From IMG/VR virus record IMGVR_UViG_3300035689_000004, positions 28,547 to 92,546 of that record: a DNA stretch of 64,000 nucleotides. One strand, 5' to 3'. Position numbers and translations under genes: made by a program. The stretch is from a virus. The notes below the pieces were generated by a model. It made no database searches. It was not told the DNA's origin and saw only the letters and a program-made list of their open reading frames with translations. Below, piece by piece: positions 1 through 64,000 of this stretch (position 1 is its first letter; the number at the start of each line of letters is the position of its first letter).

Positions 1-296
1 GCTTGTCGGTATTGAGAGCCATTAGCTTTCTCCTGATTGCGATATTTTTCAACCTGACTGAGCGTGTAGTCCAACGCCTCTTGATGGGAGTAACCCCAAC
101 CCATGCACTGCCCATAGCAAATCAGCGCTAAGACATCCTCTTGGTCCCACACCCGCCGGCGGCCAGGCTGACCAGGCTCATAGCCCAGTTTTGCCATCCA
201 CCGGGATAGCGTGGAAGTAGGAATACTTCCACGGCTCAAACCCTGCGCCAGCAAGGTTTTAAGCTCGGTGTAGGTGTAGGTAACGGTTACTTCCAT
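1..296 (-). CDS. Small helix-turn-helix regulator, 3' end cut by window edge
   Basis: The reading frame opens at ATG 296 and runs off the left edge with no stop (98 codons visible). It reads MEVTVTYTYTELKTLLAQGL, then a Ser/Thr-rich HTH-like stretch (IPTSTLSRWMAKLGYEPG, about residues 25-42) and a basic segment GRRRVWDQEDV that resembles the wing of MerR-like regulators, followed by an amphipathic helix. This is a likely DNA-binding regulator. The start codon lies inside the palindrome TTCCATGGAA, and GTGGAA/TTCCAC inverted repeats sit at the start and within the gene, which suggests autoregulation (inferred). The family is not identified. Confidence 0.6.
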   Translation of the reverse strand, partial: MEVTVTYTYTELKTLLAQGLSRGSIPTSTLSRWMAKLGYEPGQPGRRRVWDQEDVLALICYGQCMGWGYSHQEALDYTLSQVEKYRNQEKANGSQYRQ

Positions 297-318
297 GGAA
301 CTTCGTGGAACTTCCACG
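291..318. promoter_or_regulatory. GTGGAA/TTCCAC operator cluster
   Basis: TTCCATGGAA (291-300) is a perfect palindrome that contains the regulator's start codon. It is followed by CGTGGAA-c-TTCCACG (304-318), a perfect 7-bp inverted repeat. The same half-site recurs inside the gene as GTGGAAGTA-N4-TACTTCCAC (211-232). Clustered identical dyads at the start of a regulator gene suggest an autoregulatory operator. From 319 to 433 there is otherwise only an A/T-rich promoter-like stretch and a stem-loop (AACCCC/GGGGTT, 362-380). Confidence 0.5.
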
Positions 319-433
319 CTCTAGGACTCCTGTACTGTAGTTCCGTTGTATTCTCCCTGTCAACCCCCTACTTAGGGGTTTAGTGGGGAGAAAGCGCTAA
401 AATAGGCGCACCACTTTGATGGAGTAAAATCAG

Positions 434-682
434 ATGGCCTTTACTGCAGAAGCGATGCCCACCAGCAAGCGCAAACTGGTAGAAATCAAAATCAACGTTC
501 CTGAGAACTTGCTGGAAAGAGCCCGACGGGTGTTTGAGGCGATCGGGATAACTGACGGCGATGGCCATCGCGACGCATGGATAGCAGGCGTTTATCACAT
601 GATAGAGTGCGAAAACAAAGCTTTAGTCAACGAAAAACTCCTCAATGATTCTGCAAAGACAACAGAATCAGAACATAATTGA
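434..682 (+). CDS. Small hypothetical protein, possibly RHH-like
   Basis: 82 aa, ATG preceded by GGAG (421-424). The N-terminus has the pattern RKLVEIKINVPENLLERARRV, a beta strand followed by an amphipathic helix, which resembles the start of ribbon-helix-helix proteins, but the rest does not match well. It is transcribed away from the HTH regulator and is followed by an overlapping or closely spaced gene. No function can be assigned. Confidence 0.55.
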   Translation: MAFTAEAMPTSKRKLVEIKINVPENLLERARRVFEAIGITDGDGHRDAWIAGVYHMIECENKALVNEKLLNDSAKTTESEHN

Positions 683-710
683 TCAGTACTTTTACTTACG
701 TCATATAACC

Positions 711-1058
711 ATGGCCTTCCTACCACCGCCGTCAGCAACGGCGATCGCTAGCCTTATAGCAGAAAACATCAGCAGCCTTGCCCCTGCAGGTTGCGAAATC
801 AGTGTCCTGCCCCATCCTGTCTCTGGATACAGGGTACGGCTATGGGTTGCTAATCATACCGCTGGCGCCCACCTAGCCAGCAACCTGTTAGCGATCGTCG
901 GTATCCTAAAGAACATAATTCCCCTAACCTCTATTGAGATCAGGGGAGGCTTCGAGCTATTGGTAGATGACATAAGGCTAATTGAGCGCTTGTACCCTGA
1001 TGAAACGGAGCAAGTGGACGGGAGGCGCGATCGCGTCCTTCAAGCTAGCAAGCGCTAA
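711..1058 (+). CDS. Hypothetical protein
   Basis: 115 aa from ATG 711 (MAFLPPPSATAIASLI). An in-frame ATG at 645 would add 22 residues but would overlap the upstream gene by 38 bases. Neither start has a clear ribosome-binding site. The protein is mixed alpha/beta with no recognised motif. Its end overlaps the convergent gene on the minus strand by 4 bases. I do not recognise it. Confidence 0.5.
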   Translation: MAFLPPPSATAIASLIAENISSLAPAGCEISVLPHPVSGYRVRLWVANHTAGAHLASNLLAIVGILKNIIPLTSIEIRGGFELLVDDIRLIERLYPDETEQVDGRRDRVLQASKR

Positions 1059-1393
1059 CGCTTAGCTTCCTTTCTGATGGTGTGCCCGTAGGCGTCAAGT
1101 TCGCCCAACAGTACCCTCGCCAAATCATCTACCGTTGGGCGGATAGTGGACTCCAGAAATGTAAACTCTGGAATCCTGGATAGCGCCACGAGCACGATCC
1201 AGGCAGGCGTTTTTGCCAACCGTCCACCCCTGTAGATAATGTCTTTTGACAATGGGAAGCCGCTACGTTCACCAATCCACTTGGTGAAACCTTCCCAAGG
1301 CTCATTACTTCTCTTTGCTCTTAGCGCATCAATAAGCAGGGCAAAATTACGATTGCCCTCGCTAGTAACGTAACTCTTTCTCGAATTAGCCAT
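1055..1393 (-). CDS. Hypothetical protein, small cyanobacterial type
   Basis: 112 aa from ATG 1393 (MANSRKSYVTSEGNRNFALL); a TTG two codons upstream is less likely, and AGGTAG lies 5' of the ATG. It is basic and helical, with the segment WEGFTKWIGERSGFPLSKDIIYRGGR that could form an HTH-like fold (inferred, weak). It faces the divergent gene at 1505 across a 47-bp inverted repeat and ends convergently with the preceding gene. Confidence 0.5.
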   Translation of the reverse strand: MANSRKSYVTSEGNRNFALLIDALRAKRSNEPWEGFTKWIGERSGFPLSKDIIYRGGRLAKTPAWIVLVALSRIPEFTFLESTIRPTVDDLARVLLGELDAYGHTIRKEAKR

Positions 1394-1438
1394 TTTCAAC
1401 TACCTACAAGTAACACCCGGTCTATCGCAATTCTAAAC

Positions 1439-1485
1439 CCCCATTGCAAAATTGTGAAACCTAGCACATTTGCACTACAATGGGG
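1439..1485. promoter_or_regulatory. Long inverted repeat between divergent genes
   Basis: CCCCATTG (1439-1446) and CAATGGGG (1478-1485) form a perfect 8-bp dyad, extended inward by TGCAAA/TTTGCA. It covers a plausible plus-strand promoter (TTGTGA, then TACAAT at 1475-1480). Its place between genes reading outward at 1393 and 1505 fits an operator. A similar half (CCCCATTGTAAAATTG) lies at 9063-9078. Confidence 0.4.
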
Positions 1486-1504
1486 CGGAAGATTAGCGTA
1501 GGTG

Positions 1505-1873
1505 ATGACGATGACCGCTGAGTACAGACGAATAGCGCTGCCCCGGCGTTATACCCGGGTGGTGATGGGCGCCGCCGCCCTCAGAAATATGAAGCCAATC
1601 AACTACCAGGAGAAAATCCTGGTGGCAGCGGCAAAGAAGGTGATTGAAGTGGGGGCAGACGGCAAGCCGTTTAAGCCAATTACCCGCAAGCCAGGCGAGC
1701 CTAACCTAGCCTTGATCTTTTCTAGGGAGGGCTATGATACGATCCGGACAGCAGCTCAGATTGAGGGGCTAAATCCGCCCCAGTTTGCCGTGAAATATCT
1801 ACTGCCCAAGGCGTTCAGGGACATAGAGGCTGGCTTTAAGGCCATTAAGGCCACCTACGACGGGGCAGCGTAA
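1505..1873 (+). CDS. Hypothetical basic protein
   Basis: 122 aa from ATG 1505 (alternatives GTG 1502 and ATG 1511). It begins MTMTAEYRRIALPRRYTRVV and is rich in Lys/Arg/Ala, with no recognised domain. It is a single-gene unit: a promoter/operator dyad lies upstream and a strong intrinsic terminator directly follows its stop. Possibly a DNA-associated protein because of its basic character, but this is not supported by a motif. Confidence 0.5.
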   Translation: MTMTAEYRRIALPRRYTRVVMGAAALRNMKPINYQEKILVAAAKKVIEVGADGKPFKPITRKPGEPNLALIFSREGYDTIRTAAQIEGLNPPQFAVKYLLPKAFRDIEAGFKAIKATYDGAA

Positions 1874-1875
1874 TG

Positions 1876-1910
1876 AAAAAGGCGATCGCATAACCGGCGA
1901 TCGCCTTTTT
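1876..1910 (+). terminator. Intrinsic terminator built on HIP1
   Basis: AAAAA GGCGATCGC, loop ATAACCG, GCGATCGCC TTTTT: a perfect 9-bp stem with a U-run on the plus strand and an A-run on the other side, so it may work both ways. Both stem arms are copies of the HIP1 octamer. Confidence 0.85.
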
Positions 1911-1990
1911 GTTGTTTATTGCCAATAGACACCAGTTTGGCCCACGAAAGTAACACCTACGAAAGTATTACCAATGGAGGTAATTTTACC

Positions 1991-3241
1991 ATGAAATGGT
2001 TTGCTCATGACACAGATATGCACCGTAATCGCAAAATCCGTAAGCTTTTCCGCGTTCACGGAGGGGTTGCTTATGGCTTCTGGTGCGTGCTGCTAGAAAA
2101 GCTCTATGCCGCAGAAGGCGATTTTCAGATACCCGTCGATCATCTTTGGCTGGAGGACATCGCGGATGACATGAAAATGTCTGACTATCGAACCCCCTGC
2201 CGCATCCTTGACACTATGGCAGAAATAGGACTTATAGATCGTCAGTTGTGGGAAGAGCATATTATCTACAGCCCAGCGATCGCCAAAAGAGGCGACGGAT
2301 ATATGGTTAAACGCGCTCAGGAAGCAGAGAAAAAACGGCGCTACCGAGAAAAGCAACGGGAATTACTGACTACTGCTACAGAAGCATTGTCCACGGTGGA
2401 CACCACAGGGACAGTAGGACAGAAGTTTATAATGTCCCCTGCAGATCCAGATCCAGATCCAGATCCAGATCCAGAGATCGATAAAAACTTATTAGAAAGC
2501 TATATAGAGTGTCCGGACATCGAACCGCTTTGTAGCGCTGACGCGCTACCCGATCGCGACTCCATCTCAAAAATCAAAGAACCCGAATTATCCGAACCGG
2601 CTAAACAGGAAGCAGCCGATACCGTTACCCCTCTGGATAGCCAAGCAGAAAAACCTGGGGCTCAACCAAAACCCCGGACAAGAAAAAAATCTACCGCCGG
2701 CGGCAAAACCAAAACCGAAGCCCAACACTATCCAGAAGCTTTCGCAAAATTCTGGAATGACTACCGCAATCACCTGAAGGCGATTGAAAGCAACGTCTGG
2801 GTTACCCAGAAGCGCCCAGAAGCAATTAAGGTATGGGACAGCCTGGTAGCCTCTGGAGTGCCTTTAGAGACGATTCTAGAGGGCGCTCAGGCATGGTTTG
2901 AACTTACCCTGCGAATGATGAAAGCCAAAGGCAAGGTTTACGGTGCTCCCCATTGCTGTCGGTTCTTGTCTGGCCGGTTATGGGAGAGTGCCTTGGACGA
3001 CAAGCGATCGCAGCCTACCGCTGCCCTTCAGTCATCCGCCCGTCCCCAGGCAAAACGCGACGGGCAGGTAGAGATTACGGGGCTGCTGATGGAGCTACGG
3101 CGGACGGTGCTATTGCCGGAGGACTGGCAAACCCGTACTGGCAAACAGCTATCAACCCAGCTAGGGCCGGAGGACTCCGCTGACTATGCCGCATTCTTAA
3201 GACAAGAACGCGATCGCCTGATGAGCGGCGCTATTTTTTAG
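1991..3241 (+). CDS. Replication-initiator-like protein (DnaD/Lin1244-like N-terminus)
   Basis: 416 aa from ATG 1991, which has GGAGG at 1976-1980; an upstream TTG frame start at 1919 is rejected. The N-terminal ~110 residues (MKWFAHDTDMHRNRKIRKLF ... GFWCVLLEKLY ... DDMKMSDYRTPCRILDTMAEIGLI) match the winged-helix pattern seen at the start of phage replication proteins of the Lin1244/DnaD-like group. Then come a basic helix (AEKKRRYREKQREL), a low-complexity DPDPDP linker, a Pro/Lys-rich stretch and a C-terminal helical domain (FAKFWNDYRNHLKAIESNVW) resembling helicase-loading regions. I infer a role in starting replication. It heads a run of plus-strand genes to 4963. Confidence 0.6.
   Translation: MKWFAHDTDMHRNRKIRKLFRVHGGVAYGFWCVLLEKLYAAEGDFQIPVDHLWLEDIADDMKMSDYRTPCRILDTMAEIGLIDRQLWEEHIIYSPAIAKRGDGYMVKRAQEAEKKRRYREKQRELLTTATEALSTVDTTGTVGQKFIMSPADPDPDPDPDPEIDKNLLESYIECPDIEPLCSADALPDRDSISKIKEPELSEPAKQEAADTVTPLDSQAEKPGAQPKPRTRKKSTAGGKTKTEAQHYPEAFAKFWNDYRNHLKAIESNVWVTQKRPEAIKVWDSLVASGVPLETILEGAQAWFELTLRMMKAKGKVYGAPHCCRFLSGRLWESALDDKRSQPTAALQSSARPQAKRDGQVEITGLLMELRRTVLLPEDWQTRTGKQLSTQLGPEDSADYAAFLRQERDRLMSGAIF
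2442..2476 (+). repeat. Tandem hexamer CAGATC x5
   Basis: Five perfect CAGATC units plus a partial unit, encoding the (Asp-Pro)n linker of the replication-initiator-like protein. Length change by whole units would keep the frame. Confidence 0.9.
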
Positions 3242-3249
3242 CCTAGCTG

Positions 3250-3261
3250 TTGCATATTTGC
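3250..3261 (+). promoter_or_regulatory. TTGCATATTTGC site upstream of 3307 gene
   Basis: TTGCATATTTGC lies 45 bases upstream of the 3307 start. The same or a very similar A/T-rich dyad is found upstream of several other small genes (16765, 31193, 47586), so it is a candidate regulator-binding site or part of a promoter. Confidence 0.4.
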
Positions 3262-3306
3262 TCTAAGCGATGCTAGTGTAAATAAACATCTAGTACGGGG
3301 GAACCA

Positions 3307-3807
3307 ATGGATGATCAGCTAACCATGGAAGGGCTAGAATCCCTGATGGGTGAAATGCAAACTTGGCATGGCAACAAGTTCCGGCTTGATGACGATGCCA
3401 TGGAGCGATTGTTTGATTATTGCCACCAATGCTCATTGGATGAGCTTATTAAGCTATTTGGCAAGGCTTATGCTGAGTCATTTTTGACCCCAGCTCAACT
3501 GCTGGGCAGCGTTAAGCAACTGGTGCGCCAGGAGTTGGAGCGTAAGGCTTCAGCGGTGCCTAGTGGCTACAAGCGATACGCCGATATGAGCGATCGCGAG
3601 AAAGACGCTTACATCGCAGCTCAGCAACTAGCCAAGCAAAAGTTAAAAGCGAATTTGGCCCAACTTCACCGGAAAGGCAAACTGCCCACTACCCGGGTGG
3701 GAGGGTTTTCTAGCGTAGGCGACGTTATGGTGCCAGCCATGTTAGGACAGGCGTTAGATGAGGCTGCCTTTAGCGATCGCCTGGAGGCTGCCAGTGGACT
3801 GCATTGA
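3307..3807 (+). CDS. Hypothetical protein of replication-like operon
   Basis: 166 aa, ATG with GGGGGAA at 3297-3303. Acidic, helical N-terminal half (MERLFDYCHQCSLDELIKLF) and a Lys/Gln-rich middle (AYIAAQQLAKQKLKANLAQL). No catalytic motif seen. Its place right after the initiator-like gene suggests a helicase-loader or accessory role, but that is context only. Confidence 0.55.
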   Translation: MDDQLTMEGLESLMGEMQTWHGNKFRLDDDAMERLFDYCHQCSLDELIKLFGKAYAESFLTPAQLLGSVKQLVRQELERKASAVPSGYKRYADMSDREKDAYIAAQQLAKQKLKANLAQLHRKGKLPTTRVGGFSSVGDVMVPAMLGQALDEAAFSDRLEAASGLH

Positions 3808-3841
3808 CGTTTTTTTGGCGAGAATCCAGTGCAATTTTAAT

Positions 3842-4060
3842 ATGGCACTGGAGTTGTTTAATCAAGACCGCGCCAAGGTCGAAGATTACATCTACAAGGT
3901 GGCCATTCGCTCGATTGTCCTTGAGGACGGCGTGAGCGAAGACGAGGCTATCCAACGCCTGCAGGGTACATCCCCCATGCGTCAGTTGTCGCTGATGTCC
4001 TACGAGGCATTAGAGGCATTAGACGCCAAGTTTCAATCCGTTGTGGAGAGTTTTTTATGA
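3842..4060 (+). CDS. Small hypothetical protein
   Basis: 72 aa from ATG 3842 (MALELFNQDRAKVEDYIYKV). The frame is open further upstream, but those starts lie inside the preceding gene. It is acidic and helical. Its stop overlaps the next start (ATGA at 4057-4060), a sign of translational coupling. Confidence 0.55.
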   Translation: MALELFNQDRAKVEDYIYKVAIRSIVLEDGVSEDEAIQRLQGTSPMRQLSLMSYEALEALDAKFQSVVESFL

Positions 4061-4578
4061 TTACCCTTACACCAGAAAAGCTGGCCCAAGTGGCCACCCA
4101 CCGCGCCTTCAAAGGCGTACCTGATGATTGCATTGAGGCGATCGCTGCCCTGGCCGCACAGGAAGTGCAGGCTGCTCAACGTGCACTGACTAAAACCCTG
4201 GTGCAGAAAATTCTGGCTGACAGCGAGGCTGGGTATATTTATGCCAAAATTCAAGACAAGTATGCTGATTATGGCTACTTTGGCTATTTCGCCCCCTTGG
4301 GACGTAAATCAGCAGCCTACCGGTTCAAATTCGAGTGTACCGGCTATACCCGCTTATTCCGCTCCCTAGCAGAGGCTGATGAGTACTTTGTCAATACCCT
4401 CAGCCGTCAACCGATGGCGGTTGGTAGGGGCTGCCCTACTTGCGTCTATGGCGGCCATGGCGATGTTGAGGGACGGTTCTGTGCTGCCCAGCGGTGCACG
4501 GTGCCCTACCGTCAGCTATGGCAAGCTCACTTGTCTTGCAACGGCTACAAGCCTATTCATGCTGAGGTGACGGCATGA
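4057..4578 (+). CDS. Hypothetical protein with cysteine-rich C-terminus
   Basis: 173 aa. The start overlaps the previous stop and the stop overlaps the next start (ATGA at both ends). Residues 85-173 hold an aromatic stretch (YADYGYFGYFAPLGRKSAAYRF) and a Cys cluster (CPTCVYGG ... RFCAAQRC, then SCNGY) that could bind a metal ion. No known family recognised. Confidence 0.6.
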   Translation: MITLTPEKLAQVATHRAFKGVPDDCIEAIAALAAQEVQAAQRALTKTLVQKILADSEAGYIYAKIQDKYADYGYFGYFAPLGRKSAAYRFKFECTGYTRLFRSLAEADEYFVNTLSRQPMAVGRGCPTCVYGGHGDVEGRFCAAQRCTVPYRQLWQAHLSCNGYKPIHAEVTA

Positions 4579-4799
4579 ATGAACCAGTTGTTTCTATGGT
4601 GGCAGACGTTAAGCCACCGGTTGCCGCTGCGATCGCGGCTTACCTCGATAGCCACCGGGAATGGGACTGCGATCGCATCGTCAATGCCGCCCTCGCTATG
4701 TTTTTGCTGCAGGGTGGCAACTCGGGTGATCCTGAGTTGGCCCGGGTGTATCTGGAGGCTCAGTTTGGCGATGTGTTTCAAGCGGAGGAGCAGTCATGA
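4575..4799 (+). CDS. Small hypothetical protein
   Basis: 74 aa, ATGA overlap with the gene before and ATGA overlap with the gene after. Sequence VAAAIAAYLDSHREWDCDRIVNAALAMFLL reads like an amphipathic RHH-type helix pair, typical of small cyanobacterial proteins that pair a 'DRIVNAALAMFL' helix with DNA binding or dimerisation (inferred). Part of the 3307-4963 operon. Confidence 0.55.
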   Translation: MNEPVVSMVADVKPPVAAAIAAYLDSHREWDCDRIVNAALAMFLLQGGNSGDPELARVYLEAQFGDVFQAEEQS

Positions 4800-4963
4800 G
4801 TCCCCAGGTGAAAGAAAGCCTTAATTTAGCGATCGCGTTAACCAAGCAAGAGAAGCAAGTTGCCTATCAACTTGCCAAGGCGGTGCTGAAAATGCCAGAT
4901 GCACCTCCTAAGGTGCGACAACTGGCGGAAAAGTTGCTGAAGCCATTGCAGGATGCGGCGTAG
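4796..4963 (+). CDS. Small hypothetical protein (55 aa)
   Basis: ATG 4796 overlaps the previous stop (ATGA). The product, MSPQVKESLNLAIALTKQEK..., is a basic, helical 55-aa protein ending before the shared terminator at 4985. Support comes from coupling to the upstream gene and lack of other features here. Function unknown. Confidence 0.5.
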   Translation: MSPQVKESLNLAIALTKQEKQVAYQLAKAVLKMPDAPPKVRQLAEKLLKPLQDAA

Positions 4964-4984
4964 CAAAACTTTCCCGCTAACACT

Positions 4985-5014
4985 GAACGCCATGGGACGG
5001 TTCCTATGGCGTTC
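4985..5014. terminator. Bidirectional intrinsic terminator
   Basis: GAACGCCAT (4985-4993) pairs with ATGGCGTTC (5006-5014), followed by TTTGCATTTTT on the plus strand. It separates the plus-strand operon ending at 4963 from the converging recombinase gene, whose last codons overlap it. Confidence 0.7.
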
Positions 5015-6323
5015 TTTGCATTTTTAGCCGCACCTCTACCACTTCATTCCCCTGCAAGATCACCCGCTCCACCAATTCCGCGTAGATTTCCCGACGCCTT
5101 ACCACCGGCAATAGGTTTAGGTCCGCCTGCGCGATCGCCATTGTCTTTTCCCGTAACTCTTGCTGGTTGGCGCTGGTATGGCTTTCCATCCCTGCCAGGT
5201 TTTGTAGTTCCGCCTCGATGGCAGCAATTTCTTCAGCGATCGCCGCCCGGTGGGCCAAAGGTCGAAGTGCCTCTAGTTCTCGCTCCAATGCGATCGCCTG
5301 CGGGTTTGCCGTTGATGGCTGTAGCATATCCGCCGCGATCGCCTCAGCCGCTTCTGCCAATGCCTCCTGCATGGCTGCTTCAACTACCTCTTGACGGCAG
5401 GAAAGGGTATAGGCGCATTCCCGGTTGCGATAGTCATAGCGGGCGGCACAGGCAAAGTACCGATGGCCTTTCGAGACAGTGCTGCGGCATCGGGTGCCAC
5501 AAACACAGGACACAATCGGCGGCACCGGGTAGATGCGCCCCTGATTATGGCCGCGCAGTTGTCGGTTGAGCCCAATTAGGTAATCAATCCGCTTGTACTC
5601 CTCTTCGGTGATAAGCGCTTGGTGGGTGTTGTAGCGCCATTCATCGGTGCTGGCATAGTGCAAATGCCCACGCAAGGCAGCACTACGCAGCCACCACCGC
5701 CAGCCCGCCCGGGACTTATAAAACCCGTGCTCCTGTTCCATGTAGACCGATAACCCCGCTACATTGCCGTGCTGCATGTAGTGTTCTACCGCCGCCCTTG
5801 CCTTTGCCCACTCTGGCCCTGGCTCATAGCGGCTACCGTCCGGCGATCTCTGGTAGCCAAAGGGAGGTGGGCCACACATGGGGCGTCCCTGTCGCCTCAT
5901 CTGGGCATAGGCGCGCTGGATACGTTCGCCTAGTTCTACTGAGTAATAATGCGCCATCAGTGATTTAACGCCGGTGGTGAGCAACCCTGAGGCGGTCTGG
6001 AGGGTGATCTCCTGTCCAGTGGTTAGCTCCTTCACCTGCACGCCCGCCGCTTCCAATTGGGCTAGGCTCTCCATCGAATAAACCGTATCCCGTGCCCATC
6101 GGGTCCACTCGATGACCCATACTGTAACTTGATGACGTTGACCACGGAGGTCTAATGCTCGTTCCACCATGCGCAAAAATTCAGGGCGATCGCGCCTACG
6201 CCCCGACAAATTTTCAGCAAACAGTTCATCGAACTCAAGCTGTTGCTGGAATTGCTGCATCTGTAATTCCAGGCTTTGCTCTTCAGTCGATACCCGCCCG
6301 TAGCAAAGTTGATAGTGTGCCAT
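5004..6323 (-). CDS. Large serine recombinase (phage integrase)
   Basis: 439 aa from ATG 6323, which has GGAGAGGGG upstream; a TTG six codons earlier is less likely. The N-terminal resolvase/invertase domain shows the catalytic serine in CYGRVSTEEQ (Ser12) and the arginine-bearing LSGRRRDRPEFLRM. Then follow the recombinase domain (GRPMCGPPPFGYQR ... ALRGHL), a Cys-containing zinc-ribbon (CVCGTRC ... FACAARY ... CAYT), and a C-terminal coiled coil (ELEALRPLAHRAAIAEEIAA). This layout is that of large serine integrases and cyanobacterial XisF-like excisases. It should integrate or excise the element at att sites. A divergent small RHH-type gene lies next to it. Confidence 0.88.
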   Translation of the reverse strand: MAHYQLCYGRVSTEEQSLELQMQQFQQQLEFDELFAENLSGRRRDRPEFLRMVERALDLRGQRHQVTVWVIEWTRWARDTVYSMESLAQLEAAGVQVKELTTGQEITLQTASGLLTTGVKSLMAHYYSVELGERIQRAYAQMRRQGRPMCGPPPFGYQRSPDGSRYEPGPEWAKARAAVEHYMQHGNVAGLSVYMEQEHGFYKSRAGWRWWLRSAALRGHLHYASTDEWRYNTHQALITEEEYKRIDYLIGLNRQLRGHNQGRIYPVPPIVSCVCGTRCRSTVSKGHRYFACAARYDYRNRECAYTLSCRQEVVEAAMQEALAEAAEAIAADMLQPSTANPQAIALERELEALRPLAHRAAIAEEIAAIEAELQNLAGMESHTSANQQELREKTMAIAQADLNLLPVVRRREIYAELVERVILQGNEVVEVRLKMQRTP

Positions 6324-6372
6324 GGTCAATCCCCTCTCCAATTTCAGCGTACTACGCCGCCTCTAAAGGGAG

Positions 6373-6422
6373 GTGCCATGGTGAGAGCTGCTCAGAGTTC
6401 TAGCTATGGCACAACTAGCCTA
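6373..6422. repeat. Inverted repeat next to recombinase start
   Basis: GTGCCAT (6373-6379) and ATGGCAC (6416-6422) form a 7-bp dyad with a 36-bp spacer in the 148-bp gap between the recombinase and the divergent gene. Serine integrase attP sites commonly lie beside the integrase gene, so this is a candidate attP or operator; the sequence alone does not decide. Confidence 0.3.
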
Positions 6423-6471
6423 AATTAAAGTGTTATCGTAAGATATACACAAATCGAACCCAGGAGGCAGT

Positions 6472-6696
6472 ATGGCTTGGCGTCCCCAGGCTTGCTTGGA
6501 CAATTTGACACCCAAGCAGCCCTTTTACGAAGAACACAAGAAACGGGGTCAGCTTAGCCTTACCCCAACCGCGTGGGCTATCCTCAGCACCTTAGCAAAA
6601 AAAGCAGGCTTATCTCGCTCTGAATTTATAGAGCGGCTTGCTAGGGCTGAATTAAGCCTTGTCGATGGTGAAGTTATTCAAAAAACTCCTTCATAA
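6472..6696 (+). CDS. Small RHH/CopG-like protein
   Basis: 74 aa, strong site AGGAGG at 6463-6468. Residues 28-63 (QLSLTPTAWAILSTLAKKAGLSRSEFIERLARAEL; shown in part as AWAILSTLAKKAGLSRSEF) fit a ribbon-helix-helix DNA-binding protein common in cyanobacteria. Divergent from the recombinase, so it may regulate it or act as a recombination directionality factor (inferred). Its end overlaps the convergent terminase gene by 23 bases. Confidence 0.6.
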   Translation: MAWRPQACLDNLTPKQPFYEEHKKRGQLSLTPTAWAILSTLAKKAGLSRSEFIERLARAELSLVDGEVIQKTPS

Positions 6697-8545
6697 TTTC
6701 GCTTTGGGTCTTGCTGTAATCAGACCCGAGCTCTATTGGCCCTGTGGGCTCCTCTAAGCCCTCTTCTATCACCTCTGGCTCTGGTAGGCTATAGAACTCA
6801 CCCGAGGCCGCTGACAACTTGCACAGTGCCCCCACAACCGATGCAACCGCGTCAGCAATGTCTTTGTGGCTATCGACATCACTGCCTAGGGCAGTACGCG
6901 GGGCATCAATCCGCCCGGTTGATAGCCTTACCAATTTCCTTAGCTCCCCGAACAATATCGGGTCGATGCGGTAAACCAACTGCCGGGCATAAATCAACGC
7001 CTTTAGTTCATCGTAATAGCCTGGGTTGCGGTCCACCGAGAAATTCTGGCTGCTAACCCCATAGTGGTATAGCAGCTGTCGAGCCGTAGCGCTATTGAAT
7101 TGGTCAAACGTCACCCGCGCGATCGCAAACCCTAGTCGCTTACTCAGCAGTAGCACAAACTCCACCGGTGTTTGCAGGTCAATTTCCGCCTGGCGGATGT
7201 CCACAGTTGTGGAATCGCCGCCCTCCCAGTTCATCCGCTGCAACTGGCCGCGCCCGGTGAAATGCGCTGCCTTCCAGCGAAAGGATAGGTCCAGTACCGG
7301 TATCAGTCGGTCTGCGCGATCGCCCACCGGCTCCAGGTGGGCCATGGCAAACCCAGCACTATCGCCCGATAGCCCCAGGTCGATGTGGATATAGTACTCA
7401 CGCTCTGGTTTACCCTTGAACCAGTTGGCTAACATCGGAAAGCCATAGCTATCCAGTACCACGTCGCCAAATAGGTCGCGCTCTAGGATGGGGTCAGGAC
7501 TGCGATCGCTACCCGTCACGCCATAGCGCTTGAGCAGGTCAGCCGTCCCACCACTGGCATGACGGACAATTAGTTCAGGCGATCTAAAGTAGGCTTCGGT
7601 CGCCGCCCGGGGTTGGGCTGCTAGCTTAGCCGCCGATCCTTCTGGGTCCCTGATAAATTCAGTCTCAAAGTCTTTGTATTCCAGGTGGGGCACGACTTCC
7701 CAGGTAGGACGACGTACCACAAATAATTCAGGAAACCGCCCCTCCTGGTGGGCTTCAATGAGCTGTTCCTGCGGGTCCGATACACTACGCGGGAAGCTGG
7801 TTAAAAAGCCCTTCCATGCCTTCCTAAAGCGGGTCCGGCAGGAGGTGACAAAGGTATTGAACAATGCCTCCGCTGTGGCCCCCTGGGCTTCTGACTCTAG
7901 CCCTGCAAACTCGCTAATCACGAATGCCAGCAGGTTAAACCCTTCTGCGCTACTGCTAATCAGCGGTAGGTTGTGGATGCGGATATTGTGCGGTAGCTCA
8001 ATATAATCCGCCGCGTCGGTGGCTTTTTTGATATAGCGGTCAACGTCTGCGATCGCAAACTCGGGCCGCGCTAGGTGGCTTTTTAGCCAGGTGCAGGTGC
8101 GCAATCGGTTCTTTAGCTTAGTGAACGTCACCCGCCGCGTCTGGCGCAGGGTAGGTGAAGCTAGAGCAATATCAATGGGTTCCTGGGGGGCAAGCTCTAG
8201 AAAGTCTTGGGGGTCTCTCAGGCACAGCAGCACATGGGCAAACCACACAAGGCAGACGGAGGCTAGGGTATCCTTGCCCGCTCCCTTGCCGTAGCATAGG
8301 ATGCCACAATTGTAAAGGGTTGGCGGATTTTGAGTAAACAATGCCTTAGCATCCGCCGCTGTGGTGCCTAGAAACTGGCTTAGGTCCTGCTGTTGAATAT
8401 CCCAGGGGGTAACGTCCAGGTAGGCGCGGCAGAACTCACCCAAGGGTAAGGGGTCCTCTAGCCAGGGGGAGTCACCCGCCGTTGGTTCCTGGCCCTGGCT
8501 CATTAGCTCCAATAGCGCGATCGCGTTACCCTGCTTTCTCTGCAT
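6674..8545 (-). CDS. Terminase large subunit
   Basis: 623 aa from ATG 8545; a TTG at 8581 would lengthen it into the small-subunit gene. The ATPase half has a Walker A (CYGKGAGKDT, about residues 84-93) and a Walker B-like strand (LAFVISEFAG) where Ser stands in place of the usual Asp. The C-terminal nuclease half shows YYIHIDLGLSGDSAGFAM and DSHKDIADAVASVVGAL, with the acidic residues of the RNase H-like fold. It packages phage DNA into proheads. Unusually, the gene lies on the minus strand about 8 kb from the portal, which is on the plus strand. Confidence 0.85.
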   Translation of the reverse strand: MQRKQGNAIALLELMSQGQEPTAGDSPWLEDPLPLGEFCRAYLDVTPWDIQQQDLSQFLGTTAADAKALFTQNPPTLYNCGILCYGKGAGKDTLASVCLVWFAHVLLCLRDPQDFLELAPQEPIDIALASPTLRQTRRVTFTKLKNRLRTCTWLKSHLARPEFAIADVDRYIKKATDAADYIELPHNIRIHNLPLISSSAEGFNLLAFVISEFAGLESEAQGATAEALFNTFVTSCRTRFRKAWKGFLTSFPRSVSDPQEQLIEAHQEGRFPELFVVRRPTWEVVPHLEYKDFETEFIRDPEGSAAKLAAQPRAATEAYFRSPELIVRHASGGTADLLKRYGVTGSDRSPDPILERDLFGDVVLDSYGFPMLANWFKGKPEREYYIHIDLGLSGDSAGFAMAHLEPVGDRADRLIPVLDLSFRWKAAHFTGRGQLQRMNWEGGDSTTVDIRQAEIDLQTPVEFVLLLSKRLGFAIARVTFDQFNSATARQLLYHYGVSSQNFSVDRNPGYYDELKALIYARQLVYRIDPILFGELRKLVRLSTGRIDAPRTALGSDVDSHKDIADAVASVVGALCKLSAASGEFYSLPEPEVIEEGLEEPTGPIELGSDYSKTQSEIMKEFFE

Positions 8546-8981
8546 GGCGTTGTAGGATGCGGTGGAAGGTTTGTGCGTCAAAGTCTGGCCGGTTTAGTAG
8601 CGCGATCGTCGCCTCCTCCAGCGTGGTCGGGTTCATCTCCCGGTATAGCTGCAGATACCTAGCCAGCGCCGTAGCGACGCCCTCCAATGACTTGGCCTCC
8701 GTCTCATTGACCGCACCCGCCAGAGTCTTGATGGTGCGGGTCATATAGTCATTAACGTCGAGCCCGTCGATGGTGACTTTTGCCCCCGCCGCGATCGCGT
8801 CAGCGACCACCTGATTAGTGCTGCGGGTTGGGGTCCGGCTCAGCTTGCCCTCCTTGACTACCCGCTTAACGGTGCCGGTGGAGACGCCACAAATCTGGGC
8901 AATATCCTCAATGGTATTACCGGACTCAGCATAAAGCTTTTTAATTCGGGCTTGGATCAACTCTGGAGTCTTAGCAGGCAT
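8526..8981 (-). CDS. Terminase small subunit-like DNA-binding protein
   Basis: 151 aa. The N-terminus holds a clear HTH (NTIEDIAQICGVSTGTVKRV, residues 22-41) followed by helical, likely oligomerising segments. Its position directly upstream of, and overlapping, the large terminase gene supports the call. It would recognise the packaging site. An 18-bp palindrome lies 38 bases upstream of the start. Confidence 0.7.
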   Translation of the reverse strand: MPAKTPELIQARIKKLYAESGNTIEDIAQICGVSTGTVKRVVKEGKLSRTPTRSTNQVVADAIAAGAKVTIDGLDVNDYMTRTIKTLAGAVNETEAKSLEGVATALARYLQLYREMNPTTLEEATIALLNRPDFDAQTFHRILQRHAEKAG

Positions 8982-9018
8982 AGGCTTGTAGCGTTTGGAG
9001 ATCTACCGTAGATCCTTA

Positions 9019-9036
9019 GATCAACTATAGTTGATC
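9019..9036. promoter_or_regulatory. 18-bp perfect palindrome upstream of terminase genes
   Basis: GATCAACTATAGTTGATC is a perfect palindrome 38 bases 5' of the small terminase start. Candidate operator for the terminase operon, or a recognition site for the small subunit's HTH. Only the symmetry is seen directly. Confidence 0.45.
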
Positions 9037-9079
9037 CTCCCCGCGATCGCGCCAATACCCAACCCCATTGTAAAATTGC

Positions 9080-9120
9080 TATCAATAAGTGTTGACAATG
9101 CGATAGAGGGTTGATAGAGT
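9080..9120 (+). promoter_or_regulatory. Promoter with TATC-N-GATA operator (copy 1)
   Basis: TTGACA (9092-9097), 17-bp spacer, TAGAGT (9115-9120). The -35 box is covered by a dyad TATCAAT-N12-TGCGATA (9080-9105) whose 12-base core, AAGTGTTGACAA, is almost identical in two other promoters (11743 and 42033). Confidence 0.6.
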
Positions 9121-9150
9121 GTAAATGTACACGACAGAGAGGACCGATCA

Positions 9151-9411
9151 ATGACTGCACCGCTAAACCATGATTGGAGCATTATCACCACCGCCGAAGG
9201 AGGCGAGGTTCTAGCCCGCCTAGATGACAGCAGAGAAGGTTACATCCGGGTTTCTTACCCCGAAGACCTGAGGGAAGATTTCCTGATCGAAGCACTCAAA
9301 GACAAGGGGGTAAAGGTTGATCTGGGCGTTCAACCCTTTTACCAGTCGGGCGAGAGCCCCGGCGAGGCTGTAGCGCTGTTTAAGCTGGAGTATTCCGGCG
9401 CTAACCTCTAA
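9151..9411 (+). CDS. Small hypothetical protein, single-gene unit
   Basis: 86 aa, ATG preceded by GAGAGGACC. Acidic, beta-rich (GEVLARLDDSREGYIRVSYPEDL). It stands alone between a strong promoter/operator and a strong terminator, like the small genes at 11965 and 41753 that share the same operator. No family recognised; an early host-interaction role is only a guess from this layout. Confidence 0.6.
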   Translation: MTAPLNHDWSIITTAEGGEVLARLDDSREGYIRVSYPEDLREDFLIEALKDKGVKVDLGVQPFYQSGESPGEAVALFKLEYSGANL

Positions 9412-9436
9412 CCAACCCTGCATCACCACCCCGCCG

Positions 9437-9458
9437 CCCTCCCCCTGGAGGGTTTTTT
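9437..9458 (+). terminator. Intrinsic terminator
   Basis: CCCTCC / GGAGGG stem (9437-9442, 9447-9452) followed by TTTTTT, 25 bases after the stop at 9411. Confidence 0.8.
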
Positions 9459-10071
9459 ATTGCCCTGCCCCTAGCTTTGTCCGCCTCACCCGATCGCGTA
9501 ATGCCCAGGCGACGGTATTAACGCTATGGCGGTTGGGGGACAGCGTTGGGGTGTAGTGTTCTCCCATCCATAGCCGCTTGGCGGTGTCTACCTCCCAGGT
9601 CCAATCGGTAGCGTCTTGATAGAAAGCCATCGCTACTTGGTAGAGAATCGCGATCGCGTAGGCGTCCCGCTCGGGTTGGCTGCCTTGCCAATCATCATCG
9701 AGGCTATAGATTTGCTCAGCGTTATAACGCCCATCGTCATTGATCCAATGGTCGGAGACCAGAATAGTCAGCCGGTGGGTACCGCGTACCTTACCCCTAC
9801 CCCTAGCCGGTGTCTTCATCCCTTCAAGGTGGTCACAGGTGATATGAATATCTCTAACGCCGCCCTCCTGGCGGTAGGGCTCAAAAATGTAGGCATCCAC
9901 ATGGCGTGGGCATAGGGAGCGGGGCCGTTGGACACGATGCAATAGGCCGCGCCCCGCTAGCCGCCAGGTTTGCAAGATGCGGTAGGGTCGTTGCTTTACC
10001 TGCCGCTCCCGCCACCAGTTGCAGCGGTTGACATAGCCAAGCAGGTCACTGACTATCCGATCCACTTTCAT
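9457..10071 (-). CDS. Hypothetical protein
   Basis: 204 aa. Trp- and Arg-rich N-terminus (NRCNWWRERQVKQRPYRILQTW), a His/Cys segment (IHITCDHLEGMK) and an aspartate-rich middle (IYSLDDDWQGSQPERDAYAI). Last of five overlapping minus-strand genes (11660 to 9457). I do not recognise it; the only support is its length, overlap and orderly operon position. Confidence 0.55.
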   Translation of the reverse strand: MKVDRIVSDLLGYVNRCNWWRERQVKQRPYRILQTWRLAGRGLLHRVQRPRSLCPRHVDAYIFEPYRQEGGVRDIHITCDHLEGMKTPARGRGKVRGTHRLTILVSDHWINDDGRYNAEQIYSLDDDWQGSQPERDAYAIAILYQVAMAFYQDATDWTWEVDTAKRLWMGEHYTPTLSPNRHSVNTVAWALRDRVRRTKLGAGQ

Positions 10072-10402
10072 CGTCCGGGTCCTCCTCTGAGGATGATTCG
10101 CGGGGCATCGCGTTGGTGCCTAGCACCCCGGCGGCGCCGATGCTGATAATGCTCACCGCCAGATCTCGCAGTTGCTTTTGATGTTCCGGCGACCAGTTGA
10201 ATAGCATCAAGGCGCCAATGATCACCACGGTACTGAAGCCTAGGGTTAGCCGTTGCTGGGTCTTGAGCTTACGGGATTGCTCGCGATCGCTTTTCATTAG
10301 CTTCAGTTGCCGCTCTTGCAGCTCGTGCAGCTTTTCATTAATCAACTTCAGGTGCTTCTCTATCGAGTCCAAGCGACGGCACAGAATATCAAAGAACTTC
10401 AC
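10046..10402 (-). CDS. Two-helix membrane protein, holin-like candidate
   Basis: 118 aa. A long coiled coil (LDSIEKHLKLINEKLHELQE ..., residues 11-45) precedes a transmembrane segment (LTLGFSTVVIIGALMLF, about 52-68), a short loop, and a second hydrophobic segment (LAVSIISIGAAGVLG, about 81-95), then an acidic Ser-rich tail. Small size and two membrane spans fit a holin or holin-associated protein (inferred). No endolysin gene was found nearby. Confidence 0.55.
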   Translation of the reverse strand: MKFFDILCRRLDSIEKHLKLINEKLHELQERQLKLMKSDREQSRKLKTQQRLTLGFSTVVIIGALMLFNWSPEHQKQLRDLAVSIISIGAAGVLGTNAMPRESSSEEDPDDESGSDSQ

Positions 10403-10872
10403 GTTAGGGCTGCCTTTCGGACAAATTCCGAGGTGGGGAGGACGGTATCAACTGCAGCCCGCATCCTGCGATCGCTGGCATATTTCCGATAGTCAAATCC
10501 GATCCACACCTCGACGATGCCAGATTCTTCTAACGGTGCGCAGCGTAGGTGGTCCAGGTCCACCACTTGTAGGTAAGTAGGGTAAGCACAGTCTGGGAGG
10601 TTCATCGGGATAGTTAGTTCTACCAAGTCCCGCAGGCGATCGTCGATATTAATCCGTTGCATCAGGCGCAGGCTAGCGGCTTGTCTAGTATCCGGAAACA
10701 ACCACAACCAGCTTTCCTCTTCACCCTCCGCCGATAGCCTGGAAAAGTGACAATAGGCCGGTTCCTTTTGTTGCTGGCCAGGCAAAATTAACCCCGACTC
10801 ACTCTCTGTCGCCAAGGATAAAAACTGAGCGCTCCACGCCCAGCTAAAGAGAGGGGACGGTAGTTGGTACAT
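10399..10872 (-). CDS. Hypothetical protein
   Basis: 157 aa, overlapping both neighbours by a few bases (ATGA-type with the downstream holin-like gene). It has an acidic Trp-rich core (GEEESWLWLFPDTRQAASLR) and beta-like C-terminus. No motif recognised. Part of the 11660-9457 minus-strand operon. Confidence 0.55.
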   Translation of the reverse strand: MYQLPSPLFSWAWSAQFLSLATESESGLILPGQQQKEPAYCHFSRLSAEGEEESWLWLFPDTRQAASLRLMQRINIDDRLRDLVELTIPMNLPDCAYPTYLQVVDLDHLRCAPLEESGIVEVWIGFDYRKYASDRRMRAAVDTVLPTSEFVRKAALT

Positions 10873-11308
10873 AGGTTCCAGCGTTGATGAGTTGTAAGGT
10901 TTCTCGGCTTGGCAGGCTGGTTAAACTTTCCAGCAACCGGCGATCGCGCTCTGCCCTAGCGTCTAGCCCGTCGAAATACCGAGTAAGCGCGATCGTTGTT
11001 AGTTCGTGGTAGTCCTTGGCATAGCGATATTTCACCGCGTACTCCCACCGGCCACGGGTATGGGAGTCCAGGGTGAAGGGGATCGTGCCATCGTTATCAA
11101 CTGGCTCGCACTCCAGCGTCCCGCCCGCCTCACAAGCTTCGATATAAAGGTCGGTGGTCCAGCGCACCAAGTCGGCAACGCTCGCTAGTTCCCGGCCGTC
11201 CTCCGTCATTACCCGCGATTTCAGCCGCAAGAAAGTTGCTTCCCGCCTCACCCGCCCCGCGATCGCCTCGGGCACCAATAAATTAATCCGCTTGTGCTTA
11301 GTTGGCAT
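10844..11308 (-). CDS. Hypothetical protein
   Basis: 154 aa. The start, MPTKHKRINLLVPEAIAGRVRREATF, resembles a ribbon-helix-helix beginning (strand plus helix), followed by an aromatic stretch (RGRWEYAVKYRYAKDYHELT). It overlaps the genes on either side. A DNA-binding role is possible but not shown. Confidence 0.5.
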   Translation of the reverse strand: MPTKHKRINLLVPEAIAGRVRREATFLRLKSRVMTEDGRELASVADLVRWTTDLYIEACEAGGTLECEPVDNDGTIPFTLDSHTRGRWEYAVKYRYAKDYHELTTIALTRYFDGLDARAERDRRLLESLTSLPSRETLQLINAGTYVPTTVPSL

Positions 11309-11660
11309 TGAGCAGCACCTCCATAAAGCAGCCCTCTGCCAGCATCAGCGCTGTTTGGGTATGGCTGGTGTCTGGATGCTCTAGCGCCCGTCCTAGGCGC
11401 TCCATCGTCCAGCCCAGTAGGTGAATTGCTATCAACATCACCGCCGCGCCGCGATCGCGTACCATCAGCGCTGTTATGGCTTGCTCAATATCGGCATTGG
11501 TGAACCGCTCCGCCAGCCCCATCGCCCTGAAGCCATGGCCAGTTAGCACCAAGTTGGGCACCCCGGAGACGATGTGGCCGGAAGACATAATATTATCCAG
11601 GTTGCCGCTGCCCCATTGCTGGAGCAAAAAGCCAAGCTGCGACGGGCTATAGGTTGCCAT
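11298..11660 (-). CDS. Hypothetical protein, first gene of minus operon
   Basis: 120 aa. Helical, with a hydrophobic stretch (GAAVMLIAIHLLGWTMERLG, about residues 70-89) that is too mixed to be a sure membrane span. It heads the operon of five overlapping genes ending at 9457. A TATCGAAC half-site lies in its upstream region (about 11690). No family recognised. Confidence 0.5.
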   Translation of the reverse strand: MATYSPSQLGFLLQQWGSGNLDNIMSSGHIVSGVPNLVLTGHGFRAMGLAERFTNADIEQAITALMVRDRGAAVMLIAIHLLGWTMERLGRALEHPDTSHTQTALMLAEGCFMEVLLNAN

Positions 11661-11742
11661 TGTCTATTGCAAATACCCACAGCCCTATCGTATCGAACTA
11701 GGATAGGCGCGATCGTTTTAGCAACCAGAGAGCTTAATCACA

Positions 11743-11782
11743 ATCGAAACGTGTTGACAATTCGATGGGGTTAGGGTACTTT
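11743..11782 (+). promoter_or_regulatory. Promoter with TATCGAA-N12-TTCGATA operator (copy 2)
   Basis: TTGACA (11754-11759), 17-bp spacer, TACTTT (11777-11782). ATCGAA-N12-TTCGAT (11743-11766) brackets the -35 box with core ACGTGTTGACAA. Same design as copies at 9080 and 42018. Confidence 0.65.
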
Positions 11783-11964
11783 AGGTATAGCCAAACGGCG
11801 CCGCCCCCCGGCGGGATACCAAATAGGGTGCCACCCCGGAACAGGACGGGGATTCAACTAAACCCATCCTTCCGTAGGGATGTAAACAAATTTACGGCGG
11901 TTTACTTTCCGGTTGGTGTCCCGACAGCAACGAACCGGACCCACCATGATTAGGAGATACCGCC
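11783..11964 (+). other. Structured leader upstream of the 11965 gene
   Basis: About 180 bases between the promoter and the start codon with several short stems: CCCCG-N8-CGGGG (about 11835-11852) and CATCC-N7-GGATG (about 11865-11882). No known riboswitch motif recognised. A short open frame across it (11765-11953) has no ribosome-binding site and is not called. Confidence 0.3.
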
Positions 11965-12162
11965 ATGATGATTGTTCGTTACAGTGTTTTTCCCCGGGAT
12001 GGAGGCTACCGTGTCTTTGCCATTTCACCAAAGACTGGTAAATGGGAGGATTGTGAAAGCCTATTCGGTGACGGTAGCCTATGGGTTACCTATCCGACTG
12101 AAGCTGAAGCAGAAGCCGCGATCTCGCCGCTGATTAAAGACGATTACTTGACTGTTGCTTAA
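11965..12162 (+). CDS. Small hypothetical protein, single-gene unit
   Basis: 65 aa, TAGGAGATACC upstream (AGGAG at 11952-11956). Sequence MMIVRYSVFPRDGGYRVFAI is beta-rich, followed by an acidic C-terminal half. Like the 9151 and 41753 genes, it is flanked by the shared operator and a strong terminator. Function unknown. Confidence 0.6.
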   Translation: MMIVRYSVFPRDGGYRVFAISPKTGKWEDCESLFGDGSLWVTYPTEAEAEAAISPLIKDDYLTVA

Positions 12163-12187
12163 CCGCCCCGGGACCACCCCGGAGCTA

Positions 12188-12210
12188 CCCCGCCACTTGG
12201 CGGGTTTTTT
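12188..12210 (+). terminator. Intrinsic terminator
   Basis: CCCCGCC-ACTT-GGCGGG stem-loop followed by TTTTTT, 26 bases after the 11965 gene. Confidence 0.85.
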
Positions 12211-12220
12211 ATTGCCTTAG

Positions 12221-12373
12221 CTACAGCCGTCCTGCAGCTGCCAGCCACGCCAGCGCTGCCACGGCACCCACCACCACGCCGGATAAAGTAAAGCGGATCT
12301 CGTGGAGCATGACTTCATGCCGGGCTATCTGGGTAGCGATCGCCTTCACTTGGGCTAGTTGATCATCACTCAT
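12221..12373 (-). CDS. 50-aa single-span membrane protein
   Basis: Opens at ATG 12373 with an excellent site (AGGAGG at 12380-12385) and stops at TAG 12221-12223. An amphipathic N-terminal half (MSDDQLAQVKAIATQIARHE) is followed by one membrane span (FTLSGVVVGAVAALAWLAAA, residues 29-48). This shape is like small haemolysin XhlA-type or holin-partner proteins (inferred). It has its own extended -10 promoter (TGCTATAAT on the minus strand). Confidence 0.7.
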   Translation of the reverse strand: MSDDQLAQVKAIATQIARHEVMLHEIRFTLSGVVVGAVAALAWLAAAGRL

Positions 12374-12397
12374 AGCAAGCCTCCTGAAGTTTGCCGG

Positions 12398-12428
12398 TGA
12401 TTATAGCAGATAAGCAATGAAAAGCCCC
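12398..12428 (-). promoter_or_regulatory. Extended -10 promoter, first copy of 31-bp repeat
   Basis: On the minus strand TGCTATAAT (12400-12408) lies just upstream of the 50-aa gene. The segment 12398-12428 is repeated at 12568-12598 with few changes, so promoter plus terminator stem look duplicated as a unit. Confidence 0.6.
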
Positions 12429-12563
12429 TGTGGGCAATGTCAGGGGCTCTGGCGCAGTATTAGGAGAATGGGGCTATTGTAGCGGATGCCAGCGGCGAAA
12501 GGCGGAGGAAGCGCGATCGCACTTAGCTAGGGCGCGATCGCGGGTATCAAGGTGTATCTAACG
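12420..12563 (-). ncRNA. Candidate small RNA of about 144 nt
   Basis: A minus-strand TATAAT (12570-12575) is followed about 7 bases later by a region without ATG or a credible reading frame, ending in a terminator stem AGCCCCTG/CAGGGGCT (12424-12449) plus a run of five U. It contains two HIP1 octamers able to pair. Start and end are predicted from these signals only. Confidence 0.4.
12424..12449 (-). terminator. Intrinsic terminator, minus strand
   Basis: CAGGGGCT pairs with AGCCCCTG, followed by TTTTT on the minus strand. Ends the candidate small RNA and insulates the next promoter. Confidence 0.75.
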
Positions 12564-12588
12564 GTGTTGATTATAGCGGATAAGCAAC

Positions 12589-12608
12589 AAAAAGCCCCCG
12601 AGGGGGCC
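12589..12608 (-). terminator. Intrinsic terminator of repressor gene
   Basis: On the minus strand GCCCCC and GGGGGC form a compact stem followed by TTTTT. It lies 21 bases after the stop of the XRE gene. Confidence 0.7.
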
Positions 12609-12628
12609 AAGCAATACAGCGCGTGGTT

Positions 12629-12862
12629 CTATGGTAGCGAGTTGCCGCTGTAGTCGATAAGCTCCGCCGGAGTGCAGTTTAGCGCACGGCAAAGGGCATC
12701 CAGTTGAGTGCCATCAATTCGGGGCATAGTGTCGCGGCGCTTCATATTGCTGACGCTGGCCTCGTGGACGCCTAGCGCCTCAGCCAAGGCGCGATTACTG
12801 ATTTGCCGGTCTGCCATAACCTGGCGGAGACGCCATCGAATCATCGGAGCTACAGAACGCAT
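12629..12862 (-). CDS. XRE-family repressor (Cro/CI-type)
   Basis: 77 aa from ATG 12862, chosen because GGGAGG sits 9 bases upstream; an ATG three codons earlier touches that site. A single HTH domain covers most of the protein: MIRWRLRQVMADRQISNRAL, AEALGVHEASVSNMKRRDTM and LDALCRALNCTPAELIDY. This is the classic XRE fold of phage Cro/CI repressors. It is divergent from 13061 across a promoter with a GTATAACG dyad, which makes it the likely lysogeny switch (inferred). Confidence 0.8.
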   Translation of the reverse strand: MRSVAPMIRWRLRQVMADRQISNRALAEALGVHEASVSNMKRRDTMPRIDGTQLDALCRALNCTPAELIDYSGNSLP

Positions 12863-12936
12863 ATTTACCATCCTCCCACGCGATCGCTAGTATTTGCCCC
12901 AACTATAGCGCAGACATCGAATACTTTATATTAAGC

Positions 12937-12965
12937 TTGCATTGTATAACGTCAGGCGTTATACT
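12937..12965 (+). promoter_or_regulatory. Plus-strand promoter with operator dyad
   Basis: TTGCAT (12937-12942), 17-bp spacer and TATACT (12960-12965). A perfect dyad GTATAACG-N5-CGTTATAC (12944-12964) fills the spacer and -10, ideally placed for repression. Most likely bound by the divergent XRE protein. Confidence 0.65.
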
Positions 12966-13060
12966 CATATCAAGCGATGGGGACGGCCCCAAAGCAAAGC
13001 CCCCGCCAAGGCTGGCACCGAGGCAGGGGAAGTAAAACCATTCACTAGAGGTTCACTGAT

Positions 13061-13306
13061 ATGGTAGCCCAAGCTGTTAAAGTCCGCACTCCTGAAACCA
13101 CCACTGCCCCTGCCCTTGTCAAATTCTTTGCTTCTTTGGTTGGGGAGGTGAGGGGCGAGTTTACCTTTACTGTCGAGGTTATTGAAATTCAAGACAGTTA
13201 CATGGGGCTGGAGGACAAGCAGCGGATTGAGGCTGCTGTTGAGCAGCAATTTCCGGGTTTGGCAGTGCTGGATTTCTGGCGATGCCGCCAGGATAGCCTG
13301 CTGTAG
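13061..13306 (+). CDS. Small hypothetical protein opposite the repressor
   Basis: 81 aa, AGAGGT upstream. Beta-rich middle (GEVRGEFTFTVEVIEIQDSY) and acidic character. It is the first gene expressed from the operator-controlled promoter, a position held by cro or early regulators in other phages, but it has no visible HTH. Function unknown. Confidence 0.55.
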   Translation: MVAQAVKVRTPETTTAPALVKFFASLVGEVRGEFTFTVEVIEIQDSYMGLEDKQRIEAAVEQQFPGLAVLDFWRCRQDSLL

Positions 13307-13370
13307 TCGCGATCGCTGCCGCCCCACAGCGTTAGCGAGGGGACTAACTAAATTTCGTAGAGACGCTGTA

Positions 13371-13502
13371 ATGAAATACCGACCTTTTGTTTACCGCTGG
13401 CTGATGCACAAAACCAGTTGCCTTTTAGAAGATCTGGCCTATTGGATTGATCGGTTTGCCGGAGTTCTTGAGTGGGAAGCTAGGGAGCCAGGAGAGGAGT
13501 AG
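13371..13502 (+). CDS. Small aromatic protein (43 aa)
   Basis: ATG 13371 to TAG 13500-13502. MKYRPFVYRWLMHKTSCLLE and a Trp-rich acidic C-terminus (YWIDRFAGVLEWEAREPGEE). Weak ribosome-binding site (AGAGA). Supported by its place between the 13061 gene and a strong terminator. Could be spurious. Confidence 0.4.
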   Translation: MKYRPFVYRWLMHKTSCLLEDLAYWIDRFAGVLEWEAREPGEE

Positions 13503-13504
13503 AA

Positions 13505-13545
13505 TCAAAAGACCTCCGTGGACACGCTTCACGAAGGTCTTTTGA
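13505..13545. terminator. Long symmetric stem-loop terminator
   Basis: TCAAAAGACCT (13505-13515) pairs perfectly with AGGTCTTTTGA (13535-13545), with inner CGTG/CACG pairs. One arm (ACTCAAAAGACC) recurs at 16503 and 47658 in 5' leaders. Confidence 0.65.
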
Positions 13546-13577
13546 GTGCGCCCTAGGGGGAACCCTGGGGCTTTCCT

Positions 13578-15767
13578 TTAGACGGCTAAATCGCCAAAAA
13601 TGCTTGGTTGGTGAGGCTTTATCTGACTCTTTTGTGCCCAATAGTTTTCTATAGCTTTCTCCGCCCTTTCAAGCGTGGCTTTTTCTTCGGGTGTCAGTTG
13701 CCCGTAAGTTTTTTTGCGATGAGTAACCTTACTCAGTGGCATACAATTTTCAGCAGATCTGACTGACCTGCTTCTTATGTGATCAAACTCGCAATCTTTG
13801 GTTTTGGACCCATTGGCGTTGATCAACAACGTTTGGTCTATGACATCCCGCCCGGTGTTAAGCGTGATATACAAGAAAGCCTCTATAGCGCTAGATATAG
13901 CGTCTGGAAGAAATTCCTTGCGTGGAGAGTTTGTGTTTATGTCGATTCTGTTCACTATTTCTTCTGTCCTAGTGGTTGTCGGAACTACATTATTATCCAA
14001 ACGATCTTTCACAATCTGTACATCCCTATGTATGTTAACCAGCATTTCCCACGCGACTGGATCGGAAGTTTGAAGAGAACTGCCCGATGTTTGTATCTGA
14101 CCTTTCAGGACATTAGCAATTTCTGCCAATGCAACCCAAAAGCTGCTCTTAATCAATTCGGCTGGCTCAGTACGCGCCGCCAAAGCTATCCAAGACGCCC
14201 CGGCAGGGTTGAACAATAGCAGGTGATGTGCTTTTGAATGGACCGTTTTGTCGAATAACCCCTCTACCCTTCTAGATGTAGGCGAGTAGTACTCGCCTAC
14301 ATCTGGAGGGGTCAGGGGGGTCAGGGGGTTATAAATGCTTTTGTAGTTTTTTAACCTATCCCCGGTCAACCGCTCAGTTAAAACAGCTTCTTGTACGGGG
14401 CAGCCTCTAAACCACCAAAGAACGCTATCTTCCTCCAGGCTCAGCAATGATGCCAACTGTTTGACCGTTAGCCATTTCTTGCCCTCAAACATGACCCATT
14501 CAAACTGACGGCCTATTCCTCTGGCGCAGGCAAGTAAAGCGCCTTCAAACAACTCTTGGTTTTTGTCTTCCTGAAAAGTCTCATAAAACCTCTGCCGAAC
14601 TCCGTGCTCTAAAACGTCTTGCAGCGTCTCAGCATTGGTCAAGGCTTGGGCGGTTGGTACCAACGCCCCAGGACTCTCCTGAGCAACTTCGACTACCTCA
14701 ACCTCAGCTTCAACGACAGCCGGAGCGGGCTTTGGCTCATCTGGCGGAGGGGTCACGCAATAGTAAGTAACCCTACGATCCTTCCAGGTATATAATTTTT
14801 CTTGCTGAATTAAATATTCAGTCCGAACAAGATAAAGATCTCGCGCTTCATCCCCGTATTTACCTCGAACCTTATTTCGCAGGATAGTACTCGTGATCGG
14901 ACAAGCACAAGCCCTTAATATCCGTTCATCTACCTTAATTTCTAGGTCTGACCTTTGATCCTGCTCAAACTCTTCTTCAATGGGCAAATCAACAACCTCC
15001 GCCGCCACCTTGACAGGGGGCTCAACAATCTCCGCCACTATAACGGGAGGATTGATCGACTTAGCCTCAACGACAGCCGGGCTAGGCTCTGGCTCATCTG
15101 GCGGAGGGGTCACGCAATAGTAAGTAGCCTTACGCTCCTTCCAGGTATGCAACCTTCCCTGGGCCAGCAGAAGATCTCTTCGAGGAACAACATATTCTTG
15201 AAAACGTTTCCGATCTGGTCCGCTAGTCCTAGCCTTTTTGTACAAAACTTTTGCTGTAACCGGATGGCTAGCGCACTCCAAGATCCTTTGATCGATAATC
15301 TCCCAGATCTCCTCTTTAGTCTTTGAACTAAATGAGAACTTTTTGGCGCGACGATTTGATCTAGTTGCAGTCTTGGCCGCAGCTTGCTCAGTCTCAACAA
15401 CCGGCTCAGTGTTCTCTAGCAGCAGTTTGAATAATGGCTCAACCGGTCGCTCAGGCGCCTTGTCCCAACACAAAACTTTGTAGCTGTTTTTGCCTAATGG
15501 ACGCGGAAAATATTCAAAGATGCACTCAAAGTCTTTTCTAGTAGCGCCGCCACGCTTTAGCGCAGTCTCGGCGAGCACCTTAATTTCAAGGGGAATATCT
15601 TTCTTGTCGTTTTTTATGTCGGTAACAGGACGGCGAACAGCATGAGCATCACCATAAGGATCAGACTTAAGCTTGCTTTTGTGAGCTCGCTCTCCTTTTG
15701 GCATCTCATAGATGACATAGGAGAGATCATCAAAGCTATAGAGACGGTTGTCACCAAAAGCGTTCAT
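13578..15767 (-). CDS. HNH-type endonuclease protein with duplicated domain
   Basis: 729 aa. Residues ~150-237 and ~273-357 are two copies of one domain (second: IKVDERILRACACPITSTIL ... LYTWKDRRVTYYCVTPPPDE), winged-helix-like in pattern, each ending in a Pro-rich linker. A helical middle follows, and the C-terminus (about residues 640-700) carries CEFDHIRSRSVRSAENCMPL, with the D-H ... N pattern of HNH nucleases. The last residues HQPSIFGDLAV loosely resemble a clamp-binding peptide. Visibly richer in A/T than its neighbours and without operon partners, so it looks like an acquired cargo gene. Confidence 0.6.
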   Translation of the reverse strand: MNAFGDNRLYSFDDLSYVIYEMPKGERAHKSKLKSDPYGDAHAVRRPVTDIKNDKKDIPLEIKVLAETALKRGGATRKDFECIFEYFPRPLGKNSYKVLCWDKAPERPVEPLFKLLLENTEPVVETEQAAAKTATRSNRRAKKFSFSSKTKEEIWEIIDQRILECASHPVTAKVLYKKARTSGPDRKRFQEYVVPRRDLLLAQGRLHTWKERKATYYCVTPPPDEPEPSPAVVEAKSINPPVIVAEIVEPPVKVAAEVVDLPIEEEFEQDQRSDLEIKVDERILRACACPITSTILRNKVRGKYGDEARDLYLVRTEYLIQQEKLYTWKDRRVTYYCVTPPPDEPKPAPAVVEAEVEVVEVAQESPGALVPTAQALTNAETLQDVLEHGVRQRFYETFQEDKNQELFEGALLACARGIGRQFEWVMFEGKKWLTVKQLASLLSLEEDSVLWWFRGCPVQEAVLTERLTGDRLKNYKSIYNPLTPLTPPDVGEYYSPTSRRVEGLFDKTVHSKAHHLLLFNPAGASWIALAARTEPAELIKSSFWVALAEIANVLKGQIQTSGSSLQTSDPVAWEMLVNIHRDVQIVKDRLDNNVVPTTTRTEEIVNRIDINTNSPRKEFLPDAISSAIEAFLYITLNTGRDVIDQTLLINANGSKTKDCEFDHIRSRSVRSAENCMPLSKVTHRKKTYGQLTPEEKATLERAEKAIENYWAQKSQIKPHQPSIFGDLAV
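14715..14769 (-). repeat. Direct repeat copy 1 (second domain of HNH protein)
   Basis: About 55 bases nearly identical to 15071-15125. Both encode the end of the duplicated domain and start of the Pro-rich linker (YYCVTPPPDEP). The near identity at DNA level suggests a recent duplication or gene conversion. Confidence 0.75.
15071..15125 (-). repeat. Direct repeat copy 2 (first domain of HNH protein)
   Basis: Partner of 14715-14769; see that entry. The surrounding domain copies have diverged much more than this 55-base stretch. Confidence 0.75.
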
Positions 15768-15890
15768 CGCTTATGCCCAGACTGCAAATATGTCGCCCTA
15801 TCAATCACAGATTGTATCTATAATAGACGCTTGTTTGCAATATGATACTGAAGCGGCAATTTAGCTACTCTATTGTAAAAGTGCTACCCC

Positions 15891-16145
15891 ATGCCCCTCG
15901 CCGATCGCACCTCCTACCGCAACGCCCTACAAGCGCTCAGGGCAATCAAGGACACTACTGGCAATACGCCCCAGGTGAAGGCCATAGCGGCCTTCCTGCT
16001 AGAGGCGGCCAATGCTGAGTATCCAGGCGGCTACGTGGGCGACCCGAGCGACCCACGGGATAGGGCGGTGGTAGAGGCGCAGCGCGACTACTGGCAACGG
16101 TTCATGGCGGGTGAGGACGTAGAAGAGAATTACTACGATCTATAG
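15891..16145 (+). CDS. Small hypothetical protein
   Basis: 84 aa, MPLADRTSYRNALQALRAIK. Acidic, helical, ending ENYYDL. No clear ribosome-binding site; a TTTGCAATATG motif lies upstream (15835-15845). It stands between two minus-strand units. Not recognised. Confidence 0.5.
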   Translation: MPLADRTSYRNALQALRAIKDTTGNTPQVKAIAAFLLEAANAEYPGGYVGDPSDPRDRAVVEAQRDYWQRFMAGEDVEENYYDL

Positions 16146-16152
16146 TCAAAGC

Positions 16153-16176
16153 AAAACCCCTGGCGAGGGCCAGGGG
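16153..16176 (-). terminator. Intrinsic terminator, minus strand
   Basis: On the minus strand CCCCTGGC / GCCAGGGG stem with a 4-base loop, followed by TTTTGC. It closes the three-gene minus operon 16742-16198. Confidence 0.75.
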
Positions 16177-16197
16177 CTAGGGTGAGAGGCGGTAGGG

Positions 16198-16353
16198 TTA
16201 GATCTTACCCTTTGCCTTCTCAGTGGCCGCCAGGGCTATGATCGCCGCCCCAGTGGCGGCAAACAACAGCGCATTCTCCACGGTGCCGGGCACCTGGGAG
16301 GGCGGCTGCGGGTTGTCAGCGGGCTGGGTGGTAGTGCTATTAGTCGTTGACAT
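16198..16353 (-). CDS. 51-aa single-span membrane protein
   Basis: ATG 16353 with CAGGAGC upstream; stop 16198-16200. Thr/Pro/Gln-rich N-terminus (MSTTNSTTTQPADNPQPPSQ) followed by a membrane helix (ENALLFAATGAAIIALAA, residues 26-43) and a Lys-rich end. It overlaps the coiled-coil gene upstream by 14 bases. A lysis or envelope role is possible but not shown. Confidence 0.65.
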   Translation of the reverse strand: MSTTNSTTTQPADNPQPPSQVPGTVENALLFAATGAAIIALAATEKAKGKI

Positions 16354-16483
16354 GGGTGGTAAGCTCCTGATTGATTTGCTCTAATGCAACCCGTGCGCGG
16401 CGCAGGGTCTCCAGCGCTTGTTGAGCCTTGAGTATTGCCGCCCGTGCGGCTTGCTCATTGGCCTGTCTTTCCTCTTCAGTCAC
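16340..16483 (-). CDS. 47-aa coiled-coil protein
   Basis: GTG 16483 with a near-perfect site (ACGGAGG, 7-base spacing). Sequence TEEERQANEQAARAAILKAQ and following is one continuous Ala/Glu/Gln-rich helix, a likely coiled coil. With the 51-aa membrane protein next door it resembles a soluble/membrane pair. Function unknown. Confidence 0.6.
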   Translation of the reverse strand: MTEEERQANEQAARAAILKAQQALETLRRARVALEQINQELTTHVND

Positions 16484-16523
16484 AAACTTTCCTCCGTAAA
16501 AATGGTCTTTTGAGTGGAATAAA

Positions 16524-16742
16524 CTAACCCGCTTGGCGCAGGTCTTCCATCAGCAAAACAGTTCCTTGCACGTCCATGGCGCGGATAAGCCGCACCACAC
16601 CCGTTTCGTCCGGTTCATCCAGCGGATCGGCATCAATCGCGCCGGTTTCCCGGCACGCTTGGTTCCAAGCTTGCAGAACCCCTAACCCATCCTCCATGAG
16701 CGCCCTAGCCCGACGCTCGATTTCTTGTTGATCAACTGCCAT
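16524..16742 (-). CDS. Small hypothetical protein
   Basis: 72 aa from ATG 16742, chosen because AGGAG lies 8 bases upstream; an earlier ATG at 16751 would sit on that site. Acidic helical N-terminus (MAVDQQEIERRARALMEDGL) and a GVVRLIRAMDVQGTVLL strand. First gene of the minus operon; its promoter region carries two TTGCATATTTGC-type sites. Confidence 0.55.
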   Translation of the reverse strand: MAVDQQEIERRARALMEDGLGVLQAWNQACRETGAIDADPLDEPDETGVVRLIRAMDVQGTVLLMEDLRQAG

Positions 16743-16761
16743 GGTTGGCATCTCCTAAACG

Positions 16762-16806
16762 ATATTGCATATTTACTCTACCATGGCATATTTGCAATAT
16801 GCAATA
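16762..16806. promoter_or_regulatory. Paired TTGCATATTTGC-type sites between divergent genes
   Basis: TTGCATATTTAC (16765-16776) and GCATATTTGCAATATGCAAT (16786-16805) lie in the gap between the minus operon and the portal gene. Matches the sites at 3250, 31193 and 47586. Could control both directions. Confidence 0.45.
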
Positions 16807-16851
16807 ACCCAAGGGGAGAACCGCTAAAATTAGCCTAGAGACTGGCTACCC

Positions 16852-18390
16852 ATGGACCTCACCCGCCTTCACCGCCACCTAGAGACCTCCCCTGACCTGG
16901 ATTTACCCCTATCCCAGGCGAGGGAGCTAGCCAAACGCGCCAATGGCCGTGGCTGGGATGACGGCATCGACAAGAAGCCTGGCCGCCGTTATCGCACGAC
17001 TCCGAACATCTGGACCACCTTCGAGGGACGCGGCCAACCCCGTCAGGGCTTTCTTAGCCCCGAGGTGATGCGGATGGTTTATATGCGCTCTGAGGTTGTC
17101 CGCGCCTGTGTCGATACTCTGGTAGAGCTAGTCTGCGGTTGTGATTGGACGATTCGTCCCATTGACGAAGAGAAAAGCCGGTGGCTACGCGATCGCCGCC
17201 CAGATGACTACAAAACCCTTAAAAAGCGCATCCGCTGGCTAGAAAAGTTCTTTGCCCACCCTGCCAACCATTACAACCTGGACCAGTTCCACCGCCTGAT
17301 ACTGCGGGACTTACTCATCTACGACGCGGCAGCCTACGAGATCGTGACCGCTGATGTAAATGGCCATCGGTTGCCGCTGGAGTTGGGCGCGATCGCGGGC
17401 GATACGGTGGAGATCGATTGTGACGATACGGGCATCCCGCTGGCCTACTGGCAAAGCTATAACGTCAAGACCCATGTACGGTTTGAGCCGGAAGAACTAG
17501 CCTATATCCGACTCAACCCGGTGTCCTGGAGTCCCTACGGCATCTCTCCGATTGAGACCGCCTACGTCAGCATCGCTAGCGACCTGAACGCTAACCGGTA
17601 CAATGCCAGCTTCTTTGAAAAGAACGGCATCCCCCCGGCATTGCTGGCGGTGATGGGATTGTCATCGGCTGAGTTCCGTAGCCTCATGTCCCAGATGCGG
17701 CAAACCAGCCAGGATAACCCGTGGAATATCCACGCCTTCCGGGCCGCCCGGGATGCCGAGGGCAAGAGCCAGCAGGTATTCGACCTGGTGCCCCTGTCAT
17801 CGGTATCTAACCGGGAGATGCAGTTCACTGAATTGCTGACCCACGTGGTGCGGCGCATCACCATGCTGTACCGCATCTCACCGAGCCAGATCGGCTTTAC
17901 CGACGAGGTGACCGGCGGCATCGGTTCTGGGGTAGCTGAGACCCAGGTGGACTTGATGGAGTCCAAGGGTGTCGCGCCATTGCTGCGCAGCTTGTCCTCT
18001 ATCCATACTGAACAGGTGATCCACGGTGTTTGTGGGTGGGAGGATTTAGAGTTTGCCTTCACCCAATCCCAAACCCCGGCGGAGCAGCAAGAATACCAGC
18101 GCGATGCCGGTGAAGTCACCATGGGCGCAATGACCATTAACGAACTCCGTTCTAAGTGGGGTGGACGCGATGCCGTCGAGTGGGGTGACTCGCCCCTCCA
18201 GCCGCCGCCCATGTGGGCACAGGAGAAGCAACAATCCCAGCAGATGCTAGCCCAAGCCCAAGGCATGATGGCCCCACCACCGCCCGGGCAGGAGGACCCT
18301 AACCAGCAACCACCAGGACAACCACCGGAGGACCCTAACCAGCCCGAGCTAGAGAAAAGCGCCAGGAGGCTAGTGATCCGATGGAATTAG
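16852..18390 (+). CDS. Portal protein
   Basis: 512 aa. Residues 60-430 follow the phage portal pattern: MVYMRSEVVRACVDTLVELV, FHRLILRDLLIYDAAAYEIV, LAYIRLNPVSWSPYGISPIE, LNANRYNASFFEKNGIPPAL and ITMLYRISPSQIGFTDEVTG. A Gln/Pro-rich C-terminal tail follows. It forms the dodecameric DNA gate and docks the terminase. The last residues overlap the next gene. First gene of the long plus-strand late cluster. Confidence 0.85.
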   Translation: MDLTRLHRHLETSPDLDLPLSQARELAKRANGRGWDDGIDKKPGRRYRTTPNIWTTFEGRGQPRQGFLSPEVMRMVYMRSEVVRACVDTLVELVCGCDWTIRPIDEEKSRWLRDRRPDDYKTLKKRIRWLEKFFAHPANHYNLDQFHRLILRDLLIYDAAAYEIVTADVNGHRLPLELGAIAGDTVEIDCDDTGIPLAYWQSYNVKTHVRFEPEELAYIRLNPVSWSPYGISPIETAYVSIASDLNANRYNASFFEKNGIPPALLAVMGLSSAEFRSLMSQMRQTSQDNPWNIHAFRAARDAEGKSQQVFDLVPLSSVSNREMQFTELLTHVVRRITMLYRISPSQIGFTDEVTGGIGSGVAETQVDLMESKGVAPLLRSLSSIHTEQVIHGVCGWEDLEFAFTQSQTPAEQQEYQRDAGEVTMGAMTINELRSKWGGRDAVEWGDSPLQPPPMWAQEKQQSQQMLAQAQGMMAPPPPGQEDPNQQPPGQPPEDPNQPELEKSARRLVIRWN

Positions 18391-19877
18391 AATTTATCGG
18401 TGATTGGCAACCCTCTGACGCCCACGCGATCGCGCTACAGCTGCGTAAATCCTTGAGCGTTGACGCCGGCGGTGGTGCTGAAATAACGGTGCAGCAGCTA
18501 GACGATAACCCGATCCAGCAAATGCTTAGCCAACGGCAAAAGCGATTGCTGGACCTGCTGCGGGAGGCGGGTAGCAAAACCTTCAGTGAAGCGCCCCTGG
18601 CCAAGGCACTATGGACCGATGACCATACCTGCACCCCTGGTTGCCGCCATGATTGGCTGGAGGACTATAGCCTAGGTGCCCTGACCAAGGCGGTGAGCCG
18701 GGGAGCGCTCAAGCGCGATGCCCAGGGACGCGCCTATGTGTTTAATGCCAATAACCGCTGGCAGCGCTACAATGCCACGCCGCCCCCGCCTGGTGACTAT
18801 CGTTTCCCCCTAGGCGATGGTGACTATGGCCGGGGTGTTTATCTTCCTATCCTCGATACGCCCCAGGGCTACGCCAAGCTACGGGTACGGCTCAACCTAT
18901 CGCCCGCTCAACTGATCAGCGACGATGAGTTCTATGCCATCGAAGACAATTTCGCCATGGACCTGACCACCGCCCTCGATCGCCAGGGCGTTCGGGGTGT
19001 GGTGCAGACCGAAGGCGATCGCGTGTCGTTGTTATTCCTACGCTCCCCCGCCGACATCGAAGTGCTCGGGCTAATTGCTGACTCCGGCATCGTTCCCTCT
19101 GGGCCCGACTTTAGCTATCGCCTATCCTCCTTTGTCGCCAATGACGACCATTGGACGCTGGATCTAGAGCTATCCCCCGCCGGTGATCCACCCTCCCCCC
19201 AGGCGCTTGTCAAGGCGGCTAAGGTTACCCTATTTCCCGATACGCCCCTAGCCACCGCCACCACCAGCCGCGCTCGGGGGTTGCTTAGCCGTCGCCTGCT
19301 GCGGGATGCCTGCGATCGCCTCCGCGCAGACGGGCTAATGGGCTACTGCACCATTCAACTGATTGATAGCGCCCCCGACTGGCTACCCCGCCATTGCAAA
19401 GCCTTTTGTCACCCCTCCACCGGCGTTATCTACCTGGTAGACCACGACCCCGCTGATGCTTTAATGGACCGGCTATTGATGCTTAGCCGTCAGCTAGAGG
19501 ATGCCGCTAGCGATGGCATCATCACCTATGCCCAGGCGATGGATACCCTCCAGGCAGGGCTAAAGCTGACCAGTCAATGCTGGCTAGAATGCCTCCTGCG
19601 GCGGTTTATCGGAGCGTGCTTGATCGCTAGTCGCCATGACCTATCAACCAGCGCTGACTACGGCCCCTGGCAGGGCTACCTATCCTTGCAAGCCGCTCGC
19701 GGGATTCAGTACTGGGGCGATCGCACCGCGATCGTTCGGTGCATGGCCGAAGACTATCGCTGTTGCTTTGAACCAACGGGACTACCTAACGAGGTGACGA
19801 TGATTTGGGATATGGTGACGCCTGCGATCGCCAGGATGGCGCAACAACAATTGATGGAGGTATTGAGTAATGCCTAA
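18381..19877 (+). CDS. Virion-region protein with RW tag
   Basis: 498 aa; start overlaps the portal end by 10 bases. Residues ~110-135 contain GRAYVFNANNRWQRY, the same module as YRLNANSRWERM in the proteins at 40628 and 51993. A His/Cys cluster (DDHTCTPGCRHDW) precedes it. The rest is alpha/beta with no recognised fold. In head genes of this type a MuF-like protein often follows the portal, but no MuF signature is seen here. A packaged or head-associated role is inferred from context. Confidence 0.6.
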   Translation: MELEFIGDWQPSDAHAIALQLRKSLSVDAGGGAEITVQQLDDNPIQQMLSQRQKRLLDLLREAGSKTFSEAPLAKALWTDDHTCTPGCRHDWLEDYSLGALTKAVSRGALKRDAQGRAYVFNANNRWQRYNATPPPPGDYRFPLGDGDYGRGVYLPILDTPQGYAKLRVRLNLSPAQLISDDEFYAIEDNFAMDLTTALDRQGVRGVVQTEGDRVSLLFLRSPADIEVLGLIADSGIVPSGPDFSYRLSSFVANDDHWTLDLELSPAGDPPSPQALVKAAKVTLFPDTPLATATTSRARGLLSRRLLRDACDRLRADGLMGYCTIQLIDSAPDWLPRHCKAFCHPSTGVIYLVDHDPADALMDRLLMLSRQLEDAASDGIITYAQAMDTLQAGLKLTSQCWLECLLRRFIGACLIASRHDLSTSADYGPWQGYLSLQAARGIQYWGDRTAIVRCMAEDYRCCFEPTGLPNEVTMIWDMVTPAIARMAQQQLMEVLSNA

Positions 19878-19986
19878 CTGCTCTCCCCGCAACTATTCAA
19901 CACCGCCAACCCTCTGTGTAGTGGAGGTTGTCGGTTTGAGTGTTGGCAAATGGCCTAAATTTGGACTAAATGGAGGGCTGGAGTAG
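19870..19986 (+). CDS. Coupled 38-aa protein
   Basis: ATG 19870 lies just before the stop of the 498-aa gene, and its stop (TAG 19984-19986) overlaps the GTG start of the fibre gene (TAGTG). MPNCSPRNYSTPPTLCVVEV is followed by a Gly/Lys segment. Supported only by this double overlap; it may be a translated coupler rather than a functional protein. Confidence 0.4.
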   Translation: MPNCSPRNYSTPPTLCVVEVVGLSVGKWPKFGLNGGLE

Positions 19987-21548
19987 TGCCTACAGCGTAT
20001 CTGTCCCCCTCGCAACTCAAGGAACTGACCGACGTATCAGTGAACCCTGGCTCTGGCCAGAATGGTTACCCTTTAGTCTGGAACAATACTACGGGCAAAT
20101 GGGAAGCCTCTAACGCCTTCACCGGCACTTTAACCGGTAGTGCCACCAGCCTAACTACAGGCAGAACCATCAGCGCTACAGGGGATGTGGCGTGGACCTC
20201 AAGCGCTTTTGACGGAACCGGCAATGTAACTGGCACTGCTACCCTAGCTAACTCAGGGGTGACCGCTGGCAGCTATACCAATAGCTCTGTCACCGTTGAC
20301 GCCAAGGGCAGGGTAACCGCCGCCTCAAGTGGCACTGCACCGGTAACCAGTTTCTCTGGTGGGACTACAGGCTTAACCCCTGCCTCTGCTACGTCTGGCG
20401 CAGTCACGCTAGCAGGAACGCTAGGGTTGGGCAATGGCGGGACCAACGCAACTACCGACACAGCCGCTAGGGCAAATCTGAAAATCCCTGAATATACCAT
20501 TTCCCGTGGTCAAAACCTTGTATCTAACGGGTTTGCCACGATGGGGACGAATTATAATTTTTCACAATTTACTTTTAATGGTGCTGATACTTACTTTAGC
20601 GGAGGTAGTTTCAGGGCAACGGGCGTTGATGATTATGGAATTACCCTGATTAGCGACGAATTTATGCCGGTCGATATAACAAAAACCTATATTTTAAGTG
20701 TTGCAGCAAAACAAACTGGTCAATCTTACATACTGTTTGGATTACGTTTTTATGACGTCGATAAAAACCATATAGAGCCTAGACATTACCAATACATTCC
20801 AAACACAATAACGACCCTTGCAACAAACTTAAATCCAGGTGATGCGGTAATAAATCTAACAAGTGGTACAAATTGGCTGCCGAATGGTGGTGGACCTATT
20901 CCAGTATGGCAACGCTCTATAATTTTTTGGAATTATCAAAACTCTTTCGGCGGTTCTTATCCTTTTTCTATTAATCCCTATAGCAGAAATTTTTATTACA
21001 ATGTTTGGAACAATGGCGGCATTGTCGGTAATACCATTACTCTTAACATGCAGGGAGGGTGGCCAGGACCTTTCTATCCAGCCGGAACTCCTTGTTCAAA
21101 CGGAGACATTAACGTTAACAATACTGATAAACATATAGCTCTTCATACTGGACTTGGGTCTGTAGTTAATAATGCGTTTTCGGTCCATTCTGGCAAAATC
21201 AGCCAAGTTGCTTTAACTGGCATTGATCAGCCAAATAATTTTCCTCCGGGGACAGCTTATTGCAAATTAGTAGCGTATATTTTCGGATCTTCACTTATTG
21301 ATTTTTCCTCTATTTCCTTTAGCGAAGATTACAGCTCTTTGCCCCGCTACACTCCCACTAGCAACGCCGACAGCACTAATACCACTTCAGGCTCAATTGT
21401 GACTCCAGGCGGGGTGGGAATAGCAAAATCATTGATTGTCGGTGGTTCAAGGGTGAATCTAGCTAATTTGCCTACTTCACTTAATTCAACAGTAGCAATT
21501 GGAGACCTCTGGCGAGATGGAGACGTTATTAAGGTGAGAACTTCTTAA
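19986..21548 (+). CDS. Tail fibre / receptor-binding protein
   Basis: 520 aa, GTG start with GGAGGG upstream. The N-terminal ~165 residues are Gly/Thr/Ser-rich repeats (GTLTGSATSLTTGRTISATG, SVTVDAKGRVTAASSGTAPV, LGLGNGGTNATTDTAARANL) typical of phage fibre shafts. The middle (about 170-450) is Tyr/Asn/Phe-rich and could be the sugar-binding head. A shaft-like SIVTPGGVGIAKSLIVGG motif returns before the end. The DNA for the middle (about 20500-21340) is distinctly A/T-rich and has few HIP1 sites compared with its flanks, suggesting domain exchange. Confidence 0.75.
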   Translation: MPTAYLSPSQLKELTDVSVNPGSGQNGYPLVWNNTTGKWEASNAFTGTLTGSATSLTTGRTISATGDVAWTSSAFDGTGNVTGTATLANSGVTAGSYTNSSVTVDAKGRVTAASSGTAPVTSFSGGTTGLTPASATSGAVTLAGTLGLGNGGTNATTDTAARANLKIPEYTISRGQNLVSNGFATMGTNYNFSQFTFNGADTYFSGGSFRATGVDDYGITLISDEFMPVDITKTYILSVAAKQTGQSYILFGLRFYDVDKNHIEPRHYQYIPNTITTLATNLNPGDAVINLTSGTNWLPNGGGPIPVWQRSIIFWNYQNSFGGSYPFSINPYSRNFYYNVWNNGGIVGNTITLNMQGGWPGPFYPAGTPCSNGDINVNNTDKHIALHTGLGSVVNNAFSVHSGKISQVALTGIDQPNNFPPGTAYCKLVAYIFGSSLIDFSSISFSEDYSSLPRYTPTSNADSTNTTSGSIVTPGGVGIAKSLIVGGSRVNLANLPTSLNSTVAIGDLWRDGDVIKVRTS

Positions 21549-21549
21549 T

Positions 21550-21858
21550 ATGGAACAACTATCCCGATTTCAAGCTGATCTTACCCCCTCAGGCGCTATC
21601 TCCATGCAGGCGTACTGGTGCCGTGTGGCTACCATCGAGGGTGAGCCGCCGATTGTCGGCCCGTTGCAACAGGGGTTTGATCGCAACTATCCTTCTTTAG
21701 ATGCCGCCGATCAAGCTGCTCTGGCGTTCCCTGACTTTGCTGAGCTAGCTGAGCAATTTCAGAGCCAGCCGTTTACGGCTTTTTGTGCCCTGCTAGAGGC
21801 GATTAAGAATTATCAGCCAGTACTCGAATTGCCTGAATTGCCTGAAGGTGAGCCATGA
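21550..21858 (+). CDS. Small protein after fibre gene
   Basis: 102 aa, MEQLSRFQADLTPSGAISMQ. Acidic with aromatic clusters. Starts 1 base after the fibre stop and ends overlapping the next start (ATGA-type). The place after a fibre gene fits a fibre assembly chaperone, but no chaperone signature is seen. Confidence 0.5.
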   Translation: MEQLSRFQADLTPSGAISMQAYWCRVATIEGEPPIVGPLQQGFDRNYPSLDAADQAALAFPDFAELAEQFQSQPFTAFCALLEAIKNYQPVLELPELPEGEP

Positions 21859-22604
21859 CCCAAGTCCTCCCCGCCGCCCTTGTCGCCCCCACCCGAGCTG
21901 GCCAAAGCGTTGGCTACCAAATCCGTGCGGTCGATGGCACGACCATTGCCACAGCCTTTACCACCACAGGGGTAACGGAGGTTTCTGCTACTGGCTATTA
22001 CCGTGTGAATGGTGGTATAAGCGCCCCTGACGATGGAGGGACGCTGGAGTGGTACTTGAATAATGCAGGAGCGGCAGGGGCGTTCCTCAGTGCCGTAGCG
22101 ATTGAGCCCGCGCCCAACCAAGCAGACCAAGCGGCAGTCATCCGCGCCGCCCTGGGGCTGGCTAGCGCCAATCTGGATAGCCAGCTATCGGCCATTAACA
22201 GCAAGACCACGAACCTGCCAGCAGCCCCCGCAGCCGTTGGCGATATTCCCACGACTAGCCAGATCTGGACCCATGCCACTAGGGCACTGACAGACAAAGA
22301 TAATTTCAATCTTGCCAGCTCCCAAACCTTCAGCACAACCGGATCGGTCGGTAGCGTAACCGGAGCGGTAACTGTTGGCACGCTGAATAGCAACGTGATC
22401 ACTGCTGGCTCTATTGCCACTGACGCCATTACCGCCGCTAAGATTGCCGACAATGCTATTGACGCCGCCGCCATTGCTACCGATGCAGTAATCGAGATCC
22501 AGGCAGGCTTAGCGACTCAGGCTAGCGTAGACACCAAGGCCAGTCAGGCCAGCGTGGATACACTCAACGCCAAGGCTGATGACATTACGGCATTGGTGCT
22601 ATAG
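21855..22604 (+). CDS. Fibre/baseplate-like protein
   Basis: 249 aa. The N-terminal ~95 residues (GYQIRAVDGTTIATAFTTTG ... GGTLEWYLNNAGA) form a beta domain also seen in the 23894 protein (IQYRLFDGTTLGSL ... GGEVRWFANAGA). Then come collagen/fibre-like Ala-Ile repeats (AGSIATDAITAAKIADNAID) and a coiled-coil end (QASVDTKASQASVDTLNAKA). Likely a fibre or baseplate appendage. Confidence 0.6.
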   Translation: MTQVLPAALVAPTRAGQSVGYQIRAVDGTTIATAFTTTGVTEVSATGYYRVNGGISAPDDGGTLEWYLNNAGAAGAFLSAVAIEPAPNQADQAAVIRAALGLASANLDSQLSAINSKTTNLPAAPAAVGDIPTTSQIWTHATRALTDKDNFNLASSQTFSTTGSVGSVTGAVTVGTLNSNVITAGSIATDAITAAKIADNAIDAAAIATDAVIEIQAGLATQASVDTKASQASVDTLNAKADDITALVL

Positions 22605-22612
22605 GAGGAGCT

Positions 22613-23011
22613 ATGGGCGTTATCTACCTGCCAGTTTCACTACTCCCCGACCTTGGCGATGCGGTCACCACCGCCACCGCCAGCATCAGCCTATCGGCGC
22701 TCAGGGCGGTAATCCTCGACAATGCAGGCCAGTTTGCCTATGCAGACAGCAGCACCCCCAGCCATGCCTACCGAGTTGCTGGTATTCTGCCCTATGCGAT
22801 CAGCCAAGGGGCTGAAGGCGTAGCCTACCGGCTAGGGGAAATTAGCGATGCGGTGTGGAACTGGACCCGTGGCAGCCCCATTTACCTGGGCACCAATGGC
22901 CAGCTTACCCAGTCGCCACCCACCACGGGCTTTTTGCTAGTGCTGGGCCAGCCAGTGTCAGCCACGACGATCAACCTTCAACCACCTTCTCCCATATTTT
23001 TAGGAGTTTAA
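22613..23011 (+). CDS. Virion-type hypothetical protein
   Basis: 132 aa with AGGAGG before the start. Beta-rich, ending in TGFLLVLGQPVSATTINLQP. A similar small 'GQPVS' ending protein is common in fibre/baseplate gene clusters as an appendage-attachment subunit, but this is weak. It lies within the fibre cluster. Confidence 0.5.
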   Translation: MGVIYLPVSLLPDLGDAVTTATASISLSALRAVILDNAGQFAYADSSTPSHAYRVAGILPYAISQGAEGVAYRLGEISDAVWNWTRGSPIYLGTNGQLTQSPPTTGFLLVLGQPVSATTINLQPPSPIFLGV

Positions 23012-23015
23012 ATCC

Positions 23016-23534
23016 ATGACCACGAAAAAGTTTTTAACCGTTGTAAGCGGCACCCCTACCTTGACTGAGGCGCCTAGCAGCAGTGCTGGAGCGGGCGATG
23101 CCAACAAGCTGATCGCTACCAATAGCTCAGGCTTGTTGGATACCACCTTCCTGCCACCTGGCGTTGAGTTGCAAACAGTGCTTTTGCCGACCAGCGAAAA
23201 CCTGACCGCTGGCGACTTTGTGAACATCTTTGACAACTCCGGCGCTCCAACCGCCCGCAAGGCGGATGCAAGCAACAACCGCCCTGCCATTGGCTATGTG
23301 TTGACGGGGGTGACCTCTCCCGCTAATGCCACCGTGTACCTATCTGGGCGCAATACCGCCGTCACCGGCGCTACGGTGGGCACGGTGTACCTAAGTGCTA
23401 CTGCTGCGGGTGGCTTTTCGTCCACCGCTCCCGCCACCCCAGGCGCGAACGTCATTCTACAGCGGCTTGGCAATGCGATTTCAGGCACGTCAATTGTGTT
23501 TGAAAATGACCCACCCATCGCCCTGACGGTATAG
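23016..23534 (+). CDS. Decoration/fibre-like beta protein
   Basis: 172 aa. Gly/Ala/Thr-rich with a pattern (LTAGDFVNIFDNSGAPTARK ... AIGYVLTGVTSPANATVYLS) close to small capsid-decoration or DUF2190-like proteins. Position among fibre genes could also make it an appendage. Start ATG 23016, TTTAGGAG upstream. Confidence 0.5.
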   Translation: MTTKKFLTVVSGTPTLTEAPSSSAGAGDANKLIATNSSGLLDTTFLPPGVELQTVLLPTSENLTAGDFVNIFDNSGAPTARKADASNNRPAIGYVLTGVTSPANATVYLSGRNTAVTGATVGTVYLSATAAGGFSSTAPATPGANVILQRLGNAISGTSIVFENDPPIALTV

Positions 23535-23538
23535 CGCC

Positions 23539-23838
23539 ATGACTAAAGCAGTCCAGCTCAGCAGTTCAGGCAACCTGGAGACCACCAATATTTTGCCGTT
23601 GGTCTCCTTGCGGCCTGAACCGTTCTACAAAGCCATCACCCGCACCAATGGCGCCATTACGCAAATCAGCATTTACGTCAGCAATGGAGGGGCGGAGCTG
23701 TACCGCAAAACCATCACCCGCACCAATGGCGCTATTACCAGCGTCACCGAGACCGACTACACCCGCAGCCCTGCGGTAACCCGCACCAAAACCATCACCC
23801 GCACCGATGGCGCGATCGCCGCCATAGGAGTCGCCTAA
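23539..23838 (+). CDS. Repeat protein with ITRTNGAI units
   Basis: 99 aa. Contains at least three copies of the octapeptide ITRTNGAI/ITRTDGAI, separated by short variable stretches. Beta-repeat character suggests a fibre or adhesin piece. Its 3' end is part of a 52-bp tandem duplication, and its stop overlaps a mini frame (TAATG). Confidence 0.55.
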   Translation: MTKAVQLSSSGNLETTNILPLVSLRPEPFYKAITRTNGAITQISIYVSNGGAELYRKTITRTNGAITSVTETDYTRSPAVTRTKTITRTDGAIAAIGVA

Positions 23839-23896
23839 TGCCCCAAACCATCACCCGCACCGATGGCGCGATCGCCGCCATAGGAGTCGCCTGATG
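23789..23896 (+). repeat. 52-bp tandem duplication creating a mini gene
   Basis: 23789-23840 and 23845-23896 are identical except at one base (TAATG versus TGATG), with a period of 56. The second copy, with the ATG at 23838, forms an 18-aa frame (23838-23894) that repeats the C-terminus of the 99-aa protein, and leads by ATGA overlap into the next gene. It looks like a recent duplication. Confidence 0.85.
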
Positions 23897-24394
23897 ACCC
23901 AAACCATCACCAGCATCGCTAGCCTAGGCTCTCGCTACACAGCGGGCATCCAATATCGCCTATTTGATGGCACTACCCTGGGTAGCCTCACCAATGGCAC
24001 CCACCTGGGCGATGGCATTTGGCGGGCCGCAGTAGAGCTGCCAGATACTGGGGGCGAGGTGCGGTGGTTTGCCAATGCTGGGGCAAGGTTACTGGGAGTT
24101 GACGTGGTGGATGCGGCGCCATCCGTCAGTGTCGGTGAAAACATTGCCCAGTCAATCTGGACCTACAGCCAAGGCGATCGCTCCCTTTCTGGCAGTCAAG
24201 CCACCCTGTTCTCTAACCTTTTATCCCTGGTGCAGGCCTTCACCCTGGGGCGCCACCGCATCGACTTTGCTGCTAGTACAACCACCCAGTACAACATAGA
24301 TGGCACCGTGCGACAGGTATTCAACCTCAGGGACAAGGACGGCAACCCCGCCACCAATGCTCAGACCGCCGTTGATCGGGTGCCCCAACCATGA
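23894..24394 (+). CDS. Fibre/baseplate-like protein
   Basis: 166 aa. N-terminal domain (YTAGIQYRLFDGTTLGSLTN ... GGEVRWFANAGA) shared with the 21855 protein; the C-terminal half is charged (QYNIDGTVRQVFNLRDKDGN). Likely a virion appendage component. Starts in an ATGA overlap with the mini frame of the duplication. Confidence 0.55.
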   Translation: MTQTITSIASLGSRYTAGIQYRLFDGTTLGSLTNGTHLGDGIWRAAVELPDTGGEVRWFANAGARLLGVDVVDAAPSVSVGENIAQSIWTYSQGDRSLSGSQATLFSNLLSLVQAFTLGRHRIDFAASTTTQYNIDGTVRQVFNLRDKDGNPATNAQTAVDRVPQP

Positions 24395-24436
24395 GCCATT
24401 TTCCCGACGCCAGCAAAAAGGTAGGGAGCTAACCCC

Positions 24437-24631
24437 ATGCTCTACCCCCTTGGACTGACCGGCACCCTTTATCCCCTCGGGCTACACCCTGGCTTGGTAG
24501 CCATACTGATCAAATTTTGCTTAAACCGCCTAGCGATCGCGCCATCGCCCGTTTTTGCCCTTGCCTTGATGCCATCGCCGGTCCTCGATCTAGTCCTGGA
24601 GCAATGCGACCATGCTGTTGATACCTACTGA
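24437..24631 (+). CDS. Small hydrophobic protein
   Basis: 64 aa, TAGGGAG upstream. Begins with a LYPLGL repeat (MLYPLGLTGTLYPLGLHPGL) followed by a hydrophobic stretch (VAILIKFCLNRLAIAPSPVF). Overlaps the next gene by 20 bases. Similar short 'YPLGL' proteins in fibre clusters are not known to me. Uncertain. Confidence 0.4.
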   Translation: MLYPLGLTGTLYPLGLHPGLVAILIKFCLNRLAIAPSPVFALALMPSPVLDLVLEQCDHAVDTY

Positions 24632-25067
24632 TAGCGCCTTGGACCTGTCGAGCGATCGCTTGTACATCGGCGATACCTTCACTCTTAGCTTTAGCTTATC
24701 GGTGGAGAGCATGGAGGCCAGCTTTCGCCCCAACCTAAGCCAGGTCAACCTTCGCATGATCGGCAAGCGTAACCCAGGCGACCCGGACGAAAAAGCATTA
24801 TTTGATAGCGCCCGGGCGACTAATCCCTATTGCACGATCGCCACCGATCCACCGGTGGGCACCACCTTGAGCGGACGCATCACCATCAACGGCGCGGCAA
24901 CTGCCAAGCTAAAAACCTTCAAGCCCCAGCCAGAACTAGCTAGCTCCACAACCCAGCAAGCGGTGCTGTACTTTGCCCTGACCGCCCTCTACCAAGGTGA
25001 GAGTCGCCGTAAGGTATTGGCGACCGGTGAAATTACCCTACGCCGCGATCGCATCGAGGACCCTTGA
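24612..25067 (+). CDS. Virion-type hypothetical protein
   Basis: 151 aa, beta-rich (LYIGDTFTLSFSLSVESMEA ... QQAVLYFALTALYQGESRRK). The pattern resembles phage BppU-like baseplate upper proteins, but too weakly to name. Its TGA overlaps the TTG start of the next gene (TTGA at 25064-25067). Confidence 0.5.
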   Translation: MLLIPTDSALDLSSDRLYIGDTFTLSFSLSVESMEASFRPNLSQVNLRMIGKRNPGDPDEKALFDSARATNPYCTIATDPPVGTTLSGRITINGAATAKLKTFKPQPELASSTTQQAVLYFALTALYQGESRRKVLATGEITLRRDRIEDP

Positions 25068-25789
25068 TCTATTACCGTTTCTATGGATGCTTGTACGAGC
25101 ACCGGGGAGATCGCCTGTGCAAGGTAGCGGTCGGCACGATGCAGACCCGTAATGGCATCCAGTACCAGCTAAACCAAAACCATCGCTGGCAACGGGTCAA
25201 GGATTTTGCTGTCCATGAGGGCGATGAGGTAGGGCGTAACGTAGCGGCATGGAAGGCAGGCAAGGTGATTGGCGGAGCGGTCGCTAACCACGCGATCGCC
25301 ATGGGTGCTGACCCGATGGCGGCTCAGTTAATTTCAGAAACCGTGGTGCAGGCGGGTACGGCAACGGCACTATGGGCCGCCCAGCAAGCGCGTAAGGGCA
25401 CCCTTACCGCCGAAGGGTTAGCGGCTTACTTTATCCAACAATCAGCGGCGGCAGCCCTGGGCAAGATGGCCCACCACGAGGCAGAGCATTGGTTGCATAC
25501 CTACAACGCCCAGGCGATCGCCCAGCAGGTAGGGCCAATCTTGGCGGGCAAGGGGGCGGGGCTAGGAACAGTTGTGACGACCGCTAAGACTAAAGCCCAT
25601 ACCGCGTTGGTAGACTGGGTGGTTAGCCGCAGCAAGCATGATCTAGCGATGCTGGGCAAGGTGTTTGGCCATGACCTAGCCAAGGCGGCTGACCCGCAGG
25701 CGATCGCATTGTTGTGGCAATTGCACCAAGCAGGTATTGCCATGGCCGCTATGCAGTTGAGGTATGCCCATGATGAACATCAGCCCTGA
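25064..25789 (+). CDS. RW-tagged Ala-rich protein
   Basis: 241 aa from TTG 25064, which overlaps the previous stop; ATG 25139 is an alternative. The N-terminus repeats the cassette seen at 40628 and 51993: RFYGCLYEHRGDRLCKV, then RNGIQYQLNQNHRWQRV (about residues 28-45). The rest is a long Ala/His-rich helical domain (AAWKAGKVIGGAVANHAIAM, AAALGKMAHHEAEHWLHTYN). Function unknown; the tag suggests it belongs with the packaged-protein set. Confidence 0.55.
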   Translation: MIYYRFYGCLYEHRGDRLCKVAVGTMQTRNGIQYQLNQNHRWQRVKDFAVHEGDEVGRNVAAWKAGKVIGGAVANHAIAMGADPMAAQLISETVVQAGTATALWAAQQARKGTLTAEGLAAYFIQQSAAAALGKMAHHEAEHWLHTYNAQAIAQQVGPILAGKGAGLGTVVTTAKTKAHTALVDWVVSRSKHDLAMLGKVFGHDLAKAADPQAIALLWQLHQAGIAMAAMQLRYAHDEHQP

Positions 25790-25919
25790 ACGCGCCGAAC
25801 TATTGAAGCTAAAGGAAATGAGCGATGAGGAACGGCTTAGCTACCTGCTAGCCCGCCACGCGCTTATCCCCCTTGGCAGCCCACTGCCGCCTATCCATCA
25901 AGTGCTATGCGAACCCTAA
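25770..25919 (+). CDS. Small hypothetical protein (49 aa)
   Basis: MMNISPERAELLKLKEMSDE, then a helical end. It overlaps the previous gene by 20 bases and the next by 13, so it is an in-phase link in the operon. The Met-Ser-Asp-Glu stretch and overlap pattern favour a real gene; no function visible. Confidence 0.5.
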   Translation: MMNISPERAELLKLKEMSDEERLSYLLARHALIPLGSPLPPIHQVLCEP

Positions 25920-28900
25920 CGCCAAAGTCAAAGCCCACGCCATTGCGCCCCAAGGGTGTCTTTGAACTGGAAATCCAGCCCGGCGATCGCCTGTACTTTG
26001 TCGGCAATGACTGTGAATTGTACCGGGGCGAACAATGCCTAGGGCGCTACGGCTACCACTGGGAGGATGACCTAGCCAAAGCGGTACAACGCACCCAGCT
26101 AGCTCTGGTGGAGGGCGAAGAGAAGCCGGTTAAGGGTCCTAATGTCACCAGCATGAAGCCGGAGGCCAAGGCACCCAAGGCACCGAAGGCACCGCCTAAG
26201 CCCGAGGAACAACCGCAGACCGGCGAGCGGTGGATCACCCTCCACCCCAACAAGGAAAACCCGGACTCCTACGTCAGGGTGAAGATCCGGCAGCACCCGG
26301 ACGGCACCGCCAGTGTGATTGCAGGCGCTAAAGGCAAGCTGAACCAATTGCGCCTGACCAAGCTACGCAGCCCGGAAGAATGGAAGGAACGCGCCGCAGA
26401 ACGCAAACAGAAACGACAGGAGAAGGAAGCAAAACGTCGGGCGGAGTTAAGCGAAGGCGATCGCCAAGCGGAGGACGACGAAACCACCCAAGCCCGGGAG
26501 TACCACCGGGGCGAACGGCACCGTAACGCCAAGGCTACCCTAGACGCCTACCAAGAGGCAGGGCTAGACCACGGGCTAACGCCAGACCACCTAGCCGCCC
26601 TTGATACCCCCGCTGGTGCTGACACCGACCCGGAGGAAGCCAAGCAAGTCGAAGCCCTAGCCAGAGAAGCGGTGCAAAAGGCAGCCGCCATCCAAAAAGC
26701 TTATGAACAACGCCTTGTCCAGGACCATGACGCCCGGGCCGCCGCTAAGCTAGGTGATGAATCCCTAGAGGGGCTAGGCAACCCCCTGCAGCAGGATATT
26801 GACCACACCGCCTATGGCGCCGACGGTGACGCCATTTCTAACCTCATCCAACTGCCCAATGGGCAATGGCTGGTTACCGCTGACGATAAGGCAGATGCTA
26901 CCTTTGACACCTGGCAGGAGGCGGCTAAGTATCACCTGGGTAATGTCAACGAGTACGACGGCACCGCCGGCGATCGCAGCCAGCCCGACGACTTTTATAA
27001 CCCCAAGCTATGGGTGGCCAACCCAGATGGCGTTGATTTTTCTCCCCAACTAGCTGGGCAGATGGCAGCCCTGGCCCTGCAGCGCAAAGAGATTGATCGC
27101 TCTGATAAGGCAGCGGGTAAGGCTATCAAAAAGAAAATGCCATGGAAGCGAGAACAGGGGTTTGACATTGGCGGGGTTAGTGGCATTGACGACCAAGCCG
27201 CGATCGCGCAACTGGACCAGGATGCCAAAACCATCGAGGATGCCATCACCCACGGCAAGCTGCTGGATATGGCGGGGCTGTTGGACCCGCAAGCGATGGC
27301 CAAACACCTGCAGACCGGTGGCATCGCCCAGTTGGGGGAAATTGCCTCTGACGTGCTCAAAGTTGCCCAGGTTGATCCGGCAATCATCGCCCAGATGGGC
27401 CACGATGAAGCGGCCAAGCTGATTGCCTACCAGATCCGTCAGGCGGTGGGGGATAGGGAGTATCAGGCGATCGCGGCAGCCCAGGCGGCCCACCATGGCC
27501 AATGGTCCACCGAGTACGCTAACCAAGTGATTGCCGAAAACCAACCCCGCCTGGACGCCCTGCGCGACATCCACCGCCGTATGCAGGAGATCGAAGCGGC
27601 CAAGGATGGTGACTATACCGCCAACCAACTCATTGAACTAGATACCCTCTCCTACCAGTCGGAGACATTGCAAGCGTCATTGCAGCAGTCCATCGGCACC
27701 GCCCTGGGGCAATTGCAGGCTAGTGCGGCGATGACCCTAGCGTTAGAGTCCAAACCCCGTAGCCTACGCTTTGCCGTCAAGGGTAGCCATGGCGAGGTGG
27801 CCGACGTGCCCGGGCTATTGTCTACCGATGGCAGCCCATCAATCTGGAGCAGCTACGGACTAACCGCTGAAGACTTTAGCCTGGAGGATGGCCCGGATGG
27901 GCAGTTGGTATCTATCCAGCCCAGCGGCATGGAAAAGCTTGCCAGCGCCACCTATAACCCGGAGGACCGGGACGCCTACGAGGAGGCGATCGCCATCAAG
28001 CGCGGTGCCTACGATGAGGACGGGTTCACCCCCGCTGGATTTGCCTATCGGCCTGAGTCCACCTTTACCGATGTGCGGGCGGAAGCCCAGCAGTTTGATA
28101 CCACGTTTAACTACCAGCCGGAGATGGATGATGCTGAGGTGCTGCAGGCGGTTAAAGCTTATCTGGGCGCCCGGGTAGCCAATGGCGAAGATCCAGCAAG
28201 TGTCAGAAATGACCTGTTCTCCCATCAGCTCTATTTCAACCTAGGGTTGCTTGAACACGCAGACCGCATCAAGGGGCTTTTGCTTAAGTTTGAAAAAGAA
28301 AAGTATGGCGATAAGGTCTATCCAGGCGCCAAACAAATCCGCAACGACTACCAGGAAATTGCAAACGAAGAGGCCGCCCGACTTAGGGGCACCCAGGCGG
28401 TAGAGTCACCTGAAGTACTGCACAGCCAAAACCTGGACGCTGATAGCGCCAAGGAGGCCGCCCACCGCACCCTGGCCGCCATGCCCATGGCGAGGGCTGC
28501 CCTCAAGCCATTGGACCAGCTATCCTCCAAAGAACGTAAGTACCTGCGCGACTACGCGATCGCGGAGGTGATGAACGAAACCCTAGAAGCACCGGCGCGA
28601 TCGACACAGCCCGCCGCCCAGGAGGAAGCGCCTGAGATGGGGGCATTGTTCGACCTATCTGCCTTCGGTTCCCCTGAAGAAGAGTCCAACGACCCGGACG
28701 ATCGCCCCATCAGCCTATTTGAGGACGAGAACGACGATCGCCCATTTGAATCCCTTACCCAGTGGCAAAAGTTTTGCCGCATCGTTGGCGGTGAGCATAA
28801 AGCCTATGAAGCACTCCAGGACCGCATTAAGGGTAATTTCTACAGTCGTTTTGCTGGCGCCTATTCATCATTGCAGGGCAAGCCACTAAAGACTGGACTG

Positions 28901-30955
28901 CAAACGATGGTCCACGTGGATCGCCTAGCCGCCGCCAGCCTGCCGCCGGAAGAGCGGGAGGAATTTCTATCATTCCTTAGGGCTCAGGCGCAAAAGGATA
29001 TTGCCGCCGCGATGGAGCGCGACGAGCGAGGGCGGTTTGTAGACCAGACCGAGGGCTGGATAGACCGCTATGAAGAACTGAAAGGTCAGAAACGGCAAGC
29101 CGAACTACTGACCACCGAATCCACCTACCAAGGCAACGCCAGCCAATGGCAACGCACCACCCTAGGCACCCAGGCGGAGCAGGACTTAAATGATGCCCTC
29201 CAAAGCGTCCTACCGGGCTTCGAGCAGGTTAACTCAGCGGTGAATATCTACCCCGAGGTACGCTGGAATGGTGGCTTTGTCGCCCACCAGCGCGGGCTAA
29301 AGCTGCTAGAGAGCCAGAAGAAGATCGGCATGCACTATAGTGCCGGTTCTGGAAAGACATCAGGGATGCTCGGTGCTTTCACTCACCTGCACAGTCAGGG
29401 TAAAGTCACCCGTACCCTGGTAGCGGTGCCCTCCGGCATTCTGGGGCAGGCGGTGGGGGAATGTGCCACTTTCCTAGAGCCCGGGCAGTATAGCTACTCC
29501 GCCAACATTGGCTGGGACCGGGAGAAGCGCTTAGAGGCACTGCGTAACCCCGATATGCACCTCCACTTTACCACCCGGGAATCCCTCGCTAGCGACCTAT
29601 TGCACCTGGTGGAAAAACACACCGGCATCGGGGCGGAGGACTTTCAAAATACCGACGCCCGCAGTGAGGACGATCGCCGATCGCTTCTCCTAACCGCCCT
29701 GCAGCAGGAAGGCGTTGACCCTAGCAGCCTGCTATTCAGTGTGGACGAAGCCCACGACCTATCCCGCCGCCAAGGTGTATCACCGTCCCGCCGATCGCTG
29801 GTGCTTGATGCCCTAGCCCACCATAGCGCCTACCATATCAATGCCACCGGCACTCCCCTAAAGAATGATGCCTCCGAGATTGCCGACTTCCTGCAAAAGG
29901 TAGGGGCACCTGAGGTAAAGGATGTCAGCGCTTTTATGGCCCGCTATGGCAAAAATACCCAGGCTAGCCGCCGTAGCTTGCAACGATTGGTGGCTAAGTA
30001 CGCTTACGCGATCGCCGTCAAACCCACCACCAAGGATGGACAGGAATTATCCATGCGGATGGAGCAGCCCAAGGTAGCCCTATCTGACCACCAAAAAACC
30101 CAGCGGGCGGAACTACTGAAGCACTACGATACCCTGCAAGCCTGGCGGGAGCAGGAACTGCCCAAGGTAATGGCCGCTAAGCGGGAGCGGGGTGATAACT
30201 CGCCCCTCAATGCCAAAGACCTTGCCCATGCCTGGGAGGATGAGGGCGTCCGAAATGCGATCGCCGCCCTGTCGCCTGAGTCCTACGGCAAACTGGACGA
30301 GGCCACCAAGCAAGCCAAAGCAGGCGGGCAATTGCTAGGGGCATCCGCGCTTAAATATGCCGCCCTATCGCGGCTCTACCACCAGACTGACTATGCCAAC
30401 AACGGCAAGGCGCAGCACGTCGTTAAAATGGCCGCCCAAGCTAAGGCGGACGGTAAGCCCATGGTGATCTTTGCCGCCTCCGCCCAGGCCGCCCAGATGT
30501 TGCGGGACCAGCTTGCCAAGGAGGGGCACCGGGTTGGCTATATCGACGGCACCCTGGGGCCAGCGGAGAAAGACAAAGAACGCCTACGGTTCTCCCCCGT
30601 CGCCGGCGAGGACGCTGAAACCGACATTCTAGTGGCCACCGACGCCGCCCAGACTGGCCTTAACCTGCAACGGGGTAAGCTACTAGTCCACTACGATATT
30701 CCCCTCACCCAAAAGGCGTGGGACCAGCGCTCAGCCCGCATCTACCGCCGTGGCCAGACCGAAGATGTGGACGTTCACACCCTGGTCGCTGATGCCCCGG
30801 AGGATGCGATCGCCCTAGCTCGAATGCAACGCAAAGGTTCCGACAGCGAACTATTCCAGGGCGCTGATGCCACCCAGGGCCATGCTGAACTGTTGGACGA
30901 TACTGGACTAGCCGCCGCGATCGCGGAGTTTATGGCAGAGGATGACCCAGGCTAG
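25907..30955 (+). CDS. Giant superfamily 2 (SNF2-like) helicase, 1682 aa
   Basis: The N-terminus starts with LEIQPGDRLYFVGNDCELYR, then a GERWITLHPNKEN ... VRVKIRQHPDGTASVIAG module and a charged coiled coil (WKERAAERKQKRQEKEAKRR). About 1000 residues of unrecognised, mostly helical sequence follow. The C-terminal third is a helicase: Walker A SAGSGKT (about 1145), DEAH box SVDEAHD (about 1278), ATGTPLKN (about 1310), helicase C motifs ATDAAQTGLNLQRGKLLVHY and QRSARIYRRGQ (about 1607). No methylase or nuclease motif seen. It sits in the late cluster, so I infer a packaged antirestriction or DNA-processing protein, like internal head proteins of phage P1. Could instead act in replication. Confidence 0.7.
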   Translation: MRTLTPKSKPTPLRPKGVFELEIQPGDRLYFVGNDCELYRGEQCLGRYGYHWEDDLAKAVQRTQLALVEGEEKPVKGPNVTSMKPEAKAPKAPKAPPKPEEQPQTGERWITLHPNKENPDSYVRVKIRQHPDGTASVIAGAKGKLNQLRLTKLRSPEEWKERAAERKQKRQEKEAKRRAELSEGDRQAEDDETTQAREYHRGERHRNAKATLDAYQEAGLDHGLTPDHLAALDTPAGADTDPEEAKQVEALAREAVQKAAAIQKAYEQRLVQDHDARAAAKLGDESLEGLGNPLQQDIDHTAYGADGDAISNLIQLPNGQWLVTADDKADATFDTWQEAAKYHLGNVNEYDGTAGDRSQPDDFYNPKLWVANPDGVDFSPQLAGQMAALALQRKEIDRSDKAAGKAIKKKMPWKREQGFDIGGVSGIDDQAAIAQLDQDAKTIEDAITHGKLLDMAGLLDPQAMAKHLQTGGIAQLGEIASDVLKVAQVDPAIIAQMGHDEAAKLIAYQIRQAVGDREYQAIAAAQAAHHGQWSTEYANQVIAENQPRLDALRDIHRRMQEIEAAKDGDYTANQLIELDTLSYQSETLQASLQQSIGTALGQLQASAAMTLALESKPRSLRFAVKGSHGEVADVPGLLSTDGSPSIWSSYGLTAEDFSLEDGPDGQLVSIQPSGMEKLASATYNPEDRDAYEEAIAIKRGAYDEDGFTPAGFAYRPESTFTDVRAEAQQFDTTFNYQPEMDDAEVLQAVKAYLGARVANGEDPASVRNDLFSHQLYFNLGLLEHADRIKGLLLKFEKEKYGDKVYPGAKQIRNDYQEIANEEAARLRGTQAVESPEVLHSQNLDADSAKEAAHRTLAAMPMARAALKPLDQLSSKERKYLRDYAIAEVMNETLEAPARSTQPAAQEEAPEMGALFDLSAFGSPEEESNDPDDRPISLFEDENDDRPFESLTQWQKFCRIVGGEHKAYEALQDRIKGNFYSRFAGAYSSLQGKPLKTGLQTMVHVDRLAAASLPPEEREEFLSFLRAQAQKDIAAAMERDERGRFVDQTEGWIDRYEELKGQKRQAELLTTESTYQGNASQWQRTTLGTQAEQDLNDALQSVLPGFEQVNSAVNIYPEVRWNGGFVAHQRGLKLLESQKKIGMHYSAGSGKTSGMLGAFTHLHSQGKVTRTLVAVPSGILGQAVGECATFLEPGQYSYSANIGWDREKRLEALRNPDMHLHFTTRESLASDLLHLVEKHTGIGAEDFQNTDARSEDDRRSLLLTALQQEGVDPSSLLFSVDEAHDLSRRQGVSPSRRSLVLDALAHHSAYHINATGTPLKNDASEIADFLQKVGAPEVKDVSAFMARYGKNTQASRRSLQRLVAKYAYAIAVKPTTKDGQELSMRMEQPKVALSDHQKTQRAELLKHYDTLQAWREQELPKVMAAKRERGDNSPLNAKDLAHAWEDEGVRNAIAALSPESYGKLDEATKQAKAGGQLLGASALKYAALSRLYHQTDYANNGKAQHVVKMAAQAKADGKPMVIFAASAQAAQMLRDQLAKEGHRVGYIDGTLGPAEKDKERLRFSPVAGEDAETDILVATDAAQTGLNLQRGKLLVHYDIPLTQKAWDQRSARIYRRGQTEDVDVHTLVADAPEDAIALARMQRKGSDSELFQGADATQGHAELLDDTGLAAAIAEFMAEDDPG

Positions 30956-30996
30956 CAGAGCATATATACTAAAGGGGTCGTGTTAGGGATACCCCG

Positions 30997-31134
30997 ATGA
31001 GTGTTGAGCAAATCATTATCGAACTAGAAGATATTGCCGCTGTCCTGCGCAGCGATGCCGCTGTTGACCAGGAGGCGATCGTGGCCCGAGCGGAGCGGGT
31101 AAGAGATGAAATACTGGCGGCAAGCCAGGAGTAG
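30997..31134 (+). CDS. Small acidic protein (45 aa)
   Basis: ATG 30997 with GGGAT-type weak site. MSVEQIIIELEDIAAVLRSD and an Ala/Glu/Arg-rich helix. It is followed 22 bases later by a strong terminator. Acidic helical; function unknown. Confidence 0.5.
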   Translation: MSVEQIIIELEDIAAVLRSDAAVDQEAIVARAERVRDEILAASQE

Positions 31135-31156
31135 TTTAACGTTAGGTTTTGGCAGA

Positions 31157-31180
31157 CCCCCGACGATCGTCGGGGGTTTT
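31157..31180 (+). terminator. Intrinsic terminator after helicase unit
   Basis: A perfect 20-bp palindrome from CCCCCGACG (31157) to CGTCGGGGG (31176) followed by TTTT. It separates the helicase unit from the promoter of the 31280 gene. Confidence 0.85.
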
Positions 31181-31192
31181 GCTTTGGGTGGC

Positions 31193-31210
31193 TATTGCAA
31201 ATATGCAATA
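31193..31210. promoter_or_regulatory. TATTGCA-N4-TGCAATA dyad
   Basis: TATTGCAAATATGCAATA is a perfect 7-bp dyad with a 4-base centre. It is the best-formed copy of the TTGCATATTTGC site family and lies upstream of the 31280 gene and the sigma factor gene. Confidence 0.55.
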
Positions 31211-31279
31211 AAAACGCTATTATGCTTTGACATGGTGCAAAAGTACTAATGCCAGACTTTAAGTTTAGAGATAAAAGCG

Positions 31280-31522
31280 ATGCAAGCTTATTTAATTTAC
31301 GCTTTGATTAATCGACGCTTTCTGCTTCCTAAGCACGTCGCTGCTGTTGTGACAGCGACTACCACTAAAGAGGCGGCTGCCTTCTTCAAGGCAAAAGTGG
31401 CTGACGAACACAAAGTCAAAATTGAGTCTATTCGGATTCAGAAGATTTTGACCAAAGAGGGCATGACGCCCGAACAGTTAATCCAAGCTTGGGATGCCGC
31501 AGCTTATGAGGCTAGGCCTTAA
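31280..31522 (+). CDS. Small hypothetical protein before sigma factor
   Basis: 80 aa, ATG at 31280 (GAGATAAAAGCG upstream). MQAYLIYALINRRFLLPKHV is followed by a Lys/Thr-rich helix. It is regulated separately: a dyad and a terminator lie upstream. TAAAAACGCTAT occurs before it and again before the sigma factor gene. Function unknown. Confidence 0.55.
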   Translation: MQAYLIYALINRRFLLPKHVAAVVTATTTKEAAAFFKAKVADEHKVKIESIRIQKILTKEGMTPEQLIQAWDAAAYEARP

Positions 31523-31633
31523 CAATTCAACTTTAGGGGTTACTTATCCATAGGCACCTTTGGCATTTCTCCGTAGTAAAAACGCTATAGACGTGCTAAA
31601 AATACACTTGTGTTTTATTTTTGCTACACGCCC

Positions 31634-32746
31634 ATGCCTGGCATTCGCACCCTATACCCCCGTGGCAGTAAAGAAGACGGTTTAGGCGTATTCCTAGCCA
31701 AGATGGGCAGACACAAGCTTCTCACCCCTGCCCAAGAGATAGAGCTAGGGCGACAGGTGCAGGAGGGGCTATGGGCCGCGGCAACGGTCCTGGACGATCG
31801 CGATCGCCGTCAGCCACTACAGGAAGATTTCGAGCGCCAGCACCGTAGCGAGCACGGTGAATTACCAACTCAGGTGGAAATTGACGCTTACTTTGACGAG
31901 GCACGGCAGCGGTTGATTGATACCTACCGCCAGGGCCACCCGGAGGCGACAGAGGCGGAGATGCGCCGACACTTTGAACGGGTAGCCCGGCAGGGCAAGA
32001 AAGCTTGCGACCAGATGGTAATCCGCAACCTGCGCCTAGTAGTGAGTGTGGCCCACAAATATTCCAAGCACGGGCTAGAGCTAGGCGACTTGATCCAGGA
32101 GGGCGTTGTTGGCCTAGTGCGAGGGGTAGAAAAATTTGACCCGGCGAAGGGTTATAAATTTTCGACCTATGCCTACTGGTGGATTCGTCAGGCGATCACC
32201 CGGGCCATCAGCAACAAAGCCAAGTCGATCCGCCTACCGATCCATGTTGTGGACGTACTCAACAAGGTGCGCCGCTATGGCCATGTTTTTCGGGCTCAGC
32301 ACGGACGCTACCCAAGCGATCGCGAAGTGGCCGAGCATTTCTCCTCCCGCAATGGCGTTTCTGCCGATGAATGGCTACGACGCTTGCAACGGTTCAAGGC
32401 GATGAATATCGCGCCGACCAGCCTGGACCACGTGGTAGATAACGGCGATCGCGCTAAAAGCACAATCCACGACCTTGTAGGGGGTATTGATGATAGCTCT
32501 ATCAGTTTGTTTGGAGATCAGGTTATCGAGGAATTGGGCGCCGCTGTGGTGGGCTTGCCGACCAGGGAGCGGCAGGTGGTGGAACTAAAGTACGGGCTAC
32601 TCAGCGGTACGCCTAAATCCCTCAGCGAAGTGGCTAGGGAGATGGATGCACCCCTGGCGACGGTACGAACGATCCACGTCAGGGCATTACGGCGATTGTC
32701 TAGGGAGCGGCGGGGCTTGCGATCGCTGCTCGAAGGACTAGATTGA
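31634..32746 (+). CDS. Phage-encoded sigma-70 factor (RpoD-like)
   Basis: 370 aa from ATG 31634; an in-frame GTG at 31610 is less likely and neither has a strong ribosome-binding site. Region 1.2: [20 protein letters not shown]. Region 2 (about residues 128-195): [40 protein letters not shown] and [17 protein letters not shown], the -10-recognising part. Region 4 (about 325-355): [20 protein letters not shown]. All regions of a cyanobacterial group 1/2-type sigma are present, so it should direct host RNA polymerase to phage promoters. It lies between the two giant genes and overlaps the start region of the second. Confidence 0.9.
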
Positions 32747-32761
32747 ACCCCGATACAATAG

Positions 32762-32776
32762 GGGGTAAATTACCCC
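32762..32776. other. Stem-loop just before giant gene start
   Basis: GGGGTAA-A-TTACCCC stem-loop 11 bases upstream of ATG 32788. It may control access to the start, which lacks a normal ribosome-binding site. Confidence 0.35.
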
Positions 32777-32787
32777 TCTCTTACCCC

Positions 32788-35700
32788 ATGGCCATCAATA
32801 CCCTGCGCCCGCTGCGCCCCCGGCGGGCTATTTTATTGCGCAAAGACGCCCAGTTTGACTTGTTTGGCGGACAGGCAGAAGTAAAGCCGACAGCGGCGGC
32901 CAAGCGCCGGGAGCGAATTGCAGCAGGCTGGGGGGCTAAACCTAAAACCCAGCTAGGGCTATTTGGGCAGGATGACGATGTACCTGCCACCAAAGGCAAG
33001 GTAAAACCTAAGGCGCCTAAGGCACCCGTCGCGCCCAAGGTGCCAGAGGTAAAAGCGCCAGAGGTAAAAGCACCTGCTACACCTAAGGCGCCGTCTATGG
33101 CAGCAAAGGGACCCAAGGAGGGCGACACTCGCATTAACCGGGCAGGCAATCAGGAAGTATTGCGGGCAGGACGATGGCGGCTAGCCAGCAACCCTAAGGT
33201 AGTGGCTAAGGATAAGGGTAGTGCCGCGATCGTCCCGGTGGTTCAGGAGATTAAGGAGGAGAAGCCGGTAGAGAAACCAGCGGCAGCACCGGCGAAGGTA
33301 GAAGAGGTTAAGCCTGAACCCGTTGAGGTGCAGCAAGAGGTGAAGCCCGCCGAGCCAACTCCCGCGATCGCCGAGGAGAAACCTAGTCAGCAAGGATTGC
33401 CCCGGGCAACCATCCACCATGAGCGGCTTAATCGTTTCAAAAATCTTGCCAATAACGCTAGTGCGCTTCCCCCGGGTTCTAATAAAGAATCCATGAGAGC
33501 CGCTTTCCGGAAACTTTCTGGGGCGGTAAAAGATGAAGACAAAGTAGTACAAAGATGGCTGCGCGACTGGGAGAAGGAAGGGCTATCGCCTGATGAGGCG
33601 ATGCAAAGAGCTTATCGGTATGGTCAAGGGTTAGATCCCGTTCAGTCAGCGGAAGCACCAGCAACACCCACCACGCCGGAGCAACCTGCCGCTGAGCCAA
33701 CCCCGGCGATCGCGGTTGATGCTGACTTTGCTTCCACCAAGCAACAGAAGCAGCGCATCAAGATTAACCAGGATGTAGAGGCTCTGCTTAGCCAGAAGCC
33801 GGACGGACCTTATACCAAGGATGAATTAATCCTGCTTGCCAAGTATTCTGGCAAGGGCGGCATCACTGAAGATGACGGCAGCCTAAGCGAGTACTACACC
33901 CGTCCTGACGTTGCCAAGCACCTGACCGATATTCTCTACCAGCATGGATTTAAGGGCGGTGCCGTCCTAGAACCTAGCTGCGGTAATGGCGTATTTTTGC
34001 ATCAGTTCAAAGACGATCCCAACGTGTTGCCGGTAGGGGTGGAGCTAAGTGAAACCAGCGGCAAGGCGGCGGCAGCCCTGAACCCACACGCCGAAGTGAC
34101 AGCCGGGGCATCCTTTGAACGGTTCTGCCTAGACAATCCAGACTTTAGCCCTGATGCTGTAATCGGCAATGTTCCCTTTGGCACCCGCACCGTAGGCGGC
34201 GACCTAGAGGCATTTCGCAAGGTAGGGAAAGGATGGAAGGACAATGGCGACTTTTTCGTTCATGAAAGCCTATCCAGGCTGAAGCCAAGCGGCATCATGG
34301 CATTGATCGTGCCCCATGGCATCACCACCGGCAGCACCCATCAACGCCTGCGGGAGGAGTTGATGAAGCAAGGGCGGGTGATTGGCGTTCATCGTCTCCC
34401 TAATACCGCCTTTGCCCATACCAACACCAAGACTATTACCGATGTGCTGGTAATTCAAAAACATCCTGACGTCATCCTTAACGCGATCGCTGACGGGCAG
34501 AGTGATGTTATCGCCAAAACCCGAGACGATGCCTTTATCCATGGCAAATACTTTGAGGCTCACCCCGAACATGTCCTAGGCGAATACCAGGAGACCAGTA
34601 ACCAGTTTGGCGGTAAGTCATTTACCATCAACGGCAAGATCGAAGACGCGCTTGCCAGCGCCCAAGGGTTTACGCCAGACGTGAGCTATGACGGGCTACA
34701 AACAGATGGGGCGGAGGAGCGATCGCCGCAAAAGGGCGACACCCGTTATATCAATGGCAGACTGTACCGGCTAGAGGGTAACCCAGCCCGTTGGCACCTT
34801 GTCGAGCAATCTGAACCGGTTGCCGAGGAAGTGGACGCCTCCGGCTATGGTGCTGAGTCGATGGCAGATGCAGAGGCGCAGCTATTGGATGCGGGGCGAC
34901 GGGTCCTAATCCACCCAGATAACTTACAGGCATACCGAAACCTTGCCCACCAACACCTACCCAAGGCGGAGGCGATGGCGTTTGATGCCGCGATCGCGGC
35001 GAGTAATGCAGCAGGTTCTAGCATCGACAGGGAAAAGCTTGCCCACGCCATGCTGCTAGCAGACCACATTGAAAGGCTGCAGAAGGGCGATGCGGACCCG
35101 ATGCAGGTAGAGAAAGCGCTTAACATGCTGCAGGGCTACAGAGAGGCGCACGGCAACCCCTCGACCGACAAAACATTGATTGGGCTGTCTAGCCAATTCC
35201 CTGCGCTGTTGCGGCTACAGGGATGTTTTGACGAGAACGACAAGATCAGTGATTACTTCACCGACCATGACAAAGTTACCGCCCAGGTAAAGCGAACCCA
35301 TAGTGAAGCGGGCGCCGCTATGGCAGAAGCCTATCGCGCCGCCGGGGGCGAAGCGGTTGACCTGGACATGATCCGAGCTCAGTTAGATACAACGATGACT
35401 GATGCGGACCTAGAGGCAACCCTGGTTGCTGATCCAACGGTTGGCTATATCAATGGCGCCTACATGCCGATGGATCGGCTGCTGACCGGCAATGGCTTCA
35501 ACCTTGTTGATGCCATGCTGATGGAGGCAGAAGGGTTGCCAGAGGGTGCCGCCGCCCGGCGCAAACTTGAGGAGCAGATCGGCATCATTCGCTCCAGGCT
35601 AGAGCCAAGGCAGATGGAGGACATTACTACTCCATTCTGGGCCGTTGGCAGCTGGATACCTGTAGACGCGATTAATGCCTTTTTGACAGACCGCGACTAT

Positions 35701-38700
35701 GGTTCTTACTCCCAAGGGCAACGCGAACCTGTCAAAATCTACCGCGGGGCTGATGGTAAATGGCGGGTATCAGGCTATGCCTACGGCGTAGTAGAAGATG
35801 TCATCACCTCAATGAACCGGGGCAGGATTTCCCATGGCAAAAATACCCAAGAGGCAAAGGAAGCCGTCCAGGCGTTAGAGAAAGACTTTGCCCAGTGGAT
35901 TGCTGGCTCTGACTATCGCGTTCAGGTAGAGGAAGCCTATAACCTTGCCTTTAACTCTGACCTGCCCGAGCAGTTTAGTGGTGACCCGCTTGACATTAGC
36001 CTGTTTGAGCAATACGACGCAGACGAGGCGACCGGCAAGCGCAAAAAACGCCTGCACGACTACCAAACATCGACGATCCGGCAAATGGCCGCCCAGGGGA
36101 GAGGCATCATTGCCCTAGGGGTTGGACTTGGCAAGACAGCGACCAGTATCGGGCTAGCCTTGCACCTAAAAGAATCTGGCAGAGCCAAAAAGCCTACCTT
36201 TGTTGTACCCAAATCCGTCCTATCGAACTGGGTGAGGGAGGTAGGCTTCTGGGCACCTCAGGCGAATGTAATGATCCTGGGCCAGACCCAACGCTACTGG
36301 GCAGACGACACGCCCATGTGGGAGGTGCCAGGCTTTAAGATCGACGTTGCCAAGGGCGTACCAAAGCGCGATAAGGACGGCAACTATATTCTGTACCGTC
36401 AGATCGGGGAGCGTGACGTTACGACAAAAGGTAAAGACGGCAAAACCATAACCAAAAAGGAAAAGGTTTATGCCGATCAACCTATTTTGATGAGCGAAAA
36501 GGAATACCTCAAGGCAGGTAACCTTGTCTTTTCAGATGACGATGCCGCAACAAAACGGCTCAAACTACGCCAGTTGTCTCAAAACAACTATGACATGGTG
36601 CTGATGACGGAGCCTACCTTCCAGGCGCTTAGCTTGCACCCTGACAAAGAAACTGAGTACCTAGAGGACATCACCCAAGACGCGATCGGTCACCTGTCAG
36701 ACTCCAGCAAAGACACCCATAAGATGCTCGAAAAGATCGAGAAACGGCGGGTTAGCTTGGCCGCCAGGACTGATGACAATATCGAAGAGACGATCACCTT
36801 TGAGGAGCTAGGCATTGACGCGCTATTCCATGACGAGGCGCACCACCTTAAAAACCTGTACGGATCAAAGCGCAACCAAAGCTTAGCGTTTATGAGTCAG
36901 GCAGAGTCCAACCGATCGCTAGACTTTTACTACAAAGCCCGGTACATCCGGGAGAAAAACAACAACCAGAATGTTTACTTGCTTACCGCTACCCCTACCA
37001 CCAACAACCCGCTAGAGGCGTTTAACATGCTGCAACATGTTTGCCCGGAGGAGCTTGAAAAACGAGGCATCCAAAATATTGATGACTTCCTCGGCATGTT
37101 TGGCGATATGCAATCAGTTGAGGCGCCTGGCGTTGATGGCGAGATCAAGGAGAAATACGGGCTAGTTGGGTTCAAGAACCTTAAAGACCTGCGCCACCTG
37201 TTTAACAAGTATTGCCGGATGCAATCGGCTAAAGACGTTGGGCTTCCTATCCCTGAAGAAGCCACCCAGCATCACTATGTCAGTATGAGCCCGGCGCAAA
37301 AAGAACTTTACAACGATCTAAGGCGCCGCGCCCGTAATGCCGGTTCTGACAAAGGACCTCAGGACCACCTATTCTCAGTCATCAGCGACATGGATAAGGC
37401 GGTGATTGACCTTGCCTACTACAACGAAAGCGGTAGCGGCAAGTCTCCCCAGGTAGACATTCCAGAGGGTGAAAAGCCGCCTAAGGTTCAAGCTTGTATT
37501 GAGCAGGTGATGAGTAGCCGCAATGCCAACCAGGGCAAGCAGATCGTATTCTGTGACTCCGTGCAAATGCACCAACGCATCAAGCAACAGTTGGTCGAAG
37601 CTGGTTATCCCGAAGACCAGATCGCGATCGTCAATGCGGATGTTGCTAAAAATAGCCCAGACCGTCAGAAAATCAGCAATGCTTACAACGAAGGACGGAT
37701 TACCCTTGTCATTGGCAACACCGCCACCATGGGGGAAGGGATGAACTTTCAAATTGGCACCACTGACATTCACCACCTCACTACCCCATGGACCCCTGCT
37801 GCAATTGAACAGCGTAACGGACGGGGTGTTCGTCAAGGTAACGTACTAGACAATGTGGGCTGCCATTACTACCACGCCAAGGGCAGCTTTGACCAATATC
37901 GGCAACAAACCCTTGAGCGCAAGCGCGGTTGGATTGATGACCTATGGAAAGGGTCTGAGGATACCGCCTCCAACCAAGATACCGGGCTTCTCAATGCTGA
38001 CGAGATGGACATCATGCTGGCAGACGACCCAGAGGCGGCCCGGGCGGCGGCAGAGGCAAATCAAGAGCTTGCCCTTGACCGCCATCGCAAGAAGATGACC
38101 ACCGCCGCCCTGCGTGATTTTGCCCAGTTGCAGAACATGAGGCTGGTTGTCTCCAAGATGACCCCGGAGGCGCGCTCTAGGGAGCGTGGACGAGCGCTAG
38201 AGGCGCGACTAAGGCAGGTGACAGAAGCACTATCCAGGAATGAATACTTCCCCCACAAGCACCTGCTAGACGGCACTACGCCCGCTTATATCGGCTCTGA
38301 TGGCACCGTCTTGCAGGAGGGCGATCATGTTCGTCAGGATGATGGCAGCATTTATCAGATCACCAAGATAGACAATGCCAAGAGCAAATTTATCACCCAG
38401 ATGGTCAGCGGTCCTGACTACAGTCCATCCCGGCTATCGGAGAAGGGTGAAACCTTTGACTTTAAGCACGTCAATAGCACCAAGTCTCGCTCAGCGATCG
38501 CGCCAACGTCCTTTAACGAAAGGGTCCACGCGGACCGGGTGATTGATAGCCTATCTGCCTATGGTGCCTTTGAAACGATCGCTAGCCTATCGCCGGACGC
38601 GATCAACGAAAACCGGGGGCGAATCATGGACAAGCTTAAGAACGACTTGCCCTCCGCCTCCATGCCCTACCTGGACCCGGAGACCGATAAGCTCGTTCTA

Positions 38701-40224
38701 AATGCTTCAGTTAGCGAGATGCCAGCCAACGCCCAGGTGTTGTGGCCCCATGACGGTGAATCGATAGAAATCATCGTCAAGAAAATGGCAGAAGGTACTG
38801 GGGCAGGAACTTGGAAATTTGAAAGCCTCCTGCAACGAATGACCGGACGCAGTTGGAGCGCTGATGGATTAGGCGATGAAATCAAAGCCAGGGTGGAGGA
38901 GTACAAGCAACAAAATGCTGTCATAAAAGAGCAAGGACCTAAAGCCGGTGATACCCGTGTCAACGAGGCGGGGCACCAGGAAGTATTGCGCGATGGTCGT
39001 TGGCGTCGGGTTGACGAAGCTGACACGCCAACGCCTCAGCCTAATGCCGCCTATGCTGAAGGGTTGACGACTGAGCAACGCCTAGCCCTAGCTGAGGCGA
39101 TCAAAGAGAAAGCGCCAGCTAACTGGAGGGGCGACCAGCCACGGGAGCGCCAATTATCCAACGCGGTGTTCCAGGCGCTCGGCAATGACGTGGGGCTCAC
39201 TGTTGACGTGATGGAGCGAATTAAGCGATCGCCCTCTGACGAAGAGTTCATGGCAGCCCTGACGGCTGTTGCTGAGCCGGAGACGGCAACGGCTGAGCCG
39301 GATGCACCTGCCGTTGAAAGCGAGCCCAAGCAAACCAGATCGCCACGACTGCCAGAATCAGAGCATCCTCCCCACCCCGATCCTTTAGGTGCCATCCGTG
39401 ATGCACTAGAGCGCATCCAGGCAGATGATGACGTTGACGGCGGCGTTAAGCGCAATGGGATGGGCTGGAATTATTTCACCCGTAAGCTTGGCAGCAGCCT
39501 TGCCTATGAGGTGATGAGCGGCAACGAGCTAACACCTAGGCAGTATTACAAGGCATGGGAACTATTGACCAAACGTCATCGCCCCCAAGCAGGCGAACAA
39601 GCTACCGCCGATCAGCTTTCTAGTACGCTAAAGGAAATGTTTGGATGGGATGGCATCGAGTATGACAGCGATGGCGTAGAGGTGGGTGCCACCGGCAAAA
39701 TGCGCTTGGTTGGCGATGAAATCCATATCACCCGACCCTATAACAAAGCTGACCTTAACAAATTTAGGCGCATCCCTGGCCGCCGCTGGGACGGACAAGC
39801 TAAGGCGAACGTGATTCCTGTCCAGCGGTTCAGAGAAGCCCTAGAGCAATTCCCTGAAGAGGAGATGGACATCGATCCAGCCATCTTTGATCATCCTGGC
39901 ATCCAGGCTGACCCCGATGACATCCCAGCGGGGACCATCCAGGTTAAAGATGGAGAATTTCACATAACTTTCCCCTACGATCAAGAACTTGTCGCCCGGG
40001 TGAAAGGCATTAAGCAGCAGGGACGACAACTAGGAAAATGGGACGGCGCCAAGAAAGTATGGCGGTTCCCGGGCAGCAGAGAAGTTGAAGATTTGCTAAC
40101 CCGCGAGTTTCCAAATTTCCAATTAAAGAAAGCTGCTAAACGCTATTCCTTGGCAGGTGTTATCTACGAGCTTAGACGCACAGCCAGTAACGCCATTAGC
40201 TTAGTCCGAGTCCATCACGCTTAG
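32788..40224 (+). CDS. Giant adenine methylase-helicase (DarB-like), 2478 aa
   Basis: From ATG 32788 (a TTG 15 codons earlier is rejected). Order: QFDLFGG and QLGLFGQ (about residues 22-60); GDTRINRAGNQEVLRAGRWR and AIVPVV; methyltransferase motif I EPSCGNGVF (about 394) and motif IV NVPFG (about 460), as in N6-adenine N12-class methylases; helicase Walker A GVGLGKT (about 1110), DEAH box HDEAHHLKN (about 1347), TATPTTNNP, QRNGRGVRQGN (about 1676); a second RW module (GDTRVNEAGHQEVLRDGRWR); and two C-terminal HARP-like repeats (ITRPYNKADLNKFRRIPGRR, ITFPYDQELVARVKGI). Phage P1 DarB has the same methylase-plus-helicase architecture and is an injected antirestriction protein. This is the likely role here (inferred). 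Confidence 0.8.
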   Translation: MAINTLRPLRPRRAILLRKDAQFDLFGGQAEVKPTAAAKRRERIAAGWGAKPKTQLGLFGQDDDVPATKGKVKPKAPKAPVAPKVPEVKAPEVKAPATPKAPSMAAKGPKEGDTRINRAGNQEVLRAGRWRLASNPKVVAKDKGSAAIVPVVQEIKEEKPVEKPAAAPAKVEEVKPEPVEVQQEVKPAEPTPAIAEEKPSQQGLPRATIHHERLNRFKNLANNASALPPGSNKESMRAAFRKLSGAVKDEDKVVQRWLRDWEKEGLSPDEAMQRAYRYGQGLDPVQSAEAPATPTTPEQPAAEPTPAIAVDADFASTKQQKQRIKINQDVEALLSQKPDGPYTKDELILLAKYSGKGGITEDDGSLSEYYTRPDVAKHLTDILYQHGFKGGAVLEPSCGNGVFLHQFKDDPNVLPVGVELSETSGKAAAALNPHAEVTAGASFERFCLDNPDFSPDAVIGNVPFGTRTVGGDLEAFRKVGKGWKDNGDFFVHESLSRLKPSGIMALIVPHGITTGSTHQRLREELMKQGRVIGVHRLPNTAFAHTNTKTITDVLVIQKHPDVILNAIADGQSDVIAKTRDDAFIHGKYFEAHPEHVLGEYQETSNQFGGKSFTINGKIEDALASAQGFTPDVSYDGLQTDGAEERSPQKGDTRYINGRLYRLEGNPARWHLVEQSEPVAEEVDASGYGAESMADAEAQLLDAGRRVLIHPDNLQAYRNLAHQHLPKAEAMAFDAAIAASNAAGSSIDREKLAHAMLLADHIERLQKGDADPMQVEKALNMLQGYREAHGNPSTDKTLIGLSSQFPALLRLQGCFDENDKISDYFTDHDKVTAQVKRTHSEAGAAMAEAYRAAGGEAVDLDMIRAQLDTTMTDADLEATLVADPTVGYINGAYMPMDRLLTGNGFNLVDAMLMEAEGLPEGAAARRKLEEQIGIIRSRLEPRQMEDITTPFWAVGSWIPVDAINAFLTDRDYGSYSQGQREPVKIYRGADGKWRVSGYAYGVVEDVITSMNRGRISHGKNTQEAKEAVQALEKDFAQWIAGSDYRVQVEEAYNLAFNSDLPEQFSGDPLDISLFEQYDADEATGKRKKRLHDYQTSTIRQMAAQGRGIIALGVGLGKTATSIGLALHLKESGRAKKPTFVVPKSVLSNWVREVGFWAPQANVMILGQTQRYWADDTPMWEVPGFKIDVAKGVPKRDKDGNYILYRQIGERDVTTKGKDGKTITKKEKVYADQPILMSEKEYLKAGNLVFSDDDAATKRLKLRQLSQNNYDMVLMTEPTFQALSLHPDKETEYLEDITQDAIGHLSDSSKDTHKMLEKIEKRRVSLAARTDDNIEETITFEELGIDALFHDEAHHLKNLYGSKRNQSLAFMSQAESNRSLDFYYKARYIREKNNNQNVYLLTATPTTNNPLEAFNMLQHVCPEELEKRGIQNIDDFLGMFGDMQSVEAPGVDGEIKEKYGLVGFKNLKDLRHLFNKYCRMQSAKDVGLPIPEEATQHHYVSMSPAQKELYNDLRRRARNAGSDKGPQDHLFSVISDMDKAVIDLAYYNESGSGKSPQVDIPEGEKPPKVQACIEQVMSSRNANQGKQIVFCDSVQMHQRIKQQLVEAGYPEDQIAIVNADVAKNSPDRQKISNAYNEGRITLVIGNTATMGEGMNFQIGTTDIHHLTTPWTPAAIEQRNGRGVRQGNVLDNVGCHYYHAKGSFDQYRQQTLERKRGWIDDLWKGSEDTASNQDTGLLNADEMDIMLADDPEAARAAAEANQELALDRHRKKMTTAALRDFAQLQNMRLVVSKMTPEARSRERGRALEARLRQVTEALSRNEYFPHKHLLDGTTPAYIGSDGTVLQEGDHVRQDDGSIYQITKIDNAKSKFITQMVSGPDYSPSRLSEKGETFDFKHVNSTKSRSAIAPTSFNERVHADRVIDSLSAYGAFETIASLSPDAINENRGRIMDKLKNDLPSASMPYLDPETDKLVLNASVSEMPANAQVLWPHDGESIEIIVKKMAEGTGAGTWKFESLLQRMTGRSWSADGLGDEIKARVEEYKQQNAVIKEQGPKAGDTRVNEAGHQEVLRDGRWRRVDEADTPTPQPNAAYAEGLTTEQRLALAEAIKEKAPANWRGDQPRERQLSNAVFQALGNDVGLTVDVMERIKRSPSDEEFMAALTAVAEPETATAEPDAPAVESEPKQTRSPRLPESEHPPHPDPLGAIRDALERIQADDDVDGGVKRNGMGWNYFTRKLGSSLAYEVMSGNELTPRQYYKAWELLTKRHRPQAGEQATADQLSSTLKEMFGWDGIEYDSDGVEVGATGKMRLVGDEIHITRPYNKADLNKFRRIPGRRWDGQAKANVIPVQRFREALEQFPEEEMDIDPAIFDHPGIQADPDDIPAGTIQVKDGEFHITFPYDQELVARVKGIKQQGRQLGKWDGAKKVWRFPGSREVEDLLTREFPNFQLKKAAKRYSLAGVIYELRRTASNAISLVRVHHA

Positions 40225-40232
40225 GTAAATCC

Positions 40233-40631
40233 ATGCTTTACGACTCCCAAGACATTCAGGCGACCAAGGCGGAACTGCTTGCCAAATACCAGACAGATGA
40301 TCGCTATATCGCCAAAGTCCTACCAGCGATCGCGGCTATGGTTGAGCGCCCCTGGGCATGGACTCATTTCGGTCCTTACTGGCCAGTCGTTCAATCGCTA
40401 ATCGTCAAGTATTACCCGCAAATGGCAACCCAGGCTAAAGAGTGGGGCGATCCACCTGACTATTTAGCGCACTATTCCCAGGGCGATGATATGTCAGACT
40501 GCATTGCAGCATTGATGTACCTCGAAAAGGATGACGACTATCTAAGCCCTGTCAATCAACCCCATAGCATTGAACTGCAAGACGGCAGGCGGGTTCTGTA
40601 CTCACCTACATCAGGAATTATTGAGCCATGA
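40233..40631 (+). CDS. Hypothetical protein
   Basis: 132 aa, MLYDSQDIQATKAELLAKYQ. Trp/Tyr-rich (RPWAWTHFGPYWPVVQSLIV) and acidic. Starts 8 bases after the giant gene and overlaps the next start (ATGA). No recognised motif; the C-terminal LYSPTSGIIEP may be exposed. Confidence 0.5.
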   Translation: MLYDSQDIQATKAELLAKYQTDDRYIAKVLPAIAAMVERPWAWTHFGPYWPVVQSLIVKYYPQMATQAKEWGDPPDYLAHYSQGDDMSDCIAALMYLEKDDDYLSPVNQPHSIELQDGRRVLYSPTSGIIEP

Positions 40632-41698
40632 AATTATTCAAAAAGCGCAGACCCGCGATCGCTAAGTTTGACCCCTACCAAACAGCACTCCAACAATCCA
40701 TGGAAAGTGATCGCCAGGAGGTGCTGGAGAAAACAGCGACAGGACCCATCTTTACCCTCATGGGTGTCCCCTATATCTTTGACCCAGCCCAAGGGGTGCT
40801 GTGTAAGGCGGGGCGACGACGGGCACCCTCCCCGGGCCAGCTAGGTTTATTTGGCGGCCACAATGAGGGCGATACTAAGGTAGAGGATGGTGTCACTTAC
40901 CGGCTCAATGCCAATAGCCGATGGGAACGGATGGACAAACCCAAAGCCAGCGGCAAAAGGAAGCCAAAGCCCGCGATCGTCCCGGTGGTAGAGGCGGAGA
41001 AGCTTATGCCTGAGGTAGTTGACGATGCGCCCAAGCCTACTAGGCTAGGCGATCGCATCCGAGCGATCGCCAATGACCTGCGTGACGAAAATGATGAGCA
41101 GAAAAAGATCGCGGCTCGCATCTTAGGCGCAGCGGCCCAGATGGCGCAGAACTACGACAACTTGGTGGGTGAAGTTGTGGATATGGTGGGCGAGGACTTG
41201 GGTGAGGACATCAGAAGCCTTAACCCAGACGCCACCCAGGCGGACGTAGAGATGGCAGCCAGAGACGGCGGCAACGAGCCATCCCCCACCCGACTGGCTG
41301 ACAAAATGAAGGCGATCGCTAATGACCTGCGCAACGAAACCAACGAGCAGGTTAAGGCAACCGCCCGCATCCTTGACGCTGCCGCCCAAATCGCTCAAAA
41401 CTACGACAACCTAGTCGATGAAGTGGCGGAGATGGTGGGCGAAGACCTTCGCAAGCCATTAGATTCTACTCTCACCAAATCCTTGCCCCCTAGCCCCGTC
41501 TTTACCTTAATGGGTGTGCCCTACATCTTTGACCCCCACCGCGCCGTCCTGCGCAAGGCTGGCACCAGTTGGGAGCAGTTTGTAGCTGACCTCAGCAAGG
41601 AAGCTGATGACGATCCATGCTGGGAGGGCTACGAGGCTGTAGGCATGAAAAAGAAACGCGGCAAGATGGTTCCGAATTGTGTTCCTGTAAGCCGCTAA
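40628..41698 (+). CDS. Tagged protein with duplicated helical repeat
   Basis: 356 aa. Residues 41-115 carry the full cassette: FTLMGVPYIFDPAQGVLCKA, PSPGQLGLFGGHNEGDTKVE, YRLNANSRWERM and AIVPVVEAEK. Then come two copies of a helical repeat (IRAIANDLRDENDEQKKIAA and MKAIANDLRNETNEQVKATA, each with AQNYDNLV). A second FTLMGVPYIFDP copy and a C-terminal VGMKKKRGKMVPNCVPV tail follow. The tail matches a C-terminal peptide that I recall as recurrent in cyanophage proteins. Position between the methylase-helicase and virion genes suggests a packaged or assembly protein; no enzymatic motif. Confidence 0.6.
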   Translation: MKLFKKRRPAIAKFDPYQTALQQSMESDRQEVLEKTATGPIFTLMGVPYIFDPAQGVLCKAGRRRAPSPGQLGLFGGHNEGDTKVEDGVTYRLNANSRWERMDKPKASGKRKPKPAIVPVVEAEKLMPEVVDDAPKPTRLGDRIRAIANDLRDENDEQKKIAARILGAAAQMAQNYDNLVGEVVDMVGEDLGEDIRSLNPDATQADVEMAARDGGNEPSPTRLADKMKAIANDLRNETNEQVKATARILDAAAQIAQNYDNLVDEVAEMVGEDLRKPLDSTLTKSLPPSPVFTLMGVPYIFDPHRAVLRKAGTSWEQFVADLSKEADDDPCWEGYEAVGMKKKRGKMVPNCVPVSR

Positions 41699-41706
41699 CC
41701 CACAGC

Positions 41707-41735
41707 AAAAAGCGCCCCGGTTGAATGGGGCGCTT
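41707..41735 (-). terminator. Intrinsic terminator, minus strand
   Basis: On the minus strand AAGCGCCCC pairs with GGGGCGCTT (loop of 8), followed by TTT. Closes the small gene at 41753. Confidence 0.75.
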
Positions 41736-41752
41736 CGGTAGGTAGGCAGAGG

Positions 41753-41980
41753 CTAGGCACTTAGTGTGGCCCAGGCGGTTTCCTCCACCACGAAAGTTTC
41801 GGTGTAACCCTCAGGGGCGTCACACTTGGCAAACCCCTTTTTAATAAGTTCAGCATCGGTGTCGCTGTCAGTCGGGTAGACCTCAACAGACTGGCCGTTT
41901 AGGTGGCCCCAGTACTGGTTGTCGTCATCCTTGGTAATGCTGTCAAAAACGTAGTAGTTGATTTCAGTAGCGGTAGTCAT
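41753..41980 (-). CDS. Small hypothetical protein, single-gene unit
   Basis: 75 aa from ATG 41980, which has ACGGAGG upstream; a longer frame to 42049 includes the promoter and is rejected. Sequence TEINYYVFDSITKDDDNQYW is acidic and beta-rich. Third member of the set of small monocistronic genes (9151, 11965) controlled by the TATCGAA-N12-TTCGATA operator. Function unknown. Confidence 0.65.
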   Translation of the reverse strand: MTTATEINYYVFDSITKDDDNQYWGHLNGQSVEVYPTDSDTDAELIKKGFAKCDAPEGYTETFVVEETAWATLSA

Positions 41981-42017
41981 CGGTTGGTCCTCCGTAAGTG
42001 GTTTGTTCCATGCCTTC

Positions 42018-42058
42018 AATATACCCCCCCTGTATCGAACTGTCAACACTTTTCGATA
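42018..42058 (-). promoter_or_regulatory. Promoter with TATCGAA-N12-TTCGATA operator (copy 3)
   Basis: On the minus strand TTGACA (42046-42041), 17-bp spacer and TATATT (42023-42018). The perfect dyad TATCGAA-N12-TTCGATA (42033-42058) brackets the -35 with core AAGTGTTGACAG. The best-preserved of the three copies. The remaining gap to 42236 holds no gene that I can support. Confidence 0.7.
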
Positions 42059-42236
42059 AAATAGCTATAACCTAAGCGCTGTCTGTCTTTTGCCCCATCT
42101 AGCCAATATTTCCCCATGAAAACCTTTACCCTTGCAGGAGATCGCTACGTCGCGTGAAAAAGCTCTAGGCGTCTAGCGCTTATTTGCAACAAGCAACCCC
42201 AGGTTATACTTAGGCTGTCCCCCTTCTTTAAGCACC

Positions 42237-42677
42237 ATGGGTACACAACAGGACCTCTACAAAATGCTGGCGGAAGGCGGCACCCGCCTTAGGGATACCC
42301 GACGCATCCACCAGCAGGCGATCGCTAACATCGCCACCCTACAGCAGCAAGCCCTATCCGAGCTATCGCGGCTACGCGATCGCATCGAGTCAGCCGGTAT
42401 CGGCAGTGACCCGGAGGCGGAGGCGCAATACCTGAAATTGCTTGCCACCAAGCGCAAGCTGGAGCAAGTACGCCAGATGAACCCGGTGCTTGCCTCCATG
42501 CCACCTGTGGCACTCCAAAAGGCATTGGACTATGGCTTGCTGTTATTGCAGGTCTACAACGGCGGACGGCTTTCTAAGGCAGCGGGCGGCGACATAGAGG
42601 CCCATATCCTACGGCTAAAGCGCTACCGCCACCCGGCGGCGGTGGCTCAAATCAATGCACTGGAGCAATTGCTGTGA
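42237..42677 (+). CDS. Coiled-coil protein of virion cluster
   Basis: 146 aa. A long coiled coil (RIHQQAIANIATLQQQALSE, EAEAQYLKLLATKRKLEQVR) then a C-terminal helical part. Overlaps the next gene by GTGA. A TTTGCAAC motif lies upstream. A scaffold-like or head-completion role is possible but not shown. Confidence 0.5.
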   Translation: MGTQQDLYKMLAEGGTRLRDTRRIHQQAIANIATLQQQALSELSRLRDRIESAGIGSDPEAEAQYLKLLATKRKLEQVRQMNPVLASMPPVALQKALDYGLLLLQVYNGGRLSKAAGGDIEAHILRLKRYRHPAAVAQINALEQLL

Positions 42678-43540
42678 ACCACCCGATCCTTGACGATGGG
42701 CTATGCACGCCAGACGGGCGATCGCTAGCCTGGGCGGACAATGCTCACCTACTCCACTGGCCCGGTGAACTGGTCTATGGCGAACTATTGCCGGTGGCGA
42801 CCGATCAGCCCGAGCAATTCGAGGACCGCAAGAAAGAGTGGGACTATGACAGCGATCGCGGGCGTCCCCGCCGGCGGGAGAAGCGATCGCCGGTGGATGT
42901 GCCGGACCAACCGCTGAACCGACTGAGGCGGCTACTGAGCAACGGCAGGCCGGAGGCGGTTGAACCGGGGCCACGCTTTGCACGACCGGACCAGGCATCC
43001 GCCTTTGCCATGCAGCAGGGCCACCTATCCCGTAATACGCTCCTAGACGAGCTAGAATGCCGTGTGCTGCTAGGGGATTGGCCGATGGGTGGTGAGACAC
43101 CCCTAACCTTCTATGCAGGCGCTCAGACGGTCCTAGACGCCCTGGCGACCGACTTCTTTAATGAACCGATTATCCCGCCGGTGCTATTGAATGCGATCGG
43201 GCCTAGGCGGGCGGGGGAGGTGTTAGCGGGCTATATGGGTAGCCCCCATGCCCAGGAGATCGTTAGACGTTGGCGGGATGGCATCTGGCGCACCATTGAC
43301 CAACGCTTAGACGAAAAGTTGCAGCTGTGCCAGGAGTCCATGTTTAGTTGGGCGGCGGCGGGGCAAAAGCCTATCCTATCCCCCGAGGGGGAGCCGGACG
43401 CTATCCTTACCCTGGCTAGTGCAGCAACGGCAACGGTCGCGGTTTATCACCTGGCTAACCTGGGGCAGGCGTTGAAGGATTTTCAGAAGAGCGGCAGGGA
43501 TGCGATCGCGGGGGTGTTGGATGGGCTGGCAGGCGATTAA
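42674..43540 (+). CDS. Hypothetical virion-cluster protein
   Basis: 288 aa, GTG start in GTGA overlap. Polar N-terminal half (EFEDRKKEWDYDSDRG is approximate) with many Arg, and a C-terminal helical half (EIVRRWRDGIWRTIDQRLDE, SAATATVAVYHLANLGQALK). No family recognised. Followed by about 100 bases without a gene, then the nuclease gene. Confidence 0.5.
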   Translation: MNHPILDDGLCTPDGRSLAWADNAHLLHWPGELVYGELLPVATDQPEQFEDRKKEWDYDSDRGRPRRREKRSPVDVPDQPLNRLRRLLSNGRPEAVEPGPRFARPDQASAFAMQQGHLSRNTLLDELECRVLLGDWPMGGETPLTFYAGAQTVLDALATDFFNEPIIPPVLLNAIGPRRAGEVLAGYMGSPHAQEIVRRWRDGIWRTIDQRLDEKLQLCQESMFSWAAAGQKPILSPEGEPDAILTLASAATATVAVYHLANLGQALKDFQKSGRDAIAGVLDGLAGD

Positions 43541-43640
43541 TTAAAACAGGAACGCAATTCCGCCGTCACAGCGCTTATATGCTTTAAGCAATGTGCGCTA
43601 ACATAAGTCTGTATGAACTCATGTTGAGATGGGCGGGCGC

Positions 43641-45137
43641 ATGGTTGCTACAAGTTTTGAAATACGTCCTGAAACAAGATTCGACGAACGGGTTATTAAA
43701 CCATCAGTGATTGGTGACCTTGAAAATTTTTCAGCGTCGATTCTGGAGCGGCAATCACAGGAGAAGGAGCTATTCAAGCCTGGGCTTCATGTGTGTTCAT
43801 CTTGCGCTGCTGTTGTGTTGGCAAAGATGGGGGATTCGGAGGCTCGGAAATTTAGGGATCGATCTGTGTTGGAGCAGTGTGACAGGGAGGGGTGCAGCGA
43901 TCGGGTCGAAGAATGGCAAGCGATCTTGCACAAAAATCGCCTAATCAGCGACGGCAAGGTTCACCCTAAAATTGCCACCCGGTTTGTTGCTTGCTCAGAC
44001 AAACACTTGAAAGCGCCTGATGGTCGTCGGGCAAGCTACCGCCACCTGCCCGGTCACGGTGAAAACTGCAGGGCAGACACCGAACACGAAAGAATAACTG
44101 ATCGATTGAGATCCGTTTTCACCAACGAGCTAAAAGCGCTTTACCCTGGCTGTGATATCACCGACCAGCTAAACCTAAAAGCCTCAGACGACCTCAACCA
44201 GCGACCGGATATTAAATTCACCATCAAGGGGGATACCCCGTCAGGGCCGGTCGACTTTGCGATCGCCGTCGAAGTGCAGCAGTCTAAAATCGCTTTTGAT
44301 GCCTGGGAAAATCGCAACCAAGGGCTATTGACTGTTGCTACCCCTGTAGTGTGGGTCTTCAAGCAAAGCAGGTCTGGGGGCTCATTCAAGCCTATTCTGA
44401 CTTCTATGGTGGAGGGCGACTTGCCTGCCTGGGTTTACCACATTGAAGGTGAGCCCGGCAGTGATGATGGCAACTTGATATTGACGCCCGCAAAAGATGG
44501 CTACCCTAATTTTTGGGGTGGGTTCGATACCCCGAATCAGCCCAAAGAAAATCCAGTCTGCCAAAACGCCTACCATCGGAGACGCAAAGAGATCGCCGAA
44601 ACCTATCGGGTTGGAATATCGGGCAGGTCTGAAGTGACTTTGATCGGTGGACTTGCCCAGCTTAAAAGCATTTTGCCAGGGCTAGCTACGCCCCAATCTG
44701 TTCAGGTAGATATGTCGGTGCAAGTTGACCTTAGCGCAGTCTCAGAAGAGCAAGAAAAATTACCAGAGTTAATGTGGTGGAATTTTGATGTGGGATCTTA
44801 TGTTGCACTTCAGAAAGGGCTTTATGGAGTTCTTGTTCCTAAGCCGCGAGAGTGGAACCCCAACCATCCGAAGCCTAGCCACGATCCTCCTCTTTATGTG
44901 CAATACAAAGGTAGATGCACGTTTCACCCAGCCCTTTCCGGTAAATCAAAATCAGAATTGCCTCCAGGCTTTTATCGGCTGAAGGACGGCAGGGTTGTTG
45001 AAGTCTTCCCAGAAAGCCTTGATGGCTACCCGGAGTTTTGGAGTGGGTTCAATGCAACCGCGGCATATCAAGACGGAGTTGCAGTGCATCGGCTCAGCCA
45101 GCTCACATTTTTTGAGAGCGGCATGCTTCGGCCTTAA
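43641..45137 (+). CDS. CoiA-like PD-(D/E)XK nuclease
   Basis: 498 aa from ATG 43641; an ATG 12 bases earlier is possible. N-terminal Cys/His segments (HVCSSCAAVVLAK, QCDREGCSD, SYRHLPGHGENCRADTEHER) precede the nuclease core: RPDIKFTIKG (Asp190) and VEVQQSKI (Glu211, Gln213). This is the D ... E-x-Q pattern of the CoiA-like competence/DNA-uptake nuclease group. The C-terminal ~250 residues are repeat-like (GYPNFWGGFDTPN and GYPEFWSGFNATA). It stands alone amid virion genes and ends convergent to a minus gene, so it looks like an inserted accessory gene. Confidence 0.65.
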   Translation: MVATSFEIRPETRFDERVIKPSVIGDLENFSASILERQSQEKELFKPGLHVCSSCAAVVLAKMGDSEARKFRDRSVLEQCDREGCSDRVEEWQAILHKNRLISDGKVHPKIATRFVACSDKHLKAPDGRRASYRHLPGHGENCRADTEHERITDRLRSVFTNELKALYPGCDITDQLNLKASDDLNQRPDIKFTIKGDTPSGPVDFAIAVEVQQSKIAFDAWENRNQGLLTVATPVVWVFKQSRSGGSFKPILTSMVEGDLPAWVYHIEGEPGSDDGNLILTPAKDGYPNFWGGFDTPNQPKENPVCQNAYHRRRKEIAETYRVGISGRSEVTLIGGLAQLKSILPGLATPQSVQVDMSVQVDLSAVSEEQEKLPELMWWNFDVGSYVALQKGLYGVLVPKPREWNPNHPKPSHDPPLYVQYKGRCTFHPALSGKSKSELPPGFYRLKDGRVVEVFPESLDGYPEFWSGFNATAAYQDGVAVHRLSQLTFFESGMLRP

Positions 45138-45838
45138 CCCGCCTCCCGTCGCCATCTAGCCTCTAACAGCTCCCGATAGCAAATCGCATCCATAATTACC
45201 CGTGGCTCATTCTGTAGGTTCCACTCAGCATCATCTAGCCCGGGGCAGCGGTAGCGATAGATCGTCTCGCAGGTGATATTTTTCTCCCGCAGGTACAGGT
45301 CCTCCGGGTTGGTTGGGTGGGTAAGGTGAATCAGACGCTTAACGCTCATCGCTTCACCGGTGGGTTCTGTTAAGGGCAGGGCACCCTCTAGGGGCACCTG
45401 AAGTACATTGGCACCGTAGACAACGGTTTGATGGGCGATGATGTCCCCCTGCACCGTGGCGCGAATAATCCGCAGCCGTACCGATCGCCGTAGTGACTGC
45501 AATTCATCAATTAACTCCCGACGCCGATCGCGATCGTCACCCGCTTCCTGTATCAACTTGATAAACCGCGCTTGGTAGCCCAGTAGCTTATGGTTTGCCC
45601 AAGGTGGCACCGGTAGGCATCGGTCCAGGCGAATGCAACGCCCAGGCGTCTCTGGCGGTAGCTCCGGCTGTTGCCGTTGACGGCGGTATGTCTGTACCAG
45701 ACGATCTATAGACTCGTCTAAAATGTGAACGGTGGCATCAAGTTCGACGCTAGCGCCCTGGCCCGCCTTGATGCCTAGCCTGTCTAGGGTATTGAAGGCA
45801 GACTGTAAATTATCGTGGGGGATTGTAATAGTGGCCAT
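45134..45838 (-). CDS. Hypothetical protein
   Basis: 234 aa from ATG 45838 (MATITIPHDNLQSAFNTLDR); a longer frame to 46036 lies within plus-strand coding sequence and is rejected. Arg-rich helices (IDRLVQTYRRQRQQPELPPE, DDRDRRRELIDELQSLRRSV) and a C-terminal Cys/Arg cluster. Divergent from the 45831 gene, with overlapping starts. Not recognised. Confidence 0.5.
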   Translation of the reverse strand: MATITIPHDNLQSAFNTLDRLGIKAGQGASVELDATVHILDESIDRLVQTYRRQRQQPELPPETPGRCIRLDRCLPVPPWANHKLLGYQARFIKLIQEAGDDRDRRRELIDELQSLRRSVRLRIIRATVQGDIIAHQTVVYGANVLQVPLEGALPLTEPTGEAMSVKRLIHLTHPTNPEDLYLREKNITCETIYRYRCPGLDDAEWNLQNEPRVIMDAICYRELLEARWRREAG

Positions 45839-46079
45839 AGTTGATTTTTCCCAGGTGGCGGCGGCAGCCTTTAGCGATATGCTAATCCTACGCGATCGCG
45901 TCTTGAACGAACGCCAAACCTTCCGCAACGAGTCCGCCAACTGGCAGGAGCTATCCAAACTGGAAGAACCCGCCCTCCAGGACCGGTTGATCCGCTGTGA
46001 AATCTTGAACCGCACCGAGGCATTGATTCGCACCACAGACCTACGCTGTCACCCCCTGGAGGTGCTGAACTGTGATTAA
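45831..46079 (+). CDS. Small virion-cluster protein
   Basis: 82 aa from GTG 45831 (GGGGGA upstream); the start is uncertain because this region is shared with the divergent gene, and ATG 45879 is an alternative. Helical and charged (LILRDRVLNERQTFRNESAN). Overlaps the next gene by 8 bases. It precedes the MuF-like gene, as small head genes often do. Confidence 0.45.
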   Translation: MAIVDFSQVAAAAFSDMLILRDRVLNERQTFRNESANWQELSKLEEPALQDRLIRCEILNRTEALIRTTDLRCHPLEVLNCD

Positions 46080-46284
46080 TTGGCGTTCTTACCTGGAAGG
46101 CGTCCGGGATGCGCTATGCGCCTTCGATAAGCCTACCGCGTTCGATATCCTGGAGTTAGCGATGCGCTTTAACGAGTCTGGCGATCGCGCTGACATTTAC
46201 CAAGCTTGGCGCTCCATGTTTCCCCACTGGCGACCAACACGGGATATGGAGCGTCAAAGCTTCCAGCGTTGGGGCGTCGAATAA
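46072..46284 (+). CDS. Small virion-cluster protein
   Basis: 70 aa, GTG start overlapping the previous stop by 8 bases; its own TAA overlaps the next ATG (TAATG). Trp/Arg-rich (YQAWRSMFPHWRPTRDMERQ). Likely part of the head-assembly operon. Confidence 0.5.
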   Translation: MINWRSYLEGVRDALCAFDKPTAFDILELAMRFNESGDRADIYQAWRSMFPHWRPTRDMERQSFQRWGVE

Positions 46285-47315
46285 TGTGGTCCCCCCTTGC
46301 CCCCGATGATTTCAGCCAGTTTGAACCGACCGATATTATCGCGTTCCTAGATTGGTTTGAACGACAGTACGAGGACGCGATCGCCCTCGGCATTGTCGAT
46401 GGCTATGTGGAGGGGGTGACAGAGCCCTACCTGGTGAATATCTCCACCGGCCAACCGATACCGGAGTGGGTAGCGACCGTCCTCAAGGTACGAGAAGTGG
46501 CCCAATGGGCGTACCAACAACAGGAACCGATTGCCGCCCGCCTGCGCCGCAACCTAGCCGCCATCATCCCAGATGATCAGGTGGCAGGCTACGCCGCCCG
46601 GTTTAGGGTAACCCCGCAGGACATTGCCAACGTCCCCCCGGCGGTGAGGGAGAGCTTTAACCAGGGCGCTCGCTTTTCACTGGACTGGGTGAAACGCTTG
46701 TCCGATGACGCCCGGGGCATGATGCGGGACGTGCTGGCGGTGGAGTCGCTAAAGAACCGTAACCCCGCCGGGGCCGTACCCATCCTTGAAAACCTATTGC
46801 GCCGCGATCTAATCGCCCAGGAGCTAGGGGCGGACCCTAGCGCTGTCACCCCGGCCATGGTGCAGGAATGGTTGATTAATACCGAGTCACGGTTGTTAAA
46901 TGCGATCGCGTCCCGGGCGCAAACCATTTCCCGCACCGAATCCATGCGAATGATGAACTTGGGCATCCTGGCCACGCTGGAGGCAAGCGGGCAACGACTA
47001 GCCTATGTGATGCCCCACGCGGGTAGTTGTGAGCATTGCCGCCGGTTGATTGACGGTCGCGTTTTTACAATAGAGGTGCTAAAGCGCAACCTATTTGCTA
47101 ATTTTGGCGTTCGCCCCGATGCCTGGGTCGCTAGTCTGCCCCAGCATCCTAACTGTCGCCATTCGGCAGGCAAGATACCGGTTAAGTTTAGGCGCAAGCT
47201 TGCCAACATGGAGATCCCCCCGGAGGGGCTGGTGCTGCAATACTACGGCTTGCCGGGCGGTAAAACGTCCATGGATGCCCTGGAACTGCCAGAAGTGGAA
47301 TGGCTAGAGCCCTAG
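46284..47315 (+). CDS. MuF-like minor head (morphogenesis) protein
   Basis: 343 aa from ATG 46284 in a TAATG overlap; the upstream frame to 46206 is rejected. Residues 220-300 show the MuF/SPP1 gp7-type signature: TISRTESMRMMNLGILATLE, then GSCEHCRRLIDGRVFTI (Cys249/252) and LPQHPNCRH (about 287-295). The N-terminal half is helical. Such proteins sit inside the head and are often injected with DNA. It is far from the portal gene, which is unusual. Confidence 0.75.
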   Translation: MWSPLAPDDFSQFEPTDIIAFLDWFERQYEDAIALGIVDGYVEGVTEPYLVNISTGQPIPEWVATVLKVREVAQWAYQQQEPIAARLRRNLAAIIPDDQVAGYAARFRVTPQDIANVPPAVRESFNQGARFSLDWVKRLSDDARGMMRDVLAVESLKNRNPAGAVPILENLLRRDLIAQELGADPSAVTPAMVQEWLINTESRLLNAIASRAQTISRTESMRMMNLGILATLEASGQRLAYVMPHAGSCEHCRRLIDGRVFTIEVLKRNLFANFGVRPDAWVASLPQHPNCRHSAGKIPVKFRRKLANMEIPPEGLVLQYYGLPGGKTSMDALELPEVEWLEP

Positions 47316-47554
47316 CTAAGCCCTCTAATCGTCAACCTGTCTTGATCGTAGTCTTCCAGCACTAGAACGCACTCCGCGCCATTGCAGATAAAGTTGAGCG
47401 TGATCTGGGTATCTACGTGGTTCTTTAGCCACCGAGCTGCCACCGCCCCACAGGCGCCATCCACACCCTTGAAACGCAAGCGATCGCCGTCGCTGGTGAT
47501 GTAGAGTGCATTCTCTCCGGGAACATACCGAAAATCCTTGAGCGTCATGTGCAT
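47312..47554 (-). CDS. Small hypothetical protein
   Basis: 80 aa with GGAGAAGGGG upstream of ATG 47554. MHMTLKDFRYVPGENALYIT is beta-rich with three Cys further on. It converges on the MuF gene (4-base overlap) and its promoter region holds TTGCATATTTGC-type sites. Not recognised. Confidence 0.55.
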   Translation of the reverse strand: MHMTLKDFRYVPGENALYITSDGDRLRFKGVDGACGAVAARWLKNHVDTQITLNFICNGAECVLVLEDYDQDRLTIRGLS

Positions 47555-47585
47555 GGCTATCCCCTTCTCCGTGAAACTATCGAAT

Positions 47586-47628
47586 TATTGCATATTTGCT
47601 TGACCATTGCTTATTTGCAATATACTAT
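47586..47628. promoter_or_regulatory. Divergent promoter region with TTGCATATTTGC sites
   Basis: TATTGCATATTTGC (47586-47599) and TTATTTGCAATATAC (47611-47625) flank a plus-strand TTGACC ... TACTAT promoter (47600-47605, 47623-47628). It serves the divergent genes 47312 and 47688. Same site family as 3250, 16765 and 31193. Confidence 0.5.
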
Positions 47629-47687
47629 TTGAATTGTGAGCCACGGGGTTCACAACCACTCAAAAGACCACGGAGACGGAGATTGTT

Positions 47688-48071
47688 ATGAGAAGTTTCA
47701 TTATCGGCGCTAGCCTGACTGCTGCCTTGCTTCCCACTATGCCTATGGCAACCACAACCACAACCACAACCACAACCGCGATTGTTGTTGCCATGCGCGG
47801 CGACGGCTACTGCCCGGACGAAAAGTACAGCTCTGATCCAGATTGCGCCCGGGAGGGCGCCCAATGGCGGGGCAGTGGACGGGTAGATGACACTGACAGC
47901 CAAGCTAAGTCCGGACCTAGCCGCGACGACTACCCCCGGTGCCGCAACTGGGAAACAAGCGAACCACGCCCTGCTGGCTGCCGTCGGCGGGCTAACCTGA
48001 TGGCTAGCGCCGAAAGCGATAAGCGGAATCAGTGGCCCGATCGCACACCCCAGCCTGGCCACCTTGGCTAA
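47688..48071 (+). CDS. Secreted Thr-run, Cys-containing small protein
   Basis: 127 aa, GACGGAG upstream. An N-terminal hydrophobic stretch (MRSFIIGASLTAALLPTMPM) fits a signal peptide, followed by a run of nine Thr and AIVVAMRGDGYCPDEKY. The rest has five Cys in all and many Arg and Asp. Export to the periplasm or cell surface is likely; a role such as superinfection exclusion is only a guess. Its leader begins with ACTCAAAAGACC, shared with 16503 and 13535. Confidence 0.55.
   Translation: MRSFIIGASLTAALLPTMPMATTTTTTTTTAIVVAMRGDGYCPDEKYSSDPDCAREGAQWRGSGRVDDTDSQAKSGPSRDDYPRCRNWETSEPRPAGCRRRANLMASAESDKRNQWPDRTPQPGHLG
47749..47777 (+). repeat. Tandem hexamer ACCACA
   Basis: Several perfect ACCACA units encode the Thr run of the secreted protein. 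The unit length keeps the frame when copies are gained or lost. Confidence 0.8.
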
Positions 48072-48133
48072 TTGACGCAACCCCCTAGGGCTGGCTTCGG
48101 CTGGCCCCCAATTTTTTTATTTAGGAGAGAACC

Positions 48134-48901
48134 ATGGCAGACAACGTTGATACAAATTTGGCGATCGCTCTCGCCCTTGAGGAGATCGCCGCATCCTTGA
48201 AGGCGATCGCGCTATCGACAGTTCCCAAGAGCACTCATCAGGCTTTAGGTTTTCTGGCAGATGACGCACGACCTACCTATATTTATTGCAATCTAACTGG
48301 CGGCGGCGATCGCTGGTATCGCTTGACAGAAGACAACCAAAGGGAAAACATGCCCTCTGCCTTTTTGGGACTGGTAAAAGACCTGCGCTTTGTCAGTAGA
48401 GAGCGAAGTGGCGAGGAAACCGCAAAGTTTGAGCTACACATGGAGGACAAGGACGGTAACGCTTACGTCTTTGAAGCTGGGGCAGAAACGTTCTTTGCTC
48501 GATCCGTTCTAACCGCCCTAAGCCTCTGCCCCGTGGCGGACTTGAGGCAGCCCATTCGACTGTTCAGCTTTGTATCTGATCTGAATAACAAGAAAAAAAC
48601 TCTCAATGTCAGCCTTACCAGCCAGTCTGGAAAGCTAAACGCTAGCTGGAAGAAGGACGACAACTGGCGGGCGATCGCTACCGCCGCCAAGTTCAACGTC
48701 TACAAAGCCCTGGGCAAAGAAGCGCCAGCACCGGAGCCCACCACCCATCCAGCGACACCGCCGCCGCCAACCCGTCCCCCGGCAGGCAATCCACCTGGCG
48801 GAGCCCGCGATCGCATTGCCCAGCGGGCCAGTGTTAGACCCGTCGCCGCCGGGGTGGATTCACGGGCGGCAACTGATTGGGATGAAGAGATACCGTTCTA
48901 G
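48134..48901 (+). CDS. SSB-like single-stranded DNA-binding protein
   Basis: 255 aa, AGGAGAG upstream. Residues ~50-175 are beta-rich with aromatic residues (YIYCNLTGGGDRWYRLTEDN, LVKDLRFVSRERSGEETAKF), consistent with an OB fold. A Pro/Ala-rich flexible linker follows, and the extreme C-terminus is DWDEEIPF, the acidic-plus-hydrophobic tail by which bacterial SSBs recruit partner proteins. It lies just upstream of the sliding clamp gene. The OB fold is not certain from sequence alone. Confidence 0.65.
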   Translation: MADNVDTNLAIALALEEIAASLKAIALSTVPKSTHQALGFLADDARPTYIYCNLTGGGDRWYRLTEDNQRENMPSAFLGLVKDLRFVSRERSGEETAKFELHMEDKDGNAYVFEAGAETFFARSVLTALSLCPVADLRQPIRLFSFVSDLNNKKKTLNVSLTSQSGKLNASWKKDDNWRAIATAAKFNVYKALGKEAPAPEPTTHPATPPPPTRPPAGNPPGGARDRIAQRASVRPVAAGVDSRAATDWDEEIPF

Positions 48902-48909
48902 GAGTAGCC

Positions 48910-49107
48910 ATGAACCAACCTATTGAGTTGTCTGCTGAAGCGGAGTTTGCGATCGCGGCATTTGAGCAGTCGCTAGACAGCCTGGAGTTTACCCGGGCCA
49001 ACTTTGAAGAGCTCAAGGGTATCGCCCTGGGGCTAAAGCGCCTGGAGGCGGGCCAACGGGCGTTCCTGGCGGCCCAGGTAAAAAGCGCCTGGGGGAGGAA
49101 CCAATGA
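48910..49107 (+). CDS. Small hypothetical protein
   Basis: 65 aa, GAGTAG upstream; overlaps the next start (ATGA). MNQPIELSAEAEFAIAAFEQ with a Leu/Ala-rich helix. Second gene of the SSB-clamp-DpdA operon (48134-51916). Function unknown. Confidence 0.55.
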   Translation: MNQPIELSAEAEFAIAAFEQSLDSLEFTRANFEELKGIALGLKRLEAGQRAFLAAQVKSAWGRNQ

Positions 49108-49334
49108 CCATCAACCGTCTGATCGACCTAATGCGACAAGCCCAGCAGCGGGCAGCATCAGAGCGATCGCTAGTCATGCCCACTAGTTACTCATCGCGCC
49201 GTGGCGTTTCCCATACCCTTCTCTGTTTGGACTGCAAGTACTACAACCCTACCACCCAGGCGTACCTGCGGTGTGCGGTTCACCCCGAAGGACCGGAGGG
49301 CGATACCTTTTGCCCCGACAAGGAGGAGCGATGA
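49104..49334 (+). CDS. Small zinc-ribbon-like protein
   Basis: 76 aa. C-terminal half has C-x2-C (LCLDCKYYNP), then a Cys after 11 residues (LRCAVHPEG) and one near the end (DTFCPDKEER), a likely zinc site. Overlaps genes on both sides (ATGA). Function unknown. Confidence 0.6.
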   Translation: MTINRLIDLMRQAQQRAASERSLVMPTSYSSRRGVSHTLLCLDCKYYNPTTQAYLRCAVHPEGPEGDTFCPDKEER

Positions 49335-49873
49335 GGAGACTGTTATTGCTAGATCACACCGCCCTGGTGCAACACCGCAACGGACCCGGCATCTACATCA
49401 ACAACCGGGACGATATGGTGCTGGTTCCAGGTATCCTAGGCGCCCTGGAGCCTTACATTGATAAGGGCTACAACGTCGCCATCTGTAGCAACCAGGGCGG
49501 CGTTGAGAAAGGCCACCTAGCCTTCGGCGCCTGCCAAAGCCTATTCGGTGAAATGTTCAAGCTGTCCAACTATTGGGTTCAGGCCATTTGGTTTTGCCCC
49601 CTAGCCCGGGGCAGCACCGGCAGTTATGCCATCCAGATGACGATGCCCTACGAGCCTAAGGAATACAGCAAGTGTCAGAAGTATGCCAGCACTGGCTACC
49701 GGATGCCCAAGGCGGGCATGATTTTAGCCGCCATGAACTGGTTCAGGGTGACACCTGAGCAGACCACCATGGTGGGCTTACAGCCAAATGCTTACGATGC
49801 CGCCGCTGATGCGGGCGTCAGAAAGTTTGTCCACAGTTCCTATTTCATTGAAAAAGCGGGAGTATTGCAATGA
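49331..49873 (+). CDS. HAD-like protein with missing catalytic residues
   Basis: 180 aa from ATG 49331 (ATGA overlap); a longer frame upstream is rejected. It follows the GmhB/histidinol-phosphatase HAD pattern: LLLDHTALVQHRNGPGIYIN, VPGILGALEPYIDKGYNVAI, CSNQGGVEKGHLAFGACQSL, PKAGMILAAM, TTMVGLQPNAYDAAADAG. However, the usual DxDGT is DHTAL and the VGD is VGL, so residues needed for phosphatase activity are lost. Likely an inactive or repurposed HAD fold; its role next to the clamp is unknown. Confidence 0.6.
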   Translation: MRRLLLLDHTALVQHRNGPGIYINNRDDMVLVPGILGALEPYIDKGYNVAICSNQGGVEKGHLAFGACQSLFGEMFKLSNYWVQAIWFCPLARGSTGSYAIQMTMPYEPKEYSKCQKYASTGYRMPKAGMILAAMNWFRVTPEQTTMVGLQPNAYDAAADAGVRKFVHSSYFIEKAGVLQ

Positions 49874-50994
49874 AGTTTACAGTTGATGCAGAAGTATTGG
49901 CAGAGGCGATCGCGCTGTGCGATCGCGCTATCCCTAAGCGCCCTAGCCGCCCTATCCTGGGCCACATGCTAATGCAGCTAGACAATGGCAGCCTTACCCT
50001 AAAAGGGTTTGACGAAGCGCTAGGGATTAGCTTTTCGTTGCCAGTAGACATGGAGCGATCCGGTGATTGCTGTGTGTCGCCTACCTACCTAAAACCCATC
50101 TTGGAGCGCCTATCAGGGCAGGTGGCTTTAGATCTGCAGCACCCTGTCCTGGTGCTAACCACCCTAGGCGGTGAGTACCGGATTAATACCCTCCTGGCTG
50201 AGGACTACCCCAACTTGCCTGAGGTGGACGGCACCCCGGTGGAGTTGTCCATATCCTCAGAAGAACTACGGGCCGCGATCGCGGCTACGGTGTTCTGTGC
50301 CAGCACCGACGAAAGCAAACAGGTGCTGACCGGCGTCCATTTCTCTGTCACCCCCGGCGAAGAGGGGGAGGCAGGGGTAATGGAATTAGCGGCCACCGAT
50401 GGCCATCGAATGATCGCCTATCCGCTACCCGGCGGTAGTGTTGTCATCCCCGAGGACTATCGCCCCGTCACCCTACCCGGGAAGAGCCTGCGGGAATTGT
50501 TAACCGTCCTGAAGGGCTACGAAGGCACCGTCAAGCTAACCTTTGACGATGTGTCTGTACATGCCCTGTGTGGCGACACCGAGCTTTACAGCCGTGTCAT
50601 CGAGGGGCAATACCCCAACTACCGGCAGCTATTCCCCAAGGTGTTCTCCAAGGTGGCGACCTGCGATCGCAAACCGTTTCTGTTAGCCCTCGATCGCACC
50701 CTGGTGGTGGCCGGTGAAAACCGAGACATCGTTAAGCTGGAGTTTGACACCACTGGGCTGGTGATGAGTGCAGAGGCAAAAGAGGCGGCCAAAGCTCAGG
50801 AGCAGGTTGCCGGTGCAGCCTGCAACGACGCTATCACCCTGGCGGGCAATGGCAAGTACATCAAGGAGGCGCTAACCAACGCGATCGTTGGCGAAACCTT
50901 CACCATGGAGATGAATAAGCCGGAAAGCCCAGTGGTTTTTACAGATGGGTCCCCGGCGACCTATTTGATGATGCCCATTCAGATTAGGAGTTAG
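49870..50994 (+). CDS. dnaN: DNA polymerase III sliding clamp (beta)
   Basis: 374 aa, ATGA overlap. All three clamp domains (about 1-120, 121-250, 251-374) are present, with typical pieces: MKFTVDAEVLAEAIALCDRA, PILGHMLMQLDNGSLTLKGF, FCASTDESKQVLTGVHFSV, ATDGHRMIAYPLP, IEGQYPNYRQLFPKVFSKVA and the C-terminal YLMMPIQIRS. It should tether polymerase and other proteins to DNA. A phage-borne clamp is unusual. QLGLF peptides in the giant and tagged proteins could bind it. Confidence 0.9.
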   Translation: MKFTVDAEVLAEAIALCDRAIPKRPSRPILGHMLMQLDNGSLTLKGFDEALGISFSLPVDMERSGDCCVSPTYLKPILERLSGQVALDLQHPVLVLTTLGGEYRINTLLAEDYPNLPEVDGTPVELSISSEELRAAIAATVFCASTDESKQVLTGVHFSVTPGEEGEAGVMELAATDGHRMIAYPLPGGSVVIPEDYRPVTLPGKSLRELLTVLKGYEGTVKLTFDDVSVHALCGDTELYSRVIEGQYPNYRQLFPKVFSKVATCDRKPFLLALDRTLVVAGENRDIVKLEFDTTGLVMSAEAKEAAKAQEQVAGAACNDAITLAGNGKYIKEALTNAIVGETFTMEMNKPESPVVFTDGSPATYLMMPIQIRS

Positions 50995-50996
50995 TT

Positions 50997-51176
50997 ATGA
51001 ACCTGAAGCCCGGCTATGCGATCGCCTATCGCCCATCCACGGAGGAACCCTGGCAACAAGCGTCTGTCTTTGCGGTCGATGGCGATAAGGTGATGGTTAA
51101 ACTGCCACCACGCGCCCACGCGTCTAGGTTTGTCACGGTGGACATTGACAGTGGTTTGATAGGGCCACCGTTCTGA
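50997..51176 (+). CDS. Small protein (59 aa) between clamp and DpdA genes
   Basis: ATG 50997, 2 bases after the clamp stop; its TGA overlaps the next ATG (TGATG). MNLKPGYAIAYRPSTEEPWQ and VFAVDGDKVMVKLPPRAHAS are beta-like. Tight coupling on both sides supports a real gene; function unknown. Confidence 0.55.
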   Translation: MNLKPGYAIAYRPSTEEPWQQASVFAVDGDKVMVKLPPRAHASRFVTVDIDSGLIGPPF

Positions 51177-51916
51177 TGCAGGAGTTTTACATAGGCTGGC
51201 ATCAGCCCGTCAACGGCCTGTCTGGCTGCGGGGATTTTCCCCGGTGCATGGTGTCAGTCAACCGACTTCTAAGGCGTCGCTCTCCCTTCCCGGTTCAATC
51301 CTGGATATTGGATAGCGGCGCTTTTACTCGCATCGCTAGCGGGCAAGGCCATTTGCCAGCAGAAGACTATGCCAAAGAAATCCGGCGATGGGCAAAAAAC
51401 GGTAACCTTGTGGCAGCTGTAGCGCAGGACTATATGTGTGAGCCATTTATCCTTGGCAAGACCGGGCTAACCATTGAAGACCACCAACGGCTAACCATAG
51501 AAAACTACGATCGCCTGCTTGCCCTAGATACCGGCGTCTATATTATGCCAGTGCTGCAAGGCTACTCCCCCGCTGACTACGTTAGGCACCTGCACGATTA
51601 CGGCGATCGCTTACGTCCTGGACAATGGGTAGGGGTGGGTTCTGTCTGCAAGCGAAACAGCAACCCTGGGGCAATTGAAGCCGTCTTGGTGGCGATTAAG
51701 ACAGCTCGCCCCGATCTGAGGTTGCACGGGTTTGGCGTTAAGAAGACCGCCCTAGAATCTTCAATTGTGTGGGACTTACTTTACTCAGCGGATAGCCAAG
51801 CCCATAGCTTTGCAGCACGGATGGAGAACCGAAACGCCAATTGCCCAAAGGTTGCGCTTAATTACGCCAAAGGCATCGGCAGCCCCTTGCAGGCATCCAT
51901 ATTTTCAGCGTTCTAA
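51176..51916 (+). CDS. dpdA: DpdA-like 7-deazaguanine DNA-modification enzyme
   Basis: 246 aa. The TGT-like barrel pattern of DpdA is present: WILDSGAFTRIASGQGHL (Asp46, about 43-60), AVAQDYMCEPFILGKTGL, PVLQGYSPADYVRH, VGVGSVCKRNSNPG, LRLHGFGVKK and SADSQAHSFAARM. DpdA exchanges guanine in DNA for a 7-deazaguanine base and so protects it from restriction. No preQ0 synthesis genes are seen here, so host preQ0 would be needed (inferred). Last gene of the operon; a stem-loop follows. Confidence 0.8.
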   Translation: MQEFYIGWHQPVNGLSGCGDFPRCMVSVNRLLRRRSPFPVQSWILDSGAFTRIASGQGHLPAEDYAKEIRRWAKNGNLVAAVAQDYMCEPFILGKTGLTIEDHQRLTIENYDRLLALDTGVYIMPVLQGYSPADYVRHLHDYGDRLRPGQWVGVGSVCKRNSNPGAIEAVLVAIKTARPDLRLHGFGVKKTALESSIVWDLLYSADSQAHSFAARMENRNANCPKVALNYAKGIGSPLQASIFSAF

Positions 51917-51928
51917 CCATTTCTCGAA

Positions 51929-51955
51929 CCTACGCTAAGATAGGCATAGCGTAGG
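51929..51955 (+). terminator. Stem-loop after dpdA-like gene
   Basis: CCTACGCTA (51929-51937) pairs with TAGCGTAGG (51947-51955). It is followed by an A/T-rich stretch rather than a clean U-run, so it may be a weak terminator or 3'-stabilising hairpin. Confidence 0.5.
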
Positions 51956-51992
51956 CATAATTTATTTCCTATCCCTAGCTCCTATCTCCTCC

Positions 51993-54722
51993 ATGGTTCT
52001 TCCGGTGGAGGCTATCCTGTCCAAGTCAGCCGATATGGTTGTGGGCGGGGTAGCCTCCAATTTTTTTAGAGATCTTGACGGCGATGCCATTTGCCCGGAC
52101 GCGATTCAACGCGCTATCCCTGGCTTCATGGCAACCCGTGGCCCGGACGGGCTAAAGGGTGGCCCCATTCGCCTGCACCATGGCTTCTGGGAGCGATTTC
52201 TAAAGCAGTCTATCTCTGCCCTTAATATTCCCTACGACCAACAAGTGGGGCTACTAGCCGCGATCGCGCTCCCCCTGGGCCGGGTGACTGAGATGAGCGT
52301 CGATAGCGATGGCACTACGCGCTGGCGGGGTGTCCTGTCTGGCGCTAACCCCATCGCCCGGGTGGTGTGGAATATGCTCAAAGAGGGCATGGTTCACCTT
52401 GGCGTTAGCGTGGGTGGCAAGATCAACGGTGTACGCCCCGGCAGAGATGCGATCGGGCGGACCTGCAACCTGATTACCGACGTACGGCTGGACGAATTGA
52501 GCATTACTGACAACCCGGCCAACCGGCTAATTGAGTCCGAGACCCCCGACAATGGCGCCTACATTACCGCGCTTGCTAAATCTGTGGGTAATACCATGCT
52601 CGCTCAGAAACAACAGCATTACATCTACCTGAATGGCATCGCCTATACCGCTCACCCTAGCGAAGAGCATGGCATTGTCCTACGCAAGGCAGGACGGCGG
52701 CGAGTGCCCTCCCCGGGCCAGCTAGGCTTATTTGGTGGCCACAATGAGGGCGATACCAAAGTAGAGGACGGTGTTACCTATCGGCTAAATGCCAATAGCC
52801 GCTGGGAACGGATGGATAAACCCAAGGCCAGCGGTAAGCCGTCTGGCGGGAAGATGAAGGCGGAAAAACCTGCGATCGTCCCGGTGGTGGAGGCGGAGAA
52901 GGGAGAGGCTAAGCCTGAGGACGTTGAACCTAGCATTTCAACCTCTGCTGAACCTAAAGCAAGCCGCACTAGCAGAAGCTTTACCGCTGAAACGCTTACG
53001 CCTCAAGATATTCAATTGAGCGACATCCAGGAAGTCGCTGGCGAAGAGTCGCTTCACGGGGAAAAGCAATACTCATTAAGGAATTTATTTGATCCTACCG
53101 CTTCACCGCTTAAGCTGGGATTTTTCCCGTCCGCTAATGCGGCCTTAGCCACTGTTCAGGACGAAATGGAGTTTCCGTATTATGTAGGTGAAATGGAGAT
53201 GGCGGCAGGGGCTCTTGGACGCATTGAGCGACGAGAGGCGGTTGCTGAAATGGTGCTTGGCGCGATTCGGAAACGGGTGGCTGACGGCGAATCGGTGCTA
53301 CTGTCCCAAGGGCGGTACGGCATGAGTTCTCGCAATCCCAAAAGTACCGTCATTGATGCCGACAGCGTCGATCTCCTCAGGGCCAGGAATGGGAATATTG
53401 AGCTGAAGCATGGTCAAAAATGGGTACAACATACGGCGGGTTTTGACCTGCTGGAATTGGCCCAGCGGGTAGGACTTGATCCTGAAGCCCTTGATGCCTT
53501 CATTTCAGGTGACTCCGACCCCGAACCCACCGTTAGCGAAATGCTGGAGCAGCAGCAAGCCGCGATCGCGGATGAGCCTATGCCTGAGGGTGAGGCGATG
53601 GAGGGGGCGGATGATGACTGGGAAAGCAAGCTGCAAGAGCTTCAATCCATTGGCAATCAAGCCAAATTAGATGGACCCGAGGGTGTGAAGGATGACGCGA
53701 CAGAGGCGCCTGGGGTTTCTTACAATCCTGACTTAGTGCAGCAACGAATCAACCAAGGTTATTTTGAAGGCCGGGCTTTCTACTCAAAAGCCGTACAAGC
53801 CATGAAAGCAGCATTGTCAGCAGGTAGATCTGTCAAACTGCATTTTGATGACCAAAGTAGCTATGGCGCCAATCTGGTAGCTGAAATCGACGGGGTTCGG
53901 CACCCTATCACTCGCTCGAAACTAAAGCCAAAAGATATTGCGTTTCTCCTGACGGTCAACAGTCATTCGGCAATGGACGTTTCGGCAGGCGCCTTGGAAC
54001 AATTAGGACTAGGCAGCAAAACTGCCCCAACCGGACGCAAACGATCTTCCGCCTTTACCAAATCCTCCACCCCCTCACTCCCCATGACTATCGATAACTT
54101 CCTCCGCAAAGCCCTGGGCAATCCTGGGCGTGAGTTTGGTTCTGGCGCATGGCGGGATACGGGCATCCCGGCGATGGGTCGCAAGGTTGACGCCAAAAGC
54201 CCGCAGCCGAAGGGTGGCAAAGAGGTACAAATGGATGAATCCGGCAGTGCCCATGCCGGTAAGGGTATCGGTGGCAAGCAACCCAAAGCCCATCGCCCCT
54301 ACTCCTCCGGCGGTATGCCCCCCACCGATGTATTCGGTATCACCATCACCCAGCTGACCCGCAACCTAGCTAAAGCTTGCTACATGGACAAGGACGCCTG
54401 GGGTAGCCCGGAGACGGTTTCTTTCTTGACCGACAGCGCCAGGGCGATCGCGGGCATGACTGACACCCCGACCGACCCGATGGTGAACTTTGTCCGGTTC
54501 TTGCAATACTGCACCCGTTTCGCCCAAGAATTGCCGTTTATGAACGACTACCAGGCGGCGGGGACGGTGAAGGCGATGAATGCCGACCTAACCAAAGCAC
54601 TGGACGAATTCGTAGAGAAGATGCCTGAGGAGCTAAAGGGAAAACCTTTGCGCCCTGCCGGTTCACCCGGCGTTGTGGGCATCGACGTTCAGTTTCCCCA
54701 ACAGTACGTTATTTACTCCTAG
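51993..54722 (+). CDS. Prohead protease fused to tag cassette and C-terminal domain
   Basis: 909 aa. The N-terminal ~195 residues follow the phage prohead serine protease pattern: GVASNFFRDLDGDAICPDAI, RLHHGFWERF (His), GRVTEMSVDSDGTTRWRGVL, EGMVHLGVSVGGK (Ser) and DELSITDNPANR. Then comes the tag cassette (IYLNGIAYTAHPSEEHGIVL, PGQLGLFGGHNEGD, YRLNANSRWERM, AIVPVVEAEK), an acidic linker (about 300-550) and a C-terminal helical domain (FVRFLQYCTRFAQELPFMND). Usual prohead proteases are about 200 aa, so this is a large fusion. It lies just before scaffold and capsid genes, as expected. Confidence 0.7.
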   Translation: MVLPVEAILSKSADMVVGGVASNFFRDLDGDAICPDAIQRAIPGFMATRGPDGLKGGPIRLHHGFWERFLKQSISALNIPYDQQVGLLAAIALPLGRVTEMSVDSDGTTRWRGVLSGANPIARVVWNMLKEGMVHLGVSVGGKINGVRPGRDAIGRTCNLITDVRLDELSITDNPANRLIESETPDNGAYITALAKSVGNTMLAQKQQHYIYLNGIAYTAHPSEEHGIVLRKAGRRRVPSPGQLGLFGGHNEGDTKVEDGVTYRLNANSRWERMDKPKASGKPSGGKMKAEKPAIVPVVEAEKGEAKPEDVEPSISTSAEPKASRTSRSFTAETLTPQDIQLSDIQEVAGEESLHGEKQYSLRNLFDPTASPLKLGFFPSANAALATVQDEMEFPYYVGEMEMAAGALGRIERREAVAEMVLGAIRKRVADGESVLLSQGRYGMSSRNPKSTVIDADSVDLLRARNGNIELKHGQKWVQHTAGFDLLELAQRVGLDPEALDAFISGDSDPEPTVSEMLEQQQAAIADEPMPEGEAMEGADDDWESKLQELQSIGNQAKLDGPEGVKDDATEAPGVSYNPDLVQQRINQGYFEGRAFYSKAVQAMKAALSAGRSVKLHFDDQSSYGANLVAEIDGVRHPITRSKLKPKDIAFLLTVNSHSAMDVSAGALEQLGLGSKTAPTGRKRSSAFTKSSTPSLPMTIDNFLRKALGNPGREFGSGAWRDTGIPAMGRKVDAKSPQPKGGKEVQMDESGSAHAGKGIGGKQPKAHRPYSSGGMPPTDVFGITITQLTRNLAKACYMDKDAWGSPETVSFLTDSARAIAGMTDTPTDPMVNFVRFLQYCTRFAQELPFMNDYQAAGTVKAMNADLTKALDEFVEKMPEELKGKPLRPAGSPGVVGIDVQFPQQYVIYS

Positions 54723-54737
54723 CTAGGTAACTAGAAA

Positions 54738-55544
54738 ATGGACCCACAAACCCTACAAGCCTTGATGGGAGTATTCCAACAAGGCTTACAAATCCTGCAA
54801 TCTGCCCAGGCGGGTGCCGGTGCGCCCCCTACCGCTGGTGCCCCCGCCGCCAATGGTGCGCCACCCATGTCCCCTGGTGCGCCTCCTGCCATGGACCCCG
54901 ACGACGAGGACATGATGGAAGAGGATGACGAGGACATGGATGCCCCTGAAGCCATGGACGCCGATGATGAAGATGACATGGACGACAGCGGCATGGGTGG
55001 TTCCTCCCTGCACGATCGCGTCAGTCAGCTAGAAAACCACACTGGCCTTAAGAAAAGCGCCCGGGGTGGCTCCTTGCTTGATGCCGTCGCTGCCCTCGAA
55101 GAAACTATCCTTGGCACCGAATACGAAGGTCCCCTAGTAGATCGCGTCAACCAATTAGAAAAAGCGGCAGGCATCAGCCAACGCGCCCAGGACCAAGCAC
55201 CGGACGAAATCCCGCTAGAAAACTTGATCAAGAGCGCGATTGAATCCGGCATCCAACAAGCCATGGCAACCCGTGACCCGGAGGATAACGAAGACCCGGA
55301 CGCTATCCCCGACCTACGCCAGATGCGCAAGGCAGCCAAGGGCCAGCGTTATGGCAGTCGTAAGGGCGTCGCTGGTGCGATCGTCAGTGATGAGGACCTA
55401 GTAAAGAGTGCCGCTAGCCTTGGCTGGGACGGCGATGACCTGGACCGCCCCGTGTCCTTCGGTGATGCGCTGTTGCTGCAATACCATTCACAACAAGCGG
55501 GTGAGCCACTGCCATTTTCAGCTGACGAAGCTGACGACGATTAA
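54738..55544 (+). CDS. Acidic scaffold-like protein
   Basis: 268 aa. N-terminal helix (MDPQTLQALMGVFQQGLQIL), Ala/Pro-rich linker, a strongly acidic stretch (DDEDMMEEDDEDMDAPEAMD) and helical C-terminal parts (LHDRVSQLENHTG, LVDRVNQLEKAAG). Acidic coiled-coil proteins between protease and capsid genes are usually scaffolds. Starts 15 bases after the protease fusion. Confidence 0.65.
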   Translation: MDPQTLQALMGVFQQGLQILQSAQAGAGAPPTAGAPAANGAPPMSPGAPPAMDPDDEDMMEEDDEDMDAPEAMDADDEDDMDDSGMGGSSLHDRVSQLENHTGLKKSARGGSLLDAVAALEETILGTEYEGPLVDRVNQLEKAAGISQRAQDQAPDEIPLENLIKSAIESGIQQAMATRDPEDNEDPDAIPDLRQMRKAAKGQRYGSRKGVAGAIVSDEDLVKSAASLGWDGDDLDRPVSFGDALLLQYHSQQAGEPLPFSADEADDD

Positions 55545-55572
55545 TTTAGCTACGACATAAGGACCCCAAACC

Positions 55573-56562
55573 ATGACGAACGCAGCCCTGACCCGTCGGG
55601 CGCTACTGAAATCGCTAGGCATTAGCGATGGCGGTGGTGCCGAGGTTACCCTCCAAACCACGATCGCTTCTGAAGTGATCCCCCTGATCCGGCAACAATG
55701 CTTCATGCGTCAGATCGCTGACCGCAGCAAGAGCCTGATCAACATGACCAAGCCCAAGATCCGCATCCCCAAGCTAGTACGCGCCCAGGGTGCCTACAGC
55801 GTCAAAGCGGGCCAACCGGCGCCTGAATTTAAGGCACGGCTTGACAGCATCGACCTAGTGCCCGAGAAGCTGATGACCTGGCTACCCGTGGACCAGGAAG
55901 TATTCGAGGACAGCACCATTCGAGATATTGAAGGGATGCTGAAAGAAGAAATGGCACGGGAATTTGCCCAGGCGGAAGAACTTGCCTTCCTGCTAGGGGA
56001 TACCACCGTGGACCATGGCCCCGGCGACCCCAAGAATGTCTTTAATGGGCTATTCGCCCAGGCCGCCGCGACGCCCTACACCTACGACGCCACCCTGGAC
56101 TCCAGCACCAATTCGGTGGACTCCAGCACCGCCACCAGCAACCTGGTACGCGCCATGCGCTACCTGGGTATCTACGGACGCAATAAGCGCGACGTAGTGG
56201 TGATGGTGGGCCTAGCCTGGGAGGAAGCCCTCCTGCGCAACCGTAGCTTCCAAACCATGAGCAGCTACGCCTATGGCTCCGGTGCCGGTATCTTTACTGG
56301 TGAGATCGGACGCTTGGCTGGTGCCCCGGTTATCGCCACCACCTTCCTGGATGCGCAACCCGGTGACACCTACGGAAAAGCCCTGGTAATGAACCAGTCA
56401 GCCTTTGCCATTGGTGACTGGCAGCGATTTAACATCAGGGTATACAACGAGATCCTGAGCCAGACAGACCAAACTGCAATCAGAGCAAGGGAACGTTTGG
56501 CCTTTACCGTTCGCTACCCCGAAGCTATCGTTGAAATCTTGAACGTTCCTGCTCAACCGTAG
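55573..56562 (+). CDS. Major capsid protein (HK97 fold)
   Basis: 329 aa. The expected order is seen: N-terminal arm (SEVIPLIRQQCFMRQIADRS), P-domain (PKLVRAQGAYSVKAGQPAPE, LDSIDLVPEKLMTWLPVDQE), spine and A-domain (DVVVMVGLAWEEALLRNRSF, FTGEIGRLAGAPVIATTFLD) and an end (RARERLAFTVRYPEAIVEIL). Position after protease and scaffold agrees. It forms the icosahedral shell. Confidence 0.88.
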   Translation: MTNAALTRRALLKSLGISDGGGAEVTLQTTIASEVIPLIRQQCFMRQIADRSKSLINMTKPKIRIPKLVRAQGAYSVKAGQPAPEFKARLDSIDLVPEKLMTWLPVDQEVFEDSTIRDIEGMLKEEMAREFAQAEELAFLLGDTTVDHGPGDPKNVFNGLFAQAAATPYTYDATLDSSTNSVDSSTATSNLVRAMRYLGIYGRNKRDVVVMVGLAWEEALLRNRSFQTMSSYAYGSGAGIFTGEIGRLAGAPVIATTFLDAQPGDTYGKALVMNQSAFAIGDWQRFNIRVYNEILSQTDQTAIRARERLAFTVRYPEAIVEILNVPAQP

Positions 56563-56564
56563 TC

Positions 56565-57068
56565 ATGAAACAGTTAACCCTGCATAGCGATCGCTTCCCT
56601 GGGCTAGGCGCACCGGTTCCGCAGGTGCCGGGCGGCAAACCTGGGGAGAAGGGTTCATTCACCTTTGCGGTGGATGTGCCCTACGAGGTAAGCGATGACA
56701 CCGCCGCCGCGATCGCTGCCTTGCTTGAGTCCTTCGAGCCGCGCATCCAACGCCATTTCCGCCTATCGCTGGTGGACCTGAGTACGGATGCGGTAGCGAT
56801 CGCCGCCCCGGTTGAGCCGGAGGCAGCACCGGAACCGGTGGTAGAACCCTTTGTCCTTTCTGACGATGACCTGGAGTTAATCCAGGTGGAAGTGGAAAAG
56901 CTAAAGGGACTGACGATCGCCCAATCGACGCCGGTGGTAGAAAATACCGCCCTCAATGAAACCTTGCCGGTTGAGCTGCGCCGCGCCTACCTACAGGCGG
57001 TAATCGACGCGGATACATCCAAGGGCGTTGAGAAAAAGGCACAGGAACTCCTGAGCTTGCTTGGCTAA
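56565..57068 (+). CDS. Hypothetical head-region protein
   Basis: 167 aa, starting 2 bases after the capsid gene. Acidic C-terminal half (LSDDDLELIQVEVEKLKGLT) and a hydrophobic N-terminal part. No family recognised; a head-tail joining accessory is possible from its place. It ends overlapping the next ATG (AATG at 57065-57070). Confidence 0.5.
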   Translation: MKQLTLHSDRFPGLGAPVPQVPGGKPGEKGSFTFAVDVPYEVSDDTAAAIAALLESFEPRIQRHFRLSLVDLSTDAVAIAAPVEPEAAPEPVVEPFVLSDDDLELIQVEVEKLKGLTIAQSTPVVENTALNETLPVELRRAYLQAVIDADTSKGVEKKAQELLSLLG

Positions 57069-58405
57069 TGCCTGTCACCTATGGCACCTCGTTCGAGTAT
57101 CCCTGGCTGGATAACTGGCCCATCGACATTCAGTTGTGGGCCAACTCCAACCGGGGACCGGGCGATGAACTCGACCTAACCCCGGCTGCCATCACTGTTC
57201 TGGGGGTAAGTGTCCCCAGGGCATTGACGGTACGCTGGCGGGATAGCAACAATGCGATCGCGGTCAGCAGTACGACGGTAATTAGCATCCGCCATGCCAA
57301 GCGGGGCGTGGTGCGGGTGGTGCCAAACCAAAGCATCTGGGACAAGATCAAACTCGACCAGGGCTATACGCTGGAGGTAGTCGCCTATGGCACCCTTCAG
57401 CATAGTGAGCCCTTTACCACCGCTACGCCGCCCGCGGCAACTAGCTACTGTGTCAGTGGTGCCCTAGTCTATGCCGCCCCTAGGGAGGTGCTAGAGGTAC
57501 TAGGAAGCGTCCCTGGCGCATCGGTTCAAATTGCGGTCCCCCTGGTGGGGTTGGACTGGGAACAAAATGCCCTGGGCTACTGGGAGGCGGAACTAGCCGA
57601 CGACCAAGTGCTGTACGGGCTATGGGTGGACGATCAACACGCCGCCCAGGTGGACTACAAAGACTTGGCTACCCGCTATGAACGAAGCTGGGCCAGGGTA
57701 GGCAATACCCTTTACTACAACGGACCGGAGAACCTAACGACAACCTATGTGGAAACCGCCTATAGCCGCTATGTGTTGCGATGCCTGGAGGAAGCGACCG
57801 CCGAAGGAGAGCGCCGCACCGGCAGACGCTTTGCCAAGTGGCGATACATCCGTCAGGCGTACAATGGCCTTAATCGCCAACGACAGGTCCACCTACGCGA
57901 ACGTCCTTTTGTTGCTGATGAATTCTTTAGGATAGACGCGCTCAGCTATAGCCGCACCCTATTCAGGCGCTATACCGAGAAAGACTTTGACCCGCTCAAT
58001 ATTCGCAGCAGCGGTGCCCAATTACTCCACGGCGACGCCGAAACCGGGGTGATTACCATCAACCAAAATATCTGGGACTGGTGGGACTGGGGTTATGCCG
58101 TTGGCGCTGATATTGGCATCGGTACCTTTGCCACCCTACCGCCCGGGATGAACAACGTAGAGCTTACCTACACCGCCGGGTTTGACAAGATCCCCACCGA
58201 CATTGCTGAGGCGATCGCCAACATGGCCGCCGTCCGGCAAGCAATTTTCTGGCAACAAGCGCTCACCCAGGGGATGCAGGCGCTTTCGATTGGTTGTGTG
58301 AATTTGAACTTTGGACAACTGTTCACCCAGTTTTCACCAAGCTGGCAACTGTCAGCCAACTTGATACTGGATAGCTACGCCCGACTTGACCTAGACATTT
58401 TGTAA
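57068..58405 (+). CDS. Head-tail connector-type protein
   Basis: 445 aa. The first ~130 residues are a beta domain (ALTVRWRDSNNAIAVSSTTV), the middle is alpha/beta, and the C-terminal part (NVELTYTAGFDKIPTDIAEA, IANMAAVRQAIFWQQALTQG) matches the gp6-like head-tail adaptor pattern. Larger than usual adaptors because of the N-terminal extension. Confidence 0.55.
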   Translation: MPVTYGTSFEYPWLDNWPIDIQLWANSNRGPGDELDLTPAAITVLGVSVPRALTVRWRDSNNAIAVSSTTVISIRHAKRGVVRVVPNQSIWDKIKLDQGYTLEVVAYGTLQHSEPFTTATPPAATSYCVSGALVYAAPREVLEVLGSVPGASVQIAVPLVGLDWEQNALGYWEAELADDQVLYGLWVDDQHAAQVDYKDLATRYERSWARVGNTLYYNGPENLTTTYVETAYSRYVLRCLEEATAEGERRTGRRFAKWRYIRQAYNGLNRQRQVHLRERPFVADEFFRIDALSYSRTLFRRYTEKDFDPLNIRSSGAQLLHGDAETGVITINQNIWDWWDWGYAVGADIGIGTFATLPPGMNNVELTYTAGFDKIPTDIAEAIANMAAVRQAIFWQQALTQGMQALSIGCVNLNFGQLFTQFSPSWQLSANLILDSYARLDLDIL

Positions 58406-58415
58406 GGAAACGACC

Positions 58416-59237
58416 ATGCCTCTCAATCCCCAAACTTCTCCCTTCCCCCCGATCTCTCAGCCCGAGCAAGGCTGGGAGCATAGCCTACGCAAAAGCCTGG
58501 AATACCTACAACCCGGCGAAGGTATCCGCGCCGGGCTAGAGCTAGGCTTACCGCTCACCAGTGGCGGTGCGGTAACGACCGGGCTCACCCCAACCCTTAC
58601 CTCTGGCGTGATCGTCGAAGGCGATAAGGTGATCGGTCCCTACGGACCTAAGGTGACCGCAGCGGCGGCCAAAAACCTCAGCAACAAAAATATCTACTTC
58701 GGGCTCCAAGGGCTCACCTATGGCGATACCAACAACGCCGCGCCGCTGGTCAGCGATGTGCTAATCGGTAGTATCTCTACCGACAACGAAGCCACCGCCT
58801 CGATCCTGCACATCGGCCAGCAGTACAACTATGGCGCTTGCCGCTTTGGCGTGCGGGGTGTCGTTAACCTAGCCAGATGCACCAAGGGTTCAGACGTTAC
58901 CTTTTTCACCTGGAGCGTCCCTGCTATCGGGCTTAAGAATGTACGGCTGACCTATGCCCATGCACGGGTGGCGATCGCGGCTACCGCTGGCAATACTACA
59001 GGCGACGACTTTCTGTTGAAGGTGAAGCAAGGCACCGCTAGCGCTGAAACTTTGGTGACCATTGCTGCCGCTTCCCTGGTAACCGCTGGCACCGTCGTTC
59101 GAGATGTGGCTGCTAGTGCTGACGCCCTGTCCTGGTACGATGTACCCTCTTTGACCTTCCAGTACAACCAGACCGACACCTCCACCGCGATCGCTGGTGG
59201 GGCCATTGAGGTGATGGCTATCCTGGAAATGTTCTAG
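58416..59237 (+). CDS. Virion-type hypothetical protein
   Basis: 273 aa, AAGGAAACG upstream. N-terminal Pro-rich arm, then Gly/Ala/Thr-rich beta segments (LSNKNIYFGLQGLTYGDTNN, LKVKQGTASAETLVTIAAAS). Could be a capsid decoration or tail protein. Not recognised. Confidence 0.5.
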   Translation: MPLNPQTSPFPPISQPEQGWEHSLRKSLEYLQPGEGIRAGLELGLPLTSGGAVTTGLTPTLTSGVIVEGDKVIGPYGPKVTAAAAKNLSNKNIYFGLQGLTYGDTNNAAPLVSDVLIGSISTDNEATASILHIGQQYNYGACRFGVRGVVNLARCTKGSDVTFFTWSVPAIGLKNVRLTYAHARVAIAATAGNTTGDDFLLKVKQGTASAETLVTIAAASLVTAGTVVRDVAASADALSWYDVPSLTFQYNQTDTSTAIAGGAIEVMAILEMF

Positions 59238-59239
59238 CC

Positions 59240-59749
59240 ATGCAGCCCAGCCTCGGTTTTACAGAGACGCCGCAAGGCATCTTCATCCGCCAAGCGATCG
59301 CCGCGATCGCGTCCAATCCGATGGTTGGCACCACTGTCTACCATTGGAAGGCGGTGGAGGCTAAGCAGGCGACCTATAACGAGGCTGGGCAGCCTGACTA
59401 TTTAGCGCCCCAGAGTGGGTTGTTTGACTCCGGCATCGACTACCGGCCCAACCCAAACAACCCACTGAAGGGCATTTTTTGTAGGCCCAAACAAACGCCA
59501 TTCCAGGACAAGGGCGGCATCTACTACCAGGGCGAGGCAAGCCTTTACCTGGTGCAAGATCCGGGTGAGGTATTTGTGGTGGTCAACGATCGCCCAAAGC
59601 GTCAGGACCGATTTCAGATAGCAGGCGGCATCTACTACGCCACCGCGCCGGTGATGCCGTGCCAGATGGGTGATACCGTTGCCGCCTTTCAAGTTTTTCT
59701 ATCCCGCGAACGTTTTGGAGTAAAGGAAGATGGGTTATCGCGTTATTGA
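59240..59749 (+). CDS. Head completion-like protein
   Basis: 169 aa, MQPSLGFTETPQGIFIRQAI. Beta-rich with Tyr/Gln. Its position between connector and tail completion genes fits a head-completion (stopper) protein, by synteny only. Overlaps the next gene by 20 bases. Confidence 0.45.
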   Translation: MQPSLGFTETPQGIFIRQAIAAIASNPMVGTTVYHWKAVEAKQATYNEAGQPDYLAPQSGLFDSGIDYRPNPNNPLKGIFCRPKQTPFQDKGGIYYQGEASLYLVQDPGEVFVVVNDRPKRQDRFQIAGGIYYATAPVMPCQMGDTVAAFQVFLSRERFGVKEDGLSRY

Positions 59750-59936
59750 CACCACTGGTGAAATTGAGTCCGGTTCTATCTACTTGCCGGTGGCTAAGCT
59801 AGTGGCGATCGGGGAACCGGTGGTGGGTGTACAGGTGGTGGCCCTCCAGGAGGAGCTAAACGCCCTCTATGGCGATCGCTTCACGGTAGAAGAAATCACC
59901 GCTCCCAAGCCTGCCAAGGAAGCACCGGCTAAATAA
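59730..59936 (+). CDS. Small virion-region protein
   Basis: 68 aa, AAGGAAG upstream. Beta-like N-terminus (MGYRVIDTTGEIESGSIYLP) and a Lys/Ala/Pro tail. Overlaps both neighbours (20 bases; AATGG link at 59936). Function unknown. Confidence 0.5.
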   Translation: MGYRVIDTTGEIESGSIYLPVAKLVAIGEPVVGVQVVALQEELNALYGDRFTVEEITAPKPAKEAPAK

Positions 59937-60529
59937 TGGCCTACCGCTATGCCATCAACCTGAAATCTGGCCAGTTTGGGCTGAGCCAGGTGAAAGAACT
60001 CATCCCTGAGATCGCCAAGGTAGCGATCCAGGATGCCTCCGACCTGGTAGCCACCTACGGCAAGGAACACCTAAGCGGTGTGCCCTTCAATAGCCGTACT
60101 GGTGGCCATGTCATCCAAAAGCGCACCGGGCGCGGTGCCGCTAGCGTCCAGGCGGAGTACCCCTACGGTTCTCCTTTTCGCTCTCGCATCTATGCCTCTG
60201 CAATGACCCGCTATGCGGACAACCCGGAGGAATGGAATTACCTCGCCATCCTGGAGACAGGCCGGGGTGAGGTGCGCCCTAAGTACACCCCTAGCGCTAA
60301 GGCTGGCTATGCGTCCAAAGCACGACTTACGATCCCAGGCGGTAATCATCAGCTTGTCAATGGCGAGAACGGCTTTAGGGGCATTAGTGGCCGTTATTTC
60401 TTTGCCAAGACGTTACCGCCAATGGCTGGCAAATACTGGTTCGAGTCAGCCGTCAACCGGGCGGACCCGGAAATCCAGCAGGCGATCGCGGCGGCGGTTC
60501 AAGACGTTCTAAAGGAGCATGGCTTCTGA
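59936..60529 (+). CDS. Tail completion protein (HK97 gp10-like)
   Basis: 197 aa. Pattern of the gp10-like family: helical start, RTGGHVIQKRTGRGAASVQA, an aromatic segment (YADNPEEWNYLAILETGRGE) and a C-terminal helix (QAIAAAVQDVLKEHGF). It would join head and tail. Overlaps the next mini gene by TGATG. Confidence 0.6.
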   Translation: MAYRYAINLKSGQFGLSQVKELIPEIAKVAIQDASDLVATYGKEHLSGVPFNSRTGGHVIQKRTGRGAASVQAEYPYGSPFRSRIYASAMTRYADNPEEWNYLAILETGRGEVRPKYTPSAKAGYASKARLTIPGGNHQLVNGENGFRGISGRYFFAKTLPPMAGKYWFESAVNRADPEIQQAIAAAVQDVLKEHGF

Positions 60530-60597
60530 TGTTGTGGTTTATTGCGATCGCCGCACTTCTAGCTATCCTCGTCTTCGAGATTGCCATCAGTGGATAG
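60529..60597 (+). CDS. 22-aa single-span microprotein
   Basis: ATG 60529 in a TGATG overlap; product MLWFIAIAALLAILVFEIAI plus two residues and stop 60595-60597. It is almost entirely one hydrophobic helix. Coupled starts on both sides support translation; a membrane role is inferred. Confidence 0.45.
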   Translation: MLWFIAIAALLAILVFEIAISG

Positions 60598-61336
60598 CAA
60601 CCTAGCTGGGGGTGAAAGCGCCCTTTTTGGTGAACGGTTTCCCTACCCCTGTGATGGAAAGACCGTTTTACTGGACATTGCCCGACAATTTGCCAAGGAC
60701 GTTAATGAGGCTGCCGTCAGGCGTCTCAAGGCAGACCATGGGGATAGTCGCGCTAACCAATGGTTGCCATTGGATGTGACTAGCGCCTATCCGACCGCCC
60801 GTCAGCACTGCCCGCGCATCGCTATCCTCCGGCTCGGCTCGACCAACAAACCCACCGGGGTGGACTTGGACTGGCACGAGGAGTCTGTACAACTGCCCGG
60901 GCGTGGGCTGACGGTTCGTAAATTTTCAGGGCTACTGGTTAACGACCAACTAGAGGCGGCCATCTGTTGTACTAACGAACGTCTACGCGATGACCTGCAC
61001 ATCTGGTTCCAGCAATATTGCCTAGACGCCACCCTATGGGCACTTCCACAACTAAGGACACTGGGCTTTTACCAACTGAACTGTACTAATGCCGCCGATG
61101 ACCAGGTGGAATACCAAGGCACCCAGAGCCAGCCAGGGTTTGAATTTTACGTGTCCCGCCTGACCTTTGCTGCCACCTACGACCTATCGGTAGTGACCGA
61201 CGTAGACCGATTGCAATACGCTTTCGCCTGGGAAAATTTTGGCCCCGGCGGCATTTGGGCTGGTGCAGCAGGCGAAGGGTTGAACCAACTTAACGACATC
61301 ATTTCCCCGGATAGACTCTATGCCGATAACGCTTGA
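60590..61336 (+). CDS. Virion-type hypothetical protein
   Basis: 248 aa from GTG 60590 (overlaps the microprotein stop); TTG 60581 is an alternative. Alpha/beta with an aromatic end (LQYAFAWENFGPGGIWAGAA). Likely part of tail assembly from its place before the sheath. Overlaps the next start. Confidence 0.5.
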   Translation: MDSNLAGGESALFGERFPYPCDGKTVLLDIARQFAKDVNEAAVRRLKADHGDSRANQWLPLDVTSAYPTARQHCPRIAILRLGSTNKPTGVDLDWHEESVQLPGRGLTVRKFSGLLVNDQLEAAICCTNERLRDDLHIWFQQYCLDATLWALPQLRTLGFYQLNCTNAADDQVEYQGTQSQPGFEFYVSRLTFAATYDLSVVTDVDRLQYAFAWENFGPGGIWAGAAGEGLNQLNDIISPDRLYADNA

Positions 61337-61472
61337 ATTATTCGCTAATCAATACCTGTCAGACCATCAACGCGCCGCCGCCCTGGCAACGCTGGCAGGC
61401 CACACCGAGCCGCGATCGCTAGACGAATGGCGACGACTATGGCAACGGGCATTACTCACTCCAGTTCAATAG
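61320..61472 (+). CDS. Small protein before sheath gene (50 aa)
   Basis: ATG 61320 overlaps the previous gene by 17 bases; stop 61470-61472. MPITLELFANQYLSDHQRAA, Trp/Arg-rich end. Supported by overlap and lack of other coding here. Function unknown. Confidence 0.5.
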   Translation: MPITLELFANQYLSDHQRAAALATLAGHTEPRSLDEWRRLWQRALLTPVQ

Positions 61473-61481
61473 GAAACTCCC

Positions 61482-63896
61482 ATGGCTTCTAGTGTTGTTT
61501 TCGGTCGGCCCGTTAGCCGTATTCTGCAACCCGGTGCCTACACCCAGGTGGATGCCTCCGCCCTGGAGTTGGCCCAGGAATTTGCCCCCAATGTTGTTTG
61601 TGTGCTAGGTGCAGCCCTAGGTGGCACGCCCCTGACCACCTACGCATTCAAAAATGCTAACCAAGCCCAGCAGGTATTTGGTGCTGGTTCACCCTTGGCT
61701 GATGCCATCACCCTTACCTTTCGCGGTGGCGTCAAGGGCGGTGCGCCCCTAGTGCTAGGGGTACGGGCGGACAATTCCGCCAAAGCCTCCGGCACCCTCA
61801 CCAACAATGGCACCACCCTAGTGGGTGAATTTAAGGACTTTGGCGGCTACGGCAATACCTTCAGTGTTCAGTTTTTACCCGGCTCCATCCAGGGTACCCA
61901 GGCGGTGATTGCTGGCACCCAACTCAATGGGACAGCCTATAAGCAGACCATTGACAATGTGCCCTCTGTCTCCCGGTTGCTTGAGCGCTTAAATGCTGAG
62001 TCACCGGTATCGGTGCGGGCCACCGCTGGCGGCACCAAGGCAACCCAGACCCTAACGATCGCTACCTCCACCAGTGACGGCAAGGCAACACTGACCGGCG
62101 CTAGTGAGATTACCAATGCCGCATTCTTCTACCAATACCCGGCTAGCTTGCGGGTGAATACCACCGACTCGCTCGCCTTCTCCTGGGATGGGACTAACCT
62201 AACCCCAACGCCTGCCACCGTGACGGTATCAGCGGCCCTGCCCGCCACTGTCAACGGCACCTACAACGTTGTCCGCAAGGAAAACGTTTACACCCAAGCG
62301 GTTACTAACATGGTGGTCACCACCACCGCCTATGGTGCTAATATCTACCGCTTTGCCCTGCCTAGTGGCCAAACCTGGCAGCATGCCACCAACAAAGGTA
62401 TTATTGGCTCTACCTTTACCATCGCCTCCGGTGACTACGCCGGCACCTATCAGATTGTTCATTACGAATGGGATGGCACCGGCTTAGACCGGGTGCGCAC
62501 GGTGCAAAAGCTAGACGCTGGCACCATTGCCGCTGGCACCGCCGCTAGTGCGTCCCTAGTGTTCCGGCAAACCCTGGTGGTAGATCCGCCCTCCCAGCCT
62601 GCCACTGAAGCGATTGAAACCCAGCTACCCGCCAATGGCATCCTGCAACGGGGTGGCCAATACCTGAGCCTGTCGCTTACCCCCAGCGATCGCGCCGAAG
62701 GCCCCCTAACGGTGTTCTACTCCACCCTGCCTGGCGATACCATCCAGGCGGTAGGTATCGAACTGGCCCGACTAATTAACGAGTCCAATGACTGGAGCGC
62801 CTACGCTGTTGCCAGCGCCGCCTACAATGCTGGCACCTACACCAGTACCATCACCCTGACCGCCGTGCCCCCGGGCATCAGCGCCAATGGCTGGAAGACC
62901 AATATATTGGTTAACACCCAGACGACGGTGCTAGTGGCCGCCGGTGGCGTGTCCCTAGCCGGTGGCATCGACCCATTGCCACCCTCCGGCTCCATTTTGC
63001 TGACCGGTGGCTTCGACTCTGTACCCACCCTGCAACGATGGCTGGAAGCCCTCGATAAGGTGAAATATACGCCCCTGCGCTACCTGGTGCCCGCTGGCGT
63101 CACCGATGCAGGCGTCCAAGCGGCCTTTGCCGACCATTGCCGGTTGATGTCTACCACCGCCCAGCGGCGGGAACGCATCTGCATCCTAGGCCATGCCCTA
63201 GGCTGGACCCAATCACAAATCCGGGCCAGGGCGGAAACCTTTAACAGCGAGCGGGTAGTATTTGTCTCCCCCGGACTGCGCATGGCGGACCTGGTGACCG
63301 GTAGCCAACGTACCTATTCTTCTGCCTATGCCACTACCGCGATCGTGGCGGGGATGCTAGCGGCTGAAGGCAATGGCGTTTCTGACCCGATTACCCATAC
63401 CTTCCTAACCAATATCACCGCTGCTGAATTTGAGTACCAACCCGGTAGCACTGAACTGGATGATGCGATCGTCTCCGGCATTCTAACCATCGAGCGTGAC
63501 CCTACCCTGGTGCGGGAGTCCCGGGGCTTTCGGGTGACCCGGGCCATTACCACCGCCCGTTCCTCTGTCGTATTTGAGCAAATCTCAATTATCAACCAGA
63601 GCGACTACGTGGCCCAGACGGTACGCGACCTGGAGGAAACCCTATTCATCGGCAAGGCGTTAGATGGCACCACCCTGGGGCTCATCCGCGAGGCGGTGAA
63701 CCTTACCCTAGACCGGCTTAGCAGTCAGGCCATCATCTACGGTTACGACCCTAGCTTTACGGCGGCGACGCTCAACCAAACCAACCGCAGCGCGATCGAC
63801 GTGACCTACAAGATCTACCCGGCCCCCGCGATCGACTTTATCCTGAACTCGCAAATCCTGGCGCCGGTGCCAGATACCGCCACCGTGGCCGCGTAA
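61482..63896 (+). CDS. Contractile tail sheath protein
   Basis: 804 aa, AGGAAAC upstream. The start (FGRPVSRILQPGAYTQVDAS) and C-terminal third (RERICILGHALGWTQSQIRA, SERVVFVSPGLRMADLVTGS, TIERDPTLVRESRGFRVTRA, QTVRDLEETLFIGKALDGTT) follow the phage tail sheath pattern. The middle (about 150-520) is a long Gly/Thr-rich beta insertion, common in long sheaths. It shows the virion is a myovirus. Confidence 0.85.
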   Translation: MASSVVFGRPVSRILQPGAYTQVDASALELAQEFAPNVVCVLGAALGGTPLTTYAFKNANQAQQVFGAGSPLADAITLTFRGGVKGGAPLVLGVRADNSAKASGTLTNNGTTLVGEFKDFGGYGNTFSVQFLPGSIQGTQAVIAGTQLNGTAYKQTIDNVPSVSRLLERLNAESPVSVRATAGGTKATQTLTIATSTSDGKATLTGASEITNAAFFYQYPASLRVNTTDSLAFSWDGTNLTPTPATVTVSAALPATVNGTYNVVRKENVYTQAVTNMVVTTTAYGANIYRFALPSGQTWQHATNKGIIGSTFTIASGDYAGTYQIVHYEWDGTGLDRVRTVQKLDAGTIAAGTAASASLVFRQTLVVDPPSQPATEAIETQLPANGILQRGGQYLSLSLTPSDRAEGPLTVFYSTLPGDTIQAVGIELARLINESNDWSAYAVASAAYNAGTYTSTITLTAVPPGISANGWKTNILVNTQTTVLVAAGGVSLAGGIDPLPPSGSILLTGGFDSVPTLQRWLEALDKVKYTPLRYLVPAGVTDAGVQAAFADHCRLMSTTAQRRERICILGHALGWTQSQIRARAETFNSERVVFVSPGLRMADLVTGSQRTYSSAYATTAIVAGMLAAEGNGVSDPITHTFLTNITAAEFEYQPGSTELDDAIVSGILTIERDPTLVRESRGFRVTRAITTARSSVVFEQISIINQSDYVAQTVRDLEETLFIGKALDGTTLGLIREAVNLTLDRLSSQAIIYGYDPSFTAATLNQTNRSAIDVTYKIYPAPAIDFILNSQILAPVPDTATVAA

Positions 63897-63932
63897 GCCT
63901 AACCAACCTTATTCACCCCAGGAGGTGTTATT

Positions 63933-64000
63933 TTGGCCTTCCGTACCCAATACAGCAGGGTTGAAAATTCTGTCCTTGCTAGGGCTGAATACAGCCTTGA
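63933..64000 (+). CDS. Start of probable tail tube gene (cut by window edge)
   Basis: TTG 63933 with AGGAGGTG directly upstream at 63920-63927. The visible frame AFRTQYSRVENSVLARAEYS is open to the edge. By position after the sheath it is probably the tail tube protein; the visible part is too short to confirm. Confidence 0.55.
   Translation, partial: MAFRTQYSRVENSVLARAEYSL

What the first reader, a model, noticed from the sequence alone, without database searches (positions are those of the whole stretch)
25907..40224. Two giant helicase proteins in the late cluster, one DarB-like
Genes for a 1682-aa helicase and a 2478-aa methylase-helicase lie between fibre genes and head genes. P1 DarB, an injected antirestriction protein, has methylase and helicase domains in one chain (established). 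The shared RW modules and placement suggest both are packaged and act on entering DNA.
Basis: partly seen in the sequence, partly recalled or inferred. Interest (0 to 1): 0.72.

Follow-up and report, generated by a model that had tools for sequence, protein, structure and literature searches.

The report
Giant helicases with shared capsid-entry tags
Two giant DNA-motor proteins of an uncharacterised tailed phage sit among its capsid genes and, like most of their relatives, begin with a short lysine-centred tag that also marks the proteins processed inside the immature capsid, so they are probably packed into the virus head and injected with its DNA.

Summary
The two genes are real: 25907-30955 (1682 aa, SNF2-like motor) and 32743-40224 (2493 aa from TTG, 2478 from the next ATG; N6-adenine methylase plus SNF2 motor, DarB-like). 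Both families sit in late head clusters: 31 of 34 helicase loci and 29 of 34 DarB loci lie within about 10 kb of portal, minor head, protease, MCP or sheath genes.

Packaging gains new support. A motif, [LIVMF]xK[AS], is strongly enriched in head protease, scaffold, portal and the capsid protein's N-terminus, but not in sheath or terminase. It also opens 29/34 helicases (3.7 expected) and 20/29 DarB-like proteins with an N-extension (5.0 expected). I read it as a shared capsid-targeting or head-protease site. The window's DarB copy is a variant (LLRKD). P1 DarB is targeted by its first 30 residues, but its authors found no shared signal.

Near relatives keep this leader but swap the cargo. Many leaders carry a beta-clamp-type peptide (QLGLF/QFDLF; 18/29 versus 0.3 expected), suggesting docking on the sliding clamp (untested).

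The RW module is not the packaging signal: the 1682-aa protein has none, and in DarB proteins it follows the methylase, P1 included.

The parts
25907..30955 (+). 1682-aa SNF2-like motor protein (helicase)
   Evidence: family alignment
26072..26092 (+). candidate tag DLAKAVQ (residues 56-62) of the helicase
   Evidence: relative L003 has LTKAVQ at the same place
26222..26356 (+). GERWITLHP module (residues 106-150), the best conserved N-terminal stretch of the helicase family
29096..29110 (+). QAELL, degenerate copy of the clamp-type pentapeptide that precedes Walker A in the helicase family
29309..30754 (+). SNF2-like motor domains (residues 1135-1616)
31610..32746 (+). sigma-70 factor gene between the two giants, at the same place in both near relatives
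32743..40224 (+). 2493-aa (2478 from ATG at 32788) DarB-like methylase-SNF2 protein
32833..32865 (+). leader core LLRKDAQFDLF (residues 31-41): variant tag plus clamp-type peptide
32950..32964 (+). second clamp-type peptide QLGLF (residues 70-74)
33115..33189 (+). RW module 1 (residues 125-149), part of the leader kept in relatives with other cargo
33715..34854 (+). LPD36-like GKGG motif plus N6-adenine methylase core (LEPSCGNG, NVPF)
34729..34806 (+). RW module 2 directly after the methylase; recognisable in P1 DarB; three-stranded beta-meander in the model
36097..37839 (+). SNF2 motor domains (residues 1119-1699)
38941..39015 (+). RW module 3 (residues 2067-2091)
40628..41698 (+). gene with the leader (VLCKAG...QLGLFGG...RW) and the C-terminal tag (VLRKAG...CWEGYEAVGMKKKRGKMVPNC) that ends the swapped cargo gene in both relatives
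25064..25789 (+). gene with an N-terminal RW module just upstream of the helicase
49870..50994 (+). phage-encoded sliding clamp (DnaN-like), candidate partner of the QLxLF peptides
51993..54722 (+). head maturation protease domain with an inserted leader cassette (VLRKAG...QLGLFGG...RW) and variable cargo; 7 tag motifs versus 2.2 expected
54738..55544 (+). probable scaffold; 5 tag motifs versus 0.33 expected
55573..56562 (+). major capsid protein, one N-terminal tag motif (ALLKS at residue 11)
16852..18390 (+). portal protein, one tag motif near the C-terminus (ELEKS)

Best explanation
Both giants are late, head-packaged 'polyvalent' cargo proteins. Each enters the prohead through an N-terminal tag built around a hydrophobic-x-Lys-Ala/Ser site that also occurs in scaffold, capsid, portal and protease, and that the head protease probably recognises (inferred from statistics). 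They are ejected with the DNA. The DarB-like protein then loads on the entering DNA, moves along it with its SNF2 motor and methylates or occupies it, which shields it from type I restriction as P1 DarB does (inferred by homology). The 1682-aa motor is a second co-packaged DNA translocase that often, but not always, accompanies DarB. Clamp-type peptides in both families may attach the cargo to a sliding clamp (hypothesis). The leader is a cassette: at the same locus relatives carry the same leader on other cargo.
For: Head-cluster position: 31/34 helicase loci and 29/34 DarB loci; similar order in PHB04 and Mecenats66. Tag motif [LIVMF]xK[AS] in helicase loci: protease 152 versus 25.1 expected (p=6e-66), MCP first 60 aa 25/25 (2.8 shuffled), minor head 17/18 (1.6), portal 8/9 (0.8), helicase 29/34 (3.7), DarB 10/14 (2.6); sheath 1/11 (0.7) and TerL 0/4 (0.7) negative. 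DarB with N-extension 20/29 versus 5.0; P1-type 2/12 versus 3.0. Helicase tag before the WIT module 24/27 versus 3.5. Protease: best PDB fold match T4 gp21 capsid protease, probability 0.97 but E 0.03 and TM about 0.4-0.5, conserved His/Ser. Cargo swap at the DarB locus. P1 DarB is in the virion and its N-terminal 30 aa suffice for capsid targeting (PMC9024508); the JC1 DarB-like protein was detected in virions by MS (PMC9144972).
Against: No proteomics or cleavage data for this phage or for any phage with this tag. The window DarB-like protein has LLRKD, not LxK[AS], and the helicase motif is at residue 56, not at the extreme N-terminus. A DNA-replication role late in infection would also fit motors with clamp peptides. 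In Lalka27a the helicase sits in the tail/baseplate module, not next to the capsid genes. Counts over the whole length of the two giants are near chance; only the N-terminal position is enriched. The motif was noticed in these sequences first and then tested, partly on the same set.
Confidence: 0.72

Rival explanations
1. The two motors are intracellular late replication or modification factors, tethered through QLxLF-type peptides to the phage or host sliding clamp; they modify or remodel newly replicated DNA and are not virion components.
For: QLGLF/QFDLF fit the beta-clamp consensus; QLGLF is exactly the E. coli Pol II clamp peptide. 18/29 DarB N-extensions carry such a peptide versus 0.3 expected; the phage encodes a clamp; its own small DNA methylase starts MHQLALF.
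Against: Genes lie with head genes. The N-terminal motif is shared with scaffold, MCP and protease. Some cargo with the same leader (a Dps-like domain, a protease fusion) is not an obvious replication factor. DarB homologues are virion proteins in P1 and JC1.
Confidence: 0.15
2. Only the DarB-like protein is packaged; the 1682-aa helicase is a head-assembly or DNA-packaging helper whose gene merely lies in the head cluster.
For: No helicase of this family has been reported in a virion in the papers read here; it occurs without DarB in Mecenats66 and in both near relatives. Head-cluster position also fits an assembly helper.
Against: The helicase family has the strongest N-terminal tag signal of the two (29/34 and 24/27), like proteins that pass through the prohead, and a clamp-type peptide like DarB leaders.
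Confidence: 0.12
3. The Lys-Ala/Ser motif is not a head-protease or targeting site but a compositional habit of coiled-coil and linker segments in late proteins.
For: No cleavage data exist; many unsorted 'other' genes in the clusters are also enriched.
Against: Expectations were computed from each protein's own composition; the motif is placed at fixed ends (MCP N-terminus 25/25, portal C-terminus in four phages, helicase just before the WIT module), and sheath and terminase are negative.
Confidence: 0.12

Closest known systems
P1 DarB (and D6, P7, RCS47 DarB)
   Same: LPD36-like GxGG motif, EcoKI/TaqI-type methylase with NVPF, RW-like module after the methylase, SNF2 motor; gene next to portal/head genes
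   Different: about 28-36% identity in the matched blocks; P1 and D6 lack the N-terminal extension, the clamp-type peptide and the extra RW modules
DarB-like protein and helicase of Bordetella phage PHB04
   Same: both giants present, in the same late head cluster, both with an N-terminal hydrophobic-x-Lys-Ala tag; DarB-like one with QLALF at residue 9 and an RW module after the methylase
   Different: 30-32% and 28% identity; DarB precedes the helicase; no shared leader cassette in other genes was found
Polyvalent proteins of Iyer et al. 2017 (PMC5512222)
   Same: methylase-SWI2/SNF2 dyad with LPD36, phage late-gene context, predicted packaging and injection
   Different: that survey, as far as its text was searched here, mentions no sliding clamp and describes no head-protease-type tag or swappable leader
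Capsid-targeting sequences and head proteases of T4 and SPN3US
   Same: N-terminal signals on internal proteins; the same protease cleaves scaffold, capsid protein and ejected proteins
   Different: SPN3US cuts after AxE; the motif here is centred on Lys-Ala/Ser and its cleavage is unproven
Beta-clamp-binding peptides (QL[SD]LF; Pol II QLGLF)
   Same: identical pentapeptide QLGLF; substitutions follow the consensus
   Different: binding untested; here in leaders of probable virion cargo

Membership tests
DarB-like methylase-SNF2 polyvalent proteins | N-terminal LPD36 with GxG[GAS] | tested here: met
   YSGKGG at residues 368-373, aligned with relatives
DarB-like methylase-SNF2 polyvalent proteins | EcoKI/TaqI-like gamma-class adenine methylase with TP and NPP(Y/F) motifs | tested here: inconclusive
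   fold and motif I met; motif IV is NVPF as in P1 DarB, not NPPF; TP is TRP
DarB-like methylase-SNF2 polyvalent proteins | SWI2/SNF2 motor C-terminal to the methylase | tested here: met
   SNF2-rel_dom 9e-18, Helicase_C 2e-9
DarB-like methylase-SNF2 polyvalent proteins | late-gene / head-gene context | tested here: met
   window annotation; 29/34 related loci
DarB-like methylase-SNF2 polyvalent proteins | presence in the virion and protection from type I restriction | not testable with these tools
   shown for P1 only by others
DarB proper (P1 Dar system) | companion Ulx, DdrB, DarA, Hdf genes | not tested
   no such match was seen in the PHROG scans of the larger window genes, but not every gene was scanned
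Packaged cargo with N-terminal capsid-targeting / head-protease site | N-terminal motif shared with head-protease substrates | tested here: inconclusive
   families: clearly enriched; window copies: helicase DLAKA at 56, DarB-like variant LLRKD
Packaged cargo with N-terminal capsid-targeting / head-protease site | leader sufficient for packaging; cleavage during maturation | not testable with these tools
   needs fusions and N-terminomics
Beta-clamp-binding proteins | QL[SD]LF-type pentapeptide | tested here: met
   QFDLF and QLGLF in the DarB leader; third position G/D/S in 17 of 21 DarB leader peptides. The window helicase has only a degenerate QAELL
Beta-clamp-binding proteins | measured binding to a sliding clamp | not testable with these tools
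   needs a binding assay

The most novel reading that the evidence does not exclude
A general cargo code exists in this large group of phages: an N-terminal lysine-centred head-protease/targeting tag admits proteins to the prohead, and cutting there leaves a mature N-terminus close to a beta-clamp-docking peptide, so that injected giants dock on the host or phage sliding clamp as infection starts. The leader cassette moves between cargo genes.
Probability: 0.3. Interest if true: 0.83.

Novelty: new variant of a known kind. Interest (0 to 1): 0.67.

Why it matters
P1's authors suspected a common capsid signal among Dar proteins but found no consensus. The motif here is statistically clear across dozens of phages and links two giant protein families to scaffold, capsid and protease, so capsid cargo could be predicted from sequence and the signal tested with simple fusions. 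The clamp-type peptides, if functional, would suggest how such injected proteins find their place on phage DNA in the cell.

Tried and rejected
RW module as packaging tag: rejected, because it is absent from the helicase and lies after the methylase in DarB proteins. An alignment of seven leaders was too divergent as a search query; narrower alignments worked. A single-protein search for the DarB-like protein in viral contigs found nothing; the two nearest relatives carry other cargo at the locus. A 25-aa RW query found nothing in plasmids and only PHB04 among annotated phages. Promoter and terminator scans were at chance level and were not used. Pfam and NCBIfam do not recognise the window protease; the protease call rests on a weak PHROG match, conserved His/Ser, position and fold. 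Paper searches for this cleavage motif or for clamp peptides in DarB proteins returned nothing relevant; absence from an open-access library does not prove novelty. The paper describing the P1 Dar system in full (PMC6011833) was not held.

Full report
What is there. The window is bases 28547-92546 of a 92,546-base virus record. Two very long intact ORFs lie on the + strand: 25907-30955 (1682 aa) and 32743-40224 (2493 aa from TTG, 2478 aa from ATG at 32788). The first is an SNF2-like motor (Helicase_C 1e-13, ResIII 9e-7, PHROG 62 2e-51). The second has an N6 methylase (residues 380-575) and an SNF2 motor (1119-1699) and matches the PHROG of DarB-like antirestriction proteins at 2e-111. Between them lies a sigma-70 gene whose end overlaps the DarB-like ORF by four bases. 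Around them are portal (16852), fibre-like genes, minor head gene (46206), sliding clamp (49870), head protease (51993), probable scaffold (54738), capsid protein (55573) and tail sheath (61482). The sheath gene marks it as a contractile-tailed phage.

DarB kinship. The large protein matches P1 DarB and about 120 other phage records at roughly 25-32% identity over the methylase and motor. It has the GKGG motif of LPD36, motif I LEPSCGNG and motif IV NVPF, the last the same as in P1 DarB. A model of the methylase region (pLDDT 85) matches M.TaqI, M.BseCI and type I M subunits. The small RW module follows the methylase in most DarB-like proteins with an N-extension and is recognisable in P1 (GEMRLINGVWQKYAGGRW). 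In the model it is a three-stranded meander. It is therefore not evidence of packaging, and the 1682-aa protein does not have it. RW modules were found in about 30 viral contigs but in only one bacterial-genome contig (the two searches used somewhat different patterns), and they lie between effector domains in giant polyvalent proteins with ADP-ribosyltransferase and sigma domains.

Neighbourhood across phages. Of 34 non-redundant loci of the helicase family, 31 have portal, minor head, protease, MCP or sheath genes within about 10 kb, often with the protease 3 kb and the MCP 5 kb after the helicase. Of 34 DarB loci, 29 do (the seeds were a handful of genes from this window, PHB04, Mecenats66, Lalka27a and P1, so the counts are lower limits). 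PHB04 has portal, DarB-like, helicase, protease, scaffold and MCP in one run; Mecenats66 has terminase, portal, minor head, helicase, protease and MCP.

A shared tag. The motif [LIVMF]xK[AS] is strongly enriched in scaffolds and head proteases (window scaffold 5 versus 0.33 expected; PHB04 scaffold 7 versus 0.7; protease-scaffold fusions 12-15 versus about 2). In the helicase loci taken together, proteases have 152 motifs against 25.1 expected, all 25 MCPs have one in the first 60 residues (2.8 expected), minor head proteins 17/18 and portals 8/9, whereas sheath and terminase show nothing. In four phages the portal also has one near its C-terminus (in Lalka27a the residue order is slightly different). 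The same motif opens the two giant families: 29/34 helicases (3.7 expected), in 24/27 ahead of the WITVHP module, and 20/29 DarB-like proteins with an N-extension (5.0 expected), but not P1-type DarB without extension. In PHB04 the DarB-like protein, the helicase and a (p)ppGpp-synthetase gene all have it at residues 4-6. The simplest reading is a head-protease site doubling as a capsid-targeting signal, as is known in principle for T4 and SPN3US (SPN3US cuts after AxE; PMC10052503). P1 DarB is targeted by its first 30 residues, and its authors found no consensus among Dar N-termini (PMC9024508). In this window the DarB-like leader is a variant, LLRKD, and the helicase motif is at residue 56. 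'Other' genes in those clusters are also enriched (72 versus 27.9 of 307 in the first 60 residues), as expected if further scaffold and cargo genes are among them, but they were not sorted.

The leader as a cassette. Two relatives about 90% identical in DNA keep the first ~117 residues of the DarB-like gene, and both end it with the C-terminal tag found here in gene 40628, but carry different cargo in between: a Strawberry-notch-type SNF2 motor (L003) or a protein of unknown function (L002). Both have a Dps/ferritin-like gene with a similar leader and an RW module next to it. The leader, with RW module and QLGLF, is also inserted in the head protease gene and heads two genes in the tail/baseplate module. 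A more distant relative (L114) has the protease without the insertion.

Clamp-type peptides. QLGLF is the clamp-binding peptide of E. coli Pol II (PMC3716654). In the first three genomes every match to Q-hydrophobic-[GSDN]-[LM]-F in ORFs of 90 aa or more lies in a leader protein (matches ending in L occur elsewhere). With a free third position over more contigs other matches appear, including the phage's own small DNA methylase (MHQLALF) and a few unrelated ORFs. Among non-redundant DarB-like proteins with an N-extension, 18/29 have the peptide there (shuffled mean 0.29, maximum 3 in 1000), 39 times denser than in the rest of the chain, and the unconstrained third residue is G, D or S in 17 of 21. 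The helicase family has a similar pentapeptide roughly 75-98 residues ahead of Walker A (QMGFF, QMGLF, QMSLF, QFSLF, QLALF, QISLL), degenerate (QAELL) in this window. In other tagged genes the enrichment is weak (7/234 versus 1.8 expected), so the peptide belongs mainly to the DNA-acting cargo. Clamp binding is a hypothesis.

Mechanism, step by step. Shown by sequence: domains, gene position, tag and peptide statistics, cargo swap. Inferred: the tag brings both proteins into the prohead and may be cleaved there; they are ejected with the DNA; the DarB-like protein protects entering DNA from restriction as P1 DarB does; the helicase is a second translocase; clamp docking places them on DNA. Not tested: any binding, cleavage, packaging or protection.

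Verdict. The protein type is known; the shared tag, the clamp-type peptides and the cargo-swapping leader look new in the literature that could be searched here.

Noticed in passing
window 51176-51916: Queuine tRNA-ribosyltransferase-like gene (PHROG 1279, 6e-58), possibly a DpdA-type enzyme for 7-deazaguanine in DNA, another antirestriction route.
   Followed up: no
window 31610-32746: A phage sigma-70 factor gene is fixed between the two giant genes here and in both near relatives.
   Followed up: no
L068:9941-19495 (contig 3300031801_000004): Giant polyvalent ORF (3185 aa, cut by the contig end) with ART-PolyVal stretches, sigma-70 and methyltransferase domains, four RW modules and QMDLF/QLSLF/QLGLF peptides; L074/L075 carry related 3655-4187-aa ORFs.
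   Followed up: partly
L002:12889-14541 and L003:14333-16342: Dps/ferritin-like domain with leader and RW module in a late phage gene, not seen in the window; a DNA-binding ferritin would be unusual head cargo.
   Followed up: partly
window 40628-41698, C-terminus: Motif CWEGYEAVGMKKKRGKMVPNC is present in 366 phage records, mostly T4-like cyanophages, nearly all in genes of unknown function, a few annotated as structural or virion protein.
   Followed up: partly
L268:756-3716 and L268:3994-9954: Two further giant genes (986 and 1986 aa) with the tag followed by QLTLF/QLPLF, upstream of a helicase of this family; probably more cargo.
   Followed up: no
PHB04 (L071) 35166-35744: (p)ppGpp synthetase-like gene with the N-terminal tag VFLKAQ near the DarB-like gene; candidate injected host-modifying enzyme.
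   Followed up: partly
window 13578-15767 (- strand): 729-aa protein without PHROG match, with internal repeats and an HNH-like C-terminus (FDHIRSRSVRSAENCMPL).
   Followed up: no
record G000 (outside the window) 5729-6520: The phage's own small DNA methylase begins MHQLALF, a clamp-type peptide at the very N-terminus, conserved in relatives.
   Followed up: no
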